Origin: Sulfurovum sp. NBC37-1
GTDB taxonomy: Bacteria; Campylobacterota; Campylobacteria; Campylobacterales; Sulfurovaceae
NCBI RefSeq assembly: GCF_000010345.1
Contig: NC_009663.1
Location: 2,170,001 to 2,234,000 of the forward strand
Direction: 5' to 3'
Length of the DNA stretch: 64,000 nucleotides
Of the stretch, positions 1 to 64,000 are shown in pieces (the stretch's first letter is position 1; every line of letters begins with the position of its first letter). Position numbers and translations under genes: made by a program. Below the pieces are notes generated by a model. The model was not told the origin of the DNA. It worked only from the letters and a program-made list of their open reading frames with translations, and searched no databases.

Positions 1-188
<188 letters not shown>

Positions 189-195
189 CTGTAGA

Positions 196-215
196 TCGGG
201 GTGCCCTCACCCCGA
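196..215 (+). terminator. Hairpin after hemB
   Basis: A perfect 8-bp stem (TCGGGGTG / CACCCCGA) with a 4-nt loop lies 8 bases after the hemB stop. It is followed by an AT-rich stretch but no clean T run. A termination or mRNA-end role is likely but unproven. Confidence 0.5.
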
Positions 216-310
216 CAATAATTAATTTCATAACTTTCAAGCCATTTATGGTAAAATAATCTCTTTTAAATTTTACTATCCATACGTGAGTAGGATAAGA
301 AGGCAGTCCA

Positions 311-1231
311 ATGAGACACTTTTTAACGCTTAAAGACTTCAACAAAGAAGAACTTTTGGAAATGATCGCTTTGGCACAGAAGATCAAGGCACAGACCAAG
401 CAGAAGCAATTCGTTCCCTACCTGGAGAGACAGACGCTCGGAATGATCTTCGAGAAGAGTTCCACACGTACACGTGTGAGTTTCGAGACCGGGATCTACC
501 AGCTTGGCGGTATCGGGCTTTTCCTCTCCGCCAATGACATACAGCTGGGACGGGGTGAGCCGATGAAAGATACTTCAAGGGTTATCAGCCGCATGGTCGA
601 TATGGTAATGATACGTACGTTCGAACAGTCAAAGCTCGAAGAGTTCGCTGCCTACTCCAAAGTACCGGTCATCAACGGATTGACGGATTCCTACCATCCT
701 GTACAGTTGATGACGGACTACCTGACGATGATAGAGTTCGGCAAAGCGGACGATCCTATCTGTGCCTATGTCGGTGACGGGAACAACATGACCCACTCCT
801 GGTTGATGCTGGCGGCGAAACTCGGTTTTGAGCTGAGGGTGGCCACACCGAAAGGCTACGAATGCGACCCTGACATCGTTGCAGATGCGATGGAGATCGC
901 CAAAGAGAGCGGCGCGAAGATCACCTTCGGAAATGATCCAAAAGAAGCGGTGAAAGGGTGCGATGTCGTCACCACCGATACCTGGGTCTCCATGGGACAG
1001 GAAGATGAAAAAGAGATCCGTCTCAAAGCATTCGAAGGTTATATGGTGGATGAAGCTATGATGTCACTGGCCAAATCCGATGCCATCTTCCTCCACTGCC
1101 TGCCGGCATACCGTGGCTATGAAGTGAGCGAAGAGACCTTTGAAAAACATGCAGAGGTCATCTTTACCGAAGCAGAGAACAGACTCCATGCCCAGAAGGG
1201 GATCATGGTGTGGCTGGATCAGCACTGCTGA
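311..1231 (+). CDS. argF: Ornithine carbamoyltransferase
   Basis: This 306-residue cytoplasmic enzyme makes citrulline from ornithine and carbamoyl phosphate in arginine synthesis. All family motifs are visible: [10 protein letters not shown] (carbamoyl phosphate loop), [22 protein letters not shown] (ornithine-binding SMG loop) and HCLPAYRG with the catalytic cysteine. Length is standard. The ATG at 311 is preceded by a purine-rich AGGATAAGAAGG. It appears to be transcribed alone; a strong hairpin overlaps its stop codon. Confidence 0.96.
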
Positions 1232-1239
1232 TCCAGCCA
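1211..1239 (+). terminator. 12-bp perfect hairpin overlapping the argF stop
   Basis: TGGCTGGATCAG and CTGATCCAGCCA form a perfect 12-bp stem around a 5-nt loop. The argF stop codon (1229-1231) lies inside the right arm. There is no U tract, so it could act as a terminator or as a 3'-end stabiliser. Confidence 0.5.
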
Positions 1240-1241
1240 AG

Positions 1242-1370
1242 TGTTTAGCGCTAAGCGCTGAGCGTTAAGAAAAAATGAAACAATTAATACAGAGCGTATC
1301 AGGTTTGTTGAGTGAAAAAAGCATACAGAATAATTTTCTCTAAATGCTAAACGCTAAACGCTAAACGCTT
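1242..1370. repeat. Inverted arrays of a GCGTTTA heptamer
   Basis: At 1344-1370 the heptamer GCTAAAC is repeated three to four times in tandem. At 1242-1267 a degenerate version occurs in the opposite orientation (TTTAGCG, CTAAGCG, CTGAGCG). The two arrays can pair with one another across about 75 bases. They fill the argF-hemN gap and end just before the hemN ribosome binding site. No coding role is seen. Confidence 0.6.
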
Positions 1371-1386
1371 TTTCCAAAGGAAACAA

Positions 1387-2754
1387 ATGAGCAACATCGA
1401 TTTCGAAAAATTCAGCAAATACTCCAAACCGGGGCCGAGATATACCTCTTACCCTACCGCACTGGAGTTCAATGATGATTTCACCTATGATAGATACCTG
1501 AAATACCTCGATGAGGGTACGGACAAGCTTTCACTCTACATACACCTGCCGTTCTGCCGAAGTGCGTGTTACTTTTGCGGATGCAACGTGGTCTTTACTT
1601 CCAAGGAAGAGAAACTCAGCCAATACATTGAGTATCTCAAAAAAGAGATAGACATCCTTGCAGAGCATCTCGATACGAACCGCAAAGTCATCCAGTTTCA
1701 CTTTGGCGGAGGTACACCGACCTTTTACAAAGCATTCGAGCTTGACGAGATCGTCACTTATGTGAAGAAGACTTTCCCTAACTGGAGTGAAGATGCAGAG
1801 ATCAGCTGTGAGATCGACCCGAGGTTCTTTAACGAGGAGCAGATGAAAGTCTTTCAGAAACACGGTTTTAACCGTATCTCTTTCGGTGTACAGGACTTCG
1901 ACCCAAAGGTGCAGCAGGAGATCCACCGTATCCAACCCTATGAGATCACCAAGGCAGCCGTGGACCTTGCCAGGAAATACGGTATCAATTCCATCAATGT
2001 CGACCTGATCTACGGCCTGCCGTACCAGACGTTCGAGAGTTTCAAAAAGACACTTCAGGAAGCCTTTACCCTCAGCCCTGACAGATTGGCGGTTTTCAAC
2101 TACGCCCATGTTCCATGGATGAAGAAGACCATGCGTAAGTTCGACGAGACCACCCTGCCGGCACCGGATGTCAAACTGCAGATCTTCCAGTATACTATTG
2201 ACTTTTTTGAGAGCAACGGGTATAAAATGGTAGGAATGGACCACTTTGCCAAACCCGAAGATGAACTCTTCTCTGCCATTGCAAAAGGCGAACTGCACAG
2301 AAACTTCCAGGGTTACACCACCAAAGGCGGCGCAAACCTCATCGGTATAGGATTAACGAGTATCGGGGAAGGAAGTCACTACTATGCACAGAATACCAAA
2401 GATATGAAGGCCTATGAAGCTGCCATTGAAGCAGGAAAACTCCCTTTTGAAAGAGGGGTGGAGCTCAGCGAAGACGATTACCTGCGCAAAGCGGTCATCA
2501 TGGAACTGATGGCGAACTTCTCCATCGATATTAAACGTGTAGAAAAAGAACACGGCATCAATTTCAAAGAGTACTTTGCCAATGCACTCGAAGAGCTGCA
2601 GGAGTTCGTAGATGCCGACCTCATTACGGTCACTGATGAAAAAATTTCCGTAGGAACCACAGGAACCCTGCTGATCCGGAATATCGCCATGCCGTTCGAT
2701 GCCTACATGCATCAATACGGTGGAAACAAAAAGAGTTTTTCAAAAACTGTATAA
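1387..2754 (+). CDS. hemN: Oxygen-independent coproporphyrinogen III oxidase
   Basis: This 455-residue radical SAM enzyme decarboxylates coproporphyrinogen III to protoporphyrinogen IX without oxygen. The N-terminal KFSKYSKPGPRYTSYPTA is typical of true HemN rather than HemW. The 4Fe-4S motif is CRSACYFCGC (CxxxCxxC plus the fourth conserved Cys). FHFGGGTPTF and the C-terminal HemN domain follow. AAAGGAAACAA precedes the ATG. The Fe-S protein gene follows 13 bases later, suggesting co-transcription. Confidence 0.95.
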   Translation: MSNIDFEKFSKYSKPGPRYTSYPTALEFNDDFTYDRYLKYLDEGTDKLSLYIHLPFCRSACYFCGCNVVFTSKEEKLSQYIEYLKKEIDILAEHLDTNRKVIQFHFGGGTPTFYKAFELDEIVTYVKKTFPNWSEDAEISCEIDPRFFNEEQMKVFQKHGFNRISFGVQDFDPKVQQEIHRIQPYEITKAAVDLARKYGINSINVDLIYGLPYQTFESFKKTLQEAFTLSPDRLAVFNYAHVPWMKKTMRKFDETTLPAPDVKLQIFQYTIDFFESNGYKMVGMDHFAKPEDELFSAIAKGELHRNFQGYTTKGGANLIGIGLTSIGEGSHYYAQNTKDMKAYEAAIEAGKLPFERGVELSEDDYLRKAVIMELMANFSIDIKRVEKEHGINFKEYFANALEELQEFVDADLITVTDEKISVGTTGTLLIRNIAMPFDAYMHQYGGNKKSFSKTV

Positions 2755-2767
2755 AAGAGGAAGAGCT

Positions 2768-4069
2768 TTGAAAAAACCAGAAGAGATTTTCAACTTTACT
2801 GCTACCAGTGACGACTGTATCAAATGCGGTAAGTGCATCCCTGTCTGTACGATCCACCAGATCAACCCGGATGAGACCACATCTCCACGCGGGTTTATCG
2901 ATCTTCTCGGTGCGTACCAGAGGGGACAGCTTGAACTGGACAAAAATGCGAAAGATATCTTCGAGAGCTGTTTTCTCTGTACAAACTGTGTCGATGTCTG
3001 CCCCAACTCTCTCCCTACCGATATGGTCATAGAAGAGGTACGGGCGGACATCGCCGACAAATACGGCATCGCCTGGTTCAAAAGAGGATTTTTCTTCCTG
3101 CTTCGTCACCGGAAGATCATGGACTTTGTCATGAAATTCGGTTTTATGTTCAAGACCTGTGCTCTGGCAGAAGATGACAAAGGCCGAGGGCTCAGGGCCA
3201 GATTTTCACTGCCGATGATGAAAAAGGACCGTCTCATCCCCTCGATGATGAAGACCTCTTTTCTCAACACATACCCCGAAGAGATACCCGCACCCGAGCA
3301 GAAACAGAAAAACCCCCGTGTTGCCATATTCATCGGTTGTCTGGGCAACTACAATTATGAAGGTATCGGGAACGGCCTGGTAGAGATACTGGGGAAGCTC
3401 AATATCGATATCTTCATTCCCAAAGAGCAACTTTGCTGCGGGGCACCTGCCTACTTTACAGGGGATGTCTCTTCAGTAGAATATATGACTAAAAAGAATA
3501 TCGAATATTTCGAGAGCTTCATGGATGAATGCGATGCGATGCTCATTCCAGAGGCAACCTGTTCAGCGATGGTCAAACATGACTGGCAGGTCTTCTTCAA
3601 AAATCATGATATGCCCGACTGGGAAGCCAGAGCCAGGAAAGTGGGTGAAAAGATATACATGGCGACCGTATGGCTGCATGACAACACCAATCTCAAAGAG
3701 ATGCTTGAAGCAAAAGGCAAACGTTTCGATGAAGTAGTCACATACCATGACCCCTGCCATGCCAGGAAAGTACAGGGGATCTACGAAGAGCCCCGCAACC
3801 TCCTTGCACCGAACTACCCGATGGTCGAAATGTCAGACCCCAACAGATGCTGCGGCTTTGGCGGAGTAACCATGCAGACAGAAAAGTTCCACTTTGCCGA
3901 AGCAGCTGGAAAACCCAAAGCAGCCATGATCGAAGAGACCAAGGCACACTACGTCTCTGCGGAATGTTCCGCCTGCCGTGTTCAGATCAGCGAATCGATG
4001 CACAATGCGGGAGTGGAGACGATCTTCAAAAATCCGCTTGAGCTGATCGCGGAGGCACTAAGGGATTAA
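2768..4069 (+). CDS. Fe-S oxidoreductase with two CCG domains (GlcF/LutA-like)
   Basis: The protein has about 433 residues. Two N-terminal 4Fe-4S ferredoxin motifs (CIKCGKCIPVC and CFLCTNCVDVCPNS) are followed by two cysteine-rich CCG domains (CCGAPAYF and CCGFGGV). This is the layout of the iron-sulfur subunit of glycolate/lactate oxidases and heterodisulfide-reductase D-like proteins. I place the start at TTG 2768, just after AAGAGGAAGAG; an in-frame ATG at 2699 lies inside hemN. A candidate FAD partner (glcD-like) is encoded 47 kb away at 50155. The substrate is uncertain. The 3' end overlaps the convergent kinase gene by 4 bases. Confidence 0.85.
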   Translation: MKKPEEIFNFTATSDDCIKCGKCIPVCTIHQINPDETTSPRGFIDLLGAYQRGQLELDKNAKDIFESCFLCTNCVDVCPNSLPTDMVIEEVRADIADKYGIAWFKRGFFFLLRHRKIMDFVMKFGFMFKTCALAEDDKGRGLRARFSLPMMKKDRLIPSMMKTSFLNTYPEEIPAPEQKQKNPRVAIFIGCLGNYNYEGIGNGLVEILGKLNIDIFIPKEQLCCGAPAYFTGDVSSVEYMTKKNIEYFESFMDECDAMLIPEATCSAMVKHDWQVFFKNHDMPDWEARARKVGEKIYMATVWLHDNTNLKEMLEAKGKRFDEVVTYHDPCHARKVQGIYEEPRNLLAPNYPMVEMSDPNRCCGFGGVTMQTEKFHFAEAAGKPKAAMIEETKAHYVSAECSACRVQISESMHNAGVETIFKNPLELIAEALRD

Positions 4070-5310
4070 CCGAAGCGCCGCTTCATATCGGGTTCGATCA
4101 TAAAGATGTTCATCCCCTCTTCATAGCGGTACCTAAGCTTATACCCAAGCTTGATCAAAATACTGCTCACAATATACAATCCCAAGCCGAATCCGCTGCT
4201 GCGTTTCTCTTCCTGTGAGAATGGTTCCGTATAGTAGTGCAGAGGATGCTGCAGTGCCTTTCCTTTCGAATGTACCTCTATAATATTTTTATTGGTATAC
4301 AATAAAACACATTTGTCTTGACTGTATTTGATACCGTTGTCCAAAAGGTTTTTGATCGCCAGTGCCATGAACTTGATGTCAGTAGTCAATGCTTTATTCT
4401 CGATCTCTATCTTTACACAGCTCTTTTCAGCCATCAGCATCTCTTCACTCTTTTTGATCACCTCCTCAAGAGTCACGTACTCCATACTGGGTTCAAAACT
4501 TTGTGTCGTGACCCTTTCAACCTCGGCCAGTTCAGAGATAAGTTCGTTCATACGTTCAAAAGCACGTACCAATATCTTTTTAGTCGCCTCATCCTCAAGC
4601 ATCTCCGCAACGATACGTCCTTTGGTAATAGGCGTTTTAAGCTCATGCATCATATTGCGCATAAAAAGGTTCTTCGAGTTGCTCAACTCATTGATATGCC
4701 TTATGGCATCGTCGAAACTCTTGGCGATCTTCCCTATCTCATCATCATGTTCATAGCTGATAAGTATATTCATGTCACCCTGGGCGAAGCGCTGTATCTC
4801 TTTATGCAGTCTTTTGAGCGGATAGAGTTTTTTCAGGACTGCCAGATAGAGCAATAGAAGCAGCAGGATCAGGAAAACCCCCGTGACCATCGCTATCTCG
4901 AACTTGTAATCCTCCGGCTTGTCATCACGCAGCATCAGATTGTAGGACATTCTCTGCACATAGATATAGTGGGTATCGTTAATATTGAAGACCCTGACCC
5001 TTCCGGCAAGGGAACCGCCGCTGAAGATCGTCTTTCCATCTTTTTTGATCTCATTCTTGATCAGTTCGACCTCTTCCTTGCTCACAGGACTGACATGCAG
5101 TTTCTCATACAGTTTTTCAAGTTCTTCCTCTGAAGGGTTGAGTCTCAGGTTGGAAAGGAAAGTAATAGAGATAAGCTGGTAACGCTTGAACTCTTCGATC
5201 TTCTGGCGATCTTTATCCCAGGAGAGGAAGAGCAAAAAGGTGGCAAGCAGAATGGCTATCGCTACCGAGAAGAGAATATGTATGAACGCGGTTACGGAAA
5301 TGTTTTTCAT
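4066..5310 (-). CDS. Sensor histidine kinase (ArsS-like)
   Basis: This 414-residue membrane kinase has TM1 at about residues 5-28, a periplasmic loop of about 110 residues, TM2 at about 140-162, a HAMP linker, a HisKA domain with phospho-acceptor His in MMHELKTPITKGR, and a C-terminal ATPase with an SGFGLGLYIV G-box. It overlaps its response regulator gene by 4 bases, so the two form a pair. The architecture resembles the ArsRS (HP0165/HP0166) acid-responsive system of Campylobacterota; the signal sensed here is unknown. Confidence 0.88.
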   Translation of the reverse strand: MKNISVTAFIHILFSVAIAILLATFLLFLSWDKDRQKIEEFKRYQLISITFLSNLRLNPSEEELEKLYEKLHVSPVSKEEVELIKNEIKKDGKTIFSGGSLAGRVRVFNINDTHYIYVQRMSYNLMLRDDKPEDYKFEIAMVTGVFLILLLLLLYLAVLKKLYPLKRLHKEIQRFAQGDMNILISYEHDDEIGKIAKSFDDAIRHINELSNSKNLFMRNMMHELKTPITKGRIVAEMLEDEATKKILVRAFERMNELISELAEVERVTTQSFEPSMEYVTLEEVIKKSEEMLMAEKSCVKIEIENKALTTDIKFMALAIKNLLDNGIKYSQDKCVLLYTNKNIIEVHSKGKALQHPLHYYTEPFSQEEKRSSGFGLGLYIVSSILIKLGYKLRYRYEEGMNIFMIEPDMKRRFG

Positions 5311-5975
5311 ACACGGTCTGTCAGAAGGTATCCTACACCGCGTATAGGTTTGATATAGATATGGTCCGGATCGATCTTGGCGATCTTCTGCCTGATACGG
5401 GAGATGATCACATCGATATTCTTGATGGAGCTATCATCATCGATGTGTTCACTCTCATAGAGCAGCTGTTCACGTGATACGGAACCGTTCTTGTGCTGGA
5501 TGAGCATGCCGAGTACATCGTACTCCGCTGCGGTAAGATCGAGCAGGTGTCCCCTAAAAGTAATCGTATGTGCTTGTGGATCGGCAACGAATATCTCCTC
5601 TTTTTTCTCCTTCTTCTCATCCACACTGTGTGTACGTCTCAGGATCGTTTTAATCCGTGTCACAAGCTCTCTCGGGTCATAGGGTTTTGGCATATAGTCA
5701 TCTGCCCCGCGTTCCATACCGATCACTTTATCGGTAATATCGTCGCGTGCAGATGAAATGATGATCGGGATATTGGTGATTTCCCTGATCTTGGGGATCA
5801 CTTCGAGCCCATCCATCCCGGGAAGAGTGAGGTCAAGGATGATCAGGTCAAAATCATGCTGTGTCAGTAGGGAGAGCCCGATATAAGGGTCTTCCGCACC
5901 GATAACCTCCATATCGTACTTGGTAAGGTAGTTCGTCAGGATGAGCGCCAGTTCCGGGTCATCTTCTATAATCAA
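5307..5975 (-). CDS. OmpR-family response regulator (ArsR-like)
   Basis: The N-terminal receiver domain has the acidic pair EDD, phospho-acceptor Asp in LIILDLTLPGMDG and Lys in PKPYDPRELV. The C-terminal winged helix ends in IDVIISRIRQKI and RGVGYLL. The first canonical start is TTG at 5975, but it gives a protein lacking the usual MKIL lead-in and sits 16 bases from the only good Shine-Dalgarno (AAAGGAAAG, 5992-6000). An ATA codon at 5982-5984 is 7 bases from that site and would give M-K-I-L-I-I-E-D-D. The true start may therefore be 5984. Confidence 0.9.
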   Translation of the reverse strand: MIIEDDPELALILTNYLTKYDMEVIGAEDPYIGLSLLTQHDFDLIILDLTLPGMDGLEVIPKIREITNIPIIISSARDDITDKVIGMERGADDYMPKPYDPRELVTRIKTILRRTHSVDEKKEKKEEIFVADPQAHTITFRGHLLDLTAAEYDVLGMLIQHKNGSVSREQLLYESEHIDDDSSIKNIDVIISRIRQKIAKIDPDHIYIKPIRGVGYLLTDRV

Positions 5976-6064
5976 TATCTTTATGATAGCTCTTTCCTTT
6001 AATTTGATTCTTTCGAAAAATAGTTAGAGCAGATAATAGCATCAAGTTAATGAAAATCTTCTGT

Positions 6065-7108
6065 TCACTGTTTAGCCATCAACTGCTCTTTGGAGTTGTA
6101 TTCAATGTATATTCTGGTAATGGCGATCAGGAATGACGTGATTGCCGGCCCGAGGATCATCCCCCAGAAACCGTAGGTACTCATCCCCGCCAATATGGAG
6201 AAGAAGATCACGATCTCGTTGACCTCGATATTGCTTTTGAGCAGATCCTCTTTGATCACCTTGATGATCACCGGTTTGATGAAAGTATCGGCAATGATGG
6301 AGATGACCACTACAGAATAGGAAGCAATAAAGATCGCCGTATTGGCATCGATAGTGGTCCAGGCATAAAGCGAGACCGGTACCCATACCACTGCTCCTCC
6401 AATGAGGGGAATGAGGGAGGCAAAGCCGTAGATCATACCAAAAAGCAGCCCGTTGAAACCGAAATAGCTCACCATAATACCAAAAAGAAAACCTTCAAAG
6501 ATCGCTGTAATGATGATGGAATAAAAGACTACCTCCATTGTAGAGGATACTTCATGTATCATCTTGGCACTTTTCATTTTGTTGATCGGCAGCAATGCAC
6601 GTATCAGTTCAAAGAAACGCTCTCCATAATAGTTGATCAGAAAGTAGAAAACCAGTACAAGGATCATATTTTTCACAAAACCGATCCCCACAGAACCAGC
6701 CGTTGTCAGGTAGGAGGTGGCATCCTGCACATACCCTGCTATGGCTTTATCACTAAGCGCAGTATGTACCCATCCTTTGACAAAAGGGATCTCTTCACCA
6801 AATGTCTTGAACACCTCCGTGACATGTTTGATCTTCTCCACATCGAGTTGTGTCATATATCCGACCCCGGTCGTTGCCATATAGACAATAGGTGCAAAGA
6901 TAATAAGTACCAGAAGCAGTGTGGCAATACCGGCACTGAGTTTTCTTGACTTGAAAAATTTGATCATTTTCTTTGTCAAATTGTAGGTAGCCATAGTAAG
7001 CAATATGGCCACACTCAAGGGCAGCAAAAACGGCTGATAGATACTGTAGGCACCGATTACGGTAAAGACAAAAAGTGCCGTGATCATCAGGCTTTTGTTA
7101 CTGATCAT
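6065..7108 (-). CDS. AI-2E family (PerM/YdiK-like) membrane transporter
   Basis: A polytopic membrane protein of about 347 residues with seven to eight hydrophobic segments. It has the family's paired N-terminal helices, a central soluble-looking region and the C-terminal [19 protein letters not shown] motif. The family exports small molecules or ions; the substrate here is unknown. The ATG at 7108 follows AAGGATTATTTG, which lies inside the end of ruvB, so the genes overlap by 11 bases and are probably translationally coupled. It is the third gene of the panB-ruvB run. Confidence 0.85.
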
Positions 7109-8111
7109 CAAATAATCCTTGTGTTATGCCGCCCAGTTTGAAATGCTCATAGCATTTTGGCGTGGCAATCCGTCCTCTGGCCGTTCTCTCGATATAGCCA
7201 TTGGCGATAAGGTAGGGCTCGAGTACATCTTCGATCGTCCCTTCATCCTCACTCAATGCCGCACCGATGGTACTCAGGCCCATCGGCTTGTTCTTGGCGG
7301 AGACAAGCAGTTCGAGCAGCCTGATATCCTGTTCGTCGAATCCAAGATCATTCACACCAAGCTCATCGAGGGCATATCTGGCCCTTTCAAGAGTCACTTC
7401 GTTTTCATTGGCCACTTCGGAGAAATCCCGTACGCGTTTTAGCAGACGCAGGGCAATCCTCGGAGTACCTCTGCTTCGTCGCGCGATCTCATGTGCCGCT
7501 TCCGCTTTGGAAGGTTTTTCAAGTTTGTGCGATGCCTGGGAAACGATCTTTGCAAGCTCTTCGGGAGTATAGAACTGCATCCTGAAATGCATACCGAAAC
7601 GTTCACGCAGCGGGTTGGAAAGCATACCTGCCCGTGTGGTCGCACCGATGAGAGTAAAGCGCGGTAAGTCTATCTTCACCGTCTGTGCCGCAGGGCCGCT
7701 GCCTATAATGATATCGAGACGGAAATCCTCCATTGCCGGGTAAAGTATCTCCTCAATAGCCGGGGACATACGGTGGATCTCATCGATAAAAAGAATATCA
7801 CCCTCTTCGATATTGGTCAAAAGGGCTGCAAGGTCACCCGCTTTTTCGATCATGGGTGCCGCAGTGGTCTTGATATTGGTATGCATTTCAGAAGCGATGA
7901 TGTTCGCCAGTGTCGTCTTCCCCAGGCCAGGAGGCCCGAAGAAAAGAATGTGATCAAGTGCCTCTTCCCTGCGCTTGCTCGCTTCAATGAACACTTTTAG
8001 GTTTTTTTTGATCTTTTCCTGCCCGATATATTCATCCCAGGAACTCGGACGAAGTGTTACTTCGTACGAAGCCTCTTCGTCAAAACGCTCTATTTCGACC
8101 ATTCTTTCCAT
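7098..8111 (-). CDS. ruvB: Holliday junction branch migration helicase RuvB
   Basis: This 337-residue AAA+ motor drives branch migration with RuvA. Visible motifs are [18 protein letters not shown] (N-terminal signature), Walker [12 protein letters not shown], Walker [10 protein letters not shown], sensor [18 protein letters not shown] and the C-terminal winged helix ending in RTARGRIAT. The start ATG overlaps the panB stop by one base (TAATG). A second ATG nine bases downstream is also possible. Confidence 0.96.
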
Positions 8112-8923
8112 TAATACGTATGCTCCTCATCCGGGAATGCTCGCGATTTCACTTCGCTGATATACTGCTCCAACCCTTCTCTTACCTCTTTGGCACCGTC
8201 GCAGTAACGTTTGACGAATTTGGGCTTGAAGGCTTCAAAGAAACCGAACATATCGGACCAGACCAGTACCTGGCCGTCCGTACTGTTCCCCGCACCGATA
8301 CCGATGGTCGGTATCTGCACCGCTTCCGTAACAGCTTTGGCTGCTTCCGCTTTAACCCCCTCTACCAGTATCAAAGCTGCTCCGGCGGCCTGAAGATCCA
8401 AAGCATCTTCAAGCAGTGCCTTGATGTCGTCCTCATCTTTCCCTCGGACCTTATAGCCGCCCTCACTGCGTACATGCTGGGGCATCAGGCCTATATGTGC
8501 AACTACGGCTACCCCGTTCTCTGACAGGACACGTACGATGTCAGCCTTTTCTTTTCCTCCTTCGATCTTCACCGCCTGCGCATTTGTCTCATGATAGACC
8601 CTCACGGCATTTTCAAGTGCGATATCCGCTGTCGTATAGGAACCAAAAGGCATATCGAAAACGATACATGCCGATTTGGCACCGTTACCCACCGCCTGCG
8701 TATGGTAGATCATCTGGTCCATCGTGGCAGAAAGAGTATCTTCTTTACCCAGAAAACTCATATTGAGACTGTCACCGACCAGGATCATTTCCACCTCGCC
8801 GTCAAAAAGCCGGGCAAAAAGCGCATCGTAGGCCGTCACCATCGTAATGGGCTCAACACCTTTCATAGCCGATATAGTCGACAAGGTGATCTTTTTTTCT
8901 ATTCTTGGGGTATGGATGCTCAT
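8111..8923 (-). CDS. panB: 3-methyl-2-oxobutanoate hydroxymethyltransferase
   Basis: PanB transfers a hydroxymethyl group from methylene-tetrahydrofolate to ketoisovalerate, the first step of pantothenate synthesis. The 270-residue protein shows [23 protein letters not shown] (Mg-binding Asp), [17 protein letters not shown] and the C-terminal [19 protein letters not shown] chose the ATG at 8923 because homologous sequence begins there and AAGGAA lies upstream. Further upstream in-frame sequence (to 8974) is not family-like. Confidence 0.94.
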
Positions 8924-9026
8924 AATATAAAATCTATTCCTTCTTAGTCTGTCGGCAACGTGTTGTTGAACCACTACGGCTGTATTTTGGTACTCATTTT
9001 ATCAAAAAAATGTATAATATCACAAA

Positions 9027-9294
9027 TGGGTACCTCCGAAAACCCTAAATACTCATAACATCTCTAGCTTTTGTCTAGGCTAGGCACTCTTTTGCAGGCC
9101 TAGCCATAGCTAAGTCAAAAAAGAGTAACGACGCATAGGCGAAAGCTAGTGATGCCCGCAGGGTGGGCTTTGCAAATGTGAGATTTCACAAGATGCTTAC
9201 TTCATCTTAGCTTTGGCTAGGACTTGAAAGCCTCTTGCAAAATCTCACATTTGCAAAACCCATTATGAGTATTTAGGGTTTTCGGAGGTACCCA
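9027..9294. repeat. Structured inverted repeat element, copy 1
   Basis: This 268-bp non-coding element fills the panB-trpA gap. Its outer arms (9027-9058 and 9263-9294) are perfectly complementary over 32 bases. Nested arms lie inside: CTAGCTTTTGTCTAG near 9065 pairs imperfectly with GGCGAAAGCTAG near 9140-9151, and GCAAATGTGAGATTT at about 9172 pairs with AAATCTCACATTTGC near 9240. AAAT occurs directly at both outer borders and may be a target duplication. Most of the interior recurs at 39477-39750, but the outer arms there are different in sequence and still complementary. There is no ORF inside. Confidence 0.85.
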
Positions 9295-9304
9295 AATAAT
9301 CATC

Positions 9305-10069
9305 TTGACACATAAAGAGTATATTTTGGATAAAAAATTAGTTGCCTATATTACCACCGGTTTCCCTTCATTGAACTTCACGATAGATGCTGCACTGGCA
9401 TTGGCGGAAGCCGGTGTGGATACACTCGAACTCGGTATGCCCTTCTCCGATCCGGTCGCTGACGGTCCTGTCATAGAAGCTGCCAACCTCAAAGCACTTC
9501 AAAACGGCTTCAAACTGGAGCATCTATTCGAGGCTTCTGCTAAAATAGCGCCACATATCGATACACTCTGGATGGGCTATTTCAATCCCTTCTACCACAG
9601 AGGAATGGACTATTTCATTTCCCAGGCAAAAGAGACGGGTGTGAACGGATTCATCATCCCCGATCTCCCTTTTGAAGAGGCTAAACCTTACAAGCCTGCC
9701 ATTGAAGCTGCCGGACTGAGTCTGATAGACTTCATCGCACCTACAGATACCAAAGAGCGTATCGAAGAGATCGTGACCGATGCCAAGAAGTTCATCTATC
9801 TTGTTGCCTATGCAGGGATCACCGGTACGGGACAGAGTGAAGACCTTCAGCCTATTATTTCTGATATCAAAGAATTCACACAAACTCCCATCTATGTGGG
9901 TTTCGGTGTCGATCAGAATACGGCCAGAGAAAAAGCCAAAGGGGTCGATGGTGTCATTGTAGGTTCCGCTTTCGTGAAAGTACTGCTTGACGAGAATTTA
10001 AATAACACTCAGAAGATCGCAAAAATTTCAGAGATCGCAAAAGAGATCAAAGAGAGGATCAACAGCTAA
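9305..10069 (+). CDS. trpA: Tryptophan synthase alpha chain
   Basis: TrpA cleaves indole-3-glycerol phosphate to indole and glyceraldehyde 3-phosphate, passing indole to TrpB. Catalytic Glu and Asp are visible in TLELGMPFSDPVADGP, followed by GFIIPDLPFEEA, AYAGITGTG and the phosphate-binding GFGVDQNTA / GVIVGSAFV. The start is uncertain. TTG 9305 gives 254 residues. TTG 9326 gives 247 residues and begins just before KKLVAYITTGFP, where I expect homologues to start. Upstream sequence is the end of the structured repeat, whose arm contains GGAGG. No other trp genes are nearby. Confidence 0.93.
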   Translation: MTHKEYILDKKLVAYITTGFPSLNFTIDAALALAEAGVDTLELGMPFSDPVADGPVIEAANLKALQNGFKLEHLFEASAKIAPHIDTLWMGYFNPFYHRGMDYFISQAKETGVNGFIIPDLPFEEAKPYKPAIEAAGLSLIDFIAPTDTKERIEEIVTDAKKFIYLVAYAGITGTGQSEDLQPIISDIKEFTQTPIYVGFGVDQNTAREKAKGVDGVIVGSAFVKVLLDENLNNTQKIAKISEIAKEIKERINS

Positions 10070-10133
10070 GCCCCATTAAAAAACTTTATGTATAATTCCT
10101 TCAAAACCCGTAAATAATTCGGGTTCACTCCCT

Positions 10134-10934
10134 ATGAAGGCAATTCTATTGGAACATTTTATCTGGAATGTCGATCCCGTTGTATTACATTTAGGTCCCT
10201 TGCAGCTACGCTGGTACGGAATTTTGTTCGTTGGTTCCTTTTTTCTGGGACTTATGCTGTTACAATGGATCTTTAAACGCGAAGGCAAAGCCCCTGCTCT
10301 TCTGGACAGTTTCCTCATCTATGTCATGGTCGGTGCGGTTATCGGCTCGCGACTGATGCACTGTTTTGCTTATGAACCGGAGTTCTATCTCTCCCACCCA
10401 CTTGAAATACTGAAGATATGGAAAGGGGGACTGGCAAGCCATGGCGGTTTGCTCGGTTCCATCCTGGCCATCTGGCTCTTTTGCAGAAAATATAAACTCG
10501 ATTTCATGTGGCTGCTCTCACGAACTGCTATTGCCGGTACTATTACAGCCGCATTCGTACGTTTTGGAAATTTTTTTAACTCCGAAATCCTGGGTAAACC
10601 TACCGATCTTCCCTGGGCAATCATCTTTGAGCGTGTCGACATGCTTCCACGACACCCGGTACAACTTTATGAAGCCTTTTCCTACCTGATACTTTTGGTA
10701 ATTATGCTCCTGGTCTACCTCAAAAGCAAACCGGACTTTGCTACCCGCATCCTTCCGGGTATCTTTTTGACTTTTATGTTTACGGTCCGTTTTCTACTTG
10801 AATACACTAAGACAAAACAGGCAGACTACACATGGGACCTTCCTTTCAGCACAGGGCAGGCTTTAAGTTTACCTTTTATTTTGATAGGTATCATATGGAT
10901 ATTATGGGCTTTAAAAAAGAAACACAGTACATAG
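10134..10934 (+). CDS. lgt: Phosphatidylglycerol-prolipoprotein diacylglyceryl transferase
   Basis: Lgt attaches diacylglycerol to the lipobox cysteine of prolipoproteins in the inner membrane. The 266-residue protein has about seven hydrophobic segments, the N-terminal HFIWNVDPVVLHLGPLQLRWYG, the essential His in LASHGG and the Lgt signature VRFGNFFNSEILG. The ATG at 10134 has no clear Shine-Dalgarno. A TTG at 10149, 8 bases after GAAGG, would give MEHFIWNVDP and may be the real start. A hairpin follows the gene. Confidence 0.94.
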   Translation: MKAILLEHFIWNVDPVVLHLGPLQLRWYGILFVGSFFLGLMLLQWIFKREGKAPALLDSFLIYVMVGAVIGSRLMHCFAYEPEFYLSHPLEILKIWKGGLASHGGLLGSILAIWLFCRKYKLDFMWLLSRTAIAGTITAAFVRFGNFFNSEILGKPTDLPWAIIFERVDMLPRHPVQLYEAFSYLILLVIMLLVYLKSKPDFATRILPGIFLTFMFTVRFLLEYTKTKQADYTWDLPFSTGQALSLPFILIGIIWILWALKKKHST

Positions 10935-10951
10935 TGCTTTGTCATTTTTAC

Positions 10952-10972
10952 CTACTTTTTCCAAAAAAGTAG
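10952..10972 (+). terminator. Terminator-like hairpin after lgt
   Basis: CTACTTTTT and AAAAAGTAG form a 9-bp stem with a 3-base loop 17 bases after the lgt stop. AT-rich, modest stability. Confidence 0.4.
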
Positions 10973-11002
10973 AGATAGGAATAAGGTATACAAAAAACAT
11001 TT

Positions 11003-14000
11003 ATGAATGCAAAAAACCAAACAAATCATTATGCACTTGGTATCGACATTGGTTCCACCACTGTCAAATACGTACTGTGCGACAGAGACTTCAACATCAT
11101 CGCCAAAGCCTATACCCCGCACGACACCAAGCAGGCACCTACCCTTCTAAGGCTTTTGGAAGAACTCTCGCAAACCCATAAAGAAGCCTATGACAACATT
11201 GACAAAGTTTACATTACAGGTTCGGGAGCCAGCCGGATCGCCCCGACACTCAATGCGCGTTTTGTTCAGGAGGTCAATGCTGTCGTGCTTGCAGTGGAAC
11301 ATCATCATCCAGACGTGAATGCCGTGGTGGAGCTGGGCGGACAGGATGCGAAGATCATCCATTTCAAGGAGGGTAAGGACGGCAAAAAAACCGTACTGAC
11401 CTCCATGAATGACAAATGCGCTTCCGGTACGGGAGCCACCATAGAGAAATGTACCATGAAGGTCGGTATGGAGAGCGAAGAAGTTCAGAAGCTCACCTTT
11501 GCAACAGAGAAGCTCCACCATGTCGCTGCCAAATGCGGTGTCTTTGCCGAAACGGACATTGTCAACCTTGTCAAGACCTCCGTTCCTTCCAATGAGATCA
11601 TGAACTCCCTGGCAGACGCCATTGTTATGCAGAACCTGACAGTGCTGACACGTGGCAATACACTCATGCCCAAAGTCCTGCTGCTTGGCGGACCGAACAC
11701 CTATCTGCCGTTTTTGCAGGATTGCTGGCGCATGCGCATTGCCGAACTCTGGGATGAACGTGGCATAGACTACGATAAAAACAAGCTGGACGAACTGATT
11801 ATTGTGCCTGAAAATGCCCAGTATTATGCCGCTTTGGGCGCGGTGATCTTTGGTGAAGGCGAAGCGAACCACGACAAATCTTTCAGCGGACTTATTGCTC
11901 TGAAAACACTGGTGGATACAGGCGGTGTCAACCAGAATGACAATATTGACACCCCTTTGGTTCAGAGTGCAGAAGAACTTTATTCATTTAAAGAACAATA
12001 CGCTATTAAGCCTTTCAATCCGCCTGTTCTGACAGAAAAAACCACCTGCTTCCTCGGTATAGACGGAGGCTCCACCTCTTCCAAAGCGGTATTGCTGGAT
12101 GAAAAAGGTGAACTACTTCTGAAAGTCTACCAGCTCTCAAAAGGAAACCCCATTGACGATACGCTGGAACTTTTGCAAAAGATCAAGGAATCAGAAAGTG
12201 GGAAATACTACGATATCAAAGGTCTTGGCGTCACCGGCTACGCAGCAGATGTACTCGGTGGTGCGCTCAAAGCCGATGCCAATATCATCGAGACCATTGC
12301 CCATATGAAAAGTGCACAAAAGGCTTTTGGCGAAAGCATCAATGTTATCTGTGATATCGGCGGACAGGACATCAAAGTGCTTTTCATGGAGAACGGGATG
12401 ATGAAAAATTTTCGTCTCTCCAATCAGTGCAGTGCCGGTAACGGAACCCTGCTGCAGAGTATGGCCAAGCAGTTCGGCGTTCCGGTGGAGGGCTTTGCAG
12501 ATGTCGCCTTTGCCGCCAAGCAGGCACCGCGTTTCAACTACGGATGTGCTGTTTTTCTCGATACAGACAGAGTGAACTTTCAAAAAGAGGGATACACCAA
12601 AGAGGAACTCTTTGCCGGTATATCGAAGGTTCTGCCCAAGAATGTCTGGCAGTATGTCGTACAAGCCCCCAACCTTGCCATGTTCGGAGACCACTTCGTA
12701 TTGCAGGGAGGCACACAGTACAACCAGGCAGCGCTGAAAGCACAGGTGGATTACATCAAAGAACGTGTACCTAATGCCAGGGTAGACGTCCATCCGCATC
12801 CGGGTGAAGCCGGAGCTATCGGCGCCGCACTTGAAGCAAGAGATGTCGTACAGAAAAGAGGCACGGCCACCTTTGTCGGATTGGAGGAAGCACTGCAGAT
12901 GACCTATACTTCCAAGACAGATGAGAGTACGCGCTGCCATTTCTGCACCATCAACTGCTCACGTACCTTCATCGATACCCATACCCCTTCTTCGGAGACC
13001 GTGCGTTACATTGCCGGGTTCTCCTGCGAAGACGGTACAGTCGAGTCTGCAGATGCCTTTAAAGCACTGAAAAGTTCCAGAAAAGCATTACAGGAAACCG
13101 TACCAAACCTTGTCAAAAAAGAGTCTTCCAAACTTTTTGCACCCACCTACATGCTGGATAAAAAGCCGACAGCATCTACACAGATAAAAGAGCAGCAGGT
13201 AAAAGTGACCCTTGGCGGCTGGGGGCCGACACTGCGCAGAGAGGTCACACGGAATTTCAAAGTCAGTTCAGCGGAAGATGCAGCCTACAGGAAAGCACTC
13301 AAGATCGCCATTCCCAAAGTGCTCAATGTCTACTCCCTGGCCCCCTTCATGCGAACCTATCTTGAAGCGCTTGGCATCAACCCTCTCAACATCCAGTTCT
13401 CCGGTTTTTCCAATGAAGATATGTACCTTGAAGGAGCCAAATACGGTTCTGTGGATTCCTGCTACCCTGCCAAAGTGGCACAGTCTCATGTCTATGCACT
13501 GATGTACAGCAAAAAATTTGCAAAAAAAGCATTTGACTACCTATGGTTCCCCGCCGTGACGGAGCTTCCCGGTTACGTTCAGCATACCATGGGACAAACC
13601 TCATGCCCCATCGTTTCCGGTACACCCAAAGTGGTCTACTCTGCCTTTACCAAAGAGAAGGACCTTTTCTCAGAGAGAGGGATCGTCTATGTCGATGAAG
13701 CGCTGAATTTCGATAACCGGAAACTGCTTGAGAAACAGCTCTTTGCCACATGGGGGGAAAAACTGCGTATCACGGAAGATGAGAACCATTGGGCGGCCGA
13801 GCAGGCATGGAAGGCACTCGATGAAAACGACCGGGAGATAATGGAAGAGGGACACCGTATTCTAGATGAGGCCGAACAGAACAATGAAGTCGTTATTCTG
13901 CTGCTTGCACGTCCCTACCATTCCGACCCCGGGCTCAACCATGAAGTTCTCGACGAATTCCAGTCACTCGGGTTCAAGACCCTCTCCATGCGTGCCATTC

Positions 14001-14404
14001 CCAAAGATGAAACCTATCTGATGCGCTTCTTTGGAGAAGAAGTTTCACAGGGAATCATAGAATCCCCTTATGATATACGCGATGTCTGGGCAGAGAACTT
14101 CTCGACCAATTCGGCACAAAAGGTCTGGGCAGCCAAATTCGCTGCACGGCATCCCAATGTGGCTGTACTTGACCTCAGTTCCTTCAAGTGCGGGCACGAC
14201 GCACCGACCTATGCCATCATCGACAAGATACTCGGCGCTTCACGTACACCGCATCTGACCCTTCACGACATCGATGCAAACAAGCCGGGCGGGTCCATTA
14301 AGATAAGAGTAAAGACTTTTGCCTATACTCTGGAACAATACAAGCAGACACTGAGAAATGCAAAAGAACGTATTGCCGTTACCAAAGCAAAGATTCTAGC
14401 ATGA
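11003..14404 (+). CDS. Acyl-CoA dehydratase activase-like ATPase (BadF/HgdC type), double ASKHA
   Basis: This 1133-residue protein has two ASKHA ATPase domains. The first starts with ALGIDIGSTTVKYVL and has the Fe-S-type ASGTGATIEK region. The second starts near residue 350 with CFLGIDGGSTSSKAVLL and has SAGNGTLLQS. A cysteine-containing linker (CHFCTINCS) and a C-terminal region of the CoA-enzyme-activase (DUF2229-like) type with LLLARPYHSDPGLNHEV follow. Small relatives use ATP to inject an electron into 2-hydroxyacyl-CoA dehydratases or benzoyl-CoA reductase. The large fused form has no settled substrate. The dehydratase-like gene at 14594 is its evident partner. Confidence 0.85.
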   Translation: MNAKNQTNHYALGIDIGSTTVKYVLCDRDFNIIAKAYTPHDTKQAPTLLRLLEELSQTHKEAYDNIDKVYITGSGASRIAPTLNARFVQEVNAVVLAVEHHHPDVNAVVELGGQDAKIIHFKEGKDGKKTVLTSMNDKCASGTGATIEKCTMKVGMESEEVQKLTFATEKLHHVAAKCGVFAETDIVNLVKTSVPSNEIMNSLADAIVMQNLTVLTRGNTLMPKVLLLGGPNTYLPFLQDCWRMRIAELWDERGIDYDKNKLDELIIVPENAQYYAALGAVIFGEGEANHDKSFSGLIALKTLVDTGGVNQNDNIDTPLVQSAEELYSFKEQYAIKPFNPPVLTEKTTCFLGIDGGSTSSKAVLLDEKGELLLKVYQLSKGNPIDDTLELLQKIKESESGKYYDIKGLGVTGYAADVLGGALKADANIIETIAHMKSAQKAFGESINVICDIGGQDIKVLFMENGMMKNFRLSNQCSAGNGTLLQSMAKQFGVPVEGFADVAFAAKQAPRFNYGCAVFLDTDRVNFQKEGYTKEELFAGISKVLPKNVWQYVVQAPNLAMFGDHFVLQGGTQYNQAALKAQVDYIKERVPNARVDVHPHPGEAGAIGAALEARDVVQKRGTATFVGLEEALQMTYTSKTDESTRCHFCTINCSRTFIDTHTPSSETVRYIAGFSCEDGTVESADAFKALKSSRKALQETVPNLVKKESSKLFAPTYMLDKKPTASTQIKEQQVKVTLGGWGPTLRREVTRNFKVSSAEDAAYRKALKIAIPKVLNVYSLAPFMRTYLEALGINPLNIQFSGFSNEDMYLEGAKYGSVDSCYPAKVAQSHVYALMYSKKFAKKAFDYLWFPAVTELPGYVQHTMGQTSCPIVSGTPKVVYSAFTKEKDLFSERGIVYVDEALNFDNRKLLEKQLFATWGEKLRITEDENHWAAEQAWKALDENDREIMEEGHRILDEAEQNNEVVILLLARPYHSDPGLNHEVLDEFQSLGFKTLSMRAIPKDETYLMRFFGEEVSQGIIESPYDIRDVWAENFSTNSAQKVWAAKFAARHPNVAVLDLSSFKCGHDAPTYAIIDKILGASRTPHLTLHDIDANKPGGSIKIRVKTFAYTLEQYKQTLRNAKERIAVTKAKILA

Positions 14405-14506
14405 TATTTTCTATCAATAAAACCGCTACCGAAGTAAAATTATCCAAAGTCGTTAGCAATACACTACCTGCAAACACTTTATGTCACTTGCGCTTTTTCT
14501 TTTTTG

Positions 14507-14553
14507 GTTACTTTCCTTTCTTTTTTGTCGCAGTACAAAAAGAAAAAAGTAAC
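14507..14553 (+). terminator. Long AT-rich hairpin between activase and dehydratase genes
   Basis: GTTACTTT...CTTTTTTGT (14507-14528) pairs imperfectly with ACAAAAAGAAAAAAGTAAC (14535-14553) around a short loop. It may attenuate or process the two-gene transcript. Confidence 0.4.
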
Positions 14554-14593
14554 AAAAGAAATTTAAATATCAAAATAACAATTTGAGGAAAAA

Positions 14594-16102
14594 ATGAGTT
14601 CAGCATGTACAAGTATTAAAATGACTGACAAGAACGGTGATCTGAGTTTCATTAACAAAGCGCCTTCCCAATGGAGAGACATTCCCTCCAAACCCATTGA
14701 ATATGCCCCAAAAGAAGAAACCATCTTCCTCTCGGGTGGATTGACACTCCTGCAGGACAAACTGGTCGAAGCAGCCCTCAACTCCATGGATATCAACTTC
14801 ATTGCCCTGCCCAACCCGGACTTCAAATCCTTTCAGACGGGAAAAGCCTTTGGGAACAGAGGCCAGTGCAACCCTACCTACTTTACCGTAGGGAACCTGG
14901 TCAAATATCTGCAGGACCTCCGTGACAAACAGGGATTGAGCAGTGAAGAGATCATCAGAAAATATGTTTACATCACTGCCGGGGGATGTGGCCCATGCCG
15001 TTTCGGTATGTACATCACCGAATACAAAAAGGCATTGCGTGATGCGGGCTTTGAAGGTTTCAGACTGACCTCTTTCGAACATGATAAGGGGATCTTTCAG
15101 GGAGATACAATAGAGGAAGATATTCTCAGTTTTACCCCAAAATTCTTCATTAGACTCATCAAGGCCGTCATCATCGGCGACATCATCAACATTCTGACCT
15201 ATAAAATGCGCCCCTATGAAGTGGAGAAAGGAAGCATTGACAAGGCTGTAGAAAAATGTAAAGAGATCGTATCCAAGGCTTTTCTGGATCATTCCAGTCT
15301 TATCAATGCACTCTGGAAGTGCCGGACTGTTCTGGAAAAGGTCAAACTAAACCGTCTGCAGCCCAAAGCAAAAGTGATGGTCATGGGAGAATTCTGGGCT
15401 GCGATGACAGAGGGTGACGGGAACTACAATCTACACAGATTTCTGGAAACCGAGGGGGCGGAATGCATACCGCAACCTATCACGAATCGCCTGATGCTTA
15501 GCATCTGGGAAGCAGAACAGGCTCTGAACAAAAAAGAGAAGCTCGCTGTCGAGAACGGCAAAAAAATAGACTTCTCAAACGTCAGAACGCGCATGCTCAT
15601 CAAAGCCGGAAAAGCGGCTGTCAAAACCCACTTTTCACTTTATGCCAAAGCCATCGGCCTGCATGACTATGACATTCCAAATATGGAAAAGCTGGCAGAG
15701 CTTGCAAAGGAGTACTATACACTCGACTGCAGCGGAGGAGAAGGGCACCTTGAGGTGGCACACCTCATCGAAAGCGTCAAGCATAATCTTGCACACCTCG
15801 TCATCTCCATCAAACCTTTCGGATGCATGCCCTCTTCCGCGGTGTCGGACGGAGTCCAGTCACTGGTGACCAGCCGCTATCCGCAGGCGAATTTCCTCAG
15901 TATAGAGACATCGGGAGAAGGTGCAGCCAATTTCTACAGCCGTGTACAAATGGCACTCTTCAAAGCCAAACAAGCCGCCAAAGAGGAATATGAAACATTG
16001 GAAGTACCGGAGCATATTCCTCAGAAGTTGAACAATTACCTCTACCAGCCCAAAAATGAAAAAGCAGGTACTGCAGCGCAGTTGATCTACAGCATTACAT
16101 GA
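14594..16102 (+). CDS. 2-hydroxyacyl-CoA dehydratase D-component-like Fe-S protein
   Basis: This 502-residue protein is encoded directly after the activase. It contains EEIIRKYVYITAGGCGPCRF, a GGCGPCRFG cysteine pair typical of the HgdA/HgdB-related family linked to large activases, and further conserved cysteines (CSGGEGHLE and FGCMPSSAVSDG) that could hold a 4Fe-4S cluster. AATTTGAGGAAAAA precedes the ATG. Together the two genes resemble the widespread COG3580/COG3581-type pair of unknown substrate. I infer an ATP-driven radical reduction or dehydration; nothing here identifies the acyl-CoA. Confidence 0.8.
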   Translation: MSSACTSIKMTDKNGDLSFINKAPSQWRDIPSKPIEYAPKEETIFLSGGLTLLQDKLVEAALNSMDINFIALPNPDFKSFQTGKAFGNRGQCNPTYFTVGNLVKYLQDLRDKQGLSSEEIIRKYVYITAGGCGPCRFGMYITEYKKALRDAGFEGFRLTSFEHDKGIFQGDTIEEDILSFTPKFFIRLIKAVIIGDIINILTYKMRPYEVEKGSIDKAVEKCKEIVSKAFLDHSSLINALWKCRTVLEKVKLNRLQPKAKVMVMGEFWAAMTEGDGNYNLHRFLETEGAECIPQPITNRLMLSIWEAEQALNKKEKLAVENGKKIDFSNVRTRMLIKAGKAAVKTHFSLYAKAIGLHDYDIPNMEKLAELAKEYYTLDCSGGEGHLEVAHLIESVKHNLAHLVISIKPFGCMPSSAVSDGVQSLVTSRYPQANFLSIETSGEGAANFYSRVQMALFKAKQAAKEEYETLEVPEHIPQKLNNYLYQPKNEKAGTAAQLIYSIT

Positions 16103-16103
16103 A

Positions 16104-16952
16104 TTATACGATCATCGGAGCAAAGGCTTTCGTACTCACCCTAACCTTCTGTCCGATCTCCAATTTTTCTGCTTCCTGGGAACTGACCACCACTTCAACA
16201 AGCTGCTGTCCGATGGAAACAATGGCCACATAGATCACATCCACTTTTGTAATATCGAGCAGTTCACCCTCGAAAGAGAATTTCTGGGAGCCCTGTGTTT
16301 GAAGCAGTACCTCTTTGGGCTTGCCGTCATTGATGATCTCTCCCTGCTCCAGCACCAGGACGCGTGACGCCAAACGGTAGATCTCGCTCGGGTCGTGGCT
16401 GACCATGATCGTTGTGGTACCAAACTCTTTATGCAGTGCCAGTATCTCACTTTGCAGTTTCATCCTCATTTCAGGGTCAAGTGCGGACAGCGGTTCATCC
16501 ATGAGCAGCAGTCTGGGACGCTTCATCATGGCACGGCAGAGACTGACACGCTGCTGCTGTCCACCGCTCAGAGAATGCGGCAGTCTTTTCTTCAAATCAT
16601 ATAACTCCGTAAGTTCAAGTAAACGATCCGACAAGACTCTGTCATTCTCAACAAAGAGCAGATTCTCTTCTACCGTCATATTGGGGAACAGGGCATACTC
16701 CTGAAAAACATAACCGATCTTTCTCTGCTGAGGAGGAAGAAATCGTTTCCCATCCTGCCAGATCTCTCCTGAAACAGTGATCTTCCCTTCCGCCTTTTCC
16801 AGACCGGCAAGTATTCGCAGCAGGGTTGTCTTCCCACTCCCGCTTTTCCCTGTCAAGGCAATAAAATCCTGCTCTTTGATCTCCAGATCGACAGAAAGAT
16901 CCATCTCTCCGGTACTGCCGTGAAGGCTTTTTCTGATTCCTATCTCTATCAT
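16104..16952 (-). CDS. modC: Molybdate ABC transporter ATP-binding protein
   Basis: This 282-residue ABC ATPase has Walker A GKSGSGKTTLL, Q-loop YVFQEYALFP, signature LSGGQQQRVSL, Walker B LLLMDEPLSALDP and switch His in MVSHDPSE. A C-terminal TOBE (molybdate-binding) domain starts near residue 220. It converges with the dehydratase gene, one base apart. It is the last gene of the mod operon and overlaps modB by 4 bases. Confidence 0.93.
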   Translation of the reverse strand: MIEIGIRKSLHGSTGEMDLSVDLEIKEQDFIALTGKSGSGKTTLLRILAGLEKAEGKITVSGEIWQDGKRFLPPQQRKIGYVFQEYALFPNMTVEENLLFVENDRVLSDRLLELTELYDLKKRLPHSLSGGQQQRVSLCRAMMKRPRLLLMDEPLSALDPEMRMKLQSEILALHKEFGTTTIMVSHDPSEIYRLASRVLVLEQGEIINDGKPKEVLLQTQGSQKFSFEGELLDITKVDVIYVAIVSIGQQLVEVVVSSQEAEKLEIGQKVRVSTKAFAPMIV

Positions 16953-17644
16953 TGTAAACCAAACTTTTTATGCTGTTTTGCATTGAAGATATAGACAGCC
17001 AGCAATACCAGAAAACTCATGACGATCATAATGGCACTGTAGATATGTGCAGAGGTATAGTCCATCATTTCGACCATATCATAGATAGCCACCGATGCCA
17101 CTTTCGTCTCACCGGGAATACTGCCTCCCACCATCAGTACCACACCGAACTCGCCGACCGTATGGGCGAAGGTCACAATAAGCGCAGTCATCAGGGAAGG
17201 TTTGATGTTGGGCAGTGCCACTTTGAGAAGCGTCATCCATCTGCTTTTGCCTGCGATGTAGCTCGCTTCAAGCATATTTTTATTGAGCGATTCAAATCCG
17301 CTCTGCAGGGGCTGGACCATGAAGGGCATGGAGTAAAAACAGCTGGCTATCACCAGTCCGGGAAAAGAGAAAGCCAGCTTGACACCGAATATCTCTTCAA
17401 AAAAAGCCCCTATGGGAGAGTTGGCTGAGAGTGCCCAGAGCATATAGAACCCCAGAACGGAGGGCGGCAGTACGATAGGCAAAGCTGTAACGGCTTCCAG
17501 GACAGGCTTCACTTTGGAACGTGTCTGCGAAAGGTACCATGCCAGAGGCAGGGCTATCGTGAAAAGAATCATTGACGTGATCGCCGCGAGTTTGAATGAA
17601 AGCACAAAAGGCGTGAATTCGATGGTCTGAAACAATTCATTCAT
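16949..17644 (-). CDS. modB: Molybdate ABC transporter permease
   Basis: This 231-residue inner-membrane permease has five to six hydrophobic segments and the EAA loop EASYIAGKSRWMTLLKVALPNIKP that docks ModC. AHTVGEFGVVLMVGGSIPGET is characteristic of ModB. I chose the ATG at 17644 (MNELFQTIEF); the 19 in-frame residues upstream lie in the preceding mop gene and are basic and unlike the family. It overlaps mop by 8 bases. Confidence 0.93.
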   Translation of the reverse strand: MNELFQTIEFTPFVLSFKLAAITSMILFTIALPLAWYLSQTRSKVKPVLEAVTALPIVLPPSVLGFYMLWALSANSPIGAFFEEIFGVKLAFSFPGLVIASCFYSMPFMVQPLQSGFESLNKNMLEASYIAGKSRWMTLLKVALPNIKPSLMTALIVTFAHTVGEFGVVLMVGGSIPGETKVASVAIYDMVEMMDYTSAHIYSAIMIVMSFLVLLAVYIFNAKQHKKFGLQ

Positions 17645-18038
17645 AGATGATCTCCTGAATGTAGATTTCACTCGCTTTGATGAGTGCTGTGACCTTTTCA
17701 CCTATATGCAAATCCATCTTTTTCAAAGTATCGGCAGTAATGATCGCCTCCAAAGCGGTATCGAGATGCCTTAAAGTCACAGCACTCAACAAGACACCCT
17801 CTTCAATGTTTTCCACGATAACCGGTAACTGGTTGGCATAACTCAATGATCCGCCGATATCCTTCCCTATGGCTATGTTCGTTGCTTTGACTGCAAGTTT
17901 GACCACGGTTCCGATCCGGACGGTATCACCAAGGTCTAAACTCATCATTGTCAGGCTGTCACCCTGTACATTAAACTGTACGATGTTGAGATTTTCAACC
18001 GTATCGATACCGGTGATCGCTGCAGTAATTCTGTTCAT
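17637..18038 (-). CDS. Molbindin: tandem Mop (TOBE) domain protein
   Basis: This 133-residue protein consists of two consecutive Mop/TOBE domains, each with the pattern of strands ending in VKLAVKATNIAIGK and VTALIKASEIYIQ. Molbindins bind molybdate or tungstate oxyanions in the cytoplasm for storage or homeostasis. It lies between modA and modB, so the bound oxyanion is most likely the imported one. It could also deliver a regulatory signal, as the ModE tail does. Confidence 0.88.
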   Translation of the reverse strand: MNRITAAITGIDTVENLNIVQFNVQGDSLTMMSLDLGDTVRIGTVVKLAVKATNIAIGKDIGGSLSYANQLPVIVENIEEGVLLSAVTLRHLDTALEAIITADTLKKMDLHIGEKVTALIKASEIYIQEIIYE

Positions 18039-18044
18039 CTTCTC

Positions 18045-18806
18045 TTATGCCTGTTTATTGACGACAAAACCGTACTTTTTCATGATCTGCTGTACCTGTG
18101 GTGTTTGCATAAACTCATAAAATGCTTTGGCCAGTTTTGACTTCGAACCCTGTTTCGTGATACCGTACCCCTGTCTCAGCGGTTCATGAAGCGAATCATC
18201 TATCAGATAGTAACTGCTGTATTCACTCCCGGCAATGCCGGGAGCAAGTACCAGCGAAAGTGCGATGATGCCTATATCGGCAGCTTTCATATTGATATAG
18301 TTCGCTGTTTGGGAGATATTCTCGCCAAAGACGATCCTGGGTTCCAGCGCTTTGTAGAGCCCAATACTTTCAAGCGCCTGTTTCGCTTTCTGTCCATACG
18401 GCGCATGCGACGGATTGGCAATGGTCACTTTATGTACCCATGACATTTTGAAATTCTCAAACCCTTTTTTAGCATCAAAATTTTTATTTTTGCTCCATAT
18501 CACGATCCTTCCTATGGCATAAAGTCTGGGTTTCGTCACGATATCCCCGTTTTTGTGCAGATACTCCACATAATCCATATTGGCAGAGAAATAGAGATCG
18601 TATGGCGCCCCTTTTTCCACCTGTATCCTTCCTTTACCCGAAGAGCCGTAGATCATATTGACCGTATCGTCCGGATGCTGTACCAGAAACTTTGCCTTGA
18701 TGCTGTCAAGTGCGAATTTCAGATCACTTGCCGCAAAAACCGTAATCGTATCGGCAAAGAGCAGACTGTTCAGCAGTAAGATTCCCAAAAAGAGTTTTTT
18801 TAGCAT
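18045..18806 (-). CDS. modA: Molybdate-binding periplasmic protein
   Basis: This 253-residue protein has a Sec signal peptide (MLKKLFLGILLLNSLLFA). The mature part begins TITVFAASDLKFALDSIK and contains YGSSGKGRIQVEKGAP, the oxyanion-binding segment, and ADIGIIALSLVLAP. This fits the ModA/WtpA class-II binding protein fold. It is the second gene of the operon. Specificity for molybdate over tungstate cannot be read from the sequence. Confidence 0.92.
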   Translation of the reverse strand: MLKKLFLGILLLNSLLFADTITVFAASDLKFALDSIKAKFLVQHPDDTVNMIYGSSGKGRIQVEKGAPYDLYFSANMDYVEYLHKNGDIVTKPRLYAIGRIVIWSKNKNFDAKKGFENFKMSWVHKVTIANPSHAPYGQKAKQALESIGLYKALEPRIVFGENISQTANYINMKAADIGIIALSLVLAPGIAGSEYSSYYLIDDSLHEPLRQGYGITKQGSKSKLAKAFYEFMQTPQVQQIMKKYGFVVNKQA

Positions 18807-18819
18807 TGCATCTTCCTCC

Positions 18820-19602
18820 TTATCTTCCCAACATTAAATTTTTTGCTTCAATTACTACTATGACACTACTGCTTTCTGCTATTGCCCATTTCTCAAAGTT
18901 CGCCAGGGACATTACAGAAACGATCGTATCATGCTCGCCGATATCTACCGTTATCTTCGCATTTTTTCTGTCTTTTTCCATCTGTACTACCCTGCCTTCA
19001 AGATGGTTTTCCATCTCATTCTTATTCTCATTCTCCGCAAGGAGGTAAACATTTGAAGACTTACAAATAGCCGTTACCACCTGTCCTTCTTTTATATCAA
19101 GGTCTTCAACGGCTTCTTCCGTGATCACAGAAACCAGTTCTTGCCCACTTTTTAATTTCAGGTGAACCTTTGCATTGACCTCTCCGGGTTCAACGGCTGT
19201 AACCACTGCCTGTATCTGGTTTCGTGCCGAGATCTGCAATCCCAGCCGCCCAATGGTTTTAAACGCTCCACTCTGAATGTCCGTCAATTTGGAAAGACGT
19301 TCCAGAAAACGGTTATGCTCTTCTTTCAGCAGTGCATAATTCTCCAAAAGCTGCATTCCATATGCTGTAATGGTCGTACCGCCGCCATCTTTTCCGCCTG
19401 TTTCCCTGAAAACAATGGGTTCCGGAGAGAGTGCGTTCATCGCATCAACCGCTTCCCAGGCACTCTTGTAACTCATAGGTACTGCTTTGGCCGCCTTGGA
19501 AATGGAACCATGCTCATTTATCGCATGTAAAAGGCGTATACGTTTTTCCAGCAGGAACGGTTCACCGGAAATTTCAAAGGTAAGTGGCGATGTGACTTCC
19601 AT
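18820..19602 (-). CDS. modE: ModE-family molybdate-responsive regulator
   Basis: This 260-residue protein has an N-terminal winged HTH of the LysR-like ModE type (KRIRLLHAINEHGSISKAAK, then MSYKSAWEAVDAMN and TGGKDGGGTTITAYG) and two C-terminal TOBE domains (about residues 125-190 and 195-258). ModE binds molybdate and then represses mod genes. It heads the operon, and two ModE-like boxes lie just upstream, the nearer one touching its Shine-Dalgarno, so autoregulation is likely. Confidence 0.92.
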   Translation of the reverse strand: MEVTSPLTFEISGEPFLLEKRIRLLHAINEHGSISKAAKAVPMSYKSAWEAVDAMNALSPEPIVFRETGGKDGGGTTITAYGMQLLENYALLKEEHNRFLERLSKLTDIQSGAFKTIGRLGLQISARNQIQAVVTAVEPGEVNAKVHLKLKSGQELVSVITEEAVEDLDIKEGQVVTAICKSSNVYLLAENENKNEMENHLEGRVVQMEKDRKNAKITVDIGEHDTIVSVMSLANFEKWAIAESSSVIVVIEAKNLMLGR

Positions 19603-19608
19603 CTTTTT

Positions 19609-19632
19609 CCTTATATACTTAAATACATAACG
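19609..19632 (-). promoter_or_regulatory. ModE-like operator box, proximal
   Basis: Read on the minus strand, CGTTATGT, an 8-base spacer and ATATAAGG form a 24-base imperfect palindrome like the known ModE site (CGTTATAT-N8-ATAACG type). It abuts the modE ribosome binding site and so could block translation start or elongation. Confidence 0.65.
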
Positions 19633-19642
19633 AAAATCTTAG

Positions 19643-19666
19643 CATTATATACCTTAAGAAATAACG
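19643..19666 (-). promoter_or_regulatory. ModE-like operator box, distal, overlapping a TATAAT
   Basis: Minus-strand CGTTATTT, 8 bases and ATATAATG repeat the proximal box, 34 bases upstream, with the same 24-base geometry. It includes TATAAT, a plausible -10 for the mod operon, so ModE binding would occlude RNA polymerase. Confidence 0.65.
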
Positions 19667-19669
19667 CCC

Positions 19670-19698
19670 TTGACAAACTAACCTAAAAGTGTTATTAT
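19670..19698 (+). promoter_or_regulatory. ssrA promoter
   Basis: TTGACA (19670-19675) and TATTAT (19693-19698) are separated by 17 bases and lie 10 bases upstream of the mature tmRNA 5' end. It is close to a consensus housekeeping promoter, divergent from the mod operon. Confidence 0.8.
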
Positions 19699-19708
19699 CC
19701 GCCCACAT

Positions 19709-20082
19709 GGGAGTGACTTGGTTTCGACTGGAGTAGTCGGGGCTATGTGCATGTCGGACTGGGCAATTCCGTTACGCGGCCCACTTAGCTTAAACGCAAA
19801 CAATACAGATTATCGTCCAGCTTACGCAGTAGCGTAAGTCATTAACCCCGCTAACGCGGAGGACTGCCCTGCCGGTGAGTGTCATCTTAACCGGATCTTT
19901 GGGTATCACATCTGATGACTATGCTCCGTGGAAGCCATGCCACGGTGTGAGAATTCTGGCTGGTTTGGTGTAGTTTTGGGTGTTGAACGAAACCAAACGA
20001 GAACAATCAACACCGACTAAGCATGTAGAGTCATAGTCCTAGCTATTTTAGGACAGGGGTTCAATTCCCCTCACTTCCACCA
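19709..20082 (+). ncRNA. ssrA: Transfer-messenger RNA (tmRNA)
   Basis: The 5' end GGGAGTGACTTGGTTTCGAC and 3' end GGGGTTCAATTCCCCTCACT then TCCACCA form the alanyl-tRNA-like acceptor and T arms. The CCA is encoded at 20080-20082. The tag frame at 19796-19837 reads ANNTDYRPAYAVA then stop, using the resume codon GCA; the ANN start and A-rich end fit proteolysis tags. It rescues stalled ribosomes. Its 3' end is the presumed integration site of the island that follows. Confidence 0.95.
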
Positions 20083-20217
20083 ACACTACATTTCGTAACA
20101 ATTCAATACAACTCATAAAAAATCACAATTCTTTGTAAATCCCTAAAATACGGGTTTTAAAGCATATCATATCATCTCACAAAAAATAATCACAACTCAC
20201 TACACCACAGAGCAAGT

Positions 20218-20247
20218 GGTACACGTAATGATACATTTTTGGTACAC
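20218..20247 (+). other. Paired GGTACAC sites next to the integrase remnant
   Basis: GGTACAC occurs at 20218-20224 and 20241-20247, between ssrA and the integrase remnant. Repeats of this kind often precede P4-type integrase genes and may be arm-type binding sites. The same motif pair recurs at 40982-41000. Confidence 0.45.
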
Positions 20248-20348
20248 TATAGCAAAGAGACCATTTGACCGCATCGTACCCCACGGCTTCCGTGCCATGT
20301 TTTCCACCATTGCAAATGAAAAGAGTGATTTTAACTCTGACATTATAG

Positions 20349-21920
20349 AGTTCCCCGTGAAAAACCCACAAAGCCCCACTGCAAGGGGTTTCAAAGCACT
20401 TTTATGCTACCCTAAATATACATAAAAGCACATAGCTACACTATAAAACCTTGCAGTTTTGGAGTATTTTATGATTCAGGAAAAACAAGAGAGAGTCACC
20501 TTGTTTGATCACTGCAAACAGCTGAGTGACATCATCGATGAAAATCATCCGCTTGTTAAATTGGCAAACTCTATCGATTGGAAAAGTATCGAAGAAGATC
20601 TCAGTAAAGCCTATCCTTCCACTACAGGCCATCCCAATAAACCTATCCGCCTGATGGTAGGGTTGCATTATCTGCGCTACATGTTTGATCTGAGTGATGA
20701 AAGTATCGTCTGGGCCTATATCGAGAATCCCTACTATCAGTACTTCTGCGGAGAGAAAGTGTTTCAACACACTTTTCCTATAGACAGAAGCTCTATGAGC
20801 AAATTTCGAGAGAGGCTCAAAAAGAAAAAACTCTACAAACTGCTGCAAGAGACCATCAAAAGCGGTTTTCAAACAAAAGTAATCAAACCCAAAAGTATAG
20901 AGTACGCCGTGATTGACTCTACGGTACAGGAGAAAAACATTGCCTACCCCACAGATGCCAAACTCTATTACAAAGGCATTGTTCTTCTTGCCAAACTGGC
21001 CAGGCGTCTGAATATCAGACTCCGACAAAGCTATATCAGAGCAGGAAAGAAACTCCTGATCAAATACTCCCGCTACAACCATGCCAAACAGTTCAGACGC
21101 AAAGCTGCCACACTCAAGAAACTCAAAATAAGACTGGGAAGGGTCTTGAGAGAAATAGTACGAAAATCCGAAGAGGATGGGATCAGCCTGGACCTGGATG
21201 CCAGAATCCTTCTTGAACAGTGCCAAAAGCTCTTTGATCAAAAACGCAACTCCAAAAACAAACTCTACAGTTTTCATGAACCTCATACAGCCTGCATCTC
21301 AAAAGGCAAAGCACACAAGCGTTATGAGTTTGGCAACAAGTCCACTTTCATCACTACCACCAGGGAGTGTTTCATTATTCACGCTGATGCGCATGAAGGC
21401 AATCCCTATGACGGACATACGCTGAAAGAGGCACTCGATAAAACAAATGAGAGTGTATCCGATCTATTCAATAAAAGTATTGATTACCTCTTTACCGATA
21501 AGGGGTACAGGGGTCACGGTTATCAAGGTGATACAACTGTACTGATCGAGACATCTGCAAACAAAAAAAGACACAAGAAGCTCAAACGGAGATCCTCCAT
21601 AGAAACGGTATTCTCCCATACCAAACAGGATCACCGGATGGGAAGAAATTTCCTCATAGGAGAACATGGCAATCTGGTCAATACGATTATGGCAGCCTGT
21701 GGATACAATCTAAGGAAAATCTACAACAAGTTCAGGAAGGCATTCGTGAAAATGCTTTCTGTCTTGTTTTTTATGCTCTTTAGGGAGCAATACAGGGTTC
21801 AGTTGGTTCCAAACAGGGCTTAAATCCCGAATAGCATTTTTAGAAATGGTATAAGGATGTGTTTGGGGTATGATTCTTTTGGATAATTGGATCTGAAAAT
21901 GGAGTTGTTCACGGGCAACT
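20349..21920 (+). mobile_element. IS5-like insertion sequence, 1572 bp, complete
   Basis: Terminal inverted repeats are AGTTCCCCGTGAAAAAC (20349-20365) and, reversed, AGTTGCCCGTGAACAAC (21904-21920), with two mismatches in 17. ATAG flanks both ends (20345-20348 and 21921-21924) as the target duplication. The only gene is a DDE transposase. The element lies inside the integrase gene. Its border may be shifted by one base because of a shared T. Confidence 0.9.
20471..21823 (+). CDS. IS5-family DDE transposase
   Basis: The transposase has 450 residues. An N-terminal DUF772-like region (LSKAYPSTTGHPNKPIRLMV, LHYLRYMFDLSDE) precedes the catalytic core: first Asp in VIDSTVQEKNIAYPTD, second Asp in YLFTDKGYRGHGY, and Glu in RRSSIETVFSHTKQDHRMGR. 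The triad is intact and there is no frameshift, so it may be active. I chose the ATG at 20471, 6 bases after GGAG; a TTG at 20459 is in frame upstream. Confidence 0.92.
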   Translation: MIQEKQERVTLFDHCKQLSDIIDENHPLVKLANSIDWKSIEEDLSKAYPSTTGHPNKPIRLMVGLHYLRYMFDLSDESIVWAYIENPYYQYFCGEKVFQHTFPIDRSSMSKFRERLKKKKLYKLLQETIKSGFQTKVIKPKSIEYAVIDSTVQEKNIAYPTDAKLYYKGIVLLAKLARRLNIRLRQSYIRAGKKLLIKYSRYNHAKQFRRKAATLKKLKIRLGRVLREIVRKSEEDGISLDLDARILLEQCQKLFDQKRNSKNKLYSFHEPHTACISKGKAHKRYEFGNKSTFITTTRECFIIHADAHEGNPYDGHTLKEALDKTNESVSDLFNKSIDYLFTDKGYRGHGYQGDTTVLIETSANKKRHKKLKRRSSIETVFSHTKQDHRMGRNFLIGEHGNLVNTIMAACGYNLRKIYNKFRKAFVKMLSVLFFMLFREQYRVQLVPNRA

Positions 21921-22066
21921 ATAGAGGTACAGTTAGCCCACAAGATAGGCTCCAGGGTATCACAGGCTTACAATAGAGCTCAGTATTTGGATCAGAGGAA
22001 AGAGCTTATGCGGTGGTGGGGTGATTGGTTGGATGAGCAAAAAATAAATAAGGTTCTCTAACCCTC

Positions 22067-25000
22067 TTAAACTATTTTTATTTTATCTGCCCTTTCTAGG
22101 TCACCATCTTTTGTCAAAAGATATAAAATTGTTTTTTTGCTATATTTTTTTTCATTTTCACCAAGCTTCTGTTCACCATTGCTAATAGTTACGGATATGA
22201 TTAAATCCATATTTTTATTCTGTAAGTAGTGAATCATCGCATTACTATTAACATGCATACGTTCACCTGAAGATGAAAACTTATCATAATAATCTGCTTT
22301 TTCATCATCTGACCATCTTTCTATCTTAACAATTAGTTTTTTGTTTTGTGTAAAAATTGCTTTATATTTATCTATTGACAAATTACATATTTTTATAAAT
22401 TCCTCAGAGGGAAGATGTAAGGTTGATTGCATATTATGAGTATAAGGATCATGAGAATCTTTTTCCAAATCTAAAGATATGCTATCGATCCATCCTGTAA
22501 GGTCATACCCTTGATAAGTAAATGTCTTATCGTCATTTTTTATAGGCATATGGTAATCATAATAATCTGCTTTTTGCAATAGTTTAAGTAAGGTCTTTGA
22601 GGAATTAGGAGACACCAATGCACTTGATATATCAATTGTTTCAGAATATCTTTCTAAATAAATATTGTAATTCCCATGCAGTATCCAAGAGTCATTTGTT
22701 ATACCTAGAAGATTATCAAACTTCTCTAAGTTATGTTCTCTTTCAAAAATCCCCCATGGAAATGCTTCTAGTGGCTTTGCTTGTCTAAATTCAGAAAGCC
22801 AAAAATCATTATTTTCAAAATACCTACCTAAAAAATAATCATATTCCGACACATCACCATCTGAATATCTTTCTATATTAACTGAATGTGTTCTCAAAAG
22901 TTCACCTGCCACCAAAAACATAGATTCAAATTCTAAGTGTCTTACTGGTTCTTCTATAGTTGGTAGTTCACCATGCCTATGTGATGTCAAGTGATAATCA
23001 TCTCTCTCCCATCTATGTCGTAGATATTTCGCTTCGATAGCATCATTTTGTCCCCACTTATCAATTATCCATGTTTCTGCATCTTTTAATATATCTATCA
23101 TTTCTATATCATAAATATTTTGCATAGAGTTATACCAGTATGGTATAGTATCCATAGAATCAAAGTTAAATCTTGTTTGATGGTTCCATCCATATCCTTG
23201 TGTCTGTTTTTTAATAAGACAACTACGAGGTGAATTGGCTAATCTTAATCGCATTTCTTGAACATTAGACAAGTTTATGGTAATCGCTTTTGCTATTTCT
23301 CTAATGATTATATGAGGAAAATCTTCATCAAATACAATATTTTTGAAATCTTTTAAATATGGCTTTAATGCATCAGTAATTTCAAATGATAATCTATGAA
23401 ATACCAATAAAAGAGATTCTTTTGCTGAGATAGTATAAAAACTCAAATCATTTGTAAAAGGAAAACCATCATATGTAGAAAATTTATCTATAAACATAGG
23501 AATAAATGTATGGCTGCTTTTTAAAAGCTCTCTGGTACTATATTTGGCTTTCCATCTTATTCGCCTATCAGGATGTCCCATTTGTTTCCATAAAAATGTA
23601 ACCAAAGCTTCTTTATAGTTATTAGGATTAAAGTTACAAGGTGTAGTATCTAATTGATTTTCAAGTCTTCCGAATATATCGTACATAACATTTTTAGCAT
23701 CATCTTTTTTTAAAATCTCTTTAGAAACATCCATTAATCGATACAAATCACGAAGTTCATAAGAAAATGATTTTTTCACTTCTTCATTTAATATAATTTC
23801 ATATAGTCTATTTTTAGGTACATAGTGTGATAATCTTGTAATATACTCATCTGAATCTAATAGCCTAGAGCTATATGTATAGACAAATTTTTCTATTAAA
23901 GCCTCTTTATGTCTATTTACCTGTATATCAGATTCCCACTCCAATATACAGGTAAGAAATTCATCTATATAATGTTTAAGATAAAAAACCCTTACATTAC
24001 AAATTGCTTCTAGCCATGAAACTTTTTGATTATATTTTAATCTACTTCTTGCTTCAGAAAGTAATCTACCTGTATCGTATCCACTAATTTTTTTATCCAT
24101 TTCTGTTAAGTATTTTGGAAGATCTATTAAATATGGAATAAAGAAGTTATCCCAGTTTTCAATTGTTTCCTTATGTGTATACGGAGGAATATAATTGTCA
24201 GGGTTGATATTATTTTCTTTAAAAAACTTATGATATTTTTCAAGTTCTAATGTTAATGTATGTGAACTATAACCATTATGAGATAGCCATTTTCTTATTG
24301 CATCCAATGTAGATACCTGATCTTTATCCGAAAGGTTTTTACGTATAAAATCTATCATCTTTTCTATGATATTAAATAGTGCGTCTTTACTTGTCTCATT
24401 GAATTTCTCAATTAATAATAAAAAGGTATCTAAAATATCGCTATTTTTTACTAAAAATCTTAGCGAAAATAAATTTTCATATTCTAGATCTTCTTTTTCT
24501 ATAGCAATAGGAAGAATTTCAGATAAACTCTTCTCTTGTTTATAGATAATTTTATTATCCCATTGATGAGCAATATTTAATGCTAAAGAAAAATCCAAAT
24601 GAGCAATTAATTTAATTGCTTCATTTAGTACAAGATCACCTGTTTCATATAAGTATCCTTGTAATGATTCTACTACAGCAACATTTCGATTGACTAGTTT
24701 ATATTTTTCATTTTTCTCTAAAACTGGTAAAACATATTGAGTTAAAGACACTAAAAACTTATATAAAAAATAAACTTTGTCATCTAATCCACCTGTAGCT
24801 TCTAGTGCCAATTCAAAATATATTTTAGCCCGTTCTTCATCATAAAATCTAACTAATTTCGCATAGTTATTAAAAACATCAACTTTATCTTGAGCAGGCA
24901 AGGATTCCTTTTGAGTAATATTAACATCAAGATCAATAAGCTCAAAAGCTTCATCCAAATATCTTCCTTCCAATAATATAGGAGTGATTTTCTGAATAAG

Positions 25001-28000
25001 ATTATATTTGTCCATTATACTTTTTAAATTTTGTATTAAAGCTATAAAAGCTGTTCTATCTGCATTTGTCATTATTAAAATTTTAGTTAAAAGCTCAAAT
25101 TTAATGGCAAATCCTTGATACTCTCTTTGATTATGCCAGCTTGGTGTTGCTTTTTCTAAAGATGTTGTCCATTCTTTTTCAATGGTACTAAAATCTAATT
25201 GATTTACTATGACTTTAGTATAAAATTGAAAATAAGGCATGATATTCTTTATATACCCAATTTTTCTTTTTCTATCTTCTGTATCTGTGTAGCTTGGATT
25301 ATCTTTTTCTTTTATAAGTTCATCATAGTCAATTTCATTAGTCTCTATAGTATGTTTTAATCCTAGTGCTAAAAATGTTTCATAAAAACCACGCAATGAA
25401 TGATCATCATGAAGAGTCTCAAATGATTGTGTTGTAGTTTTTAGAATTGTTGGTAAGATAATTTTTTTATCAAAACCAAACTTAAGAGCTAAAATGGAAA
25501 AATCTAGAGAAATCGTATTTAAATCATCTCTATGCATGTAGCCTCTATTCCCTTGTAAAATTTCAATTCTTTTAGGCTTTAACTGGATATATCTATAGAG
25601 TTTTTTAGCAACACGGTGAACAAGTTCTCTAGATGGCGTATTCCCAATATTATTTAGTAAAACCAATAATTTTGCCTGAACAAAGGGGTGCATCCGAGTA
25701 TGATATTTTTCATATATCTCCTCTTGCTTTTCTATAGTCATTTCAAGTAGGAAATCTTTTGGTATATCATTTATAACTTGAATTAAAAACCATAATCTCC
25801 AAACACTAAACGACTCTATGCATTTCTCTAGCCCTTCTGTATAATAAGCCGATATACTTCTTTTTGCTATATCTGAAGTATCTATATTATTTGCATGTCC
25901 TCCTTTATCTTCTTTTCGCCTATCTAGTGTTTTTCTTAACCACACATCACCAACTTTTAAAAACTCTATAGACCTTTTATTATTTACTTTTGATAAAAGA
26001 TATGCGCAACGATAATTTAAATTTTCTAAATTTTCAAAGTTACTCGTGTAGTAACTAACTGCATTTTCTTCGTTAGTATAGATAGATAATAATTCAGGGC
26101 TATCTTGTAGAAACTCATGAAGCGTATTATCTGATTTAGTTAATTCAGAAACTAAATATAAAAGTTTATAAATATTTTGATAATCTTTTTTTTCAAGAGC
26201 CATATTTAGAGCTCGTTGCACTCTGTCTTTTTGTATCTCTTTTCTTTCTAGTCTATCTTCAATATGTTCTAAATTAAAGTTGAGAGTAATATCTATGAGT
26301 GAAGTATAATTCCCAGCTTTTTCTAAATGAAATGCTATATATTTAGTAGCATAGTGATTTGATACGATTTTTGTAAATAGATTCTTTGAAATTCTATTGT
26401 GTGTGTTTAGTGCTGTATGCTCATCAATTTTCGTTGATAAAAATGTTTCAAAATCTTCATCTTGGAATCCGATAGTATGTTCTTGATCTACTGTAATACC
26501 TGGTTCAAGTGTTTGAGTTATTTTTAAAGATTCATTCTTGGTTAATCCACTAGCTAACATAAAATCATCTATTTTTGCAGGTCTTGACATACAGATAAGC
26601 TCTTCTACATGCTCTCTAGTAATAGGCTCAATAACTGCTAATGCTTGCTCCCACATATCTTCAAATATCTTTTCTAAAGATATAGTTTCATCTTTTTTTA
26701 CAAGAGCCTCTATCCTATCATAGTTCCCATTAATTTGTTGTAATATATAGTTTTCAATACGGGGGTTACCTTTAGTCAACTTATGAAAAGACAAAGCTAT
26801 CTTCTCTTCCAATTTTGGGAAATACTGCGTTAAAAATTGTTTTGTTGATTCAATATCAAAACCTTTAAGCTCAAAGTCTAAAACATCATTTGGAGCTAAT
26901 AATGAGTCTTTTCTCAGTCCACCTCTAGCACTCATTATCAAATAGCAATGTTCAGGTAAGTTAAGGCTCCATAATTTAGGAATATATGGTTCTTCATTAA
27001 AGTATTTTGCACCATCTACATTATTATCTGCTGCATCTATTATTATAATTACTTTTTTCTTATCTAAAGTTTTTGAAGCTTCTTCTATATATAACTTAAA
27101 TTTTAATTCCAAGTCATAGATATTAAATTTTTGTTCTAATAACAATTCAAAACCTAACCCTATTGCAGTTTCATTTATGAGTTGTGTTAGTATCTTCTGC
27201 TGGAGATGTCTTTGAGCACCAAAATCTTTATATGTACCTCCTCCAAAACTATCATATATTAAAACTAGAGCATCAGAAAATATAGATTTTAAAGAAGATA
27301 ATGTAGATGTTTTACCCACTCCTGCTGAACCATAAGCCAATAGTTTTTGTGATGTTTTTGATTGCAATAGATCCGTTATCCCTTTAATATCATCAGTTTG
27401 AATAAACTTTTCTATACTTTTTATTCTTGATGGCACAGGAAATAATACTTCTAATGTAGTATCTAAATAGCTCAAAATTTGATATTTCGTAATCAATTTT
27501 TGTGTTTTTAATTGATTGCTAATAGCATTAAATTGTTTTGAATTTGAAAATTTAGCGATCAAGAACTCTTTCTCTTTTTTACTATAAGAAAAGATCAATA
27601 TTTTATCTACCTTTTTCTGACTCTCGTAATGCTCAATAAACTCTATTTCAAATGTAGTTTCATTCTTGTGGACAATCTCTCTTAATTCTATTTTTTCCAA
27701 GTCATTATACGGACTAAGTGTCTTTAAACTATATCGAGAGAGTTCTAGGTAAGGTATATAATTTTTACTTGTAGTAATTAGGTTTTGAATAGAAGACAAG
27801 ATGCTATTATAAGCTTTTTCTTGAGACTCAAAAGTATCAATAGGAAGTAGCCTTTTATCATCTTTTTCATCTCTTGGTATCGCATTTATATTTTTTACTT
27901 CATCGTGATTTAAAAGGTCGCCAGTATCTTTTAAAATTATAGGAATTATTATGGCATTTTTTTCTGCTGATTGTTTTAAAATCAGTGGTAGTTCTTGCTC

Positions 28001-28225
28001 TTGTATATAATCCGAAGCCCAAAAATTTCGACTTAACAATAGAAGAAAAATATCAGAATCAATGATTTCTTTTTTAATAATACTATCAAAAATATCACCT
28101 ACTTTTAACTTTTCATCATCTACCCAAAGGTGTATTTTATTTTCTCTCTTTAGTACAGAGAGTGTAATTTTTATTTCATCCTTATATACATGGTCTTTGG
28201 ATGAGTAACTTAGGAAGATTTTCAT
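22067..28225 (-). CDS. TIR-STAND NTPase, 2052 residues (Avs-like architecture)
   Basis: The N-terminal TIR domain (about residues 1-150) opens FLSYSSKDHVY and keeps a Glu in the DYIQEQELP helix. A P-loop NTPase follows: Walker A YGSAGVGKTSTL near residue 300, the conserved loop IYDSFGGGTYKD and Walker B KKVIIIIDAADN near 390. The remaining roughly 1400 residues are mostly helical with no motif I recognise, as in the sensor regions of STAND defence proteins (Avs and relatives). The likely role is detection of a phage protein, oligomerisation, then NAD+ hydrolysis or signalling by TIR. It is the last gene of the operon, and its ATG overlaps the upstream stop (ATGA). Very low GC. Confidence 0.85.
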   Translation of the reverse strand: MKIFLSYSSKDHVYKDEIKITLSVLKRENKIHLWVDDEKLKVGDIFDSIIKKEIIDSDIFLLLLSRNFWASDYIQEQELPLILKQSAEKNAIIIPIILKDTGDLLNHDEVKNINAIPRDEKDDKRLLPIDTFESQEKAYNSILSSIQNLITTSKNYIPYLELSRYSLKTLSPYNDLEKIELREIVHKNETTFEIEFIEHYESQKKVDKILIFSYSKKEKEFLIAKFSNSKQFNAISNQLKTQKLITKYQILSYLDTTLEVLFPVPSRIKSIEKFIQTDDIKGITDLLQSKTSQKLLAYGSAGVGKTSTLSSLKSIFSDALVLIYDSFGGGTYKDFGAQRHLQQKILTQLINETAIGLGFELLLEQKFNIYDLELKFKLYIEEASKTLDKKKVIIIIDAADNNVDGAKYFNEEPYIPKLWSLNLPEHCYLIMSARGGLRKDSLLAPNDVLDFELKGFDIESTKQFLTQYFPKLEEKIALSFHKLTKGNPRIENYILQQINGNYDRIEALVKKDETISLEKIFEDMWEQALAVIEPITREHVEELICMSRPAKIDDFMLASGLTKNESLKITQTLEPGITVDQEHTIGFQDEDFETFLSTKIDEHTALNTHNRISKNLFTKIVSNHYATKYIAFHLEKAGNYTSLIDITLNFNLEHIEDRLERKEIQKDRVQRALNMALEKKDYQNIYKLLYLVSELTKSDNTLHEFLQDSPELLSIYTNEENAVSYYTSNFENLENLNYRCAYLLSKVNNKRSIEFLKVGDVWLRKTLDRRKEDKGGHANNIDTSDIAKRSISAYYTEGLEKCIESFSVWRLWFLIQVINDIPKDFLLEMTIEKQEEIYEKYHTRMHPFVQAKLLVLLNNIGNTPSRELVHRVAKKLYRYIQLKPKRIEILQGNRGYMHRDDLNTISLDFSILALKFGFDKKIILPTILKTTTQSFETLHDDHSLRGFYETFLALGLKHTIETNEIDYDELIKEKDNPSYTDTEDRKRKIGYIKNIMPYFQFYTKVIVNQLDFSTIEKEWTTSLEKATPSWHNQREYQGFAIKFELLTKILIMTNADRTAFIALIQNLKSIMDKYNLIQKITPILLEGRYLDEAFELIDLDVNITQKESLPAQDKVDVFNNYAKLVRFYDEERAKIYFELALEATGGLDDKVYFLYKFLVSLTQYVLPVLEKNEKYKLVNRNVAVVESLQGYLYETGDLVLNEAIKLIAHLDFSLALNIAHQWDNKIIYKQEKSLSEILPIAIEKEDLEYENLFSLRFLVKNSDILDTFLLLIEKFNETSKDALFNIIEKMIDFIRKNLSDKDQVSTLDAIRKWLSHNGYSSHTLTLELEKYHKFFKENNINPDNYIPPYTHKETIENWDNFFIPYLIDLPKYLTEMDKKISGYDTGRLLSEARSRLKYNQKVSWLEAICNVRVFYLKHYIDEFLTCILEWESDIQVNRHKEALIEKFVYTYSSRLLDSDEYITRLSHYVPKNRLYEIILNEEVKKSFSYELRDLYRLMDVSKEILKKDDAKNVMYDIFGRLENQLDTTPCNFNPNNYKEALVTFLWKQMGHPDRRIRWKAKYSTRELLKSSHTFIPMFIDKFSTYDGFPFTNDLSFYTISAKESLLLVFHRLSFEITDALKPYLKDFKNIVFDEDFPHIIIREIAKAITINLSNVQEMRLRLANSPRSCLIKKQTQGYGWNHQTRFNFDSMDTIPYWYNSMQNIYDIEMIDILKDAETWIIDKWGQNDAIEAKYLRHRWERDDYHLTSHRHGELPTIEEPVRHLEFESMFLVAGELLRTHSVNIERYSDGDVSEYDYFLGRYFENNDFWLSEFRQAKPLEAFPWGIFEREHNLEKFDNLLGITNDSWILHGNYNIYLERYSETIDISSALVSPNSSKTLLKLLQKADYYDYHMPIKNDDKTFTYQGYDLTGWIDSISLDLEKDSHDPYTHNMQSTLHLPSEEFIKICNLSIDKYKAIFTQNKKLIVKIERWSDDEKADYYDKFSSSGERMHVNSNAMIHYLQNKNMDLIISVTISNGEQKLGENEKKYSKKTILYLLTKDGDLERADKIKIV

Positions 28226-31200
28226 GGGCTGGATTCTTTTAAAATTTGTTCATATTTTTTCTTTTTTTGTAGCCATTCCTTTTTCGTTAAATTATGTATT
28301 TTTTTATATAGGCAAGCTCCTATTTCAACTTCAACTTTTAAAGGATAATATATTGATTCAATATTGTTTTTTCCCAATAAAGAATATTCTTTTACTTCAT
28401 CATTACCCCAACTTAATATCTTTGTTTCATTTTTAGAAAAACAAGCTCCATTAATTTTCTTATTATGTTTAATAGTGACTAATACTTTCCCAGTCTTTAC
28501 ACTCCAGAGCCTAATTTCTTTTTCATCCCAACTCAAAATTTCCTTTTCATCTTTACTGAATATTGCGTGAAGTATATTATGACTATGTTTACCATTGAAT
28601 AATAGCTTTTTTGTATCAATATCCCAAATATTCAGCTCATCTCTGCACCAACTTAATACATTCTTTTCATTTTTATTAAAAAAAGTCCCATTTAAGTTTT
28701 TATTATGTTTTATAATAGTTTCTAATTTATTATTATAGATATTATATAAATATAAATTTTCTCTCTCGTAGTATACGATACGTTTAGAATCTTTGGATAA
28801 CACAATTTCATCATCAATTGTTGCATTAATATCAACTAAAAGTATAGGTTTATCGTTTTTAATATTCCAAAACTTAATACCACTAATTCCCCAGCTCAAA
28901 ATTTTATTATCTTCAATAAATTGTACTCCGTTTGTATATCCTGCCTTTAAAACAACTCTTGGTTGTGTATCATTAAGATCCCAAACTCTTATTCCACCAT
29001 CCTTATACCAAGATGCCATTTTTGTTTTGTTTGCATTAAAAGTAGCCCCCTCTATAGTGTCTCCTGTACCATTTGTAAACGAAGTGCCACTCTTACCAAT
29101 AAGAGTATTAACCGTATAAGTTTTTAATAACTTTTTATCATTAATATTCCATAATTTTATAGTTTCTCCACCTATAGTAAAAATTGTTTTTTTATCTTGT
29201 GACAATATTACATCTTTTATGTAAGAGTTTAATTTTAAGCCAAATGCAATTAAAGGATTTTTTATTTTATTTAACTCACTTTTTACTCTATTAAAATCTT
29301 TTAATGTGTATATATTTTTGCATGTTTTAGTATCAAATACTTTGATAGTGTATTGATTCCAAGATAAGATCTTCGTAGCCCTATCATAAAATTTAGCTTT
29401 GCCTCCATCTATATGGTAAAAATTATCCTTACACACTATTTTTAATTTTTCTTTAAGAGTTTCATTATTATAACTTAATATTTTAGACTGATTTTTACTT
29501 AAGATTATCTTTTTACTTCCATTAGAATATTTAATATTATATTTTGATAAATTTGTATCCCAAAGCTGTATCTTTCCATTTTCTGTACTGGTTAAAAGTT
29601 CTGTTTCATCTTTATTAAATTCTGCACTACTTATTTCACTATCACTCATAATTGTAAAAATGGGTTTATTATCAGTAATACTCCATAAATCCAATCTATT
29701 CTCCCCCCAACTTAAAATCTTTGTTTCATCATTACTAAAAACTGCATTTTTAACTTTATAGCTACATTTAATTATTTTAGTTGGCTTGTGTTCTAAATTA
29801 TCTATATCAAATTCAGATTGCCTTGGGTTACAATTATCCCAAAGTTTAATTGTCTTATCATCACTCCAACTTAAAATAAAGTTACCTTTTTTATTAAAAA
29901 GTGAACCTGCAATTCTACCATCATGAGACATAATGATCTCGCTATTAGGGCAAAAAATATCTTCGTCATCAAATATAAAAGCTTTCATATAATTTTCTTC
30001 AAAATAATTTAATAATAATTTTGTATTTTGCTTATTAAAAGTCATACGATAAGGACTTTTTTTTATAGGACTAAGTTCTTTTAACATTTTCCTAGTTTTT
30101 ATATCCCATATTTTAATCTTGTTTTCCCCATAAATTGCAATAATATTATTATCTTTACTCAAACTCACTTCTTCAGCGTGATTAAAAACCAAAAAGGGTT
30201 TATTGCTATCATTAATATCCAGAATTTTTACCACTTTCTTATTTGCATAGCCTGATATAGTTAATATTTGCTTTTTATCTCTTATAAAAATTGCCTTTTC
30301 TAAATTGTTATCAAATTTAAAAACCTGTAAAATTTTATTATCTGGAATACTCCTTAATCTGAGCCAATTTGAAGCAGTTAATACCATTACTTTCTTTTTA
30401 TCAAAATAGGCATCCATAATTTCATTTTTAAATTTAGACTTATATATTATTTTGCCATTCATTTTCCATAATTTTACATTATTATTAGGATATGCACTCC
30501 AGCTAAAAATCATTGTTTCTTTTTTATCTACAATTGCATTGTCACTGCTTAACCCCATTAAAATGGGGTTAGATGTATTTTTATCAAAAATTTTTATTTG
30601 ATCATCATAAATATTTAAAAACAATATTTTATTTTGCGATTTTGTAAATTCAGCATGTCCCCAACCTCTATGACTAATATAATTATTAAATATTTTTTTT
30701 AATTTAATTCCTCCGTTAACTGTCTTGTAAAGTATTTTTATCTCCTTTTTTTCATTTTTATCTGAACTTTTAGTTATTGCATTTGCAAATAGGAATTTTG
30801 CATAAACTGGATTATTAAGATTATTTTTATTATCAATACCTTGTTGATATAGATTATTGTAAAGCTCTTTTTTGATTACCTGTTTGTTTTTATCTATTTT
30901 TATTTTCTGATTCCAGATAAATACAGAAAATCCAACTATAACTAGAGTGAACAGACTCCATATAGAAATAAGTTTTATCCTATCCCTCCTCTTCTGCTCT
31001 TCATCCCTCCGATAAAACTCCCCAAAAGGAACACCCAAAATCCCAGCAATCAACTTCAACTTAGCAAGTTCCCGACCATCCTCTTTCTCAATAGTACTAC
31101 TAGCCAAAATAGAAGTTCTTTCATCAGTCAAATTCCCTTCACTATCTAGCTTATACTTCAAAGCCTCAGGAAAACACTCTAACACATCATCAAACTTATC

Positions 31201-31560
31201 ACTCTCTATTGCAAAAGGCTCACCATCCACAATAATAGGAAAAACCCTATCCTCTCCATGCATCATTTTAAAATCTACAATCTCTTTATTTACCCATTTA
31301 GAATCAGCCGATTTAGTAGAACAAACTACAATAAGTGCATCAGAGTTTTCAAGAGCCTTGAGTATCTCCACACCCAAATCATCCCCTGCATTTAGCTCAT
31401 ATCGGTCTCGAAATATGGGGTAAAGTGATTTGGGTAAGGTTTGGTAGTCTTCTCGTAGTTTTCTTGGAATCTTGTATTTTTCTAACTCTTTATGCAGCCA
31501 AGAACCAAACGCTTCATCATCGTGTGAGTAGCCTATGAATGCTTTGTAGGATTTAGACAT
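28222..31560 (-). CDS. TIR-transmembrane-WD40-like repeat protein
   Basis: This protein of about 1112 residues has three parts. The N-terminal TIR (KAFIGYSHDDEAFGSWLHKE) has Glu in SKWVNKEIVDF; a transmembrane helix lies near residues 206-226 (LISIWSLFTLVIVGFSVFIW); and about 850 residues of repeats follow, with ILSWGENRLDLW and ILSWSDDKTIKLWD units that look like a degenerate WD40 propeller set. The TIR is predicted cytoplasmic, and the topology of the repeats is unclear. The start at 31560 (MSKSYKAF) overlaps the upstream gene by 8 bases; ATG 31575 is an alternative. WD repeats may sense ligand, as in other TIR- or caspase-like sensors. Confidence 0.85.
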   Translation of the reverse strand: MSKSYKAFIGYSHDDEAFGSWLHKELEKYKIPRKLREDYQTLPKSLYPIFRDRYELNAGDDLGVEILKALENSDALIVVCSTKSADSKWVNKEIVDFKMMHGEDRVFPIIVDGEPFAIESDKFDDVLECFPEALKYKLDSEGNLTDERTSILASSTIEKEDGRELAKLKLIAGILGVPFGEFYRRDEEQKRRDRIKLISIWSLFTLVIVGFSVFIWNQKIKIDKNKQVIKKELYNNLYQQGIDNKNNLNNPVYAKFLFANAITKSSDKNEKKEIKILYKTVNGGIKLKKIFNNYISHRGWGHAEFTKSQNKILFLNIYDDQIKIFDKNTSNPILMGLSSDNAIVDKKETMIFSWSAYPNNNVKLWKMNGKIIYKSKFKNEIMDAYFDKKKVMVLTASNWLRLRSIPDNKILQVFKFDNNLEKAIFIRDKKQILTISGYANKKVVKILDINDSNKPFLVFNHAEEVSLSKDNNIIAIYGENKIKIWDIKTRKMLKELSPIKKSPYRMTFNKQNTKLLLNYFEENYMKAFIFDDEDIFCPNSEIIMSHDGRIAGSLFNKKGNFILSWSDDKTIKLWDNCNPRQSEFDIDNLEHKPTKIIKCSYKVKNAVFSNDETKILSWGENRLDLWSITDNKPIFTIMSDSEISSAEFNKDETELLTSTENGKIQLWDTNLSKYNIKYSNGSKKIILSKNQSKILSYNNETLKEKLKIVCKDNFYHIDGGKAKFYDRATKILSWNQYTIKVFDTKTCKNIYTLKDFNRVKSELNKIKNPLIAFGLKLNSYIKDVILSQDKKTIFTIGGETIKLWNINDKKLLKTYTVNTLIGKSGTSFTNGTGDTIEGATFNANKTKMASWYKDGGIRVWDLNDTQPRVVLKAGYTNGVQFIEDNKILSWGISGIKFWNIKNDKPILLVDINATIDDEIVLSKDSKRIVYYERENLYLYNIYNNKLETIIKHNKNLNGTFFNKNEKNVLSWCRDELNIWDIDTKKLLFNGKHSHNILHAIFSKDEKEILSWDEKEIRLWSVKTGKVLVTIKHNKKINGACFSKNETKILSWGNDEVKEYSLLGKNNIESIYYPLKVEVEIGACLYKKIHNLTKKEWLQKKKKYEQILKESSP

Positions 31561-33871
31561 TATTTGATATCTCATGTTTATATCTAGTAATTTCTATAGC
31601 AATTGATTTGGAAGAAACATAGTTATCAAACATTTTAATATTTCTCAAAATTGGATAAGTATCTTTAACTTCTTTTAATGAAATATTTAAAAGTATTGGT
31701 ATAAGAATTTTCTCCTTTTCAATTTTTAAAGAATATCCAATTGCTAATTCTTCGTTACACCAAGAGCCTTCTATGAAATTTGGACTTATTATGGCAATAA
31801 CACCATATTTTAGTCTAATGAATCCTTCATTTATCTCTTGAACAATATTTTCAGCTTCTTTAATATTCATCCTGTCATAGAATACATTGAAACCTAAATC
31901 TTTTAACTCACTTACAAACTCATCAACAAACGGAAACTTATCTACAGAAGAATGACTTATGAAGAAATCAAATTCGCTATTGTCTGTTTTTATATTTAGT
32001 TTATCTTTTTCACTAACTCTTTGATGTGCATTAATTGATGCATGTCGATATAATAATGCATCTTTGTTGATATCAAAATTCAAGTTTATATACAAATCAT
32101 CTATAACATCTTGTATATTTTCATTTATAATCATATATTTACAAAAATCCATAGTACCTTTGCTATATTTTAATGTCAAGGCATTGATGTTGATAGTTTT
32201 CTCTTTTAAAATTACAAATATAAGGTAGTAAGCTAAAAAATATTCTTGAAAAGATTTATGTGCAAACTTTGCTTTAAAGTTTCTTCGTTTTCTTTTATCG
32301 TAAGGAATCAACACAGAGTTAAGCAACAACTCAATTATGTGATTAATTTCTCCATAATCAGTATGCATTAAATTCTTAATTTCCTCTTCAGTTATATACT
32401 CACCATATACAATATTGAAACCATCAACATTGGTCATTTCCCATGATATCTTTGCTAGAAGGTCAAAAATATAATCTGTAACTTCATATACATCTCCTTG
32501 TTTAGATAATGGTCTAGCAGCTCTTTTAGAAATATATGAACCCTCCCTATCTAGTGTGAACTTTCTAGTTAAATATGATTCATATAACTCTGAAATATTT
32601 TTAATTTTAATATCTCCAGATATGATATCATCAGTAAGCATTTTTAAAAATAATGGTCGTTTTGGTATATCTCCATATTCTTGATGATATTTTTTATCTC
32701 TAACTAATTGTTCGAATTTTTCTAAATTTTTTGTATCTTGACTCTCTCTAGATAGTGTATTCTTTAAAGAAAGTATATATTCTAAAATGATTTTATCATT
32801 CCATTCTTCTAGAATCAACTCTGTATAAGTGGGTCTATTTTGAACAAATAAAGAGTCTTGAAAACTACCATAACGTTCATCTCTAAATTCTTTTCTGAGT
32901 GTAAACACAGAATTACACCCAAAAGAAGATGCACAATTAAATATTTGTTTCAGCCCATATTCTTGATATGCTAGATGATATTCATCCAATCCATCATATA
33001 GCAAGATAATCTTTTTTTCTGTGCGTAACATTCTTTTAAATTCAGTAATTGCGATATTATCATAGTCATCTTCTTTACGTAATTCTTCTTCTAAAAGAAT
33101 TTCAAGAATTTCTTTAGCTAATGTTTGTTCATTATCAAAAGCTTTGTTTGATAATTGAATTAAAGGGATATAAATATAAATATTATCATTATTTATACTT
33201 GATAAATTTAATAATAAGGAAGTTTTGCCAAATCCAAATTCACTTATAATAAAAGTCCATGTTTTTGCAGTACTGTTCATTTTTTTTATAAATGAATTTT
33301 CTATATATTTTTTAGGATTAGTACCCTTGTCTTTTTTTTCAAGATAATAAGGTACTTCCTCGATATATATATTTTTTTCAGATAAACGCATTTGATGATT
33401 TTGTTTATATTTATTATGGATATTACTAATTTTTTCTATAAGACTCTGATTCATCTTTTGAAACATATAATCAATAAAACTTCTAGGGGACAAAGCCTTA
33501 ATTTTAATATTTTTTTGAAAATGATCAATTAATCTAGTTAATTGTTTTCTGAGTAGTTTATTCGCTAGTTCTTTTTGATGTATTATGATGATTTTATCTA
33601 TCACTCCATATTCACTTAAAATAATTTTTATATCATTATCAATTTCAAGATCTTTTATTTTTAATACTTTCTCATCGGTACCTAAACAGTAATAAATACA
33701 ATAACCTTTGTCAGACTTGGTAAATAATGATGTTAGTTTTTTATCCTTTGTTGTATTAGGATTAAATTTTATAAGAAACTGATAGCACTGTTCATAAAAG
33801 TCATTTTTATTACAAGTAATTAGCTTTCTAACAAGTTTTCCTCCAGTACCTGTTGAACTTCCATTTCCCAT
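31553..33871 (-). CDS. NACHT NTPase with C-terminal TIR domain
   Basis: In this 772-residue protein, the N-terminal 200 residues are of unknown fold. A NACHT domain follows, with Walker A SEFGFGKTSLLLN near 215 and the diagnostic acidic Walker B LLYDGLDEYH. A helical region with AHKSFQEYFLAYYL, the usual NACHT-associated tail motif, comes next. A TIR domain is at about 640-772 (DFFISHSSVDKF; Glu in SWCNEELAIG). NACHT proteins of bacteria (bNACHT) protect against phage. Here the effector lies at the C terminus, the reverse of the 22067 gene. It starts nine bases after the upstream stop. Confidence 0.88.
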   Translation of the reverse strand: MGNGSSTGTGGKLVRKLITCNKNDFYEQCYQFLIKFNPNTTKDKKLTSLFTKSDKGYCIYYCLGTDEKVLKIKDLEIDNDIKIILSEYGVIDKIIIIHQKELANKLLRKQLTRLIDHFQKNIKIKALSPRSFIDYMFQKMNQSLIEKISNIHNKYKQNHQMRLSEKNIYIEEVPYYLEKKDKGTNPKKYIENSFIKKMNSTAKTWTFIISEFGFGKTSLLLNLSSINNDNIYIYIPLIQLSNKAFDNEQTLAKEILEILLEEELRKEDDYDNIAITEFKRMLRTEKKIILLYDGLDEYHLAYQEYGLKQIFNCASSFGCNSVFTLRKEFRDERYGSFQDSLFVQNRPTYTELILEEWNDKIILEYILSLKNTLSRESQDTKNLEKFEQLVRDKKYHQEYGDIPKRPLFLKMLTDDIISGDIKIKNISELYESYLTRKFTLDREGSYISKRAARPLSKQGDVYEVTDYIFDLLAKISWEMTNVDGFNIVYGEYITEEEIKNLMHTDYGEINHIIELLLNSVLIPYDKRKRRNFKAKFAHKSFQEYFLAYYLIFVILKEKTININALTLKYSKGTMDFCKYMIINENIQDVIDDLYINLNFDINKDALLYRHASINAHQRVSEKDKLNIKTDNSEFDFFISHSSVDKFPFVDEFVSELKDLGFNVFYDRMNIKEAENIVQEINEGFIRLKYGVIAIISPNFIEGSWCNEELAIGYSLKIEKEKILIPILLNISLKEVKDTYPILRNIKMFDNYVSSKSIAIEITRYKHEISNNV

Positions 33872-33880
33872 TTTTTGACC

Positions 33881-35755
33881 TTAAATACTTATATCTATTA
33901 AAATTAATTGGATAATCTCATAAATTTTTTTATTACTATATATTTTTATTTGATTATTTGAATCAATATTTCGTACTTTTACATTTTGAATCACTAAAAA
34001 ATTATACATTTCATCATATTTTTTTCTAATTCCCTTCTCATATTTTGGATTATTTTCTATAAATAACCTAAGTTTTTCATTGTTAATTTTTTGATAATCA
34101 AATGTTAATTCTTCAACATCATATCCCTGTAGCAATTTAATAATCTTTTTAGTCATGCCTCCAAAACCACCAATTAAATATGTTGGTTTATCTGCTTTAA
34201 GTGCCAAGTAGACTTCCTCTAAAATACCTGGATAAAAACCACTATAACCTGTAATCTTTCCTCCAACAGCAATTTTTATATCCATTTCTTTTGTAATTTT
34301 CTCTCTCATTCTTGTAAGATTTTCTGCTACTTTATCAATCTCTGTTAATTCACAATCTTCGCCAATCTCTTGAAAATCTATCACATCTAAGTATCGTGTC
34401 TTTATCTTCGTATCAATGAACTTACTAAAAGGTCTTGCTGCAAAATTAATGATTTTTTTCTCTTCATTATAATTAGAGTTATATGACTTTAAAAGATTAA
34501 CAAGTAAGAGGGTAAAATTAAATTCACTTTTATATCCCAAGTCCCCACCATATAGCAATGTATTATCTTTGATAAACAAATAACGAGCCAATTCAACCAT
34601 TAACATATGCATATGATCTATTGATATTCCATATTCTTCTAAATCTTTAGATTCACTAATGGAAATAGCTATTTTTTTATTGGTTTTTAATTTATTTTCT
34701 AATAATACAGGAGTGACAATACCACCATTATTAAAGCAATCATTTAAAATATCCTGTTCTGGTAATATAAGCGGTGGATCTGGATAGAGCATTGTTTGGT
34801 TTCCATGCATGCAAACATCTAAGAGTTCAGGGGGTCTACTTAAAATTTTATAATTCTTGCAATTTTGTCTATTTTGATACATGTCTATAAAGAGGTAATG
34901 TTCCAATGCTTCTTTCAGCAGAGCATTAATGATTAATCTAAGATTATGGTTTGACTTAACAGAAAATGTTTCATTGCAAAGATGTTCAATATTGGTAACA
35001 CTATGTAAAAGTTTTACCATTTTTACATTGCCAAGATAGGGAAACATTCTTTTATCTTCTTTGGATAGTGTGTCTATTCCTACTATAGGTATTTGTTTTT
35101 GCTTTGCCCAAATTAATTCTTGCTGCGTCCAAACTGTGTGTCCATAATTATCAGAATATACAAATAGAAACAAACTATCATTCACATTTTTTTCCAGTAC
35201 CTTTTTCCAACTTGATGAATTCTGGATATCCGTTTCATCGAAAAAATTATCAAGTTTAATATCATTATCAATAAAAGTTTTAATTAATTTTGCTATATTT
35301 CTACCATCTTTTTTTGCATGAGAGATAAATATCTGTAGTTTGTCTTTCCTCAAGATAAATCGCAAAATATCATGTGTTATTTCAGTATAAAGAAAATTTA
35401 GAAGATCTTCTTTTTGAAAAGCTCTAATGAAATTAATTTCATCACCCCACAACTTCATTTGTCCATAATTTTCAGTTAATGCAACAAAAACTACTCTTTT
35501 ATTCTCTTGCCATTTATGTAATAGTTTTAATTGTATATCACTGTTTGCATAAGTCTTTGCTATTAATAAATCATCAATCAAAATAATATCAATTGCATTA
35601 TTATTTTCTTGATAATCAGACAATTCGAAGAAATAAACATCAAAAAGTTTTCCACCTAAAACATCATCATCTTTAAAAAAGTAATTTTCTATAAAAAATT
35701 TCTTTAATTGTGATAGGCTATCTAACTCTTTAGCATAATAAATATTTAAAATCAT
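33881..35755 (-). CDS. TIR protein with C-terminal SLOG-like nucleotide-sensing domain
   Basis: This protein has 624 residues. About 135 N-terminal residues look like a flavodoxin/receiver-type alpha-beta unit (IDIILIDDLLIAKTY). The TIR domain at about 140-265 starts LQIFISHAKKDG and has Glu in TVWTQQELIWA. The C-terminal part from about 365 (IAISISESKDLEEYG, LMVELARYLFIKDN, LLYGGDLG, PTYLIGGFGG) resembles SLOG/LOG Rossmann domains, the class that in ThsA binds cyclic ADP-ribose isomers. A TIR and a signal-binding domain in one chain suggests feedback or relay between signal maker and receiver. Confidence 0.8.
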   Translation of the reverse strand: MILNIYYAKELDSLSQLKKFFIENYFFKDDDVLGGKLFDVYFFELSDYQENNNAIDIILIDDLLIAKTYANSDIQLKLLHKWQENKRVVFVALTENYGQMKLWGDEINFIRAFQKEDLLNFLYTEITHDILRFILRKDKLQIFISHAKKDGRNIAKLIKTFIDNDIKLDNFFDETDIQNSSSWKKVLEKNVNDSLFLFVYSDNYGHTVWTQQELIWAKQKQIPIVGIDTLSKEDKRMFPYLGNVKMVKLLHSVTNIEHLCNETFSVKSNHNLRLIINALLKEALEHYLFIDMYQNRQNCKNYKILSRPPELLDVCMHGNQTMLYPDPPLILPEQDILNDCFNNGGIVTPVLLENKLKTNKKIAISISESKDLEEYGISIDHMHMLMVELARYLFIKDNTLLYGGDLGYKSEFNFTLLLVNLLKSYNSNYNEEKKIINFAARPFSKFIDTKIKTRYLDVIDFQEIGEDCELTEIDKVAENLTRMREKITKEMDIKIAVGGKITGYSGFYPGILEEVYLALKADKPTYLIGGFGGMTKKIIKLLQGYDVEELTFDYQKINNEKLRLFIENNPKYEKGIRKKYDEMYNFLVIQNVKVRNIDSNNQIKIYSNKKIYEIIQLILIDISI

Positions 35756-35773
35756 CTTTCATTCCCTTATAGA

Positions 35774-36244
35774 TTATTTCTTTTGTATACTCAAACCTTT
35801 AACTCCTGCCATATCTTCTAATATAGATGAATATGCTCCAAGAATTACTTGTAAATCTTTCAATTCTTTTCTAAACATTTTACGCTGTTCTGCATCATTC
35901 AATTTACCATCTGCAGAAAGCTTGTGCCATTTCCCAGTAAAAGGTCGTACTTCTTCATTAATAATAAATAATGCTATACGAGAAAAATCAGGAGCATGCC
36001 TTCCATATTTTTTCAGTAAATCTCTTGTGAGTTGAAATAAAGTATATATACTTTGAAGAGCTGTAACTTCATCTCCTTCTTCATCACCAAGTTCTTGTGT
36101 AGTTATACGTGTTTGCATCTCTACATACATTTCCCATGCAGCATTTTTATCTACATCATTAGGCATAAAATCCATTTCTATAAAACCTGCTTTAGCTTTC
36201 AACCCTGACAAACTCCATTTGTCAAATAATTCACTCCATTTCAT
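35774..36244 (-). CDS. Small conserved-looking protein of the TIR operon, function unknown
   Basis: This 156-residue soluble protein is rich in helices, with recognisable blocks AGFIEMDFMPNDVDKNAAWE, RITTQELGDEEGDE, RPFTGKWHKLSADGKLND and LEDMAGV. It has no TIR or known enzyme motif and no signal peptide. I believe similar proteins occur beside TIR genes elsewhere but cannot name a family. Its start overlaps the tandem-TIR gene stop by 14 bases, so it is translationally linked. It could be an adaptor, inhibitor or sensor for the TIR proteins. Confidence 0.8.
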   Translation of the reverse strand: MKWSELFDKWSLSGLKAKAGFIEMDFMPNDVDKNAAWEMYVEMQTRITTQELGDEEGDEVTALQSIYTLFQLTRDLLKKYGRHAPDFSRIALFIINEEVRPFTGKWHKLSADGKLNDAEQRKMFRKELKDLQVILGAYSSILEDMAGVKGLSIQKK

Positions 36245-37031
36245 TTGTTTGTTCCTTTCTATTTATAATTTGTAACAATTCATTTATGCTAGCTTTACTG
36301 AAGCCATCTTTAGCATCAATATATGATAGATTCCTAAAGGCAGGAAAATCATTAATATTTGTATTATCTAATAAAACAGGAATAATAAAAGCATTTTGAT
36401 TTAATGCCCTCTGTTTTTCTTGCCAAAACCATTTTGACTCTTTTGCATTTTTACTAAGAAAAATTAAAACAGCTCCTCTGTCTTTTGTTTCCTGAAGAGC
36501 ATCATAAATTTTATCTTGTATATTGTCTCCCATTTTGATAGATGCGGTATCCTTAAAAATTCGAAACCCAGAAGATTCTAATTGCTCATAAATCTTATTT
36601 ACTTTATAATTATCTTTATGTGAATAAAGGAAAAAGAGTGTTGCCTGTTTCATTAAATTGTCAAGCTTTGATAACTGCGTACATCTCTCGTATTTTAATT
36701 TTTCAATATCTATTTCTCTATAAATTTTAAAAGATAAAGATTGAACATATTTTCGTTCCCATTTAAACCATTTTGACTCTTCTGCAAATGAACTCGTACA
36801 TGAAACAAAAATGTTTCTAGCTGAAATTTCCCATTCCAGTAAAGGCTTAATCATATTCTTTTTATCTTCATCCTCCAAAGATTTCAAATAAAACATTAAA
36901 GCACTAAAACCATTATCTTCTAAATAATTTCGTACTATTTTAACCTCTTCATAATCATGAGAAGAATGTGATAAAAAAACCCAACCATTTGCTTTCTTTT
37001 CCCAATGTTCATCGTTTATAAGTTTTTTCAT
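36231..37031 (-). CDS. Tandem TIR-domain protein
   Basis: This 266-residue protein is made of two TIR-like domains and almost nothing else. TIR 1 is GWVFLSHSSHDYEEV with Glu in SKWFKWERKYV. TIR 2, from about residue 130, is LFFLYSHKDNYKVNKI with Glu in SKWFWQEKQRAL. Both keep the SKW..E helix of the NADase site. Paired TIR domains could form an intramolecular active interface, which in other TIR enzymes needs assembly. It begins 11 bases downstream of the next TIR gene. Confidence 0.85.
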   Translation of the reverse strand: MKKLINDEHWEKKANGWVFLSHSSHDYEEVKIVRNYLEDNGFSALMFYLKSLEDEDKKNMIKPLLEWEISARNIFVSCTSSFAEESKWFKWERKYVQSLSFKIYREIDIEKLKYERCTQLSKLDNLMKQATLFFLYSHKDNYKVNKIYEQLESSGFRIFKDTASIKMGDNIQDKIYDALQETKDRGAVLIFLSKNAKESKWFWQEKQRALNQNAFIIPVLLDNTNINDFPAFRNLSYIDAKDGFSKASINELLQIINRKEQTNEME

Positions 37032-37042
37032 TTTTTTTTAAC

Positions 37043-37849
37043 CTATTTGCCTATTAAATATTCACGTATGATTTTATATAACTGATCTGAGGTTAATGTA
37101 TTAAAATCTAATTTTTTAAATAAATATTCAGAGTCTATTTCCGTATCATTATTGACTATCATAAGCATATTCTTATTGTATTTTTTTGCTAATTCTAATT
37201 CTTTTAAGCAGTACTCACTTGTTTTAAATTCTTTATCAATAAAGAAAATTATTGACTTAGCATCTTTAATGGCGCCATCTAAAGATGAATTTAATTGATT
37301 TCCTACATACAAACTTTTTCTATCTAAAAAAACTGGGTATGCATCAGCATTAAGCATATTAATTGTTTTGTCAAATACATCAATCAAGTCTTTATTTGAA
37401 TAACTAAAAAATACAGTATCAGTATATAAATTAGTATTAAAAAATTCAAATCCTCTATCTTTTAATTTTGTTCGTTCATCAATAAGAAATATTTTCTCAC
37501 TATGAAATGCCATTTCTATACCTTCTTTTGTGCAAGGTGTAGTTAATATATTGAACCTTCTATTTTTCATTTGATTCATTAAGCTTCGTGTTGTATTAAA
37601 TGTTAATTCTTTAATAGCATATTCATTTAAACTATGTTTGATCTCTTTGAACTCTTTTTCATAATTACTTTCAACTTCAAGTACAAAATAAAATTCTAAT
37701 TTATAGGGGATATTATTTACACAAAATATAAAACCAATTTCTGTGCTAATATCTTTGTATTTTTCACAAACTTGTAAAAGCATTGTCTCTATTGGTCTTC
37801 TGTTTCCATAGTCAAAAGAAAAACTTGTTTGAAGATATTTTCTACTCAT
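37043..37849 (-). CDS. TIR protein with novel N-terminal domain
   Basis: This 268-residue protein has about 140 N-terminal residues of mixed alpha-beta composition (IGFIFCVNNIPYKLEFYFVL) with no family I recognise, then a TIR domain from about 142 (DTVFFSYSNKDLIDVF, VFLDRKSLYVGNQL, Glu in SEYCLKELELA). I chose the ATG at 37849 because it forms an ATGA overlap with the upstream stop and follows GGAG; ATG 37858 is also possible. The N-terminal unit may be the sensor. Confidence 0.8.
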   Translation of the reverse strand: MSRKYLQTSFSFDYGNRRPIETMLLQVCEKYKDISTEIGFIFCVNNIPYKLEFYFVLEVESNYEKEFKEIKHSLNEYAIKELTFNTTRSLMNQMKNRRFNILTTPCTKEGIEMAFHSEKIFLIDERTKLKDRGFEFFNTNLYTDTVFFSYSNKDLIDVFDKTINMLNADAYPVFLDRKSLYVGNQLNSSLDGAIKDAKSIIFFIDKEFKTSEYCLKELELAKKYNKNMLMIVNNDTEIDSEYLFKKLDFNTLTSDQLYKIIREYLIGK

Positions 37850-38394
37850 TTTTGCCACTCCACACCACTACGATTATTAACAAAAGAAGGAAAAGAGTTA
37901 TCTGGGATAATATTGTTCCGTCTTTCAAATGCCTCATGAATCCACCTTTGTACTTCATAAGGATTATCACTCCATTCATAAAGCTTTGCAAAGCCACAAT
38001 CAATATTTTCACTAAGTCTAGGTGGAATAGTTGTTTTTCTATATTTACCGTGTTCAATATCATAATAGTCATGGTAACTTGGTAATAAAATTCCTATTAC
38101 ACCTGATCTAGAACTATATGTTGTTTGCCTGATACTTGAAGCTATTTCCCAATCCACATGTTTTCTTTTCCAAGTTTCAGAACCAATTAATACAACTGTT
38201 ACTGTTGAATCTCTCAAATATTCATCACGAATCTTCTGTCTTATTGTTTCTGTTCTTAAAAAAGGGTCAATATCGCCTATTTGAACAGACCTGGAAACCA
38301 TAATATCATATTGGTTTGAAAACAATTCTTCAAACTTATTCCTATAATATTGGTCATTTGCATGATGGTAACTTACAAATACTTTATGCCTCAT
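37846..38394 (-). CDS. ThsB-like TIR protein (DUF1863/MTH538 type)
   Basis: This 182-residue protein has the compact TIR/flavodoxin-like fold of the DUF1863 family, to which Thoeris ThsB belongs. It begins KVFVSYHHANDQYYRN, has RSVQIGDIDPFL, TIRQKIRDEYLRDSTVTVVL, Glu in RKHVDWEIASSI, and IPPRLSENI. ThsB proteins make cyclic ADP-ribose-type signals on infection. No SIR2-SLOG ThsA gene is present, so the receptor, if any, would be another island protein such as the SLOG-bearing 33881 product. Start and stop share ATGA overlaps with both neighbours. Confidence 0.85.
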   Translation of the reverse strand: MRHKVFVSYHHANDQYYRNKFEELFSNQYDIMVSRSVQIGDIDPFLRTETIRQKIRDEYLRDSTVTVVLIGSETWKRKHVDWEIASSIRQTTYSSRSGVIGILLPSYHDYYDIEHGKYRKTTIPPRLSENIDCGFAKLYEWSDNPYEVQRWIHEAFERRNNIIPDNSFPSFVNNRSGVEWQK

Positions 38395-38960
38395 ATATAT
38401 ACTCCTTTTGAACTATTTCCTAACCATTTACTCAATTCTTTAGCTGTATTTGTTTTATGGTCATATACCATCCAGACATCTTTATCGTATCCTTCCAATC
38501 CTCCATATACTATTCGACTATATAGGCCTAAATACTCTTGCTCTGTCCACTTTTTATCATATGATTTTTCTACAGAGGGAAAAATTGCAACATCATAATT
38601 ACTTTTGCTTCCATCACCCAATCCAAGCTCCCATGGAATCCATTTACTGTCTTTACTATTTGGTGTAACAAAAACAACCATCTTTGGAAGTTTCTTAATT
38701 GTGTCTTTAAGTATCTTAGCCGTTTCAAAAGAAGGAGGTTCAGGTAGCCTATCATCCCCTTTATCCATATAGACTTTACCCCCATGATTAGTTAATATTT
38801 TTAGTGGATATGGTAATATTTCTATATCTTTAGAAGAATAGGATAGAAAAACATTTTTAGATATATCTTTTCTTGCAGCAATTTTAATTAGAGTATTTTC
38901 ATTTAAAATTTCTTTTTCTGAATAAGCCCTCATTTCATCCATTGTTATAATTTTTGGCAT
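38391..38960 (-). CDS. TIR-domain protein, first gene of the TIR operon
   Basis: This 189-residue protein has about 35 N-terminal residues of lead-in and then TIR (NVFLSYSSKDIEILPYPLK, KVYMDKGDDRLPEPPS, Glu in SKWIPWELGLGDG). GGGAGGAGACATAAAG gives the strongest ribosome binding site of the cluster, consistent with being promoter-proximal. The stop overlaps the next start (ATGA). No promoter stands out clearly in the 39,000-39,100 region upstream. Confidence 0.85.
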   Translation of the reverse strand: MPKIITMDEMRAYSEKEILNENTLIKIAARKDISKNVFLSYSSKDIEILPYPLKILTNHGGKVYMDKGDDRLPEPPSFETAKILKDTIKKLPKMVVFVTPNSKDSKWIPWELGLGDGSKSNYDVAIFPSVEKSYDKKWTEQEYLGLYSRIVYGGLEGYDKDVWMVYDHKTNTAKELSKWLGNSSKGVYI

Positions 38961-38989
38961 CTTTATGTCTCCTCCCTTTTTTTATCCCC

Positions 38990-39043
38990 GTTGAGCCTTC
39001 CCCAGAAGTACGAATAAGTTTCAAGACGCTTAGGGCATCAAAA
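38990..39043. repeat. 54-bp direct repeat, left copy
   Basis: GTTGAGCCTTCC.CAGAAGT.CGAATA.GTTTCA and a CATCAAAA end match 41078-41131 in the same orientation, with about 10 mismatches in 54. The two copies bracket a 2.1-kb segment with fic, suggesting a cassette or duplicated junction. Confidence 0.7.
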
Positions 39044-39175
39044 ACTTAGTTTTTGTATGACATAAACACATCTTGTCTTTCTATTCAAACTAAATTAGCC
39101 ATAATTAGACAAATTTTAGCACATTTACATCAAAAAGAGCCGCAAAAGACAAAAATGGACTCATAGTTTGCATGA

Positions 39176-39388
39176 GTGAGTCTTAGTGGGCGGATGTCAT
39201 ACTGGAGTTTTGTCAAATATGCCAAACTGGAATTACCCCTCAAAAAGAGTACAAAAACTGAAACCAAAAAAGAGACACCAAAAAAAGAAAATACCAACGA
39301 TGGACCACTAATCGCCAAAGCCAATTTTAAAACAGGTAAAAAATGGAATCCTCACACGGTAGATATACCTAAAAACAGAATATTGTAA
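39176..39388 (+). pseudogene. Lysine-rich ORF fragment of unknown origin
   Basis: An in-frame stretch from GTG 39176 could encode 70 residues (MSYWSFVKYAKLELP, then a Lys/Thr-rich linker with KKSTKTETKKE). There is no convincing ribosome binding site. After its stop, another frame stays open to about 39480 (GVYPLIFTDGNPPVF), so it may be a frameshifted remnant. I recognise no family. It lies between two repeats and could be junk. Confidence 0.3.
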
Positions 39389-39476
39389 AGGTAGAGGAGT
39401 TTATCCTCTGATCTTTACCGATGGGAACCCTCCAGTTTTTGTAAGGTCTAAAGCTAACTGCTCTGAATCCATTAAC

Positions 39477-39750
39477 TTAAGGGCACCTCTAAAAATAGGT
39501 GATAGCCACAACATCTCTAGCTTTTGTCTAGGCTAGGCACTCTTTTGAAACCCTAGCCATAGCTAAGGTGAAAAAGAGTAACAACGCATAGGCGAAAGCT
39601 AGTGATGCCCGTAGGGTGGGCTTTGCAAACGTAATCTTGCACAAGATATTTACTTCGTCTTAGCTACGGCTAGGACTTGAAAATCTCTTGCACAATCTCA
39701 CATTTGCAAAACCCATTGTGGGTGTTACCTATTATTAGAGGTGCCCTTAA
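39477..39750. repeat. Structured inverted repeat element, copy 2
   Basis: The interior (about 39510-39717) is nearly the same as in the copy at 9027-9294, including ACATCTCTAGCTTTTGTCTA and GCATAGGCGAAAGCTAGTGA. The outer arms differ: 39477-39500 pairs with 39727-39750 over 24 bases with one mismatch, and neither arm resembles the arms of copy 1. The element carries no ORF. Its right arm supplies the last codons and stop of fic on the other strand. Confidence 0.85.
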
Positions 39751-40912
39751 CAACATACCTCACATTTCTACCAGCCGTTCCCTCTACTTGTTCTATGAGG
39801 TTTTTTGAGACCAGATCAGCGATGTCTCTCTTGGCTGTGGCGGTAGAAGTTTTGGCTATGGAGATATATTTTTTTGTATTTAGCCCACCCTCGAAACCAT
39901 CAACTCCAGCATCCAATAACTTATTGAGCACTTTTATTTGGCGAGTATTTAGTGAATACTCTCTTGCTCTATCCCAAAAATTGGCTTTTTGTATGGCTAT
40001 TTGAACCTGTTGTAGTGATATTTCTATGGCTTTGTTTATCATATCTGTATGCCAAGATATCCACTCTGTTATCTCTAAACTTTTGTTATACATGAGCTTT
40101 TGACTGTGCTCCAAAAGGTCATAGTAACTCTTTTTATCCTCTACTATGGCTGTAGATATGGAGTAGTAACCATCATTTAATCCAAGCTCTTTTGATAATA
40201 CATAGTTTGTTATCGCTCTTGCAATTCTACCATTTCCATCATCATAAGGGTGTATAGTCACAAACCAAAAGTGGGCTATTGCGGCTTTAGTGTAAGGTTC
40301 TTCTGTACTTGTGTTTACAAACGCCAAAAAAACATCCATCTCTTTATCTAAAATATCTGGTGGTGGTGCGATATAGTGTGTCTGTTCTCTGCCCCCCTTA
40401 TAGGAAACAACTGACATCTCCTCTTCTCTAAATTTAGCCACATTTATTTTATACAATCCACTATATCCGTCAGGAAACAGCGTATTGTGCCATCCATTGA
40501 GACGATCAACTGTGAGTGGCGAGTGATTTGTACTGCTATCCATAAACATCGCCACAAGTCCATCTGTGTGTTTAGTAGAAGTATCTTTTTTTGTAACGCT
40601 GCCAGCCATCTTTTTTAATATAGATGAACGAACACTCTGACGATCTAAAACCTCTCCTTCTATTTGAGAAGAGGTAACTATTTCATTGATAGAAGATTCC
40701 ACTTTAAGAGCATTGCTTTTTTGAACTCCGAGCATGGTAAGTATGCCATCCAGTCTGCCACTGTTTCGACTCACAGACAATAAGCTTTTACTCAATACAT
40801 CCTTATCGTATTTGAAATGAGGATAGTTATCATCTTGCCATATCCATATTTTTTCATCTTGCATTTCTATCCTTGGTCTGTGTGAGCTGATTATTTCAGA
40901 TAATCGTATCAT
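39725..40912 (-). CDS. Fic-family AMP-transferase-like protein
   Basis: The protein has 395 residues. The N-terminal DUF4172-like region (WQDDNYPHFKYD, SLLSVSRNSGRLDGIL) is followed by a class II inhibitory helix with SSQIEGE, then the Fic core with HPYDDGNGRIARA near residue 220 (catalytic His and phosphate-binding GNGR). A C-terminal winged helix (SIAKTSTATAKRDIADL) is present. Such proteins adenylylate targets, often with auto-inhibition relieved by oligomer change. The last eight codons and stop come from the repeat element, so the native tail may have been replaced. Confidence 0.92.
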   Translation of the reverse strand: MIRLSEIISSHRPRIEMQDEKIWIWQDDNYPHFKYDKDVLSKSLLSVSRNSGRLDGILTMLGVQKSNALKVESSINEIVTSSQIEGEVLDRQSVRSSILKKMAGSVTKKDTSTKHTDGLVAMFMDSSTNHSPLTVDRLNGWHNTLFPDGYSGLYKINVAKFREEEMSVVSYKGGREQTHYIAPPPDILDKEMDVFLAFVNTSTEEPYTKAAIAHFWFVTIHPYDDGNGRIARAITNYVLSKELGLNDGYYSISTAIVEDKKSYYDLLEHSQKLMYNKSLEITEWISWHTDMINKAIEISLQQVQIAIQKANFWDRAREYSLNTRQIKVLNKLLDAGVDGFEGGLNTKKYISIAKTSTATAKRDIADLVSKNLIEQVEGTAGRNVRYVVKGTSNNR

Positions 40913-40981
40913 AATATGAGCCGATTGTCAAATTTAAGCAGCTCAAAGGTACAATAATTCTTTAGGCAAAGTATTTGAAGT

Positions 40982-41000
40982 GGTACACGAATTGGTACAC
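40982..41000 (+). other. Second GGTACAC pair
   Basis: GGTACAC at 40982-40988 and 40994-41000 lies in AAGTGGTACACGAATTGG, matching the site next to ssrA at 20215-20247. It is likely a relic of integrase binding sites, marking an inner boundary of the island or a second integrated element. Confidence 0.4.
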
Positions 41001-41077
41001 GATTTATAGCCGATGGCTTGAAAGCACGGTTATTACAGACATATTAGGTAGATATTCAACGCCTGTCCCGTAAAGTT

Positions 41078-41131
41078 GTTGAGCCTTCCTCAGAAGTGCG
41101 AATACGTTTCACTGCGAATAGAACATCAAAA
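41078..41131. repeat. 54-bp direct repeat, right copy
   Basis: This is the partner of 38990-39043, in the same orientation and about 81% identical by hand count. It ends 9 bases before the -35 of the toxin-antitoxin promoter. Confidence 0.7.
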
Positions 41132-41140
41132 TAATAATAT

Positions 41141-41170
41141 TTGACAAAAACACACATTGTGTGTTATAAT
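41141..41170 (+). promoter_or_regulatory. Toxin-antitoxin promoter with palindromic operator
   Basis: TTGACA (41141-41146) and TATAAT (41165-41170) have an 18-base spacer. A perfect 8+1+8 palindrome, AACACACATTGTGTGTT (41149-41165), fills that spacer. It is well placed for autorepression by the antitoxin or the antitoxin-toxin complex. Confidence 0.8.
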
Positions 41171-41198
41171 CAAACCATACAAAATAGAAAGGACAAGT

Positions 41199-41468
41199 AT
41201 GACTACAACAGCAAATGAAAAAACTAGAACCAATGTCTATCTTGATACTGCGATGAAGAAAAAAGCTCAAGAGATATTTAAACAGTATGGCATGGGATTG
41301 AGTGATGCTTTTAACATATTTCTCTCTCAGGCAGTCATGGAAAAAGGTATACCTTTTCAAATCAAGATACCTAATGATGAGACAGCACAAGTCATCAAAG
41401 AAGCAAGAGTTGGTAAAAATATGACTAAAGTTTCACTTGAGGAACTTAAAAAGGAAGTAGGTGCTTGA
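41199..41468 (+). CDS. RelB/DinJ-family antitoxin
   Basis: This 89-residue protein has an N-terminal ribbon-helix-helix unit (TRTNVYLDTAMKKKAQEIF, YGMGLSDAFNIFLSQAV) that binds the operator at 41149. The acidic and basic C-terminal tail would neutralise the toxin. The ATG at 41199 follows AGAAAGGA. The stop overlaps the toxin start by 8 bases. Confidence 0.9.
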   Translation: MTTTANEKTRTNVYLDTAMKKKAQEIFKQYGMGLSDAFNIFLSQAVMEKGIPFQIKIPNDETAQVIKEARVGKNMTKVSLEELKKEVGA

Positions 41469-41730
41469 TATTGCTATACATAAAACTTTTACAAAAGATG
41501 TAAAGAAAGCAAAATTAAACCCAACGAATAGCGCAAAACTTTTTATGTATATCTCTCTACTTCTTAATGGGGAAGAGTTGCCCAGCCAATCAAAAGATCA
41601 TGACCTTACAGGTACATACCAAGATACAAGAGAATTTCATATAAGCGGGGATCTTCTTGTCGTGTATAGAATAGAGGAAAATACCTTAGAACTCTTACGC
41701 TTGGGTACGCACTCTCAGCTATTCAAATAA
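41461..41730 (+). CDS. YafQ/RelE-type mRNA interferase toxin
   Basis: This 89-residue protein starts at GTG 41461. It has a RelE fold with FTKDVKKAKLN, LPSQSKDHDLTGTYQDTREF (His-rich YafQ-like segment), LVVYRIEE and the C-terminal LRLGTHSQLF, which carries the YafQ catalytic His. It is expected to cleave mRNA on the ribosome when the antitoxin is degraded. Confidence 0.9.
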   Translation: MLDIAIHKTFTKDVKKAKLNPTNSAKLFMYISLLLNGEELPSQSKDHDLTGTYQDTREFHISGDLLVVYRIEENTLELLRLGTHSQLFK

Positions 41731-41750
41731 TGCTATATTTCAATCCCACT

Positions 41751-41772
41751 AAGGGGAAGTAAAATTCCCCTC
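41751..41772 (+). terminator. Hairpin after the toxin gene; possible attR-like ssrA end
   Basis: AGGGGAA and TTCCCCT form a 7-bp stem with a 6-nt loop, 21 bases after the toxin stop, and may end the operon. AATTCCCCTCA matches the ssrA 3' end (11 of 11), with a weaker match through CTTC. It may be a degraded right attachment site. Native GC returns a few dozen bases later. Confidence 0.45.
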
Positions 41773-41885
41773 ATCTTCACAAAACTACAATGCAAAACAA
41801 ATCACAAAAGCCATTTCGTATAAACGCTGATTTTTGTTAACGCAAAAATGCTATCATTAAAAATATACAGACAGGAGATATCATT

Positions 41886-42158
41886 ATGTTAAAAGATCTA
41901 TTTTACATTGGCCTGGGCGGTGCGCTTCTGGCTAAGGAAAAAGTTGAGAAAGAGCTCAATGAGCTGGTTGAAAAGGGCAAACTGAACAAAGAAGAGGCTC
42001 AAAAGCTGATCGACAAGGCCAAAGCCAAAGGCGAAGATGAAGAAAAGGAGTTCAAGTCCAAACTCAAAGAGGCGATCCGTGAAGTCCTTGAAGAGATGGA
42101 CCTGGCTACCAAATCAGACATAGAAGCGCTTCACAAAGAGAAAGAGAAGAAAAAGTAA
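41886..42158 (+). CDS. Small phasin-like coiled-coil protein
   Basis: This 90-residue protein has a short hydrophobic N terminus (LKDLFYIGLGGALLAKEK) and then charged heptad-like sequence (EKELNELVEKGKLNKEEAQK) with a Lys-rich end. This resembles phasin-superfamily small proteins often encoded beside UbiB-like kinases. ACAGGAGATATCATT precedes the ATG. The kinase gene follows 4 bases later, so they are probably co-transcribed. Function unknown. Confidence 0.8.
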   Translation: MLKDLFYIGLGGALLAKEKVEKELNELVEKGKLNKEEAQKLIDKAKAKGEDEEKEFKSKLKEAIREVLEEMDLATKSDIEALHKEKEKKK

Positions 42159-42162
42159 TTAC

Positions 42163-43707
42163 TTGACCCTTTCAAACTATTCGCCCGGACGGGTCAAACA
42201 AGTTTTTATTTTTCTGCTGACAGTCTATCTGCTGATCAAAAAGAAAGAGCGTTTTCTTTTTATGCGCCCGCTTTCTCCTTCCGAGCTGAGGGAGAGCATC
42301 AACGAACTGGGTGCAAGTTTCATCAAGCTGGCACAGGTACTGGCGACGAGAGCCGACTTCTTCAGTGATGCCTACCTGGCAGAATTGCGTTCCCTGCACG
42401 ATGAGATCCCTCCCATGTCTCACAGAAACTTCAAAAAAGTCTATGACCGTGCTTTTGGGAACAGTAATCCCTTTGAACGTTTCAATGAAGAACCGATCGC
42501 CAGTGCTTCCATAGGAGAAGTGCACGAAGCATGGCTCAAAAGCGGTGAACACGTAGCGGTCAAACTGCGCCGCTGGCAGATCGAAGAGCAGATCAGAGCA
42601 GATATCCGGATATTGACTTTTTTCAACCGGATCTTCCGTCCGCTCTTTTCACACTACACCAAGAACTCCATTGATTCGCTTATAGCTGAATTTTCCGATA
42701 TGATCCTCAAAGAGGTCAGTTTCACCAATGAACTCTCCAATCTTAAAAGTTTCAGTCTGGTCTACGAGAAGAGCGGTGTCATTTTCCCTGTTCCCTATGA
42801 GGTACACTGCTGCGATGATGCCATTGTAATGAGCTTTGAAAAGGGCATCCGCTTCGACGACAAAGAGGCGCTTCTGAACAACAAGATCGACTTTCAGACC
42901 GCCATGCACAAACTCATAGAATTCTACACTGAGCAGATGCTGATCAACGGTTACTTCCATGCAGACCCGCACCCGGGCAATCTTCTGATCCGCGAAGACG
43001 GACAACTGGTACTTTTGGATTTCGGGATGGTAAAACGCATCAGCAACCCGGCCCGTATCGCGATCATAGAGATGGTCAAATCCGCCCATGAGCAGGATTT
43101 TGAACTTTACATCTCCAGCTGCAAACGCCTGGGGGTCATCACCTATGAAGCACCTCAGGACCAGATGACCGAACTGACACAAAAAATGTTCGAGATCTTC
43201 AACGATGACTCACTCGATGCAACAAGTATGCAGGAACTTGCTTTCGGTGTCATGGCATCGATGCGGGATTTCCCGTTCAAACTGCCGCAGGAAGCGATCT
43301 ACATTATGAGGGCAAGTGCCATCATTGAAGGTTTGGGGACCATTTATATCCACAATTTCAACGGTGTTAAGGACATCCTCCCCCTGCTCCAGAAGAACAT
43401 CCCAAAAGCACTGGGAGCAGATAGCGGCATACTCGAAGCGGTCATAGATGAAGCGGGATCACTTCCCCTGACGCTCAGACAGATCAAGACAAGAATACAG
43501 AAGATCAGTGAGGATGAACTGCGGGTGCATTTGAGCGAAAGACAGCTGGAATGGCTTGAGAGCCGTTTAGCTAACCATCTCGATTCGTTTAAACTCTCGT
43601 TTGTGCTGATCTTGCTCGCGTTTTTCATTCTGCTGATCGATCCTGCCTACAAAGTGGCAGCGATTATACTCTTTGCCACAGGAGCGGTCAGACTGCTTTA
43701 TAAATAG
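42163..43707 (+). CDS. UbiB/ABC1 (AarF) atypical kinase
   Basis: This 514-residue protein has the UbiB family marks: ASFIKLAQVLATRADF (KxxQ helix), PIASASIGEVHEA (Ala-rich loop), VAVKLRR (ATP Lys), YFHADPHPGNLLI (catalytic loop) and LLDFGMVKR (metal Asp). Two hydrophobic segments lie at the C terminus. Relatives support quinone synthesis or lipid handling; menaquinone users also carry it. The start is TTG 42163. No ubi or men genes are adjacent. Confidence 0.88.
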   Translation: MTLSNYSPGRVKQVFIFLLTVYLLIKKKERFLFMRPLSPSELRESINELGASFIKLAQVLATRADFFSDAYLAELRSLHDEIPPMSHRNFKKVYDRAFGNSNPFERFNEEPIASASIGEVHEAWLKSGEHVAVKLRRWQIEEQIRADIRILTFFNRIFRPLFSHYTKNSIDSLIAEFSDMILKEVSFTNELSNLKSFSLVYEKSGVIFPVPYEVHCCDDAIVMSFEKGIRFDDKEALLNNKIDFQTAMHKLIEFYTEQMLINGYFHADPHPGNLLIREDGQLVLLDFGMVKRISNPARIAIIEMVKSAHEQDFELYISSCKRLGVITYEAPQDQMTELTQKMFEIFNDDSLDATSMQELAFGVMASMRDFPFKLPQEAIYIMRASAIIEGLGTIYIHNFNGVKDILPLLQKNIPKALGADSGILEAVIDEAGSLPLTLRQIKTRIQKISEDELRVHLSERQLEWLESRLANHLDSFKLSFVLILLAFFILLIDPAYKVAAIILFATGAVRLLYK

Positions 43708-43724
43708 TTTTCATAAATATGCAG

Positions 43725-43741
43725 TTCCCAGTGCATGGGAA
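43725..43741. terminator. Short hairpin between convergent genes
   Basis: TTCCCA / TGGGAA form a 6-bp stem with a 5-nt loop between the kinase and alr stops. It is a weak bidirectional terminator candidate. Confidence 0.3.
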
Positions 43742-43763
43742 GCAGTTTATCCAGAGTCATCCA

Positions 43764-44774
43764 TTAGCGATCAACGATCTTTCTTTCAATATTGATACTC
43801 AAAGCCGTTGTCATTTCATAAGAGATCGTACCGAACTGTCTGGCGGCTTTTTGGGCATCATTCATAATCACAAGTTCCTCTTTTGCAGATTCCAGAATAA
43901 TGAAATCCATGGAAACACGCCCCAAGATAGGCAATCCTTCTGCTGTGATATACGGATGGGCGCTGTCACCGCGACACCAGCCGTCACCATACCCCAGGTC
44001 ATAGGTTGAAACAGTCATCTCTTCGGGTGCAGTGAAATCTCCTCCGTACCCTACCCTTTCCCCTTTTTTAAGTCTGCGAGTAGCGATCTTCTTTGCAGAC
44101 AGGGACAGTACTGGTTTCAAGGGGATGTCATCAAAAACGTCAGGCAGTTCATTGTAGCCATATGCGCCTATGCCGACACGTACCAGGTCTTCATCGAATG
44201 TTTTTGAACGCAGCGTAGCGGCAGAGTTGTGAGAATGGAAACGTACATTCATAAAACCGGCCTCTTTCACTCTCTCTTTCACTGATGCAAATTGCTTCTG
44301 CTGCCAAAAGAGTTCTGAACCCATCTCATCGGCCGAACGGAAATGGGTCATGACCCCCACAAGTTCCAAATCTTTCTTTTGGATCATTTGCAATGCACGC
44401 TCCAGCTCTTCGGGTGCAATACCGTTACGATGCATCCCGGTATCGACCTTGAGTTCCACTCTGGCGCCCAGCTCTGCATTTTCTATGTCGTTCAAACAGT
44501 TGAGTGCAAAAGAACAGATATCATCTTTGACCGCATGGTCTCCCAGTACCAGTACCGTCCGGAAGAGTTCTTTGATATTCTTGGCTTCCTCCATACTCCT
44601 GACCACTGCATGCCTGATGCCGAACTCTGCAGAGAGGGAAGCCATAAGTTGAAGACCGTGCCCATAGGCATTGTCTTTGAGTACAATGGCGATCTTCTCA
44701 ACTGAGCCTGTTTTTAGTGCAATTTGGTTAAGATTGTGGTAGAAGTTTTCTTTGTTGATTATAATAGTTGCCAT
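43764..44774 (-). CDS. alr: Alanine racemase
   Basis: This 336-residue PLP enzyme makes D-alanine for peptidoglycan. The PLP Lys is in [13 protein letters not shown], with [35 protein letters not shown] and the C-terminal catalytic Tyr region [22 protein letters not shown] and VSMDFI. It is slightly shorter than typical (about 360). It is transcribed alone and divergent from the small membrane protein and agmatine genes. Confidence 0.93.
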
Positions 44775-44815
44775 AATTATGATTATACAAACATAATGAC
44801 TAAAAGGGGATTAAA

Positions 44816-44953
44816 ATGGATTGGCTTACACTGCTTGAGATCGGTAGTATGTTCTTTACCGCCTACCTCATCTTTCTGCTCATTAAAGAGTTCAAGAAAA
44901 GCATTAGAGAGAGCAAACAGGGAAAAGTAAGCGGGAGATGTGACCTTGACTGA
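44816..44953 (+). CDS. Small single-pass membrane protein, 45 residues
   Basis: The ATG at 44816 follows AAAAGGGGATTAAA. The product begins MDWLTLLEIGSMFFTAYLIF, a hydrophobic helix, and ends in a basic tail (KEFKKSIRESKQGK). It looks like a real small gene because of its strong ribosome binding site and its overlap with the start of the agmatine deiminase gene. I do not recognise a family. Confidence 0.6.
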   Translation: MDWLTLLEIGSMFFTAYLIFLLIKEFKKSIRESKQGKVSGRCDLD

Positions 44954-45968
44954 AAGAAGAATGGTTGCCGAATGGGAGCGTCAACGCTGCGTACTTATGT
45001 CTTTCCCCCATGAACATACCGATTGGCATGATCTGGAAAATCCCGCTTCACTCAATGATGCACTTTCTCCGTTTATACGTATCGCCCAGGCGATTGCCTA
45101 TAAAGAGGCTGTTTACATCATTTGTCAACATAAAAAGAAAATATCCTCCATGTTCTGCAGTACAAAGAACATGACCTTTATAGAGATACCGACCAACGAT
45201 ACGTGGATACGGGATTACGGATACATCAGCATCGAAGAGGATGGGAAAACAAAACTACTCAATTTCGTCTTTGACGGATGGGGCGGCAAATTTGAAGCAG
45301 AACTTGACAACAGTGTCAACACTGTTTTACATCAGAAAGGCTATATGGGAATCACACCGCTTGAGCATATAGATTTCGTACTGGAAGGCGGTTCCATAGA
45401 GAGTGACGGGAAAGGAACCATTCTGACAACGAGTCAATGCCTCTGTAATCCCAACCGTAATGGCGGATCGACAAAAGAAGAGGCAGAATACAAACTGAAA
45501 GAGTATCTCGGTGCAAAAAGGATACTCTGGCTCGATTACGGCTATCTTGCAGGGGATGACACCGATGGCCACATCGATACACTGGCACGCTTTACTGACG
45601 AAGCGACCATTGCCTATGTGCAGTGTGAAGATTCGGAAGACGAACACTACCATGCCCTCAAAGCAATGGAGGAGCAGCTTCGAAGCTTCAGGCAGCAGAA
45701 CGGCAAACCCTATAAGCTGGTCCCTCTGCCCATGTGCGAAGCCAAATATGACAAGGAGGGGAAAAGATTGCCCGCCACCTACGCCAATTTCCTCATCACG
45801 AACGATGCACTGGTATTCCCGACATACAGCGACGATCACAACGACAGCAAAGCGGAAGAGGCATTGAGGGCACTGTTCCCGGGGAGGGAGATGATCCCGG
45901 TGAACTGCCTGAAACTCATAGAAGAGGGAGGAAGCCTCCATTGCTCTACGATGCAGGTAGCTTATTAA
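44946..45968 (+). CDS. aguA: Agmatine deiminase
   Basis: AguA converts agmatine to N-carbamoylputrescine. The approximately 340-residue protein has the guanidine-modifying fold with DTWIRDYGYISI, FVLEGGSIESDG, DDTDGHIDTLARF and the catalytic Cys in GGSLHCSTMQ. TTG 44946 is 8 bases after GGGAG and gives MTERRMVAEWE; GTG 44940 and ATG 44961 are alternatives. The next gene performs the following step. Confidence 0.93.
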   Translation: MTERRMVAEWERQRCVLMSFPHEHTDWHDLENPASLNDALSPFIRIAQAIAYKEAVYIICQHKKKISSMFCSTKNMTFIEIPTNDTWIRDYGYISIEEDGKTKLLNFVFDGWGGKFEAELDNSVNTVLHQKGYMGITPLEHIDFVLEGGSIESDGKGTILTTSQCLCNPNRNGGSTKEEAEYKLKEYLGAKRILWLDYGYLAGDDTDGHIDTLARFTDEATIAYVQCEDSEDEHYHALKAMEEQLRSFRQQNGKPYKLVPLPMCEAKYDKEGKRLPATYANFLITNDALVFPTYSDDHNDSKAEEALRALFPGREMIPVNCLKLIEEGGSLHCSTMQVAY

Positions 45969-45983
45969 AAGGAATCATTCATC

Positions 45984-46856
45984 ATGAAAACAGCATTGAT
46001 ACAACAGAAATTTTACGGAAACAAAGAAGATACTGTCCGGGCTACAGTAGAAAAGATAGAAGAAGCTGCCTCCAACAGTACGGAACTGATTGTTCTTCAG
46101 GAGCTCCATCAGAACGAATACTTCTGTCAGAGCGAAGATACCGCATTCTTCGATTATGCTGCCGACTTTGATGCAGATGTATCGTTTTGGGGAGCTGTCG
46201 CAAAAAAGCATGGTATTGTCCTTGTTACCTCGCTTTTTGAAAAACGTGCTCCAGGGCTTTACCACAATACGGCTGTTGTCTTTGAAAAAGACGGAAATAT
46301 CGCAGGAAAATACCGGAAAATGCATATTCCAGATGATCCGGGATTTTATGAAAAGTTCTACTTCACTCCCGGAGACCTTGGTTTTGAACCCATTGAAACT
46401 TCTGTGGGTAAACTGGGAGTACTGGTCTGCTGGGACCAGTGGTACCCGGAAGCGGCACGCATCATGGCACTCAAAGGTGCCCAATTGCTCATCTATCCAA
46501 CAGCCATAGGCTGGTTCGATGAGGATACGGACAAAGAGAAAGCACGTCAGCTTGACAGCTGGATCACCATACAGCGTTCCCATGCCATCGCCAACGGCAT
46601 TCCGGTACTCTCCTGCAACCGTGTCGGTTTTGAACCCGACGGCAGCGGAGTGTTGAACGGAATCCGCTTCTGGGGGAACTCTTTTATCTGCGGCGCACAG
46701 GGAGAGATACTTGCACAGGCCGATGGAGAGAATGAACAGATACTGTATGCCGGTATAGTGCATGAACGGACTAAAGAAGTGCGTGATATCTGGCCTTTCC
46801 TGCGTGACCGGCGTATAGAAGCATATGACTGTCTGTTCAAACGCTACTGTGACTGA
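45984..46856 (+). CDS. aguB: N-carbamoylputrescine amidase
   Basis: This 290-residue nitrilase-family enzyme hydrolyses N-carbamoylputrescine to putrescine, CO2 and ammonia. The Glu-Lys-Cys triad lies in LIVLQELHQNEYF, YRKMHIPDDPGFYEK and GVLVCWDQWYPEAAR. IPVLSCNRVG and FWGNSFICG are typical of AguB. It follows aguA by 15 bases, so the two form a polyamine operon. Confidence 0.94.
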   Translation: MKTALIQQKFYGNKEDTVRATVEKIEEAASNSTELIVLQELHQNEYFCQSEDTAFFDYAADFDADVSFWGAVAKKHGIVLVTSLFEKRAPGLYHNTAVVFEKDGNIAGKYRKMHIPDDPGFYEKFYFTPGDLGFEPIETSVGKLGVLVCWDQWYPEAARIMALKGAQLLIYPTAIGWFDEDTDKEKARQLDSWITIQRSHAIANGIPVLSCNRVGFEPDGSGVLNGIRFWGNSFICGAQGEILAQADGENEQILYAGIVHERTKEVRDIWPFLRDRRIEAYDCLFKRYCD

Positions 46857-46909
46857 ATTTAAGAGAACTTAACTATAATCCAATCAGATAAATAAGATAA
46901 AGGAATATT

Positions 46910-47431
46910 ATGGCAAGCAGAAAAGAGATTATGGACCTACCAATGACAGCCGTGGAGAAAGGGAAACCCGTTCATTTCAAAAACCCGCCCAAAGCATTTT
47001 ATGACGCTATCGGCAGTGAAGAGGGGATGAAAGAATTGATGTATGACTTCTATGACAAGATTTATGAAAGCGACATCGCCAACTTTTTCCCACAGGATGA
47101 AGAGGAATTCGACAAAGTTAAATTCAAGAACAGCAAATTTTTCATCCAGATCTGCGGTGGACCAAAGGTCTACGAAGATGAAAGTCAGGGAATGGACCTC
47201 AACGAGTATATGATCCGGGTCCATGATGATTTTTCCATCACTGAAAAATCACGTATCGAATGGCTCGGTACCATGCGTGACGCACTGGCAGACAAAGCAC
47301 AGCATGTCGATATAGAATTGATCAAAGAGTTCTGGGAGTATCTTGAACATTTTTCAAAACTGACGGTCAATACCTTTTCTGACGGAAGTACCTACTACGC
47401 CGCCTACATTCAGGCTAAAGAAGACAGCTAA
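46910..47431 (+). CDS. Truncated haemoglobin-like protein
   Basis: This 173-residue globin has YDAIGSEEGMKELMYDFYDK at the A-B helices, IANFFPQDEEEFDKVKFKNS and HDDFSITEKSRIEWLGTM, the segment around the F/G helices with the likely haem-ligand His (VHDDFS). An N-terminal extension of about 25 residues precedes the globin core. Such proteins bind O2 or NO and protect respiration. AAAGGAATATT precedes the ATG, and TATAAT at 46874 may be its -10. Confidence 0.85.
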   Translation: MASRKEIMDLPMTAVEKGKPVHFKNPPKAFYDAIGSEEGMKELMYDFYDKIYESDIANFFPQDEEEFDKVKFKNSKFFIQICGGPKVYEDESQGMDLNEYMIRVHDDFSITEKSRIEWLGTMRDALADKAQHVDIELIKEFWEYLEHFSKLTVNTFSDGSTYYAAYIQAKEDS

Positions 47432-47439
47432 TCCGCATA

Positions 47440-47463
47440 GGGTACTGTCTCCCGACAGTATCC
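47440..47463. repeat. REP-like palindrome, single copy
   Basis: GGGTACTGTC, TCCC and GACAGTATCC form a 10-bp stem (one G-T pair) between convergent globin and Nudix genes. It matches the consensus TAGGGTGCTGTC / GACAGCACC of the pairs at 58945 and, more distantly, 57273. It may serve as a two-way terminator. Confidence 0.6.
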
Positions 47464-47473
47464 TGCCCATTCA

Positions 47474-48055
47474 TCACTGATCTAAAACACGTATGTGCTT
47501 TTGTTCCCACCACATAAACGCAAACATCAATCCCGGTGTTTTGGCAATACTCTCATCAAATATAAAAGCTTGTGCCTCTTTGACCGGGAGTGCGATTACT
47601 TCGATCTGCTCGGCATCCACACCACCGCCTTCCGAAACCTTCATTGTCTCATCGACCTCGGCATAATAAAGAGTCTGCCTGCTTCCGGCAAAGCCGACAG
47701 AAGTATAAAAAGAAGTGATCTTCTCGATCTTCCCAAGCGGGACATCATAACCGCACTCCTCTTCTATCTCCTCTTTGGCGATCTGCTCAAGAGAGAGGTC
47801 TTTGTCGACGATACCCGCACAGAGTTCAACGGTCAGACCGTCATGATTGTTGATGTAGACAGCCGGACGGAACTGCTGCACCAGAATGAAAGCATCTTTT
47901 TGGGTATGATAAATAAGTATAGCCACACTGTCATGTGCTTTGACGATCTCCCAGCTTTTTGCCGTGCCGTTCTGCTCATAGGTTACCCTGGCTGTAGAGA
48001 TGAACCTTGGATCTTCCAGAGGATGTAAAGTAAATTTCTCAATCTTGTTCTGCAT
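47474..48055 (-). CDS. Nudix hydrolase (NudF/ADP-ribose pyrophosphatase-like)
   Basis: The protein has 193 residues. The Nudix box runs from GIVDKDLSLEQIAKEEIEEE to CGYD, with the central Arg-Glu replaced by Lys-Glu, and is preceded by the ELCAG lead typical of sugar-nucleotide hydrolases. SFYTSVGFAGSRQTLYYAEV follows. It cleaves a nucleoside diphosphate linked to a sugar; ADP-ribose is likely. I chose ATG 48055 (MQNKIEKFTL), overlapping the M23 gene; in-frame sequence upstream is not family-like. Confidence 0.88.
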   Translation of the reverse strand: MQNKIEKFTLHPLEDPRFISTARVTYEQNGTAKSWEIVKAHDSVAILIYHTQKDAFILVQQFRPAVYINNHDGLTVELCAGIVDKDLSLEQIAKEEIEEECGYDVPLGKIEKITSFYTSVGFAGSRQTLYYAEVDETMKVSEGGGVDAEQIEVIALPVKEAQAFIFDESIAKTPGLMFAFMWWEQKHIRVLDQ

Positions 48056-49328
48056 CTTCAAACTTCCCTTTGTCATTGACATGTACCGTTCCTGTATATT
48101 CTTTCCCCCAGATATAGGAGGGAGTATCATTCAGGAGGTATGCTTCCAGCTTTTTTCTGTTCTCTGTCGTTCCCTTAATGGTCACTTTTTTGTATTTGGT
48201 TTCTGTGACATCTTTATATTTTGTAAATTTCTTCATGATTGATGTTGTAATAGATTTCTTACGCAAGTATTTCATCGGATCCACCCAGCGGCCATTCTTC
48301 TTCAGTCCAAAGTGAAGATGCGGGCCGGTACTTCTTCCCGAACTCCCTACATAACCGATTATCTGCCCTTTTTTTACCTTCTGTCCGCGCTTGACGCGCA
48401 TACGGCTCTGATGGGCATAGAATGACTCATAACCTCCACCATGCCTGATTTGAACGACCCGGCCATAGCCGCCTTTCCATCCGGCATAACTGACAGTCCC
48501 ATCATTGACTGCAAGAAGAGGCGTACCGCGCCTTGCACCAAAATCCGTTCCGTGATGCGGACGGTAACGATGCAAAATCGGATGCCAGCGTCTGTAGGAA
48601 AAACTCGATGTAATACGCGCATGTCGAAGCGGCATTCCAAATGTACTGCCTTTTCCCTTTACCCTTCGTTTATAAGTTACTTTTTTCTTCCCTGTCACCG
48701 TATAAGCTACTTTTTTATCTGTCTCTTTATAGCCATGCCCATCCTCATCGACATAGATGAATTGGTCGAACTTTCTGGTCTTGACCTTCATCACTTTTAT
48801 CTCAGGTGGGGTGTAAGGAACCCCAAGCCTACTGCGTTGGGTATAAATGAATGAGACCATATCACCTTTATGCAGTTTTTTGGTATCAATGATACCTTTG
48901 AGCGCCTGAGAAGCTTTTTTTGCTACAGTGTCGCGGTTAATGGCTTTTTTTGCATCGGTATAAGGATTTGAATTGATGATGACCTTGGCAAAATATTCCT
49001 GGGTCTTGTAGGCAATAGGGATAATATCGAATTTGTACCTGTCTTTCTTGGCTTCTTTGAAAAGATGTATCTGCATCTCTTTGGAAATGGGGATCAACGC
49101 CTGTATCAGCGTACCGTTATCATCCAGTAGTTCATAATATTTGTATTTGCTCTGGATATCGGAGAGATATTCCTGGTCTTTGGGGGAAATTGAGTCAAGC
49201 ATCTCTCGTGAGATATCATGAAAATCCAAATAGTCTGCAAATGTGAAGTCATGAGGCCAGTTCTTCATTTCGGCTTTCATGCCGAAAGAAAGAGTGAACA
49301 GTACAACGATCAATATAAGATATTTCAA
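48039..49328 (-). CDS. M23 (LytM) peptidoglycan endopeptidase
   Basis: This 429-residue protein has a signal peptide (MKYLILIVVLFTLSFG). About 220 residues of N-terminal domain are followed by the M23 fold, with HHGTDFGARRGTPL (Zn His and Asp), YESFYAHQSR and STGPHLHFGLKKNGRW (HxH). It resembles the Pgp3-type cell-shape endopeptidases of Campylobacterota. The C-terminal tail of about 60 residues is charged. It would act in the periplasm on stem-peptide crosslinks. Confidence 0.9.
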   Translation of the reverse strand: MKYLILIVVLFTLSFGMKAEMKNWPHDFTFADYLDFHDISREMLDSISPKDQEYLSDIQSKYKYYELLDDNGTLIQALIPISKEMQIHLFKEAKKDRYKFDIIPIAYKTQEYFAKVIINSNPYTDAKKAINRDTVAKKASQALKGIIDTKKLHKGDMVSFIYTQRSRLGVPYTPPEIKVMKVKTRKFDQFIYVDEDGHGYKETDKKVAYTVTGKKKVTYKRRVKGKGSTFGMPLRHARITSSFSYRRWHPILHRYRPHHGTDFGARRGTPLLAVNDGTVSYAGWKGGYGRVVQIRHGGGYESFYAHQSRMRVKRGQKVKKGQIIGYVGSSGRSTGPHLHFGLKKNGRWVDPMKYLRKKSITTSIMKKFTKYKDVTETKYKKVTIKGTTENRKKLEAYLLNDTPSYIWGKEYTGTVHVNDKGKFEDAEQD

Positions 49329-49474
49329 TTCTGCTCCAACCCCGTTCTCTTAGCGATATTCTATGCAATATTATAGCCAATTAAACTAAAGAGGTATACG
49401 AAGCAGGTCTTTACAATCAGACTTTTAATCTTTTGCTTGTATAATCAAATAACTATTATTTTCAAAGGATCACA

Positions 49475-50155
49475 ATGATCAGAATAGCATTGATACTGCT
49501 GACTGCCCTGCCTCTTTTTGCAGGGTTTTTCCCTTCGACCGTTCACACTTCCGTTTCTGTTGCCAAAGGAGACACAATGGCACTTCGCTCCTCTTTCCCT
49601 GCCAACGGTATGAGTGGCATCATCGTACACAACTACGGTAGCGATCTTCAGGCTATTACTGCCTATATTGCACAAACTTCAAAAGGGCATGCAAAAGTGA
49701 TCAGCAGGGACATCATACATCATGATGAGCTGCCTACCATCAAAACACCGGTCAGAGCAGGTGACAAGGTCATAGGTGGATACCTTTATAACAATGTTCT
49801 GCTTCTTGCCCCTGATGCAGATACTTACGCAAAAGTCACTTCCTCTTACACAAAGAATTGGATACACCCAGATCTCTTTGCCATTTACCTTTCCAAAAGA
49901 GGAGATGCCTTTCCTACACGTGAAAATCTTTCCTCCTTCGCCAAAGATTACCAGATAGGACTCATCTGTATTGTTCGTAAAAATTCCCTGGTACTGCTTG
50001 ACCCTGTTTCCGGCAGGATCATCAGTAAAAAGGCGATGGGAAATCTTCCTGCAAAAGCACAGTTTCCTTTCTATATGCACTTCAAAGAGATCCGGACCGG
50101 ATGGTTCTCAAAAAATGGTTCAGGAAGCTATTACCAAACTATGGAGGCATTGTAG
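49475..50155 (+). CDS. PgbA_N-like exported protein
   Basis: This 226-residue protein has a signal peptide (MIRIALILLTALPLFAGFFP). FPANGMSGIIVHNYGSDLQA and ISKKAMGNLPAKAQFPFYMH recall the N-terminal domain of Helicobacter plasminogen-binding PgbA, a domain common in Campylobacterota without that role. TATAAT (49440-49445) and AAAGGATCACA precede it. The stop overlaps the glcD start by one base. Confidence 0.75.
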   Translation: MIRIALILLTALPLFAGFFPSTVHTSVSVAKGDTMALRSSFPANGMSGIIVHNYGSDLQAITAYIAQTSKGHAKVISRDIIHHDELPTIKTPVRAGDKVIGGYLYNNVLLLAPDADTYAKVTSSYTKNWIHPDLFAIYLSKRGDAFPTRENLSSFAKDYQIGLICIVRKNSLVLLDPVSGRIISKKAMGNLPAKAQFPFYMHFKEIRTGWFSKNGSGSYYQTMEAL

Positions 50156-51546
50156 TGCTTGATCCCAAACATGTTGAAACACTCAAGGAGATCGTAGGCA
50201 AAGAGAATGTCTACAGCGACAAAGCCCATCTCATCGCCTATTCATACGATGCCACACGTACCCGTTTTGAACCTGATGCGGTCGTTTTCCCAAGAAATGA
50301 AGAAGATGTAAGCCGTATCCTTGTCTACTGCAACCACCATAGTATCGTCATCACACCGCGAGGTGCAGGCTCCGGCTTTACAGGTGGTGCGCTTCCGACG
50401 AACGGCGGTATCACCCTCGCCATGGAAAAACACATGAACAAGATCCTGGAGATCGATATGGAGAACATGGTGGCAGTGGTACAGCCGGGTGTGATCAACA
50501 TGGACCTGCAAAAAGCCGTAGAAGAGATAGGTCTTTTCTATCCGCCGGATCCTGCCAGTGAAGAGTACTCCACCCTTGGCGGGAATGTCTCTGAAAATGC
50601 AGGGGGTATGCGCGCAGCCAAATACGGTATCACCAAAGATTATGTCATGGCCCTGCGTGCCGTCCGTCCCAACGGGGACATCATCCGTGCTGGAAAAAGG
50701 ACCATCAAAGATGTGGCAGGCTACAACATCGCGGGTATCCTCATCGCATCCGAAGGTACGCTTGCCGTCATCACCGAGATTACAGTCAAACTGCTTCCCA
50801 AACCGAAGTTCAGGAAAGCCTATATGGGCATCTTCCCCTCTGTTGACAATGCAATGAACGCTGTTTTCAAATCACTTGCTGGTGGTGCAAACCCTGTTGC
50901 CATGGAATTCATGGATGCACTCGTTGTTCAGGCCCTCAAAGAAAAACTGGGCATTGAACTTCCCGAAGATGCAGGTGCCCTACTTATCGGTGATGTGGAC
51001 GGGAATGTCATAGAAGAAGTCGATTTTCAGCTTGAGATCCTTGAAAAATCCTTCAAAGAGAATGGTGCACAGGATTTTGTGGTCGCACATACCAATGAAG
51101 AGAGGGATAGACTCTGGTATGCCAGAAGAAATGCTTCACCCTCCATCACCATTTTTGGAAGCAAAAAACTCAATGAGGACATCTCCGTACCCAGAAGTAT
51201 GCTACCCGAAGCGCTGAAGCGAATCTACGAAATCGGTGAGCGTTACAATTTCAAAGTACCCTGTTTCGGGCATGCCGGAGACGGGAACATCCATGTCAAT
51301 GTCATGGTGGACGGTTCTGACGAAAAACAGCTTGAAGAGGGACACAAAGCTATTGAAGAGATCTTTGAACTGGTCGTCGATATGGGCGGGACGCTCAGTG
51401 GAGAACACGGTATCGGTACCAGCAAGGCCCCTTTTATGAATATCGCCTTCAATGAAGCGGAGCTCTCACTATTCAAAGATATCAAACAAGCATTTGACCC
51501 GAACAATATCTTGAATCCGGGGAAAATGGGATTACCCGGCGTATAA
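50155..51546 (+). CDS. glcD: FAD-linked 2-hydroxyacid dehydrogenase (GlcD-like)
   Basis: This 463-residue flavoprotein has the FAD-binding type 4 (PCMH) domain (VVFPRNEEDVSRIL, TPRGAGSGFTGGALPTNGG, TLGGNVSENAGGMRA) and a C-terminal domain with FGHAGDGNIHVN and LSGEHGIGTSK. It oxidises glycolate or D-lactate and passes electrons to an Fe-S partner; the GlcF/LutA-like gene at 2768 fits but is 47 kb away. The start is GTG 50155, 7 bases after GGAGG; an ATG 54 bases upstream lies inside the previous gene. Confidence 0.9.
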   Translation: MLDPKHVETLKEIVGKENVYSDKAHLIAYSYDATRTRFEPDAVVFPRNEEDVSRILVYCNHHSIVITPRGAGSGFTGGALPTNGGITLAMEKHMNKILEIDMENMVAVVQPGVINMDLQKAVEEIGLFYPPDPASEEYSTLGGNVSENAGGMRAAKYGITKDYVMALRAVRPNGDIIRAGKRTIKDVAGYNIAGILIASEGTLAVITEITVKLLPKPKFRKAYMGIFPSVDNAMNAVFKSLAGGANPVAMEFMDALVVQALKEKLGIELPEDAGALLIGDVDGNVIEEVDFQLEILEKSFKENGAQDFVVAHTNEERDRLWYARRNASPSITIFGSKKLNEDISVPRSMLPEALKRIYEIGERYNFKVPCFGHAGDGNIHVNVMVDGSDEKQLEEGHKAIEEIFELVVDMGGTLSGEHGIGTSKAPFMNIAFNEAELSLFKDIKQAFDPNNILNPGKMGLPGV

Positions 51547-51552
51547 CCAAAA

Positions 51553-52404
51553 ATGAAAGTCTCAGAGAAGAAAAAAGAGAAAAGTGCAATGAAAAAAATC
51601 TTTGGAGCATATTATATTTTTCTCAGGGATTTTTTCAAAGATTTTCTTGATGATAGGCTTGGCTACTATGCTTCGAGTCTGAGCTGGAACACCATTTTCT
51701 CCATCATTCCTCTGCTTGTCATTCTTCTTTATGTTTTTACCACACTCCCTCTTTTCCATGAAATGTATGACAAGGTACAGCAGCTTATCTTTGCCAACCT
51801 CATGCCGACACAGTCCAAAGAGATCATGGAATATATCAATACCTTCATCGCCAATTCGGACAAGCTGGGGATCGTAGGTGCATTCTATGTCACATTTGCA
51901 GCGATCATGTTCTTCAAGAGTTATGACTACATTGTGAACGATATCTTTGAGCTTCCCAGCCGGGGGATCCTGAAAAGTATCAAAACCTATCTTCTGCTTA
52001 TCGTTCTTTTACCTACGATGATGGGTGCATCCTTTTATCTCTCCACACTTATCCAAAGTTATCTTGACAGGAACGAGATCACCAGCGCCATACATCTCTA
52101 TTCCGTCATACCCTATATCATCATCTGGAGTGCCTTCTATATCGCCTATCAGCTCTCTGCAAATACAACCATCAGAAAAAGAGCGGCACTTACCAGTTCA
52201 TTCATTGCATCACTCATCTGGTACCTTTCCAAAAGCGGATTTGTCTTCTATGTAATGCACAACAAGACGTATACCTCGGTCTACGGCAGTATCAGCACTG
52301 TCCTCTTTTTCCTGCTGTGGATCTATATCTCCTGGGCCATTTTCCTGCATGGATTACGCTTTTGCTACCTGCTCAACAAAGGTAAAGAAATAGACCATAT
52401 TTAA
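51553..52404 (+). CDS. YihY/UPF0761 family inner-membrane protein
   Basis: This 283-residue protein has six hydrophobic segments. LGYYASSLSWNTIFSIIPLL and SVYGSISTVLFFLLWIYISW match the YihY (BrkB-like) family, whose function is not settled. ATG 51553 is used; ATG 51589 is also possible. It may be co-transcribed with glcD, 6 bases upstream. Confidence 0.88.
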   Translation: MKVSEKKKEKSAMKKIFGAYYIFLRDFFKDFLDDRLGYYASSLSWNTIFSIIPLLVILLYVFTTLPLFHEMYDKVQQLIFANLMPTQSKEIMEYINTFIANSDKLGIVGAFYVTFAAIMFFKSYDYIVNDIFELPSRGILKSIKTYLLLIVLLPTMMGASFYLSTLIQSYLDRNEITSAIHLYSVIPYIIIWSAFYIAYQLSANTTIRKRAALTSSFIASLIWYLSKSGFVFYVMHNKTYTSVYGSISTVLFFLLWIYISWAIFLHGLRFCYLLNKGKEIDHI

Positions 52405-52411
52405 CCCGGGT

Positions 52412-53671
52412 TTAAAACAGGAACAGAAATCCTGCATACATCAGAGTACTGCCCAAAACTACATAAAATATTGACCGATACCGAATAGCTACCAAAGAAA
52501 GTATGATATACACCATACCCATCCATAGAGGCAATAAATGCTCCTCCCCTTTGATAGGAAGATCGAACAGCCACAAAAGAGCGGTATCGAAAATATCTCC
52601 AATTCCCAGTAGATGTAGAAGCATTACCAAAGGATAAAACGGAATGAACAGGATAGACAGAATCGGAGAGAGAAGCTGATAAAAAGATGTGGTACCAAAA
52701 ACTATATGAACAATGGGAAGCATCAGAAGGAAGATACCTACGGGAATAACCAGCAATGTAATGATCCACCTGTTATACTGTTTGGTATATTGTAAAAGGA
52801 GAAAGATATAAAAAACACCTGATACAGAGAGCCAGAATCCAAGTGAGACAGAGAGTGAAGGGAAAAAAATCAACAACAAAACAGCAACCGTCATCAGAAA
52901 ATCAAAACTAAGAAGTTCAATAGCCATCAAAAGTACAGCCCAGCCTGCAAGTATCATCGCATAGGAGCGTATCAGGGAGGGTGGCGCTCCAACAAACCAT
53001 ACGTAAATTCCCAGCACGATTATAGCAACCAGTCCAACATCGAACAGTGCATGCCGATATGGAAAATAACGCTGTTGCAAAGGCCTATAAAGCAGCAACA
53101 GTCCCCCATAGACCAAAGCCCACAAAATACCCAAATGGAATCCACTGAGTGCTACTAAGTGGCTCACACCAAGCAAACTGATCTTCTCTCTGATCTCCTT
53201 TGAGATCGGTGTGGCAAAAAAGATCGCATTGTAAAAGGCCCCAAGCGCGGGGTCATCATGTTGAGAGGCCACCTTTCCCAGTACATATTCTTTTACGCCT
53301 GCCGAGACAGGGTCATTTGACCTGATACGACTTTTGACATAGAAACTTTCCAGATAATCGGTAAAACCGATCTGTTCACTGGGGAATATCTGCAAACGTA
53401 ATCGTCTGTTCTGAAGCAACTTTTTCTGGTGGGTTATCGTATAGAAAGTCAGGCCGTCATCACTGTGAAGTTTCAGGACCTGATAGGAACGTTTCCCTTT
53501 TTGTTTTGTGTAGGCATTCATTACTGTTGCATAAGTAAAGTAGAAGGGTTTAGAGATAAACTCTTTATAGTTTGTATATTCCCACCCAAGTCTAAGGGTG
53601 AAAAGGAGCAAAAGAAAAGCCATGGTCCAGGCAAAACTCTTTTTCGTTTCAAAAAGTTTCGGTTTTTCCAT
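52412..53671 (-). CDS. comEC: ComEC/Rec2-type DNA uptake channel, short form
   Basis: This 419-residue polytopic protein begins with a membrane anchor, then an OB-like region, then the competence domain with GVSHLVALSGFHLGILWALV and PPSLIRSYAMILAG, both typical of ComEC. The C-terminal metallo-beta-lactamase domain of Gram-positive ComEC is absent, as I understand is usual in Campylobacterota. It transports single-stranded DNA across the inner membrane in transformation. Confidence 0.9.
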   Translation of the reverse strand: MEKPKLFETKKSFAWTMAFLLLLFTLRLGWEYTNYKEFISKPFYFTYATVMNAYTKQKGKRSYQVLKLHSDDGLTFYTITHQKKLLQNRRLRLQIFPSEQIGFTDYLESFYVKSRIRSNDPVSAGVKEYVLGKVASQHDDPALGAFYNAIFFATPISKEIREKISLLGVSHLVALSGFHLGILWALVYGGLLLLYRPLQQRYFPYRHALFDVGLVAIIVLGIYVWFVGAPPSLIRSYAMILAGWAVLLMAIELLSFDFLMTVAVLLLIFFPSLSVSLGFWLSVSGVFYIFLLLQYTKQYNRWIITLLVIPVGIFLLMLPIVHIVFGTTSFYQLLSPILSILFIPFYPLVMLLHLLGIGDIFDTALLWLFDLPIKGEEHLLPLWMGMVYIILSLVAIRYRSIFYVVLGSTLMYAGFLFLF

Positions 53672-53689
53672 TTGATTTTAACTTTTAAT

Positions 53690-56158
53690 TTATATTGGTG
53701 GCATATCCACGGAGATATTTCCTGTATTGGCAGGAATATCATTCTCTTCGTAGACCACCTCAAAAGCAGGAGAATGCGACGCATCTACAAAACGCGTATA
53801 TTGTTTCTGGAAGACAAGATCGACAGTACCGGTCGGCCCGTTCCTCTGTTTCCCGATGATGATCTCTGCTTCTTCTTCCGCTTTTTTTCTAAAGTCGGAT
53901 TCATAAGGCTTCCCCTCCGCCTTTGCCTTCATCTCCTTCTCTTTCTCTTTGGCTTCACGGTAGACATCGTCACGATAGACAAAAAGGATAATGTCGGCAT
54001 CCTGCTCGATTGCCCCCGATTCACGCAGGTCAGAGAGCATCGGACGTTTGTTCTCTCTGGCTTCCAGTCCACGGTTCAGCTGCGAAAGTGCCACGATAGG
54101 TATCTCCAACTCTCTGGCCAGCTGCTTCAAACCTCTGGATATTTCAGAGACCTCCTGCTGTCTTCCCTCTTTTCCTTCACCACTCATCAACTGAAGGTAG
54201 TCAATGATCGCAACGGAGATCTCCGGATGCTGTGTTTTGAGCTTACGTAGTTTGCTTCGCACATGGTGAATGGTCGCATATCCGCCGTCATCGACAAAAA
54301 GCTTCTTTTGTGAAAGTTCATCCGTTGCCGCTGAAAGCTGACTCCACTGCTCATCTCGCAAATCACCAACTCTAAGCTGCTGGAGGGGTATGGAAGTCTT
54401 TGCAGAAAGCAATCTCAGCATCAGCTGCTCCGCCGGCATTTCCAGCGAGAAGAAAGCTACCCCTTCGTTTCTTTCAATGGCCCTGAGCGCCATATTGAGT
54501 ACCAATGCCGTGTTGTGGGTCACTGTCATATCTTCAAGTAAAAAGAGGTGATTCCCATCCAGAACAAACCCATAATAGTCATCTACCTTATCATATTCCA
54601 CTTTTATACCTGTATGCATATGCTCACGTTTTGACATCAATGCTCTTACCTGTTTTCGTACTACTTTTGTAGGTATTATATTTAGATGTCCAACGATACG
54701 AACCCTATAGACTTCACTTTCGTATCCAATGGCTTTTATGCTTGCTTTTTTCTTGACAAGAGAGCTCCTGAATCCTAAGGAATCCGCTAAAAATTTTATC
54801 TGTTCAGCAAGCTCTTTTCGCTTCTGAACGATCTCCATGACATGATATGCATCATCATAATACCCATCACTGTCTATCAGACCTGCCAGAAGTTCCAGTC
54901 TCTGTTTGGTACTGCCCGTAAGGTATGATCGGGGGATATGCTTATTGTCTATGACACCCAGAACTCTGAGTTTCCCCTGAAGAGAATCACTTACATCTTT
55001 CAATGCACCCTCTTTTTGTATACTTGTAATACCATACATGGTACATTTTCCATCCGCTGCATAACGATGTACTTTCTTATCCAGTCTAAAGGCATACGCC
55101 TGCAGGTACTCGACCACTTCATCGTCTTCCGTAGCAATACGCACATCAGAACTTCTTCCGTCCCCCAACCACAGCCCCAGGAAATAGGGCTCGACTTCCA
55201 GTACTTTTTCCGGAAAATCTACTGCAACCTTGTACCCTTTATAGTTGGATTTAAACTTATCACTTTTAGTGATATATTCAGATACTTCTATATTCAGGAC
55301 ATCTCCATGATGATGTCCATTCTCATTGCGAGAACGTTTCAGTGAAAGAATGTGCGACTTATTGACACGGTAGTCTATACCCTTGTTCTGCCGTACCCAA
55401 TACATTTCCTCTCTACCCCGTGCAAGAGAGAGTACATTCCGTGGTGTAGAATCATCCCCCATGAGCTGATCACCCACCTTTACATCTTCCACTTTTTTCA
55501 ACGTACCATCATACATTAGAACGTTGGTGCCTTTCCCAAGACATTTCCCCATCGCCGGCCTGGCAGCGATGATCACCAGGTCTCCTTTACCGAACCCGGA
55601 GGTTTTATCATTCAGGTTTTTGAACCCCGTATCGGTACCGATGAGCTTGGAGTTTCCCAGCGCTTTGAGACGGTTGATCTCATCCATCATTGCCAGAGTA
55701 ATTTCTTTGGATTCCCTGAAGTCCTCATTGGTATTGTTCTGAGTGATCTCGTAGAGTTTCTTCTCCACCAGGTTCATCACCTCTTCGGCAGGCAGGTCAT
55801 CCTCTATGGTGACTTTCTTGATCTCTGTCGCCAGAGTTGCCAATGCCCGCTTGCTTGATTTGGCTTTGATCTCGGAAAGGTAGGCTGCGGTATTGGAGAT
55901 GGGGTTTGCCGAAAGAAGCTCAAGCATCGCCACTTCATCGAACTTGCCCATACTGACAAGCTTGGAACGGAGGAATTCTTCATCTATGGGTTTCTCTTCC
56001 CGTGAAAGTTCTTCCATTGCAAGAAAGACATGCTGGTGGAACGGCAGATAGAAATCATGCGGATGGAGTTTCGCAGCGATCTCCTCATAGATCTCCGGAT
56101 CAAAAATGATGGCCGAAAGCACCGCCCTCTCTATGTTCAGGTTATACATGTTCTCCAT
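53690..56158 (-). CDS. dnaB: Replicative DNA helicase DnaB, intein-containing
   Basis: The 822-codon frame encodes 478 residues of DnaB (205 + 273) interrupted by a 344-residue intein. The N-extein has NIERAVLSAIIFDPE and ends IIAARPAMGK; the C-extein begins TALVLNMAL, so the intein splits the P-loop GK-T. VAIIDYLQLMSG (Walker B) and ESGAIEQDADIILFVYR follow. The helicase cannot bind ATP unless the intein is spliced out. The start overlaps the ispG stop (TGATG). Confidence 0.96.
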   Translation of the reverse strand: MENMYNLNIERAVLSAIIFDPEIYEEIAAKLHPHDFYLPFHQHVFLAMEELSREEKPIDEEFLRSKLVSMGKFDEVAMLELLSANPISNTAAYLSEIKAKSSKRALATLATEIKKVTIEDDLPAEEVMNLVEKKLYEITQNNTNEDFRESKEITLAMMDEINRLKALGNSKLIGTDTGFKNLNDKTSGFGKGDLVIIAARPAMGKCLGKGTNVLMYDGTLKKVEDVKVGDQLMGDDSTPRNVLSLARGREEMYWVRQNKGIDYRVNKSHILSLKRSRNENGHHHGDVLNIEVSEYITKSDKFKSNYKGYKVAVDFPEKVLEVEPYFLGLWLGDGRSSDVRIATEDDEVVEYLQAYAFRLDKKVHRYAADGKCTMYGITSIQKEGALKDVSDSLQGKLRVLGVIDNKHIPRSYLTGSTKQRLELLAGLIDSDGYYDDAYHVMEIVQKRKELAEQIKFLADSLGFRSSLVKKKASIKAIGYESEVYRVRIVGHLNIIPTKVVRKQVRALMSKREHMHTGIKVEYDKVDDYYGFVLDGNHLFLLEDMTVTHNTALVLNMALRAIERNEGVAFFSLEMPAEQLMLRLLSAKTSIPLQQLRVGDLRDEQWSQLSAATDELSQKKLFVDDGGYATIHHVRSKLRKLKTQHPEISVAIIDYLQLMSGEGKEGRQQEVSEISRGLKQLARELEIPIVALSQLNRGLEARENKRPMLSDLRESGAIEQDADIILFVYRDDVYREAKEKEKEMKAKAEGKPYESDFRKKAEEEAEIIIGKQRNGPTGTVDLVFQKQYTRFVDASHSPAFEVVYEENDIPANTGNISVDMPPI
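54512..55543 (-). mobile_element. DnaB intein with LAGLIDADG homing endonuclease
   Basis: Residues 206-549 of the dnaB product. It begins with Cys (CLGKGTNVLMYDGT) and ends VTHN before Thr+1, matching class 1 splicing chemistry. Block B appears as VNKSHILSL. Two DOD endonuclease motifs are present (FLGLWLGDGRSSD and LLAGLIDSDGYY), so it is a full-size and perhaps active homing intein. GC and codon use look slightly lower than in the exteins. Confidence 0.95.
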
Positions 56159-57219
56159 CAGCCATTTTCCCCGGCAAACTTCTCGACTTCAGCTACAAAC
56201 CTCTCTACCAGTTCACCTTCGGGCAGTTTTGCCACCACTTCCCCTTTGACCATCACCAGACCGCTGCCTTTGCCATAGGCTATAGCCACATCGGCATGCT
56301 TGGCCTCTCCTATGGCATTGACCACACAGCCCATGACGGAGACATCCATCGGTGTTTTAATGTGTGCCGTTCTTTTTTCCACCTCGGCAACGGCAGAAAC
56401 AAGGTCCGCTTCTATCCGCCCGCAGGTAGGACAGGAGATGATGTTCAGTCCCTCCTGCACCCGTCCGCTGTCTTTGAGTATCGCCTTGCCTACTTTGATC
56501 TCCTCTTCCAGTTCGCCGGTAATGGAAACCCGCATCGTATCGCCTATGCCGTCCAGCAGCAGCGCTCCCAGACCTATGGCCGATTTGACCGTCGCATGAA
56601 AGATCGTACCCGCCTCCGTGACACCGAGATGGAACGGATAGGCATTTTTGGGACGCAGCATTCTGTAGGCATCTACCGTTCTGTCCACATCAGAAGCTTT
56701 GAGAGAAACTTTGATATCGGTAAATCCAAGGTCTTCGAGAAACTTGATATTATACTCGGCAGAGGCTACCATACCTTCAGCTGTTGCACCATATTTCTGA
56801 TCAAATTCTTTTTCCAGAGAACCGGCATTCACACCCACACGGATAGGTAAATTACGCTCCTGACATGCTTTTACGATCTCTTTGATACGTGATTTTTCAC
56901 CGATGTTCCCCGGGTTGAATCTGATGCAGTCCACCCATTTGGCCGCTTCGAGTGCCAGTCGGTAGTTAAAATGGATATCGGCAATGAGCGGCAGGGATAT
57001 CTGCTCCTTGATCGCTTTAAGCGCCAAAGCATCTTCCATCTCCGGCACAGCCACACGCACCATATCGGCCCCGGCAAAATGCAGCCTGTTGATCTGCTCT
57101 ACCGTTGCGGCTACATCACGTGTATCACTATATGTCATCGACTGTACAGAGATCGGTGCATCACCGCCTACGGCAACATCTCCGACGTAAATTTTTTTAG
57201 TTGGGTATCTTTCTTTCAC
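56158..57219 (-). CDS. ispG: (E)-4-hydroxy-3-methylbut-2-enyl-diphosphate synthase
   Basis: This 353-residue Fe-S enzyme catalyses the penultimate step of the MEP isoprenoid pathway. It shows [42 protein letters not shown] and the three cluster cysteines in [14 protein letters not shown] and [13 protein letters not shown]. It is immediately upstream of dnaB with a one-base overlap. Confidence 0.96.
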
Positions 57220-57272
57220 ACTTAACCTTCATTATAATTGTTTTATTTTATCGTAAATTATTTAATCCGTCG

Positions 57273-57427
57273 CAGGGTGTGCAATTGCACACCGATCAAA
57301 AGTTAATCTATGATTCTTTATGAATATCCATAGGCTAATGCTTTGTAAAAGATGTGTGATCTCTCTTGTATGTTCCGGGTTAAAATAATAATACGCATAC
57401 AAAAAGGTGTGCTATTGCACACCCTAC
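57273..57427. repeat. REP-like inverted pair between priA and ispG
   Basis: The left unit GGTGTGCAATTGCACACC (57276-57293) is a perfect 18-bp palindrome; the right unit GGTGTGCTATTGCACACC (57406-57423) has one mismatch. The two face each other with GGG/CCC outer edges (CAGGGTG and CACCCTAC). This looks like a bacterial interspersed mosaic-type pair between two genes on the same strand. Confidence 0.65.
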
Positions 57428-57437
57428 ATTGCATACC

Positions 57438-59306
57438 CTACGAAAACTCGACCGGGTCCATATCTATCTCTATCTCTCGTCTGTCTACTGCATGCAAAGC
57501 TTTTAACAAAGGTACTCGACTCTTGGCACGCAGCAGAATATTAAAGCGATACTTGTTGGCGATACGTTCGACAGGGGCTTTGCCGTGTCCGACGATCTCA
57601 ATGTCACCGAACTCTTTGAGTTTCGTCACCGTATCCAGCGTGATCTTCCCTGCTTTGGCTTCATCTTTATGGGCGATGAGTATGCGTGCCAAAGATGCGA
57701 ACGGCGGATAGCCTGCCATTTCAAGAAACACCAGTTCATCCTTGATGAAATCTTCATAGTCGTGCAGATAATTTTTGAAAAATTCCGCATCGCCGGTCTG
57801 AACGATCACCTGTCCTTCTTTGGCCCTCCCACTTCGTCCTGCTACCTGAAACAGCAGACTCACCGCCCGTTCTCTCGCACGGTAATCCGCCAACCCCAGA
57901 ATGTGGTCCAACCCCATGATCACCGAAAGCGTGATGTTGGCATAGTCATGCCCCTTGCTCAGCATCTGCGTACCAAGCAGCAGATGGCTTTCTCCGCTCT
58001 CAAAACGCTTGAGGGCATTTTTAAGCTGCTTTGCCGTACCGATGCTGTCCCTGTCGAACTGTTCTATCTGCATGCCCTCTATGGCATTGCCAATGACCTC
58101 TATAGCCTCCTGGGTTCCCATGCGTTCACTCTTAAGCGGTGTATGCCCACAGTAGGTACAGGTGTCGACTATGGCTTCGGTGAAGTTGCAGTAGTGGCAT
58201 TTGAGGTGTCTGCGCTTGCGATGCAGTGCCATCCCCACCGAACAGTAGGGACAGAGATGCGTCTTGCCGCAGCTTTCACAGTAGAGGTATTTGAAATTCC
58301 CCCTCGTAGGCAGAAAAAGCAGCGACTGGTTCTTTGCTGCAAAATTCTGCTGCAATGCATTCAAAATAGGTGCATTGATGCTGTCACCACCGATAAAACG
58401 GTATTCTTTTTTCATCTGCACATAAGGCTTCTCAAGCTTGACCACATCATACTTATAGTAACTCGCAGCCGAAGGTGTCGCCGAAGCCAGCACTACTTTG
58501 GCACCCAGCCTCTGCCCCATCAGCACCGCCACATCGCGTGCATGGTAGCGCGGCCTGGTCTGCGCCTTGTAGCTGTCGTCATGCTCCTCATCGACAATGA
58601 TCAACCCCAGGTCTTTTAGCGGTGTAAAGAGCGCCGAACGTGCCCCGGCAATGATGCGGACAGTTCCGTTCCCAATGCCTTCAAGGATCTGCTCTTTCTT
58701 CTTTTTGGTGATCTTGGAGTGCCACATCGCCACGGCATCGCCGAAATAGACCTTCAGACGCTTCTCCATCTGCGGAGAAAGCGAGATCTCAGGCATCAGG
58801 AAAATAGACGTTTTTCCCTCTTCAATCATCTTTGCCATCAGGCTGATAAAAATCTCCGTTTTCCCCGATCCTGTGACACCGAAAAGTAAAGCACGCTCTT
58901 TTTTTAAGAGTTGTTCATAGGCTTTTTGTTGTACAGGAGATAATGTAGGGTGCTGCGTCCTCACAGCACAATTACCCTCAGGTAATATAACATTTGGTGC
59001 TGTCGGGGGACAGCACCCTACGTGAAAGGGTAAAAATAACGATATCGCTTCAGAAAATGAGGAGAAATAATACTCGGAAATGAACTTTGCGATCTGCATC
59101 TGTCCCGAGCTGTAAATTTTATTTGATATTGAAACTATCTCAGCTGTTTCAAATTCCGGATTTTTCACTTCCAAAACAACAATGGCGTCTTTAAATGTTG
59201 TTTTTAAAGGCACCAAAACAACAGTCCCTATCGCTAATATTTCCTGGGAACAATATGTCAAGTTTGGCGCACTTGATTTGAGGAATACTATTTCATAATA
59301 TTTCAA
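57438..59306 (-). CDS. priA: Primosomal replication restart helicase PriA
   Basis: This 622-residue helicase has Walker A GVTGSGKTEIF, Walker B LIIVDEEHD, LASATPSAASYYK, the zinc cysteines YCESCGKTHLCPYC and CHYCNF with TCTYCGH, and a helicase C domain (LLLGTQMLSKGHDY). It is shorter than E. coli PriA at the N terminus, as I recall for Campylobacterota. The segment near residues 95-120 (GCCPPTAPN, GNCAVRTQHP) is encoded by an inserted REP-like pair. Confidence 0.94.
   Translation of the reverse strand: MKYYEIVFLKSSAPNLTYCSQEILAIGTVVLVPLKTTFKDAIVVLEVKNPEFETAEIVSISNKIYSSGQMQIAKFISEYYFSSFSEAISLFLPFHVGCCPPTAPNVILPEGNCAVRTQHPTLSPVQQKAYEQLLKKERALLFGVTGSGKTEIFISLMAKMIEEGKTSIFLMPEISLSPQMEKRLKVYFGDAVAMWHSKITKKKKEQILEGIGNGTVRIIAGARSALFTPLKDLGLIIVDEEHDDSYKAQTRPRYHARDVAVLMGQRLGAKVVLASATPSAASYYKYDVVKLEKPYVQMKKEYRFIGGDSINAPILNALQQNFAAKNQSLLFLPTRGNFKYLYCESCGKTHLCPYCSVGMALHRKRRHLKCHYCNFTEAIVDTCTYCGHTPLKSERMGTQEAIEVIGNAIEGMQIEQFDRDSIGTAKQLKNALKRFESGESHLLLGTQMLSKGHDYANITLSVIMGLDHILGLADYRARERAVSLLFQVAGRSGRAKEGQVIVQTGDAEFFKNYLHDYEDFIKDELVFLEMAGYPPFASLARILIAHKDEAKAGKITLDTVTKLKEFGDIEIVGHGKAPVERIANKYRFNILLRAKSRVPLLKALHAVDRREIEIDMDPVEFS
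58945..59021. repeat. REP-like inverted pair inside priA coding sequence
   Basis: GTAGGGTGCTG (58945 onward) and CAGCACCCTAC (ending 59021) mark the edges of a 77-bp inverted pair. Each unit is a short palindrome: GTGCTGCG...CACAGCAC and GGTGCTGTC...GACAGCACC. It keeps the priA frame open and adds about 26 residues in the linker between the N-terminal DNA-binding region and the helicase core. Confidence 0.7.
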
Positions 59307-59496
59307 AGGTTTATTTTGTCTTTTTATTTTTGTATTCTAAAGTATTTTGAATGATCAAAATAAATTTTTTACAATTACGCAACTTAGCAAACCAGAATTT
59401 TATAACATACCATTAAGGATAATTAAATATTCTTTTCTTACCGATCTACTGCAAGTTCTTTTAGCCAGCTTATCACTAACCACCTACACCTAACTA

Positions 59497-59868
59497 CTAT
59501 TTTGCAAGTTGATTACAAAGAGTGGAAGTACTATTTGCATTTAATTTGCTACCTGACACACTAAATGTACACGTACTAGTCCCATCCGGACCAGTATATG
59601 TCAAACCTGACCAATGTGAGTCCAACCCGTAATCCAGTAAACCTGGCACTTCACCATCCGTAATCGGAAGATGATCCCAGTCAGCATTTAAAATTCTTTT
59701 CTGCCTCTCCGTTGCAATCGCCGAACGCATCGCACCTACAGCCGCTCTTGCTTTTGCAATTAGTGCATCATCTCTTGTCGCAGCAAATTTGGGTACTGCA
59801 ATTGCTGCCAATATCCCAATTACCACTATCACAAATACTAATTCTACCATTGTAAATGCTTTTTTCAT
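59497..59868 (-). CDS. Type II/IV pseudopilin (GspG-like)
   Basis: This 123-residue protein has a class III signal (MKKAF then TMVELVFVIVVIGILAAIAV). Ala stands at the usual Gly -1 position of the prepilin peptidase site, and Glu is at mature +5. The globular part has one cysteine pair (STCTFSV and STLCNQL). It resembles minor pilins or pseudopilins of Campylobacterota. It is isolated, with non-coding flanks of about 190 bases on each side and no other pilus genes. Confidence 0.88.
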   Translation of the reverse strand: MKKAFTMVELVFVIVVIGILAAIAVPKFAATRDDALIAKARAAVGAMRSAIATERQKRILNADWDHLPITDGEVPGLLDYGLDSHWSGLTYTGPDGTSTCTFSVSGSKLNANSTSTLCNQLAK

Positions 59869-60054
59869 TACTTCAATCCCCTTTCTTCCAATGAGAAAAT
59901 TAATTACTTTTGTATGTTAAAGATTAACCAATTTTGTATTTCTTTCCATTCATTATAAGAATGATAAATCTCTTTTACAATCTAGTATAGCATAATTCTA
60001 ATTTTAAACCAATCTAATTTTAGATAAAATATTTTAACACTTAAAGGAGTTTTA

Positions 60055-60834
60055 TTGAAGGTTGTTATTTTAGCAGGAGGTTATGGTACACGTATCGCAG
60101 AAGAAACCGACATTAAACCAAAACCGATGGTGCAGATTGGCGGCAAGCCCATTTTGTGGCATATCATGAAGATATATTCGCATTACGGCTTCAACGATTT
60201 CGTCATACTGCTTGGGTATAAGGGATATTATATCAAGGAGTATTTCACCAACTACTTTCTACATCAAAGCGATATTACGATCGATTTACAAAACAATCAG
60301 ATGCAGGTGCACGATAACTACAGCGAACCGTGGAAAGTGACGCTGGTCGATACCGGACTGGATGCAATGACGGGGGCACGTATCAAGCGGGCGCAGCGCC
60401 ATATCGGAGATGAGACTTTCTTGCTGACCTACGGCGACGGCGTATCGGATGTCGATATCGCCAAAACAGTCGAACTTCACAAAAAGCACGGCAAAACACT
60501 GACGATGACGGCAATCCAGCCCGAAGCGCGTTTCGGCAATCTCGAAATCGACACCGACGGCAGTGTGCAGGCCTTTGCAGAGAAGCCGCGCAGCGAAGGT
60601 GGCTGGATCAACGGCGGTTTTTTCGTCTGCGAGCCCGGGGTGTTTGACTATCTTGAAGAGGACGACAGCTGCGTTTTTGAGCAGATGCCGCTACAAAAGA
60701 TAGCGGTGGATAATGAAATTGTCGCCTACAAACATCCACGATTCTGGCAGTGTATGGATACGCTAAGAGATAATCAAAAGCTCAATCAGATGTGGAAAGC
60801 AAATCAGGCGCCATGGAAGGTCTGGAATGACTGA
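60055..60834 (+). CDS. rfbF: Glucose-1-phosphate cytidylyltransferase
   Basis: This 259-residue enzyme makes CDP-glucose from CTP and glucose-1-phosphate. The nucleotidyltransferase signature is LAGGYGTRIAEETDIKPKPM, followed by LTYGDGVSDVD and FWQCMDTLRD. The start is TTG 60055, 5 bases after AAAGGAG. It opens the sugar cluster and overlaps rfbG by 8 bases. Confidence 0.95.
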   Translation: MKVVILAGGYGTRIAEETDIKPKPMVQIGGKPILWHIMKIYSHYGFNDFVILLGYKGYYIKEYFTNYFLHQSDITIDLQNNQMQVHDNYSEPWKVTLVDTGLDAMTGARIKRAQRHIGDETFLLTYGDGVSDVDIAKTVELHKKHGKTLTMTAIQPEARFGNLEIDTDGSVQAFAEKPRSEGGWINGGFFVCEPGVFDYLEEDDSCVFEQMPLQKIAVDNEIVAYKHPRFWQCMDTLRDNQKLNQMWKANQAPWKVWND

Positions 60835-61915
60835 TTTTTTTGAGGCCTACCACGGGAAAAAGGTCCTGGTAACGGGGCATACAGGTTTCAAGGGTTCCTG
60901 GCTTGCGATGTGGTTGCAAACCCTTGGAGCGGAAGTGGTGGGCTATGCCCTCCCGCCGGAAACGGAACCGTCTCACTTTACACTACTGGACCTCGATATG
61001 GTCAGTATCGAAGGTGACATACGGGATCTTGAATATCTGCAGCAGGTGTACAATGATTTTCAGCCCGATATCGTTTTTCATCTGGCGGCGCAGCCGCTGG
61101 TACGGCGCTCGTACCGTGAACCAGTTGAGACCTTCAACACCAATGTGATGGGAACGGTCAATGTGCTGGAAGCCTGCCGCCAGACCCCATCTGTTCGTGC
61201 TATCATCAACGTGACCAGCGACAAGTGCTACGAAAACCGCGAATGGGTATGGGGGTACCGCGAGAACGACCCAATGGGCGGGTACGACCCCTACAGCGCC
61301 AGCAAGGGCGCGGCGGAGCTCGTCAGCGCCGCGTACCGCCGCTCCTATTTCAACAACGCCGCGTACGGAAAGACGCACGAAACACTGTTAGCAACCTGTC
61401 GCGCGGGCAACGTCATCGGTGGCGGCGACTGGAGTGAGGATAGACTAATCCCCGATATCGTCCGTGCCGCGGCGGCGGGGGAAGCGGTCGCGATCCGGTC
61501 ACCGAATGCGACACGGCCGTGGCAGCACGTGCTCGATGCGCTTAATGGTTACCTGCTGCTGGGGCAGAAACTGCTTGAGGGCAAACGCGAATTCGCCGAT
61601 GCGTGGAACTTCGGTCCTTTGGATGAAGATGAATTGAGTGTTTTGCAAATGTGTGATTTGTTTCAAGAGCAGTGGCCGGATATGCAGATTAAAACGGAAG
61701 AGAGTGTGGAAGCTCCCCATGAGGCTGGATATCTGAAACTTGATTGTTCCAAAGCACATATGCTACTTAAATGGCAAGGAAAGTGGACTGCGGATAAAGC
61801 GATCACAATGACTGCACAGTGGTATTTACATTTTTTGCTATACAATGAAGTACAGTCATCCTTACAATTAAAACAATATATAAGTCAGTTAAAAAATGAA
61901 AAAACAGTTTTCTAG
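60827..61915 (+). CDS. rfbG: CDP-glucose 4,6-dehydratase
   Basis: This 362-residue short-chain dehydrogenase-type enzyme has VTGHTGFKGSWLAMWLQ (NAD-binding), VFHLAAQPLVRRSY, TSDKCYENREW and the active YxxxK in YDPYSASKGAAELV. It converts CDP-glucose to CDP-4-keto-6-deoxyglucose. The middle of the gene (61200-61560) is notably GC-rich compared with both neighbours, hinting at transfer. Its end overlaps the next gene by 20 bases. Confidence 0.95.
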   Translation: MTDFFEAYHGKKVLVTGHTGFKGSWLAMWLQTLGAEVVGYALPPETEPSHFTLLDLDMVSIEGDIRDLEYLQQVYNDFQPDIVFHLAAQPLVRRSYREPVETFNTNVMGTVNVLEACRQTPSVRAIINVTSDKCYENREWVWGYRENDPMGGYDPYSASKGAAELVSAAYRRSYFNNAAYGKTHETLLATCRAGNVIGGGDWSEDRLIPDIVRAAAAGEAVAIRSPNATRPWQHVLDALNGYLLLGQKLLEGKREFADAWNFGPLDEDELSVLQMCDLFQEQWPDMQIKTEESVEAPHEAGYLKLDCSKAHMLLKWQGKWTADKAITMTAQWYLHFLLYNEVQSSLQLKQYISQLKNEKTVF

Positions 61916-63068
61916 AAATTGTCCAATTTGCAATGAATCAAAAGGAGAAATCCTACATATACAGGAATTCTTACTTGAAAGAGGTAATCCGCTACCTGAT
62001 AGGTACGATATTGTACAGTGCTATCAGTGCGGGTTCATCTTTTCAGATACAAATGCTGGGCAAGAGTTATATGACATTTATTATCAAAACTTTTCTAAAT
62101 ATGAAGATACTGAAATCGGAAGTGGGTCCGGTGGTCAGGCATATGATGAAAAACGCTTGAAGGAAACAATACGGAGTTTAGAAGCTTTTTTAGAGTCGAA
62201 AGAGAGCCGAATACTTGATATTGGTTCTGGAAATGGAGGTATGCTGCGTTTGCTTGGGGAAAAAGGTTTTTCCAATTTAAGCGCACTTGATCCATCTAGC
62301 AAATGTGTTGCCTATATGAAAGGTCAATCAATAGAGGCTGTTCGCGGCAGCCTTTTTGATGACATGCACCAACATTTTGGTACAAGAAAATTTGACTTGA
62401 TTATTTTGTCGCATGTCCTGGAACATATCCGTGATTTACATTTGGCTGTTAAAAATATTTCAGGTCTCCTGGATAAAAACGGTGTAATTTACATTGAAGT
62501 TCCCGATGCCAGAAGATACAAAGATTTTTTCCTTGTCCCCTATTACTATTTTGACATCGAACATATCAATCATTTTACGCAGCGATCTTTGACATCGCTC
62601 ATGATGCTTTTTGGTCTTAGTGAACGCTGTTCAGGTACGAAAGAACTCGAGATATCCAATACAATACGCTACCCGGCATTATTTACATTCTATACAAACG
62701 GCAGATATGATGACGCTGAAGCGGTTATAAAATTTGTGGATCAGTCCAATAAAGAAAAAGGTATTGCAAGCGTACTTGAATCAATAATGCGGCAAAAGAA
62801 AAGTATAGTCGTATGGGGAGCAGGGAATTATACTAAACGATTGCTGGCAACTACGAAACTCAAAAATATTAATATTGATTTTTTTGTAGATAAAGATAGA
62901 AACAAACAAGGAGCCAGTCTCAATGGTATCGAGATAAAATCTCCGGACGCATTGCATTCATACAGTGGCACAGTTGTGATAGCGTCGGCTTTGTATACCG
63001 ATGATATATATAGGGAAGCTATATCAAGGTTTCCGCAATCAAATATTATAGTATTAGGGATGACATGA
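61896..63068 (+). CDS. SAM-dependent sugar C-methyltransferase-like protein
   Basis: This 390-residue protein has N-terminal zinc-type cysteines (NCPICNESKGE and VQCYQCGFIFSD), a class I methyltransferase core (ILDIGSGNGGMLRLLG, LIILSHVLEHIRDLH) and a C-terminal Rossmann-like unit (IVVWGAGNYTKRLLATTK). This three-part layout is that of NDP-sugar C-3 methyltransferases (TylC3/NovU type). Substrate not known, but the context suggests a CDP-sugar. It is AT-rich, unlike rfbG. Confidence 0.85.
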   Translation: MKKQFSRNCPICNESKGEILHIQEFLLERGNPLPDRYDIVQCYQCGFIFSDTNAGQELYDIYYQNFSKYEDTEIGSGSGGQAYDEKRLKETIRSLEAFLESKESRILDIGSGNGGMLRLLGEKGFSNLSALDPSSKCVAYMKGQSIEAVRGSLFDDMHQHFGTRKFDLIILSHVLEHIRDLHLAVKNISGLLDKNGVIYIEVPDARRYKDFFLVPYYYFDIEHINHFTQRSLTSLMMLFGLSERCSGTKELEISNTIRYPALFTFYTNGRYDDAEAVIKFVDQSNKEKGIASVLESIMRQKKSIVVWGAGNYTKRLLATTKLKNINIDFFVDKDRNKQGASLNGIEIKSPDALHSYSGTVVIASALYTDDIYREAISRFPQSNIIVLGMT

Positions 63069-64000
63069 TCAAAGTAAGCGAAATAGTGACAGATTTTTTG
63101 GCAGAACATCCTATGGTCTCGAAAAAAATTTTTATGGTTTCCGGCGGTGGGAACATGCATCTGATCGATTCGATCGGACGCCACAAGAGACTCAACTATA
63201 TCTGCAACCACCACGAACAGGCTTGCACCCTTGCGGCGGAAGGATATGCTCGTGTTACGAATAAGGTCGGCGTAGCGATGGTGACGACAGGACCAGGTGG
63301 TACAAATGCGATTACGGGCGTTTATGGTGCATGGGTAGATTCAATCCCGACAATGATAATTTCAGGACAGGTCAAATTTGAGACGACCATTGCCAGTCAG
63401 CCAGAACTGCAACTGCGCCAGTTAGGTGACCAGGAGATCAACATTATTGATCTTGTCAAACCTATTACCAAGTATGCCGTGATGGTAACCGATAAACATG
63501 ATATCCTTTATCACCTCCAAAAGGCAGTTTACGAAGCCAAAAGCGGTAGGCCAGGCCCAGTATGGATAGATATCCCCCTTGATATTCAGGGAACGAAGGT
63601 CAATGAGAACGATCTGAAGCGCTTCATCCCACCGGCACCACCGGAATACGATCTAAAAATCGATGAGGTTCTTGCACTTTTGAAGCAGGCGAAAAGACCG
63701 GTAATCATTGCCGGAAACGGTATCACGCTTTCAGGTGCGAACAAAGCGTTTTTGCGGTTGGTAGAAAAACTGGGAATACCGGTGGTAGGAACGTTTGCGC
63801 GGTATGATATTGTTCAGGATAATCATCCGTTGGCATTCGGGCGTTATGGGACAATTGGGCACAGGGCAGCAAATTTCATTATACAAAACAGTGACCTTGT
63901 TTTAGCAATTGGTGCAAGAATGAATATCCGTTCCATCAGTTACAATTGGGAATATTTTGCCAGAGAAGCAAAGAAGATCGCTATCGATATCGATGCAGCG
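63065..64000 (+). CDS. Thiamine diphosphate-dependent enzyme, acetolactate synthase-like (incomplete)
   Basis: 312 residues are visible and the gene runs past the window. The N-terminal ThDP-binding domain has the activating Glu in NHHEQACTLAAEGYARV and TTGPGGTNAITGVYGAW; the central Rossmann domain has PVIIAGNGITLSGA and FGRYGTIGHRAANF. ATG 63065 overlaps the previous stop (ATGA). Within a CDP-sugar cluster it could be a YerE-like enzyme that adds an acetyl group to a keto-sugar, or a lyase supplying another precursor. True acetolactate synthase seems less likely here. Confidence 0.85.
   Translation, partial: MIKVSEIVTDFLAEHPMVSKKIFMVSGGGNMHLIDSIGRHKRLNYICNHHEQACTLAAEGYARVTNKVGVAMVTTGPGGTNAITGVYGAWVDSIPTMIISGQVKFETTIASQPELQLRQLGDQEINIIDLVKPITKYAVMVTDKHDILYHLQKAVYEAKSGRPGPVWIDIPLDIQGTKVNENDLKRFIPPAPPEYDLKIDEVLALLKQAKRPVIIAGNGITLSGANKAFLRLVEKLGIPVVGTFARYDIVQDNHPLAFGRYGTIGHRAANFIIQNSDLVLAIGARMNIRSISYNWEYFAREAKKIAIDIDAA

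Follow-up and report, generated by a model that had tools for sequence, protein, structure and literature searches.

A TIR-SLOG protein in a multi-TIR operon of Sulfurovum sp. NBC37-1 is a candidate receptor-effector of a Thoeris-like system

Type I Thoeris combines ThsA, a SIR2-SLOG protein, with the TIR protein ThsB. The ligand site of ThsA includes Ser288, Phe357, Arg371, and Glu403 (PMC7272460), with 3'cADPR coordinated by Arg371, Lys388, and Glu403 (PMC10022894). A nucleotide sensor can also gate a TIR NADase, as outlined in the account of the CARF-TIR protein Cat1 (PMC12162218). We analyzed a window of 64,000 nucleotides from Sulfurovum sp. NBC37-1 (positions 2,170,001 to 2,234,000 of contig NC_009663.1, with coordinates below counted from the start of the window unless a different locus is named), which encodes W4, a TIR-SLOG protein of 624 amino acids (33881..35755, minus strand). 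Because a sensing module and a TIR module are joined in W4, and because its gene stands among other TIR genes, the protein is probably an NAD+-destroying switch that acts on an infection signal from its neighbors.

The W4 open reading frame is uninterrupted, starts with ATG, and has an AAGGG stretch resembling a ribosome-binding site upstream, while scans for promoters and terminators gave no difference from shuffled sequences. The TIR domain occupies residues 138–285 (34901..35344, minus strand), with a Pfam TIR_2 match at residues 142–221 (E 3.1e-10), and the SLOG cluster 2 domain occupies residues 356–624 (33884..34690, minus strand). The latter matches SLOG cluster 2 (PF18163, LD_cluster2) over residues 359–603 with an E value of 4.6e-54 and 184 bits, and passes the curated cut-off of 25.3 bits. 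The presence of TIR and SLOG-like domains in a single polypeptide, which had been proposed from a sequence-only reading of this DNA together with a search with SLOG profiles, is thus borne out by both Pfam models. The two motifs quoted in that reading are conserved SLOG motifs, with Y-G-G of LLYGGDLG found in 50–52 of 55 relatives and the last glycine of G-x-F-G-G, from PTYLIGGFGG, in all 55. Chance similarity or mis-annotation of W4 was rejected given the E value of the SLOG match and the existence of full-length relatives across many phyla. The family to which ThsA itself belongs, STALD (PF18185), scores 17 bits on W4, below its cut-off of 24, and the W4 domain therefore represents another family of the SLOG superfamily of ThsA. 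No SIR2 match was found in W4 by Pfam or by fold comparison, and the head of the protein is a TIR domain.

An AlphaFold2 model of W4, built from 29 relatives, has a mean pLDDT of 83.8 and a pTM of 0.82. Its fold was compared with the 1000 PDB chains ranked highest by Foldseek, among which the best structural alignment is with the SLOG domain of Bacillus cereus ThsA in complex with 3'cADPR (7uxs; Z 15.8, 2.8 Å over 179 residues) and the next matches are other ThsA structures. TM1055 (1rcu) also matches, as do TRPM2 and TRPM8 with their SLOG-like N-terminal regions, all with Z about 13, and the TIR part of the model matches the TIR domain of SARM1 (Z 14.6, 2.4 Å over 123 residues). The earlier expectation that the C-terminal region would superpose on ThsA SLOG is therefore supported at the level of fold, whereas the domain falls in cluster 2 rather than in the family of ThsA. 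Profile-profile alignment of cluster 2 with ThsA SLOG by hhalign gave an E value of 2e-4 and a probability of 45%, with a sequence link that is weak outside the motif region, and the fold match is stronger evidence for kinship with ThsA SLOG than this modest score. A search of PDB sequences with the SLOG profile returned nothing significant, the only match being a sub-threshold one to a molybdenum-cofactor carrier.

The hhalign alignment places R484 of W4 (34304-34306, minus strand) on Arg371 of ThsA and E514 on Glu403 (E513/E514 at 34214-34219, minus strand), so that the arginine and glutamate that contact 3'cADPR are kept, and it sets the lysines of ThsA GNK388 and W4 GGK500 (34256-34258, minus strand) one residue apart. 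Residues R484, E513, and E514 are invariant in 55 of 55 relatives, S365 (34661-34663, minus strand) is kept in 54 of 55, and position 500 is lysine or arginine in 49 of 55; all five are predicted to line the ligand pocket. In the TIR domain, the predicted catalytic glutamate, E213 (35117-35119, minus strand), is invariant in 29 of 29 relatives. The SLOG superfamily also includes the LOG nucleoside-monophosphate hydrolases, which have a catalytic arginine and glutamate at the same places and the signature PGGxGTxxE. The SLOG domain of W4 could accordingly be a glycosidase that degrades the messenger and ends signaling, a limiting role for which there is a parallel in the proposal that viral SLOG domains degrade cADPR (PMC9503650). 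However, the hydrolase signature occurs in none of the 55 relatives, and in 52 of them its place is taken by GxxPG[IVL]xEE (with A or S allowed for P), which is near the receptor loop of ThsA in form. This replacement favors a receptor over an enzyme, without proving it, and permanent coupling to an NAD+-consuming TIR domain suits an effector better than a brake. We consider a limiter very unlikely.

The N-terminal domain of W4 (residues 1–135; 35351..35755, minus strand) had been described as receiver-like, but it has no Pfam match, to REC or any other family. A model of the domain made on a Lysinibacillus relative (pLDDT 85.9) best matches TIR domains, with Z 12.3 for the TIR domain of RPS4 (2.8 Å over 133 residues) compared with Z about 9.5 for receiver and flavodoxin folds. 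In the 38 sequences that bear a conserved tryptophan, the residue four positions later is always one of I, L, V, F, M, A, and K, while the second TIR domain has glutamate there in 29 of 29. Comparing the profile of the N-terminal domain with that of TIR yielded a p value of only 0.03, and the pseudo-TIR reading therefore rests on structure; for W4, whose own N terminus is divergent (20% identity to the modeled Lysinibacillus domain), it also rests on homology along the full-length protein. On this modeling, the N terminus of W4 is better read as a degenerate TIR-like domain that lacks the catalytic glutamate than as a receiver.

W4 is encoded by the sixth gene of a nine-gene operon, whose genes all point the same way at spacings of −23 to +18 bases. 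Eight of the operon proteins carry TIR domains according to Pfam, with W9, for which the Pfam match is below cut-off, counted by PADLOC. On the minus strand, the operon begins with the genes for W9, a ThsB1-like TIR protein (38391..38960; PADLOC ThsB1/ThsB, PDLC00436, E 4e-61), W8, a ThsB-type TIR protein with PDB matches only to ThsB (37846..38394; PF08937 ThsB_TIR, E 6.3e-22), W7, a TIR protein with an N-terminal extension (37043..37858; TIR_2, E 2.5e-11), W6, a double-TIR protein (36231..37031; TIR_2 in two stretches, E 3.6e-27), and W5, a protein of 156 amino acids (35774..36244) from a family that recurs in TIR-SLOG loci (16 of 55). The genes after W4, on the same strand, encode W3, a P-loop NTPase with a C-terminal TIR domain (31553..33871; TIR_2, E 7.7e-17), in which Walker motifs, including a NACHT-like Walker B motif DGLDE, were read in the sequence; W2, in which a TIR domain (TIR_2, E 3e-12) is combined with one transmembrane segment (about residues 199–223) and propellers of WD40 families (28222..31575); and W1, a protein of 2052 amino acids in which a TIR domain (TIR_2, E 9e-12) is fused to an Avs3-like STAND protein (22067..28225; PADLOC Avs3a, E 3e-102 over residues 241–2043). 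W1 also matches the NCBIfam model of Avs3a with an E value of 6e-120, yet stays below its cut-off, and appears as an Avs3 relative with an N-terminal TIR domain in place of the nuclease.

Parts of this operon recur elsewhere. Locus L006 carries homologs of W6 (52% identity), W7 (34%), and W8 (62%), locus L007 carries homologs of W6 (63%) and W5, and in both loci the W6 homolog adjoins the TIR-SLOG gene. Pfam has no model that matches the W5 family itself, and the family shows N-terminal transmembrane segments in some TIR-SLOG loci; variants were seen in loci L054, L057, L058, L062, and L063, and in Verrucomicrobiota and Methylomonas the family is fused to multi-transmembrane proteins, including three with a patatin-like match. 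A TIR protein that resembles W9 by eye (locus L072, 2942-3469, minus strand) adjoins the gene for a classical SIR2-SLOG ThsA, and from this pairing type I Thoeris also appears to be accompanied by W9-like TIR proteins. The operon has a GC content of 26–31%, compared with mostly 44–48% in its flanks, and within window positions 20001–40000 the GC content drops from about 46% to the operon's level. Judging by this composition, the operon is probably a horizontally acquired island.

Our preferred reading, held with moderate confidence, is that W4 serves as both receptor and effector in an anti-phage operon of Thoeris-like type, with a TIR domain that destroys NAD+ when gated by a messenger. In this mechanism, the ThsB-type proteins W8 and W9 would detect infection and convert NAD+ into a messenger of ADP-ribose type, with the larger TIR proteins W1–W3, W6, and W7 probably acting as further sensors. 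The messenger would bind the SLOG domain of W4 in a pocket equivalent to the 3'cADPR site of ThsA, W4 would oligomerize and thereby bring its middle TIR domains together, and the assembled domains would destroy NAD+ and stop the cell before phage is made. The N-terminal pseudo-TIR domain may be a structural or assembly part. The domain layout, fold, conserved pocket and catalytic residues, operon, and repeated pairing are observed, and for W4 we infer the ligand, the direction of signaling, the NADase activity, and the role in phage defense. The sequence-only reading had the protein amplify, limit, or relay a signal made by the other TIR proteins of the operon. The context supports the proposed source, with the signal itself inferred, and of the three roles none is favored first here, since W4 most likely executes the response. 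The other TIR proteins of the operon could instead be NADases in their own right rather than signal makers. Given the range of scaffolds that bear TIR domains in the operon (an Avs3-like STAND protein, a P-loop NTPase, a WD40 propeller, and a double TIR), one may also picture the TIR sensors all yielding the same messenger for one TIR-SLOG effector to read, which would pool several independent phage alarms through a common nucleotide, although we hold this extension to be rather unlikely.

TIR domains are able to make cADPR isomers, and the catalytic glutamate of W4 is conserved. The TIR domain of W4 might thus make the messenger itself, with binding to SLOG boosting synthesis in a positive feedback while other members of the operon kill the cell, and W5-family partners, which are membrane-anchored or patatin-fused in some loci, could be the effector. 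The W5 family, however, is limited to the 16 loci noted above, and no other non-TIR effector is common to most loci, which leaves W4 as the only constant candidate effector. Moreover, the domain fused to SLOG is the effector in SIR2-SLOG ThsA and looks like one in locus L008, where SLOG cluster 2 is fused to a patatin-like phospholipase (8458-10092, minus strand). We therefore regard an amplifier as unlikely and retain W4 as the probable executing, signal-gated NADase. The SLOG-patatin gene of L008 has ThsB-type TIR genes and a gene for a P-loop NTPase-TIR protein on its flanks, and its product together with SIR2-SLOG ThsA suggests a single kind of receptor behind which the killing domain can be exchanged.

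The pairing of TIR-SLOG with further TIR genes is recurrent. Of 55 loci, 42 have at least one more TIR gene no further than three genes away, and the 13 loci that have no second TIR gene within this distance are explained in some cases by a contig end. TIR genes make up 72 of 208 genes (35%) within two positions of TIR-SLOG, compared with 10 of 380 (2.6%) beyond four positions, and 68 of 87 neighboring TIR proteins, a set that includes three E. coli proteins and W8, match ThsB_TIR (PF08937). In one case, the Aureispira plasmid locus L010, TIR-SLOG and three other TIR genes stand between type III-B CRISPR cmr genes and cas6/cas1/cas2. About ten loci, including L069 from E. coli (10397-13144) and L007 (3719-8975), have near TIR-SLOG a cassette that combines Nmad2 and a ThsB-type TIR with the helical domain of a 5-hmdU DNA kinase (HMUDK_hel) and in some cases adds thymidylate synthase, which suggests that DNA base modification and TIR signaling are connected. 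SLOG domains elsewhere bind varied nucleotides. Together with the recurrence of the modification cassette, this allows that W4 senses a nucleotide that does not come from the neighboring TIR proteins, for example a phage-modified one, with the TIR proteins acting in parallel. Such a ligand seems rather unlikely to us, because ThsB-type TIR proteins are far commoner neighbors than the cassette, which is absent from the window, and because the pocket of W4 resembles the 3'cADPR site.

Relatives of W4 are sparse near Sulfurovum and widespread across bacterial phyla. Among 60 related genomes, a W4-type protein was found only in the window's own, and the SLOG family was matched in 4 of 397 genomes of the phylum. 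Single-protein queries were insufficient to find relatives: single-protein scans of viral and genome contigs and tblastn against phages returned none, and an alignment of nine SLOG sequences was too divergent as a query. A search with an alignment of close relatives gave 50 loci, most of which encode TIR-SLOG in full length, either as one protein or as a pair of genes. Their hosts belong to Bacillota, Bacteroidota, Verrucomicrobiota, Pseudomonadota, Spirochaetota, Actinomycetota, and other phyla, and further loci lie on plasmids. The nearest sampled relative of W4 in the tree is that of L006, from another genome of the same order, followed by a Clostridia protein, a placement that fits horizontal transfer. 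The TIR and SLOG parts are fused in 37 of 55 loci and divided in 17 of 55 between a TIR gene and a SLOG gene immediately downstream of it. The fused or split state changes about eight times on the tree, with at least six changes forced by well-supported branches, and the two parts remain adjacent throughout, which argues that they work together. A split form that is chromosomal in a set of complete E. coli genomes encodes TIR proteins of 203, 170, and 397 residues and a SLOG protein of 272, with a W5-like membrane protein before them.

The closest parallel to W4 is type I Thoeris, which has a SLOG domain of the same fold with the conserved arginine and glutamate, an effector domain N-terminal to SLOG, and adjoining ThsB-type TIR genes, here represented by W8 in the operon. 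W4 differs in having a TIR rather than a SIR2 head and a cluster 2 rather than a STALD domain, as well as in its additional N-terminal pseudo-TIR domain and the many TIR genes per operon. In type III Thoeris (ThcA and ThcB4, compared here by their NCBIfam models), a TIR and a SLOG-like protein also work together, and W4 fuses both functions. ThcB4 matches the TIR domain of W4 with 33.6 bits against a cut-off of 220, with the match in L006 also taking in a portion of the N-terminal domain and the best split relative reaching E 8.9e-14. ThcA has no match to W4 at E values up to 0.01 (equivalog cut-off 110 bits) and weakly matches the cluster 2 SLOG domain of a few split relatives (best E 3.6e-4). 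A search for true ThcA covered 60 genomes from the same order, 20 that carry TIR-SLOG, and 299 from the phylum of the Lysinibacillus relative; it gave no match, but the controls were silent too, so that this does not establish absence. Because both cut-offs were failed, W4 is not filed as type III Thoeris, although it may work like it. No PADLOC model matches W4, and a 2025 preprint by Yirmiya et al., cited for type VI Thoeris, reportedly surveys TIR signaling systems and may cover TIR-SLOG.

Cat1 and TIR-SAVED of CBASS resemble W4 in the fusion of a nucleotide-sensing domain to a TIR NADase, an activity that is predicted for W4, but use CARF and SAVED sensors for cyclic oligonucleotides, neither of which is present in W4. 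If our reading is correct, TIR NADases would have SLOG as a further gate besides CARF and SAVED, and W4 would offer a testable receptor that E. coli chromosomes also carry in the form of a split operon. The SLOG-patatin protein of L008 shares with W4 the SLOG cluster 2 domain beside ThsB-type TIR genes and differs in having a patatin-like lipase as its effector head, so that the head of Thoeris-like effectors, whether SIR2, TIR, or patatin, would be exchangeable behind one receptor. The unusual feature is the multi-TIR operon around W4, for its size and for the diversity of its sensors, several of which may rely on a common messenger.
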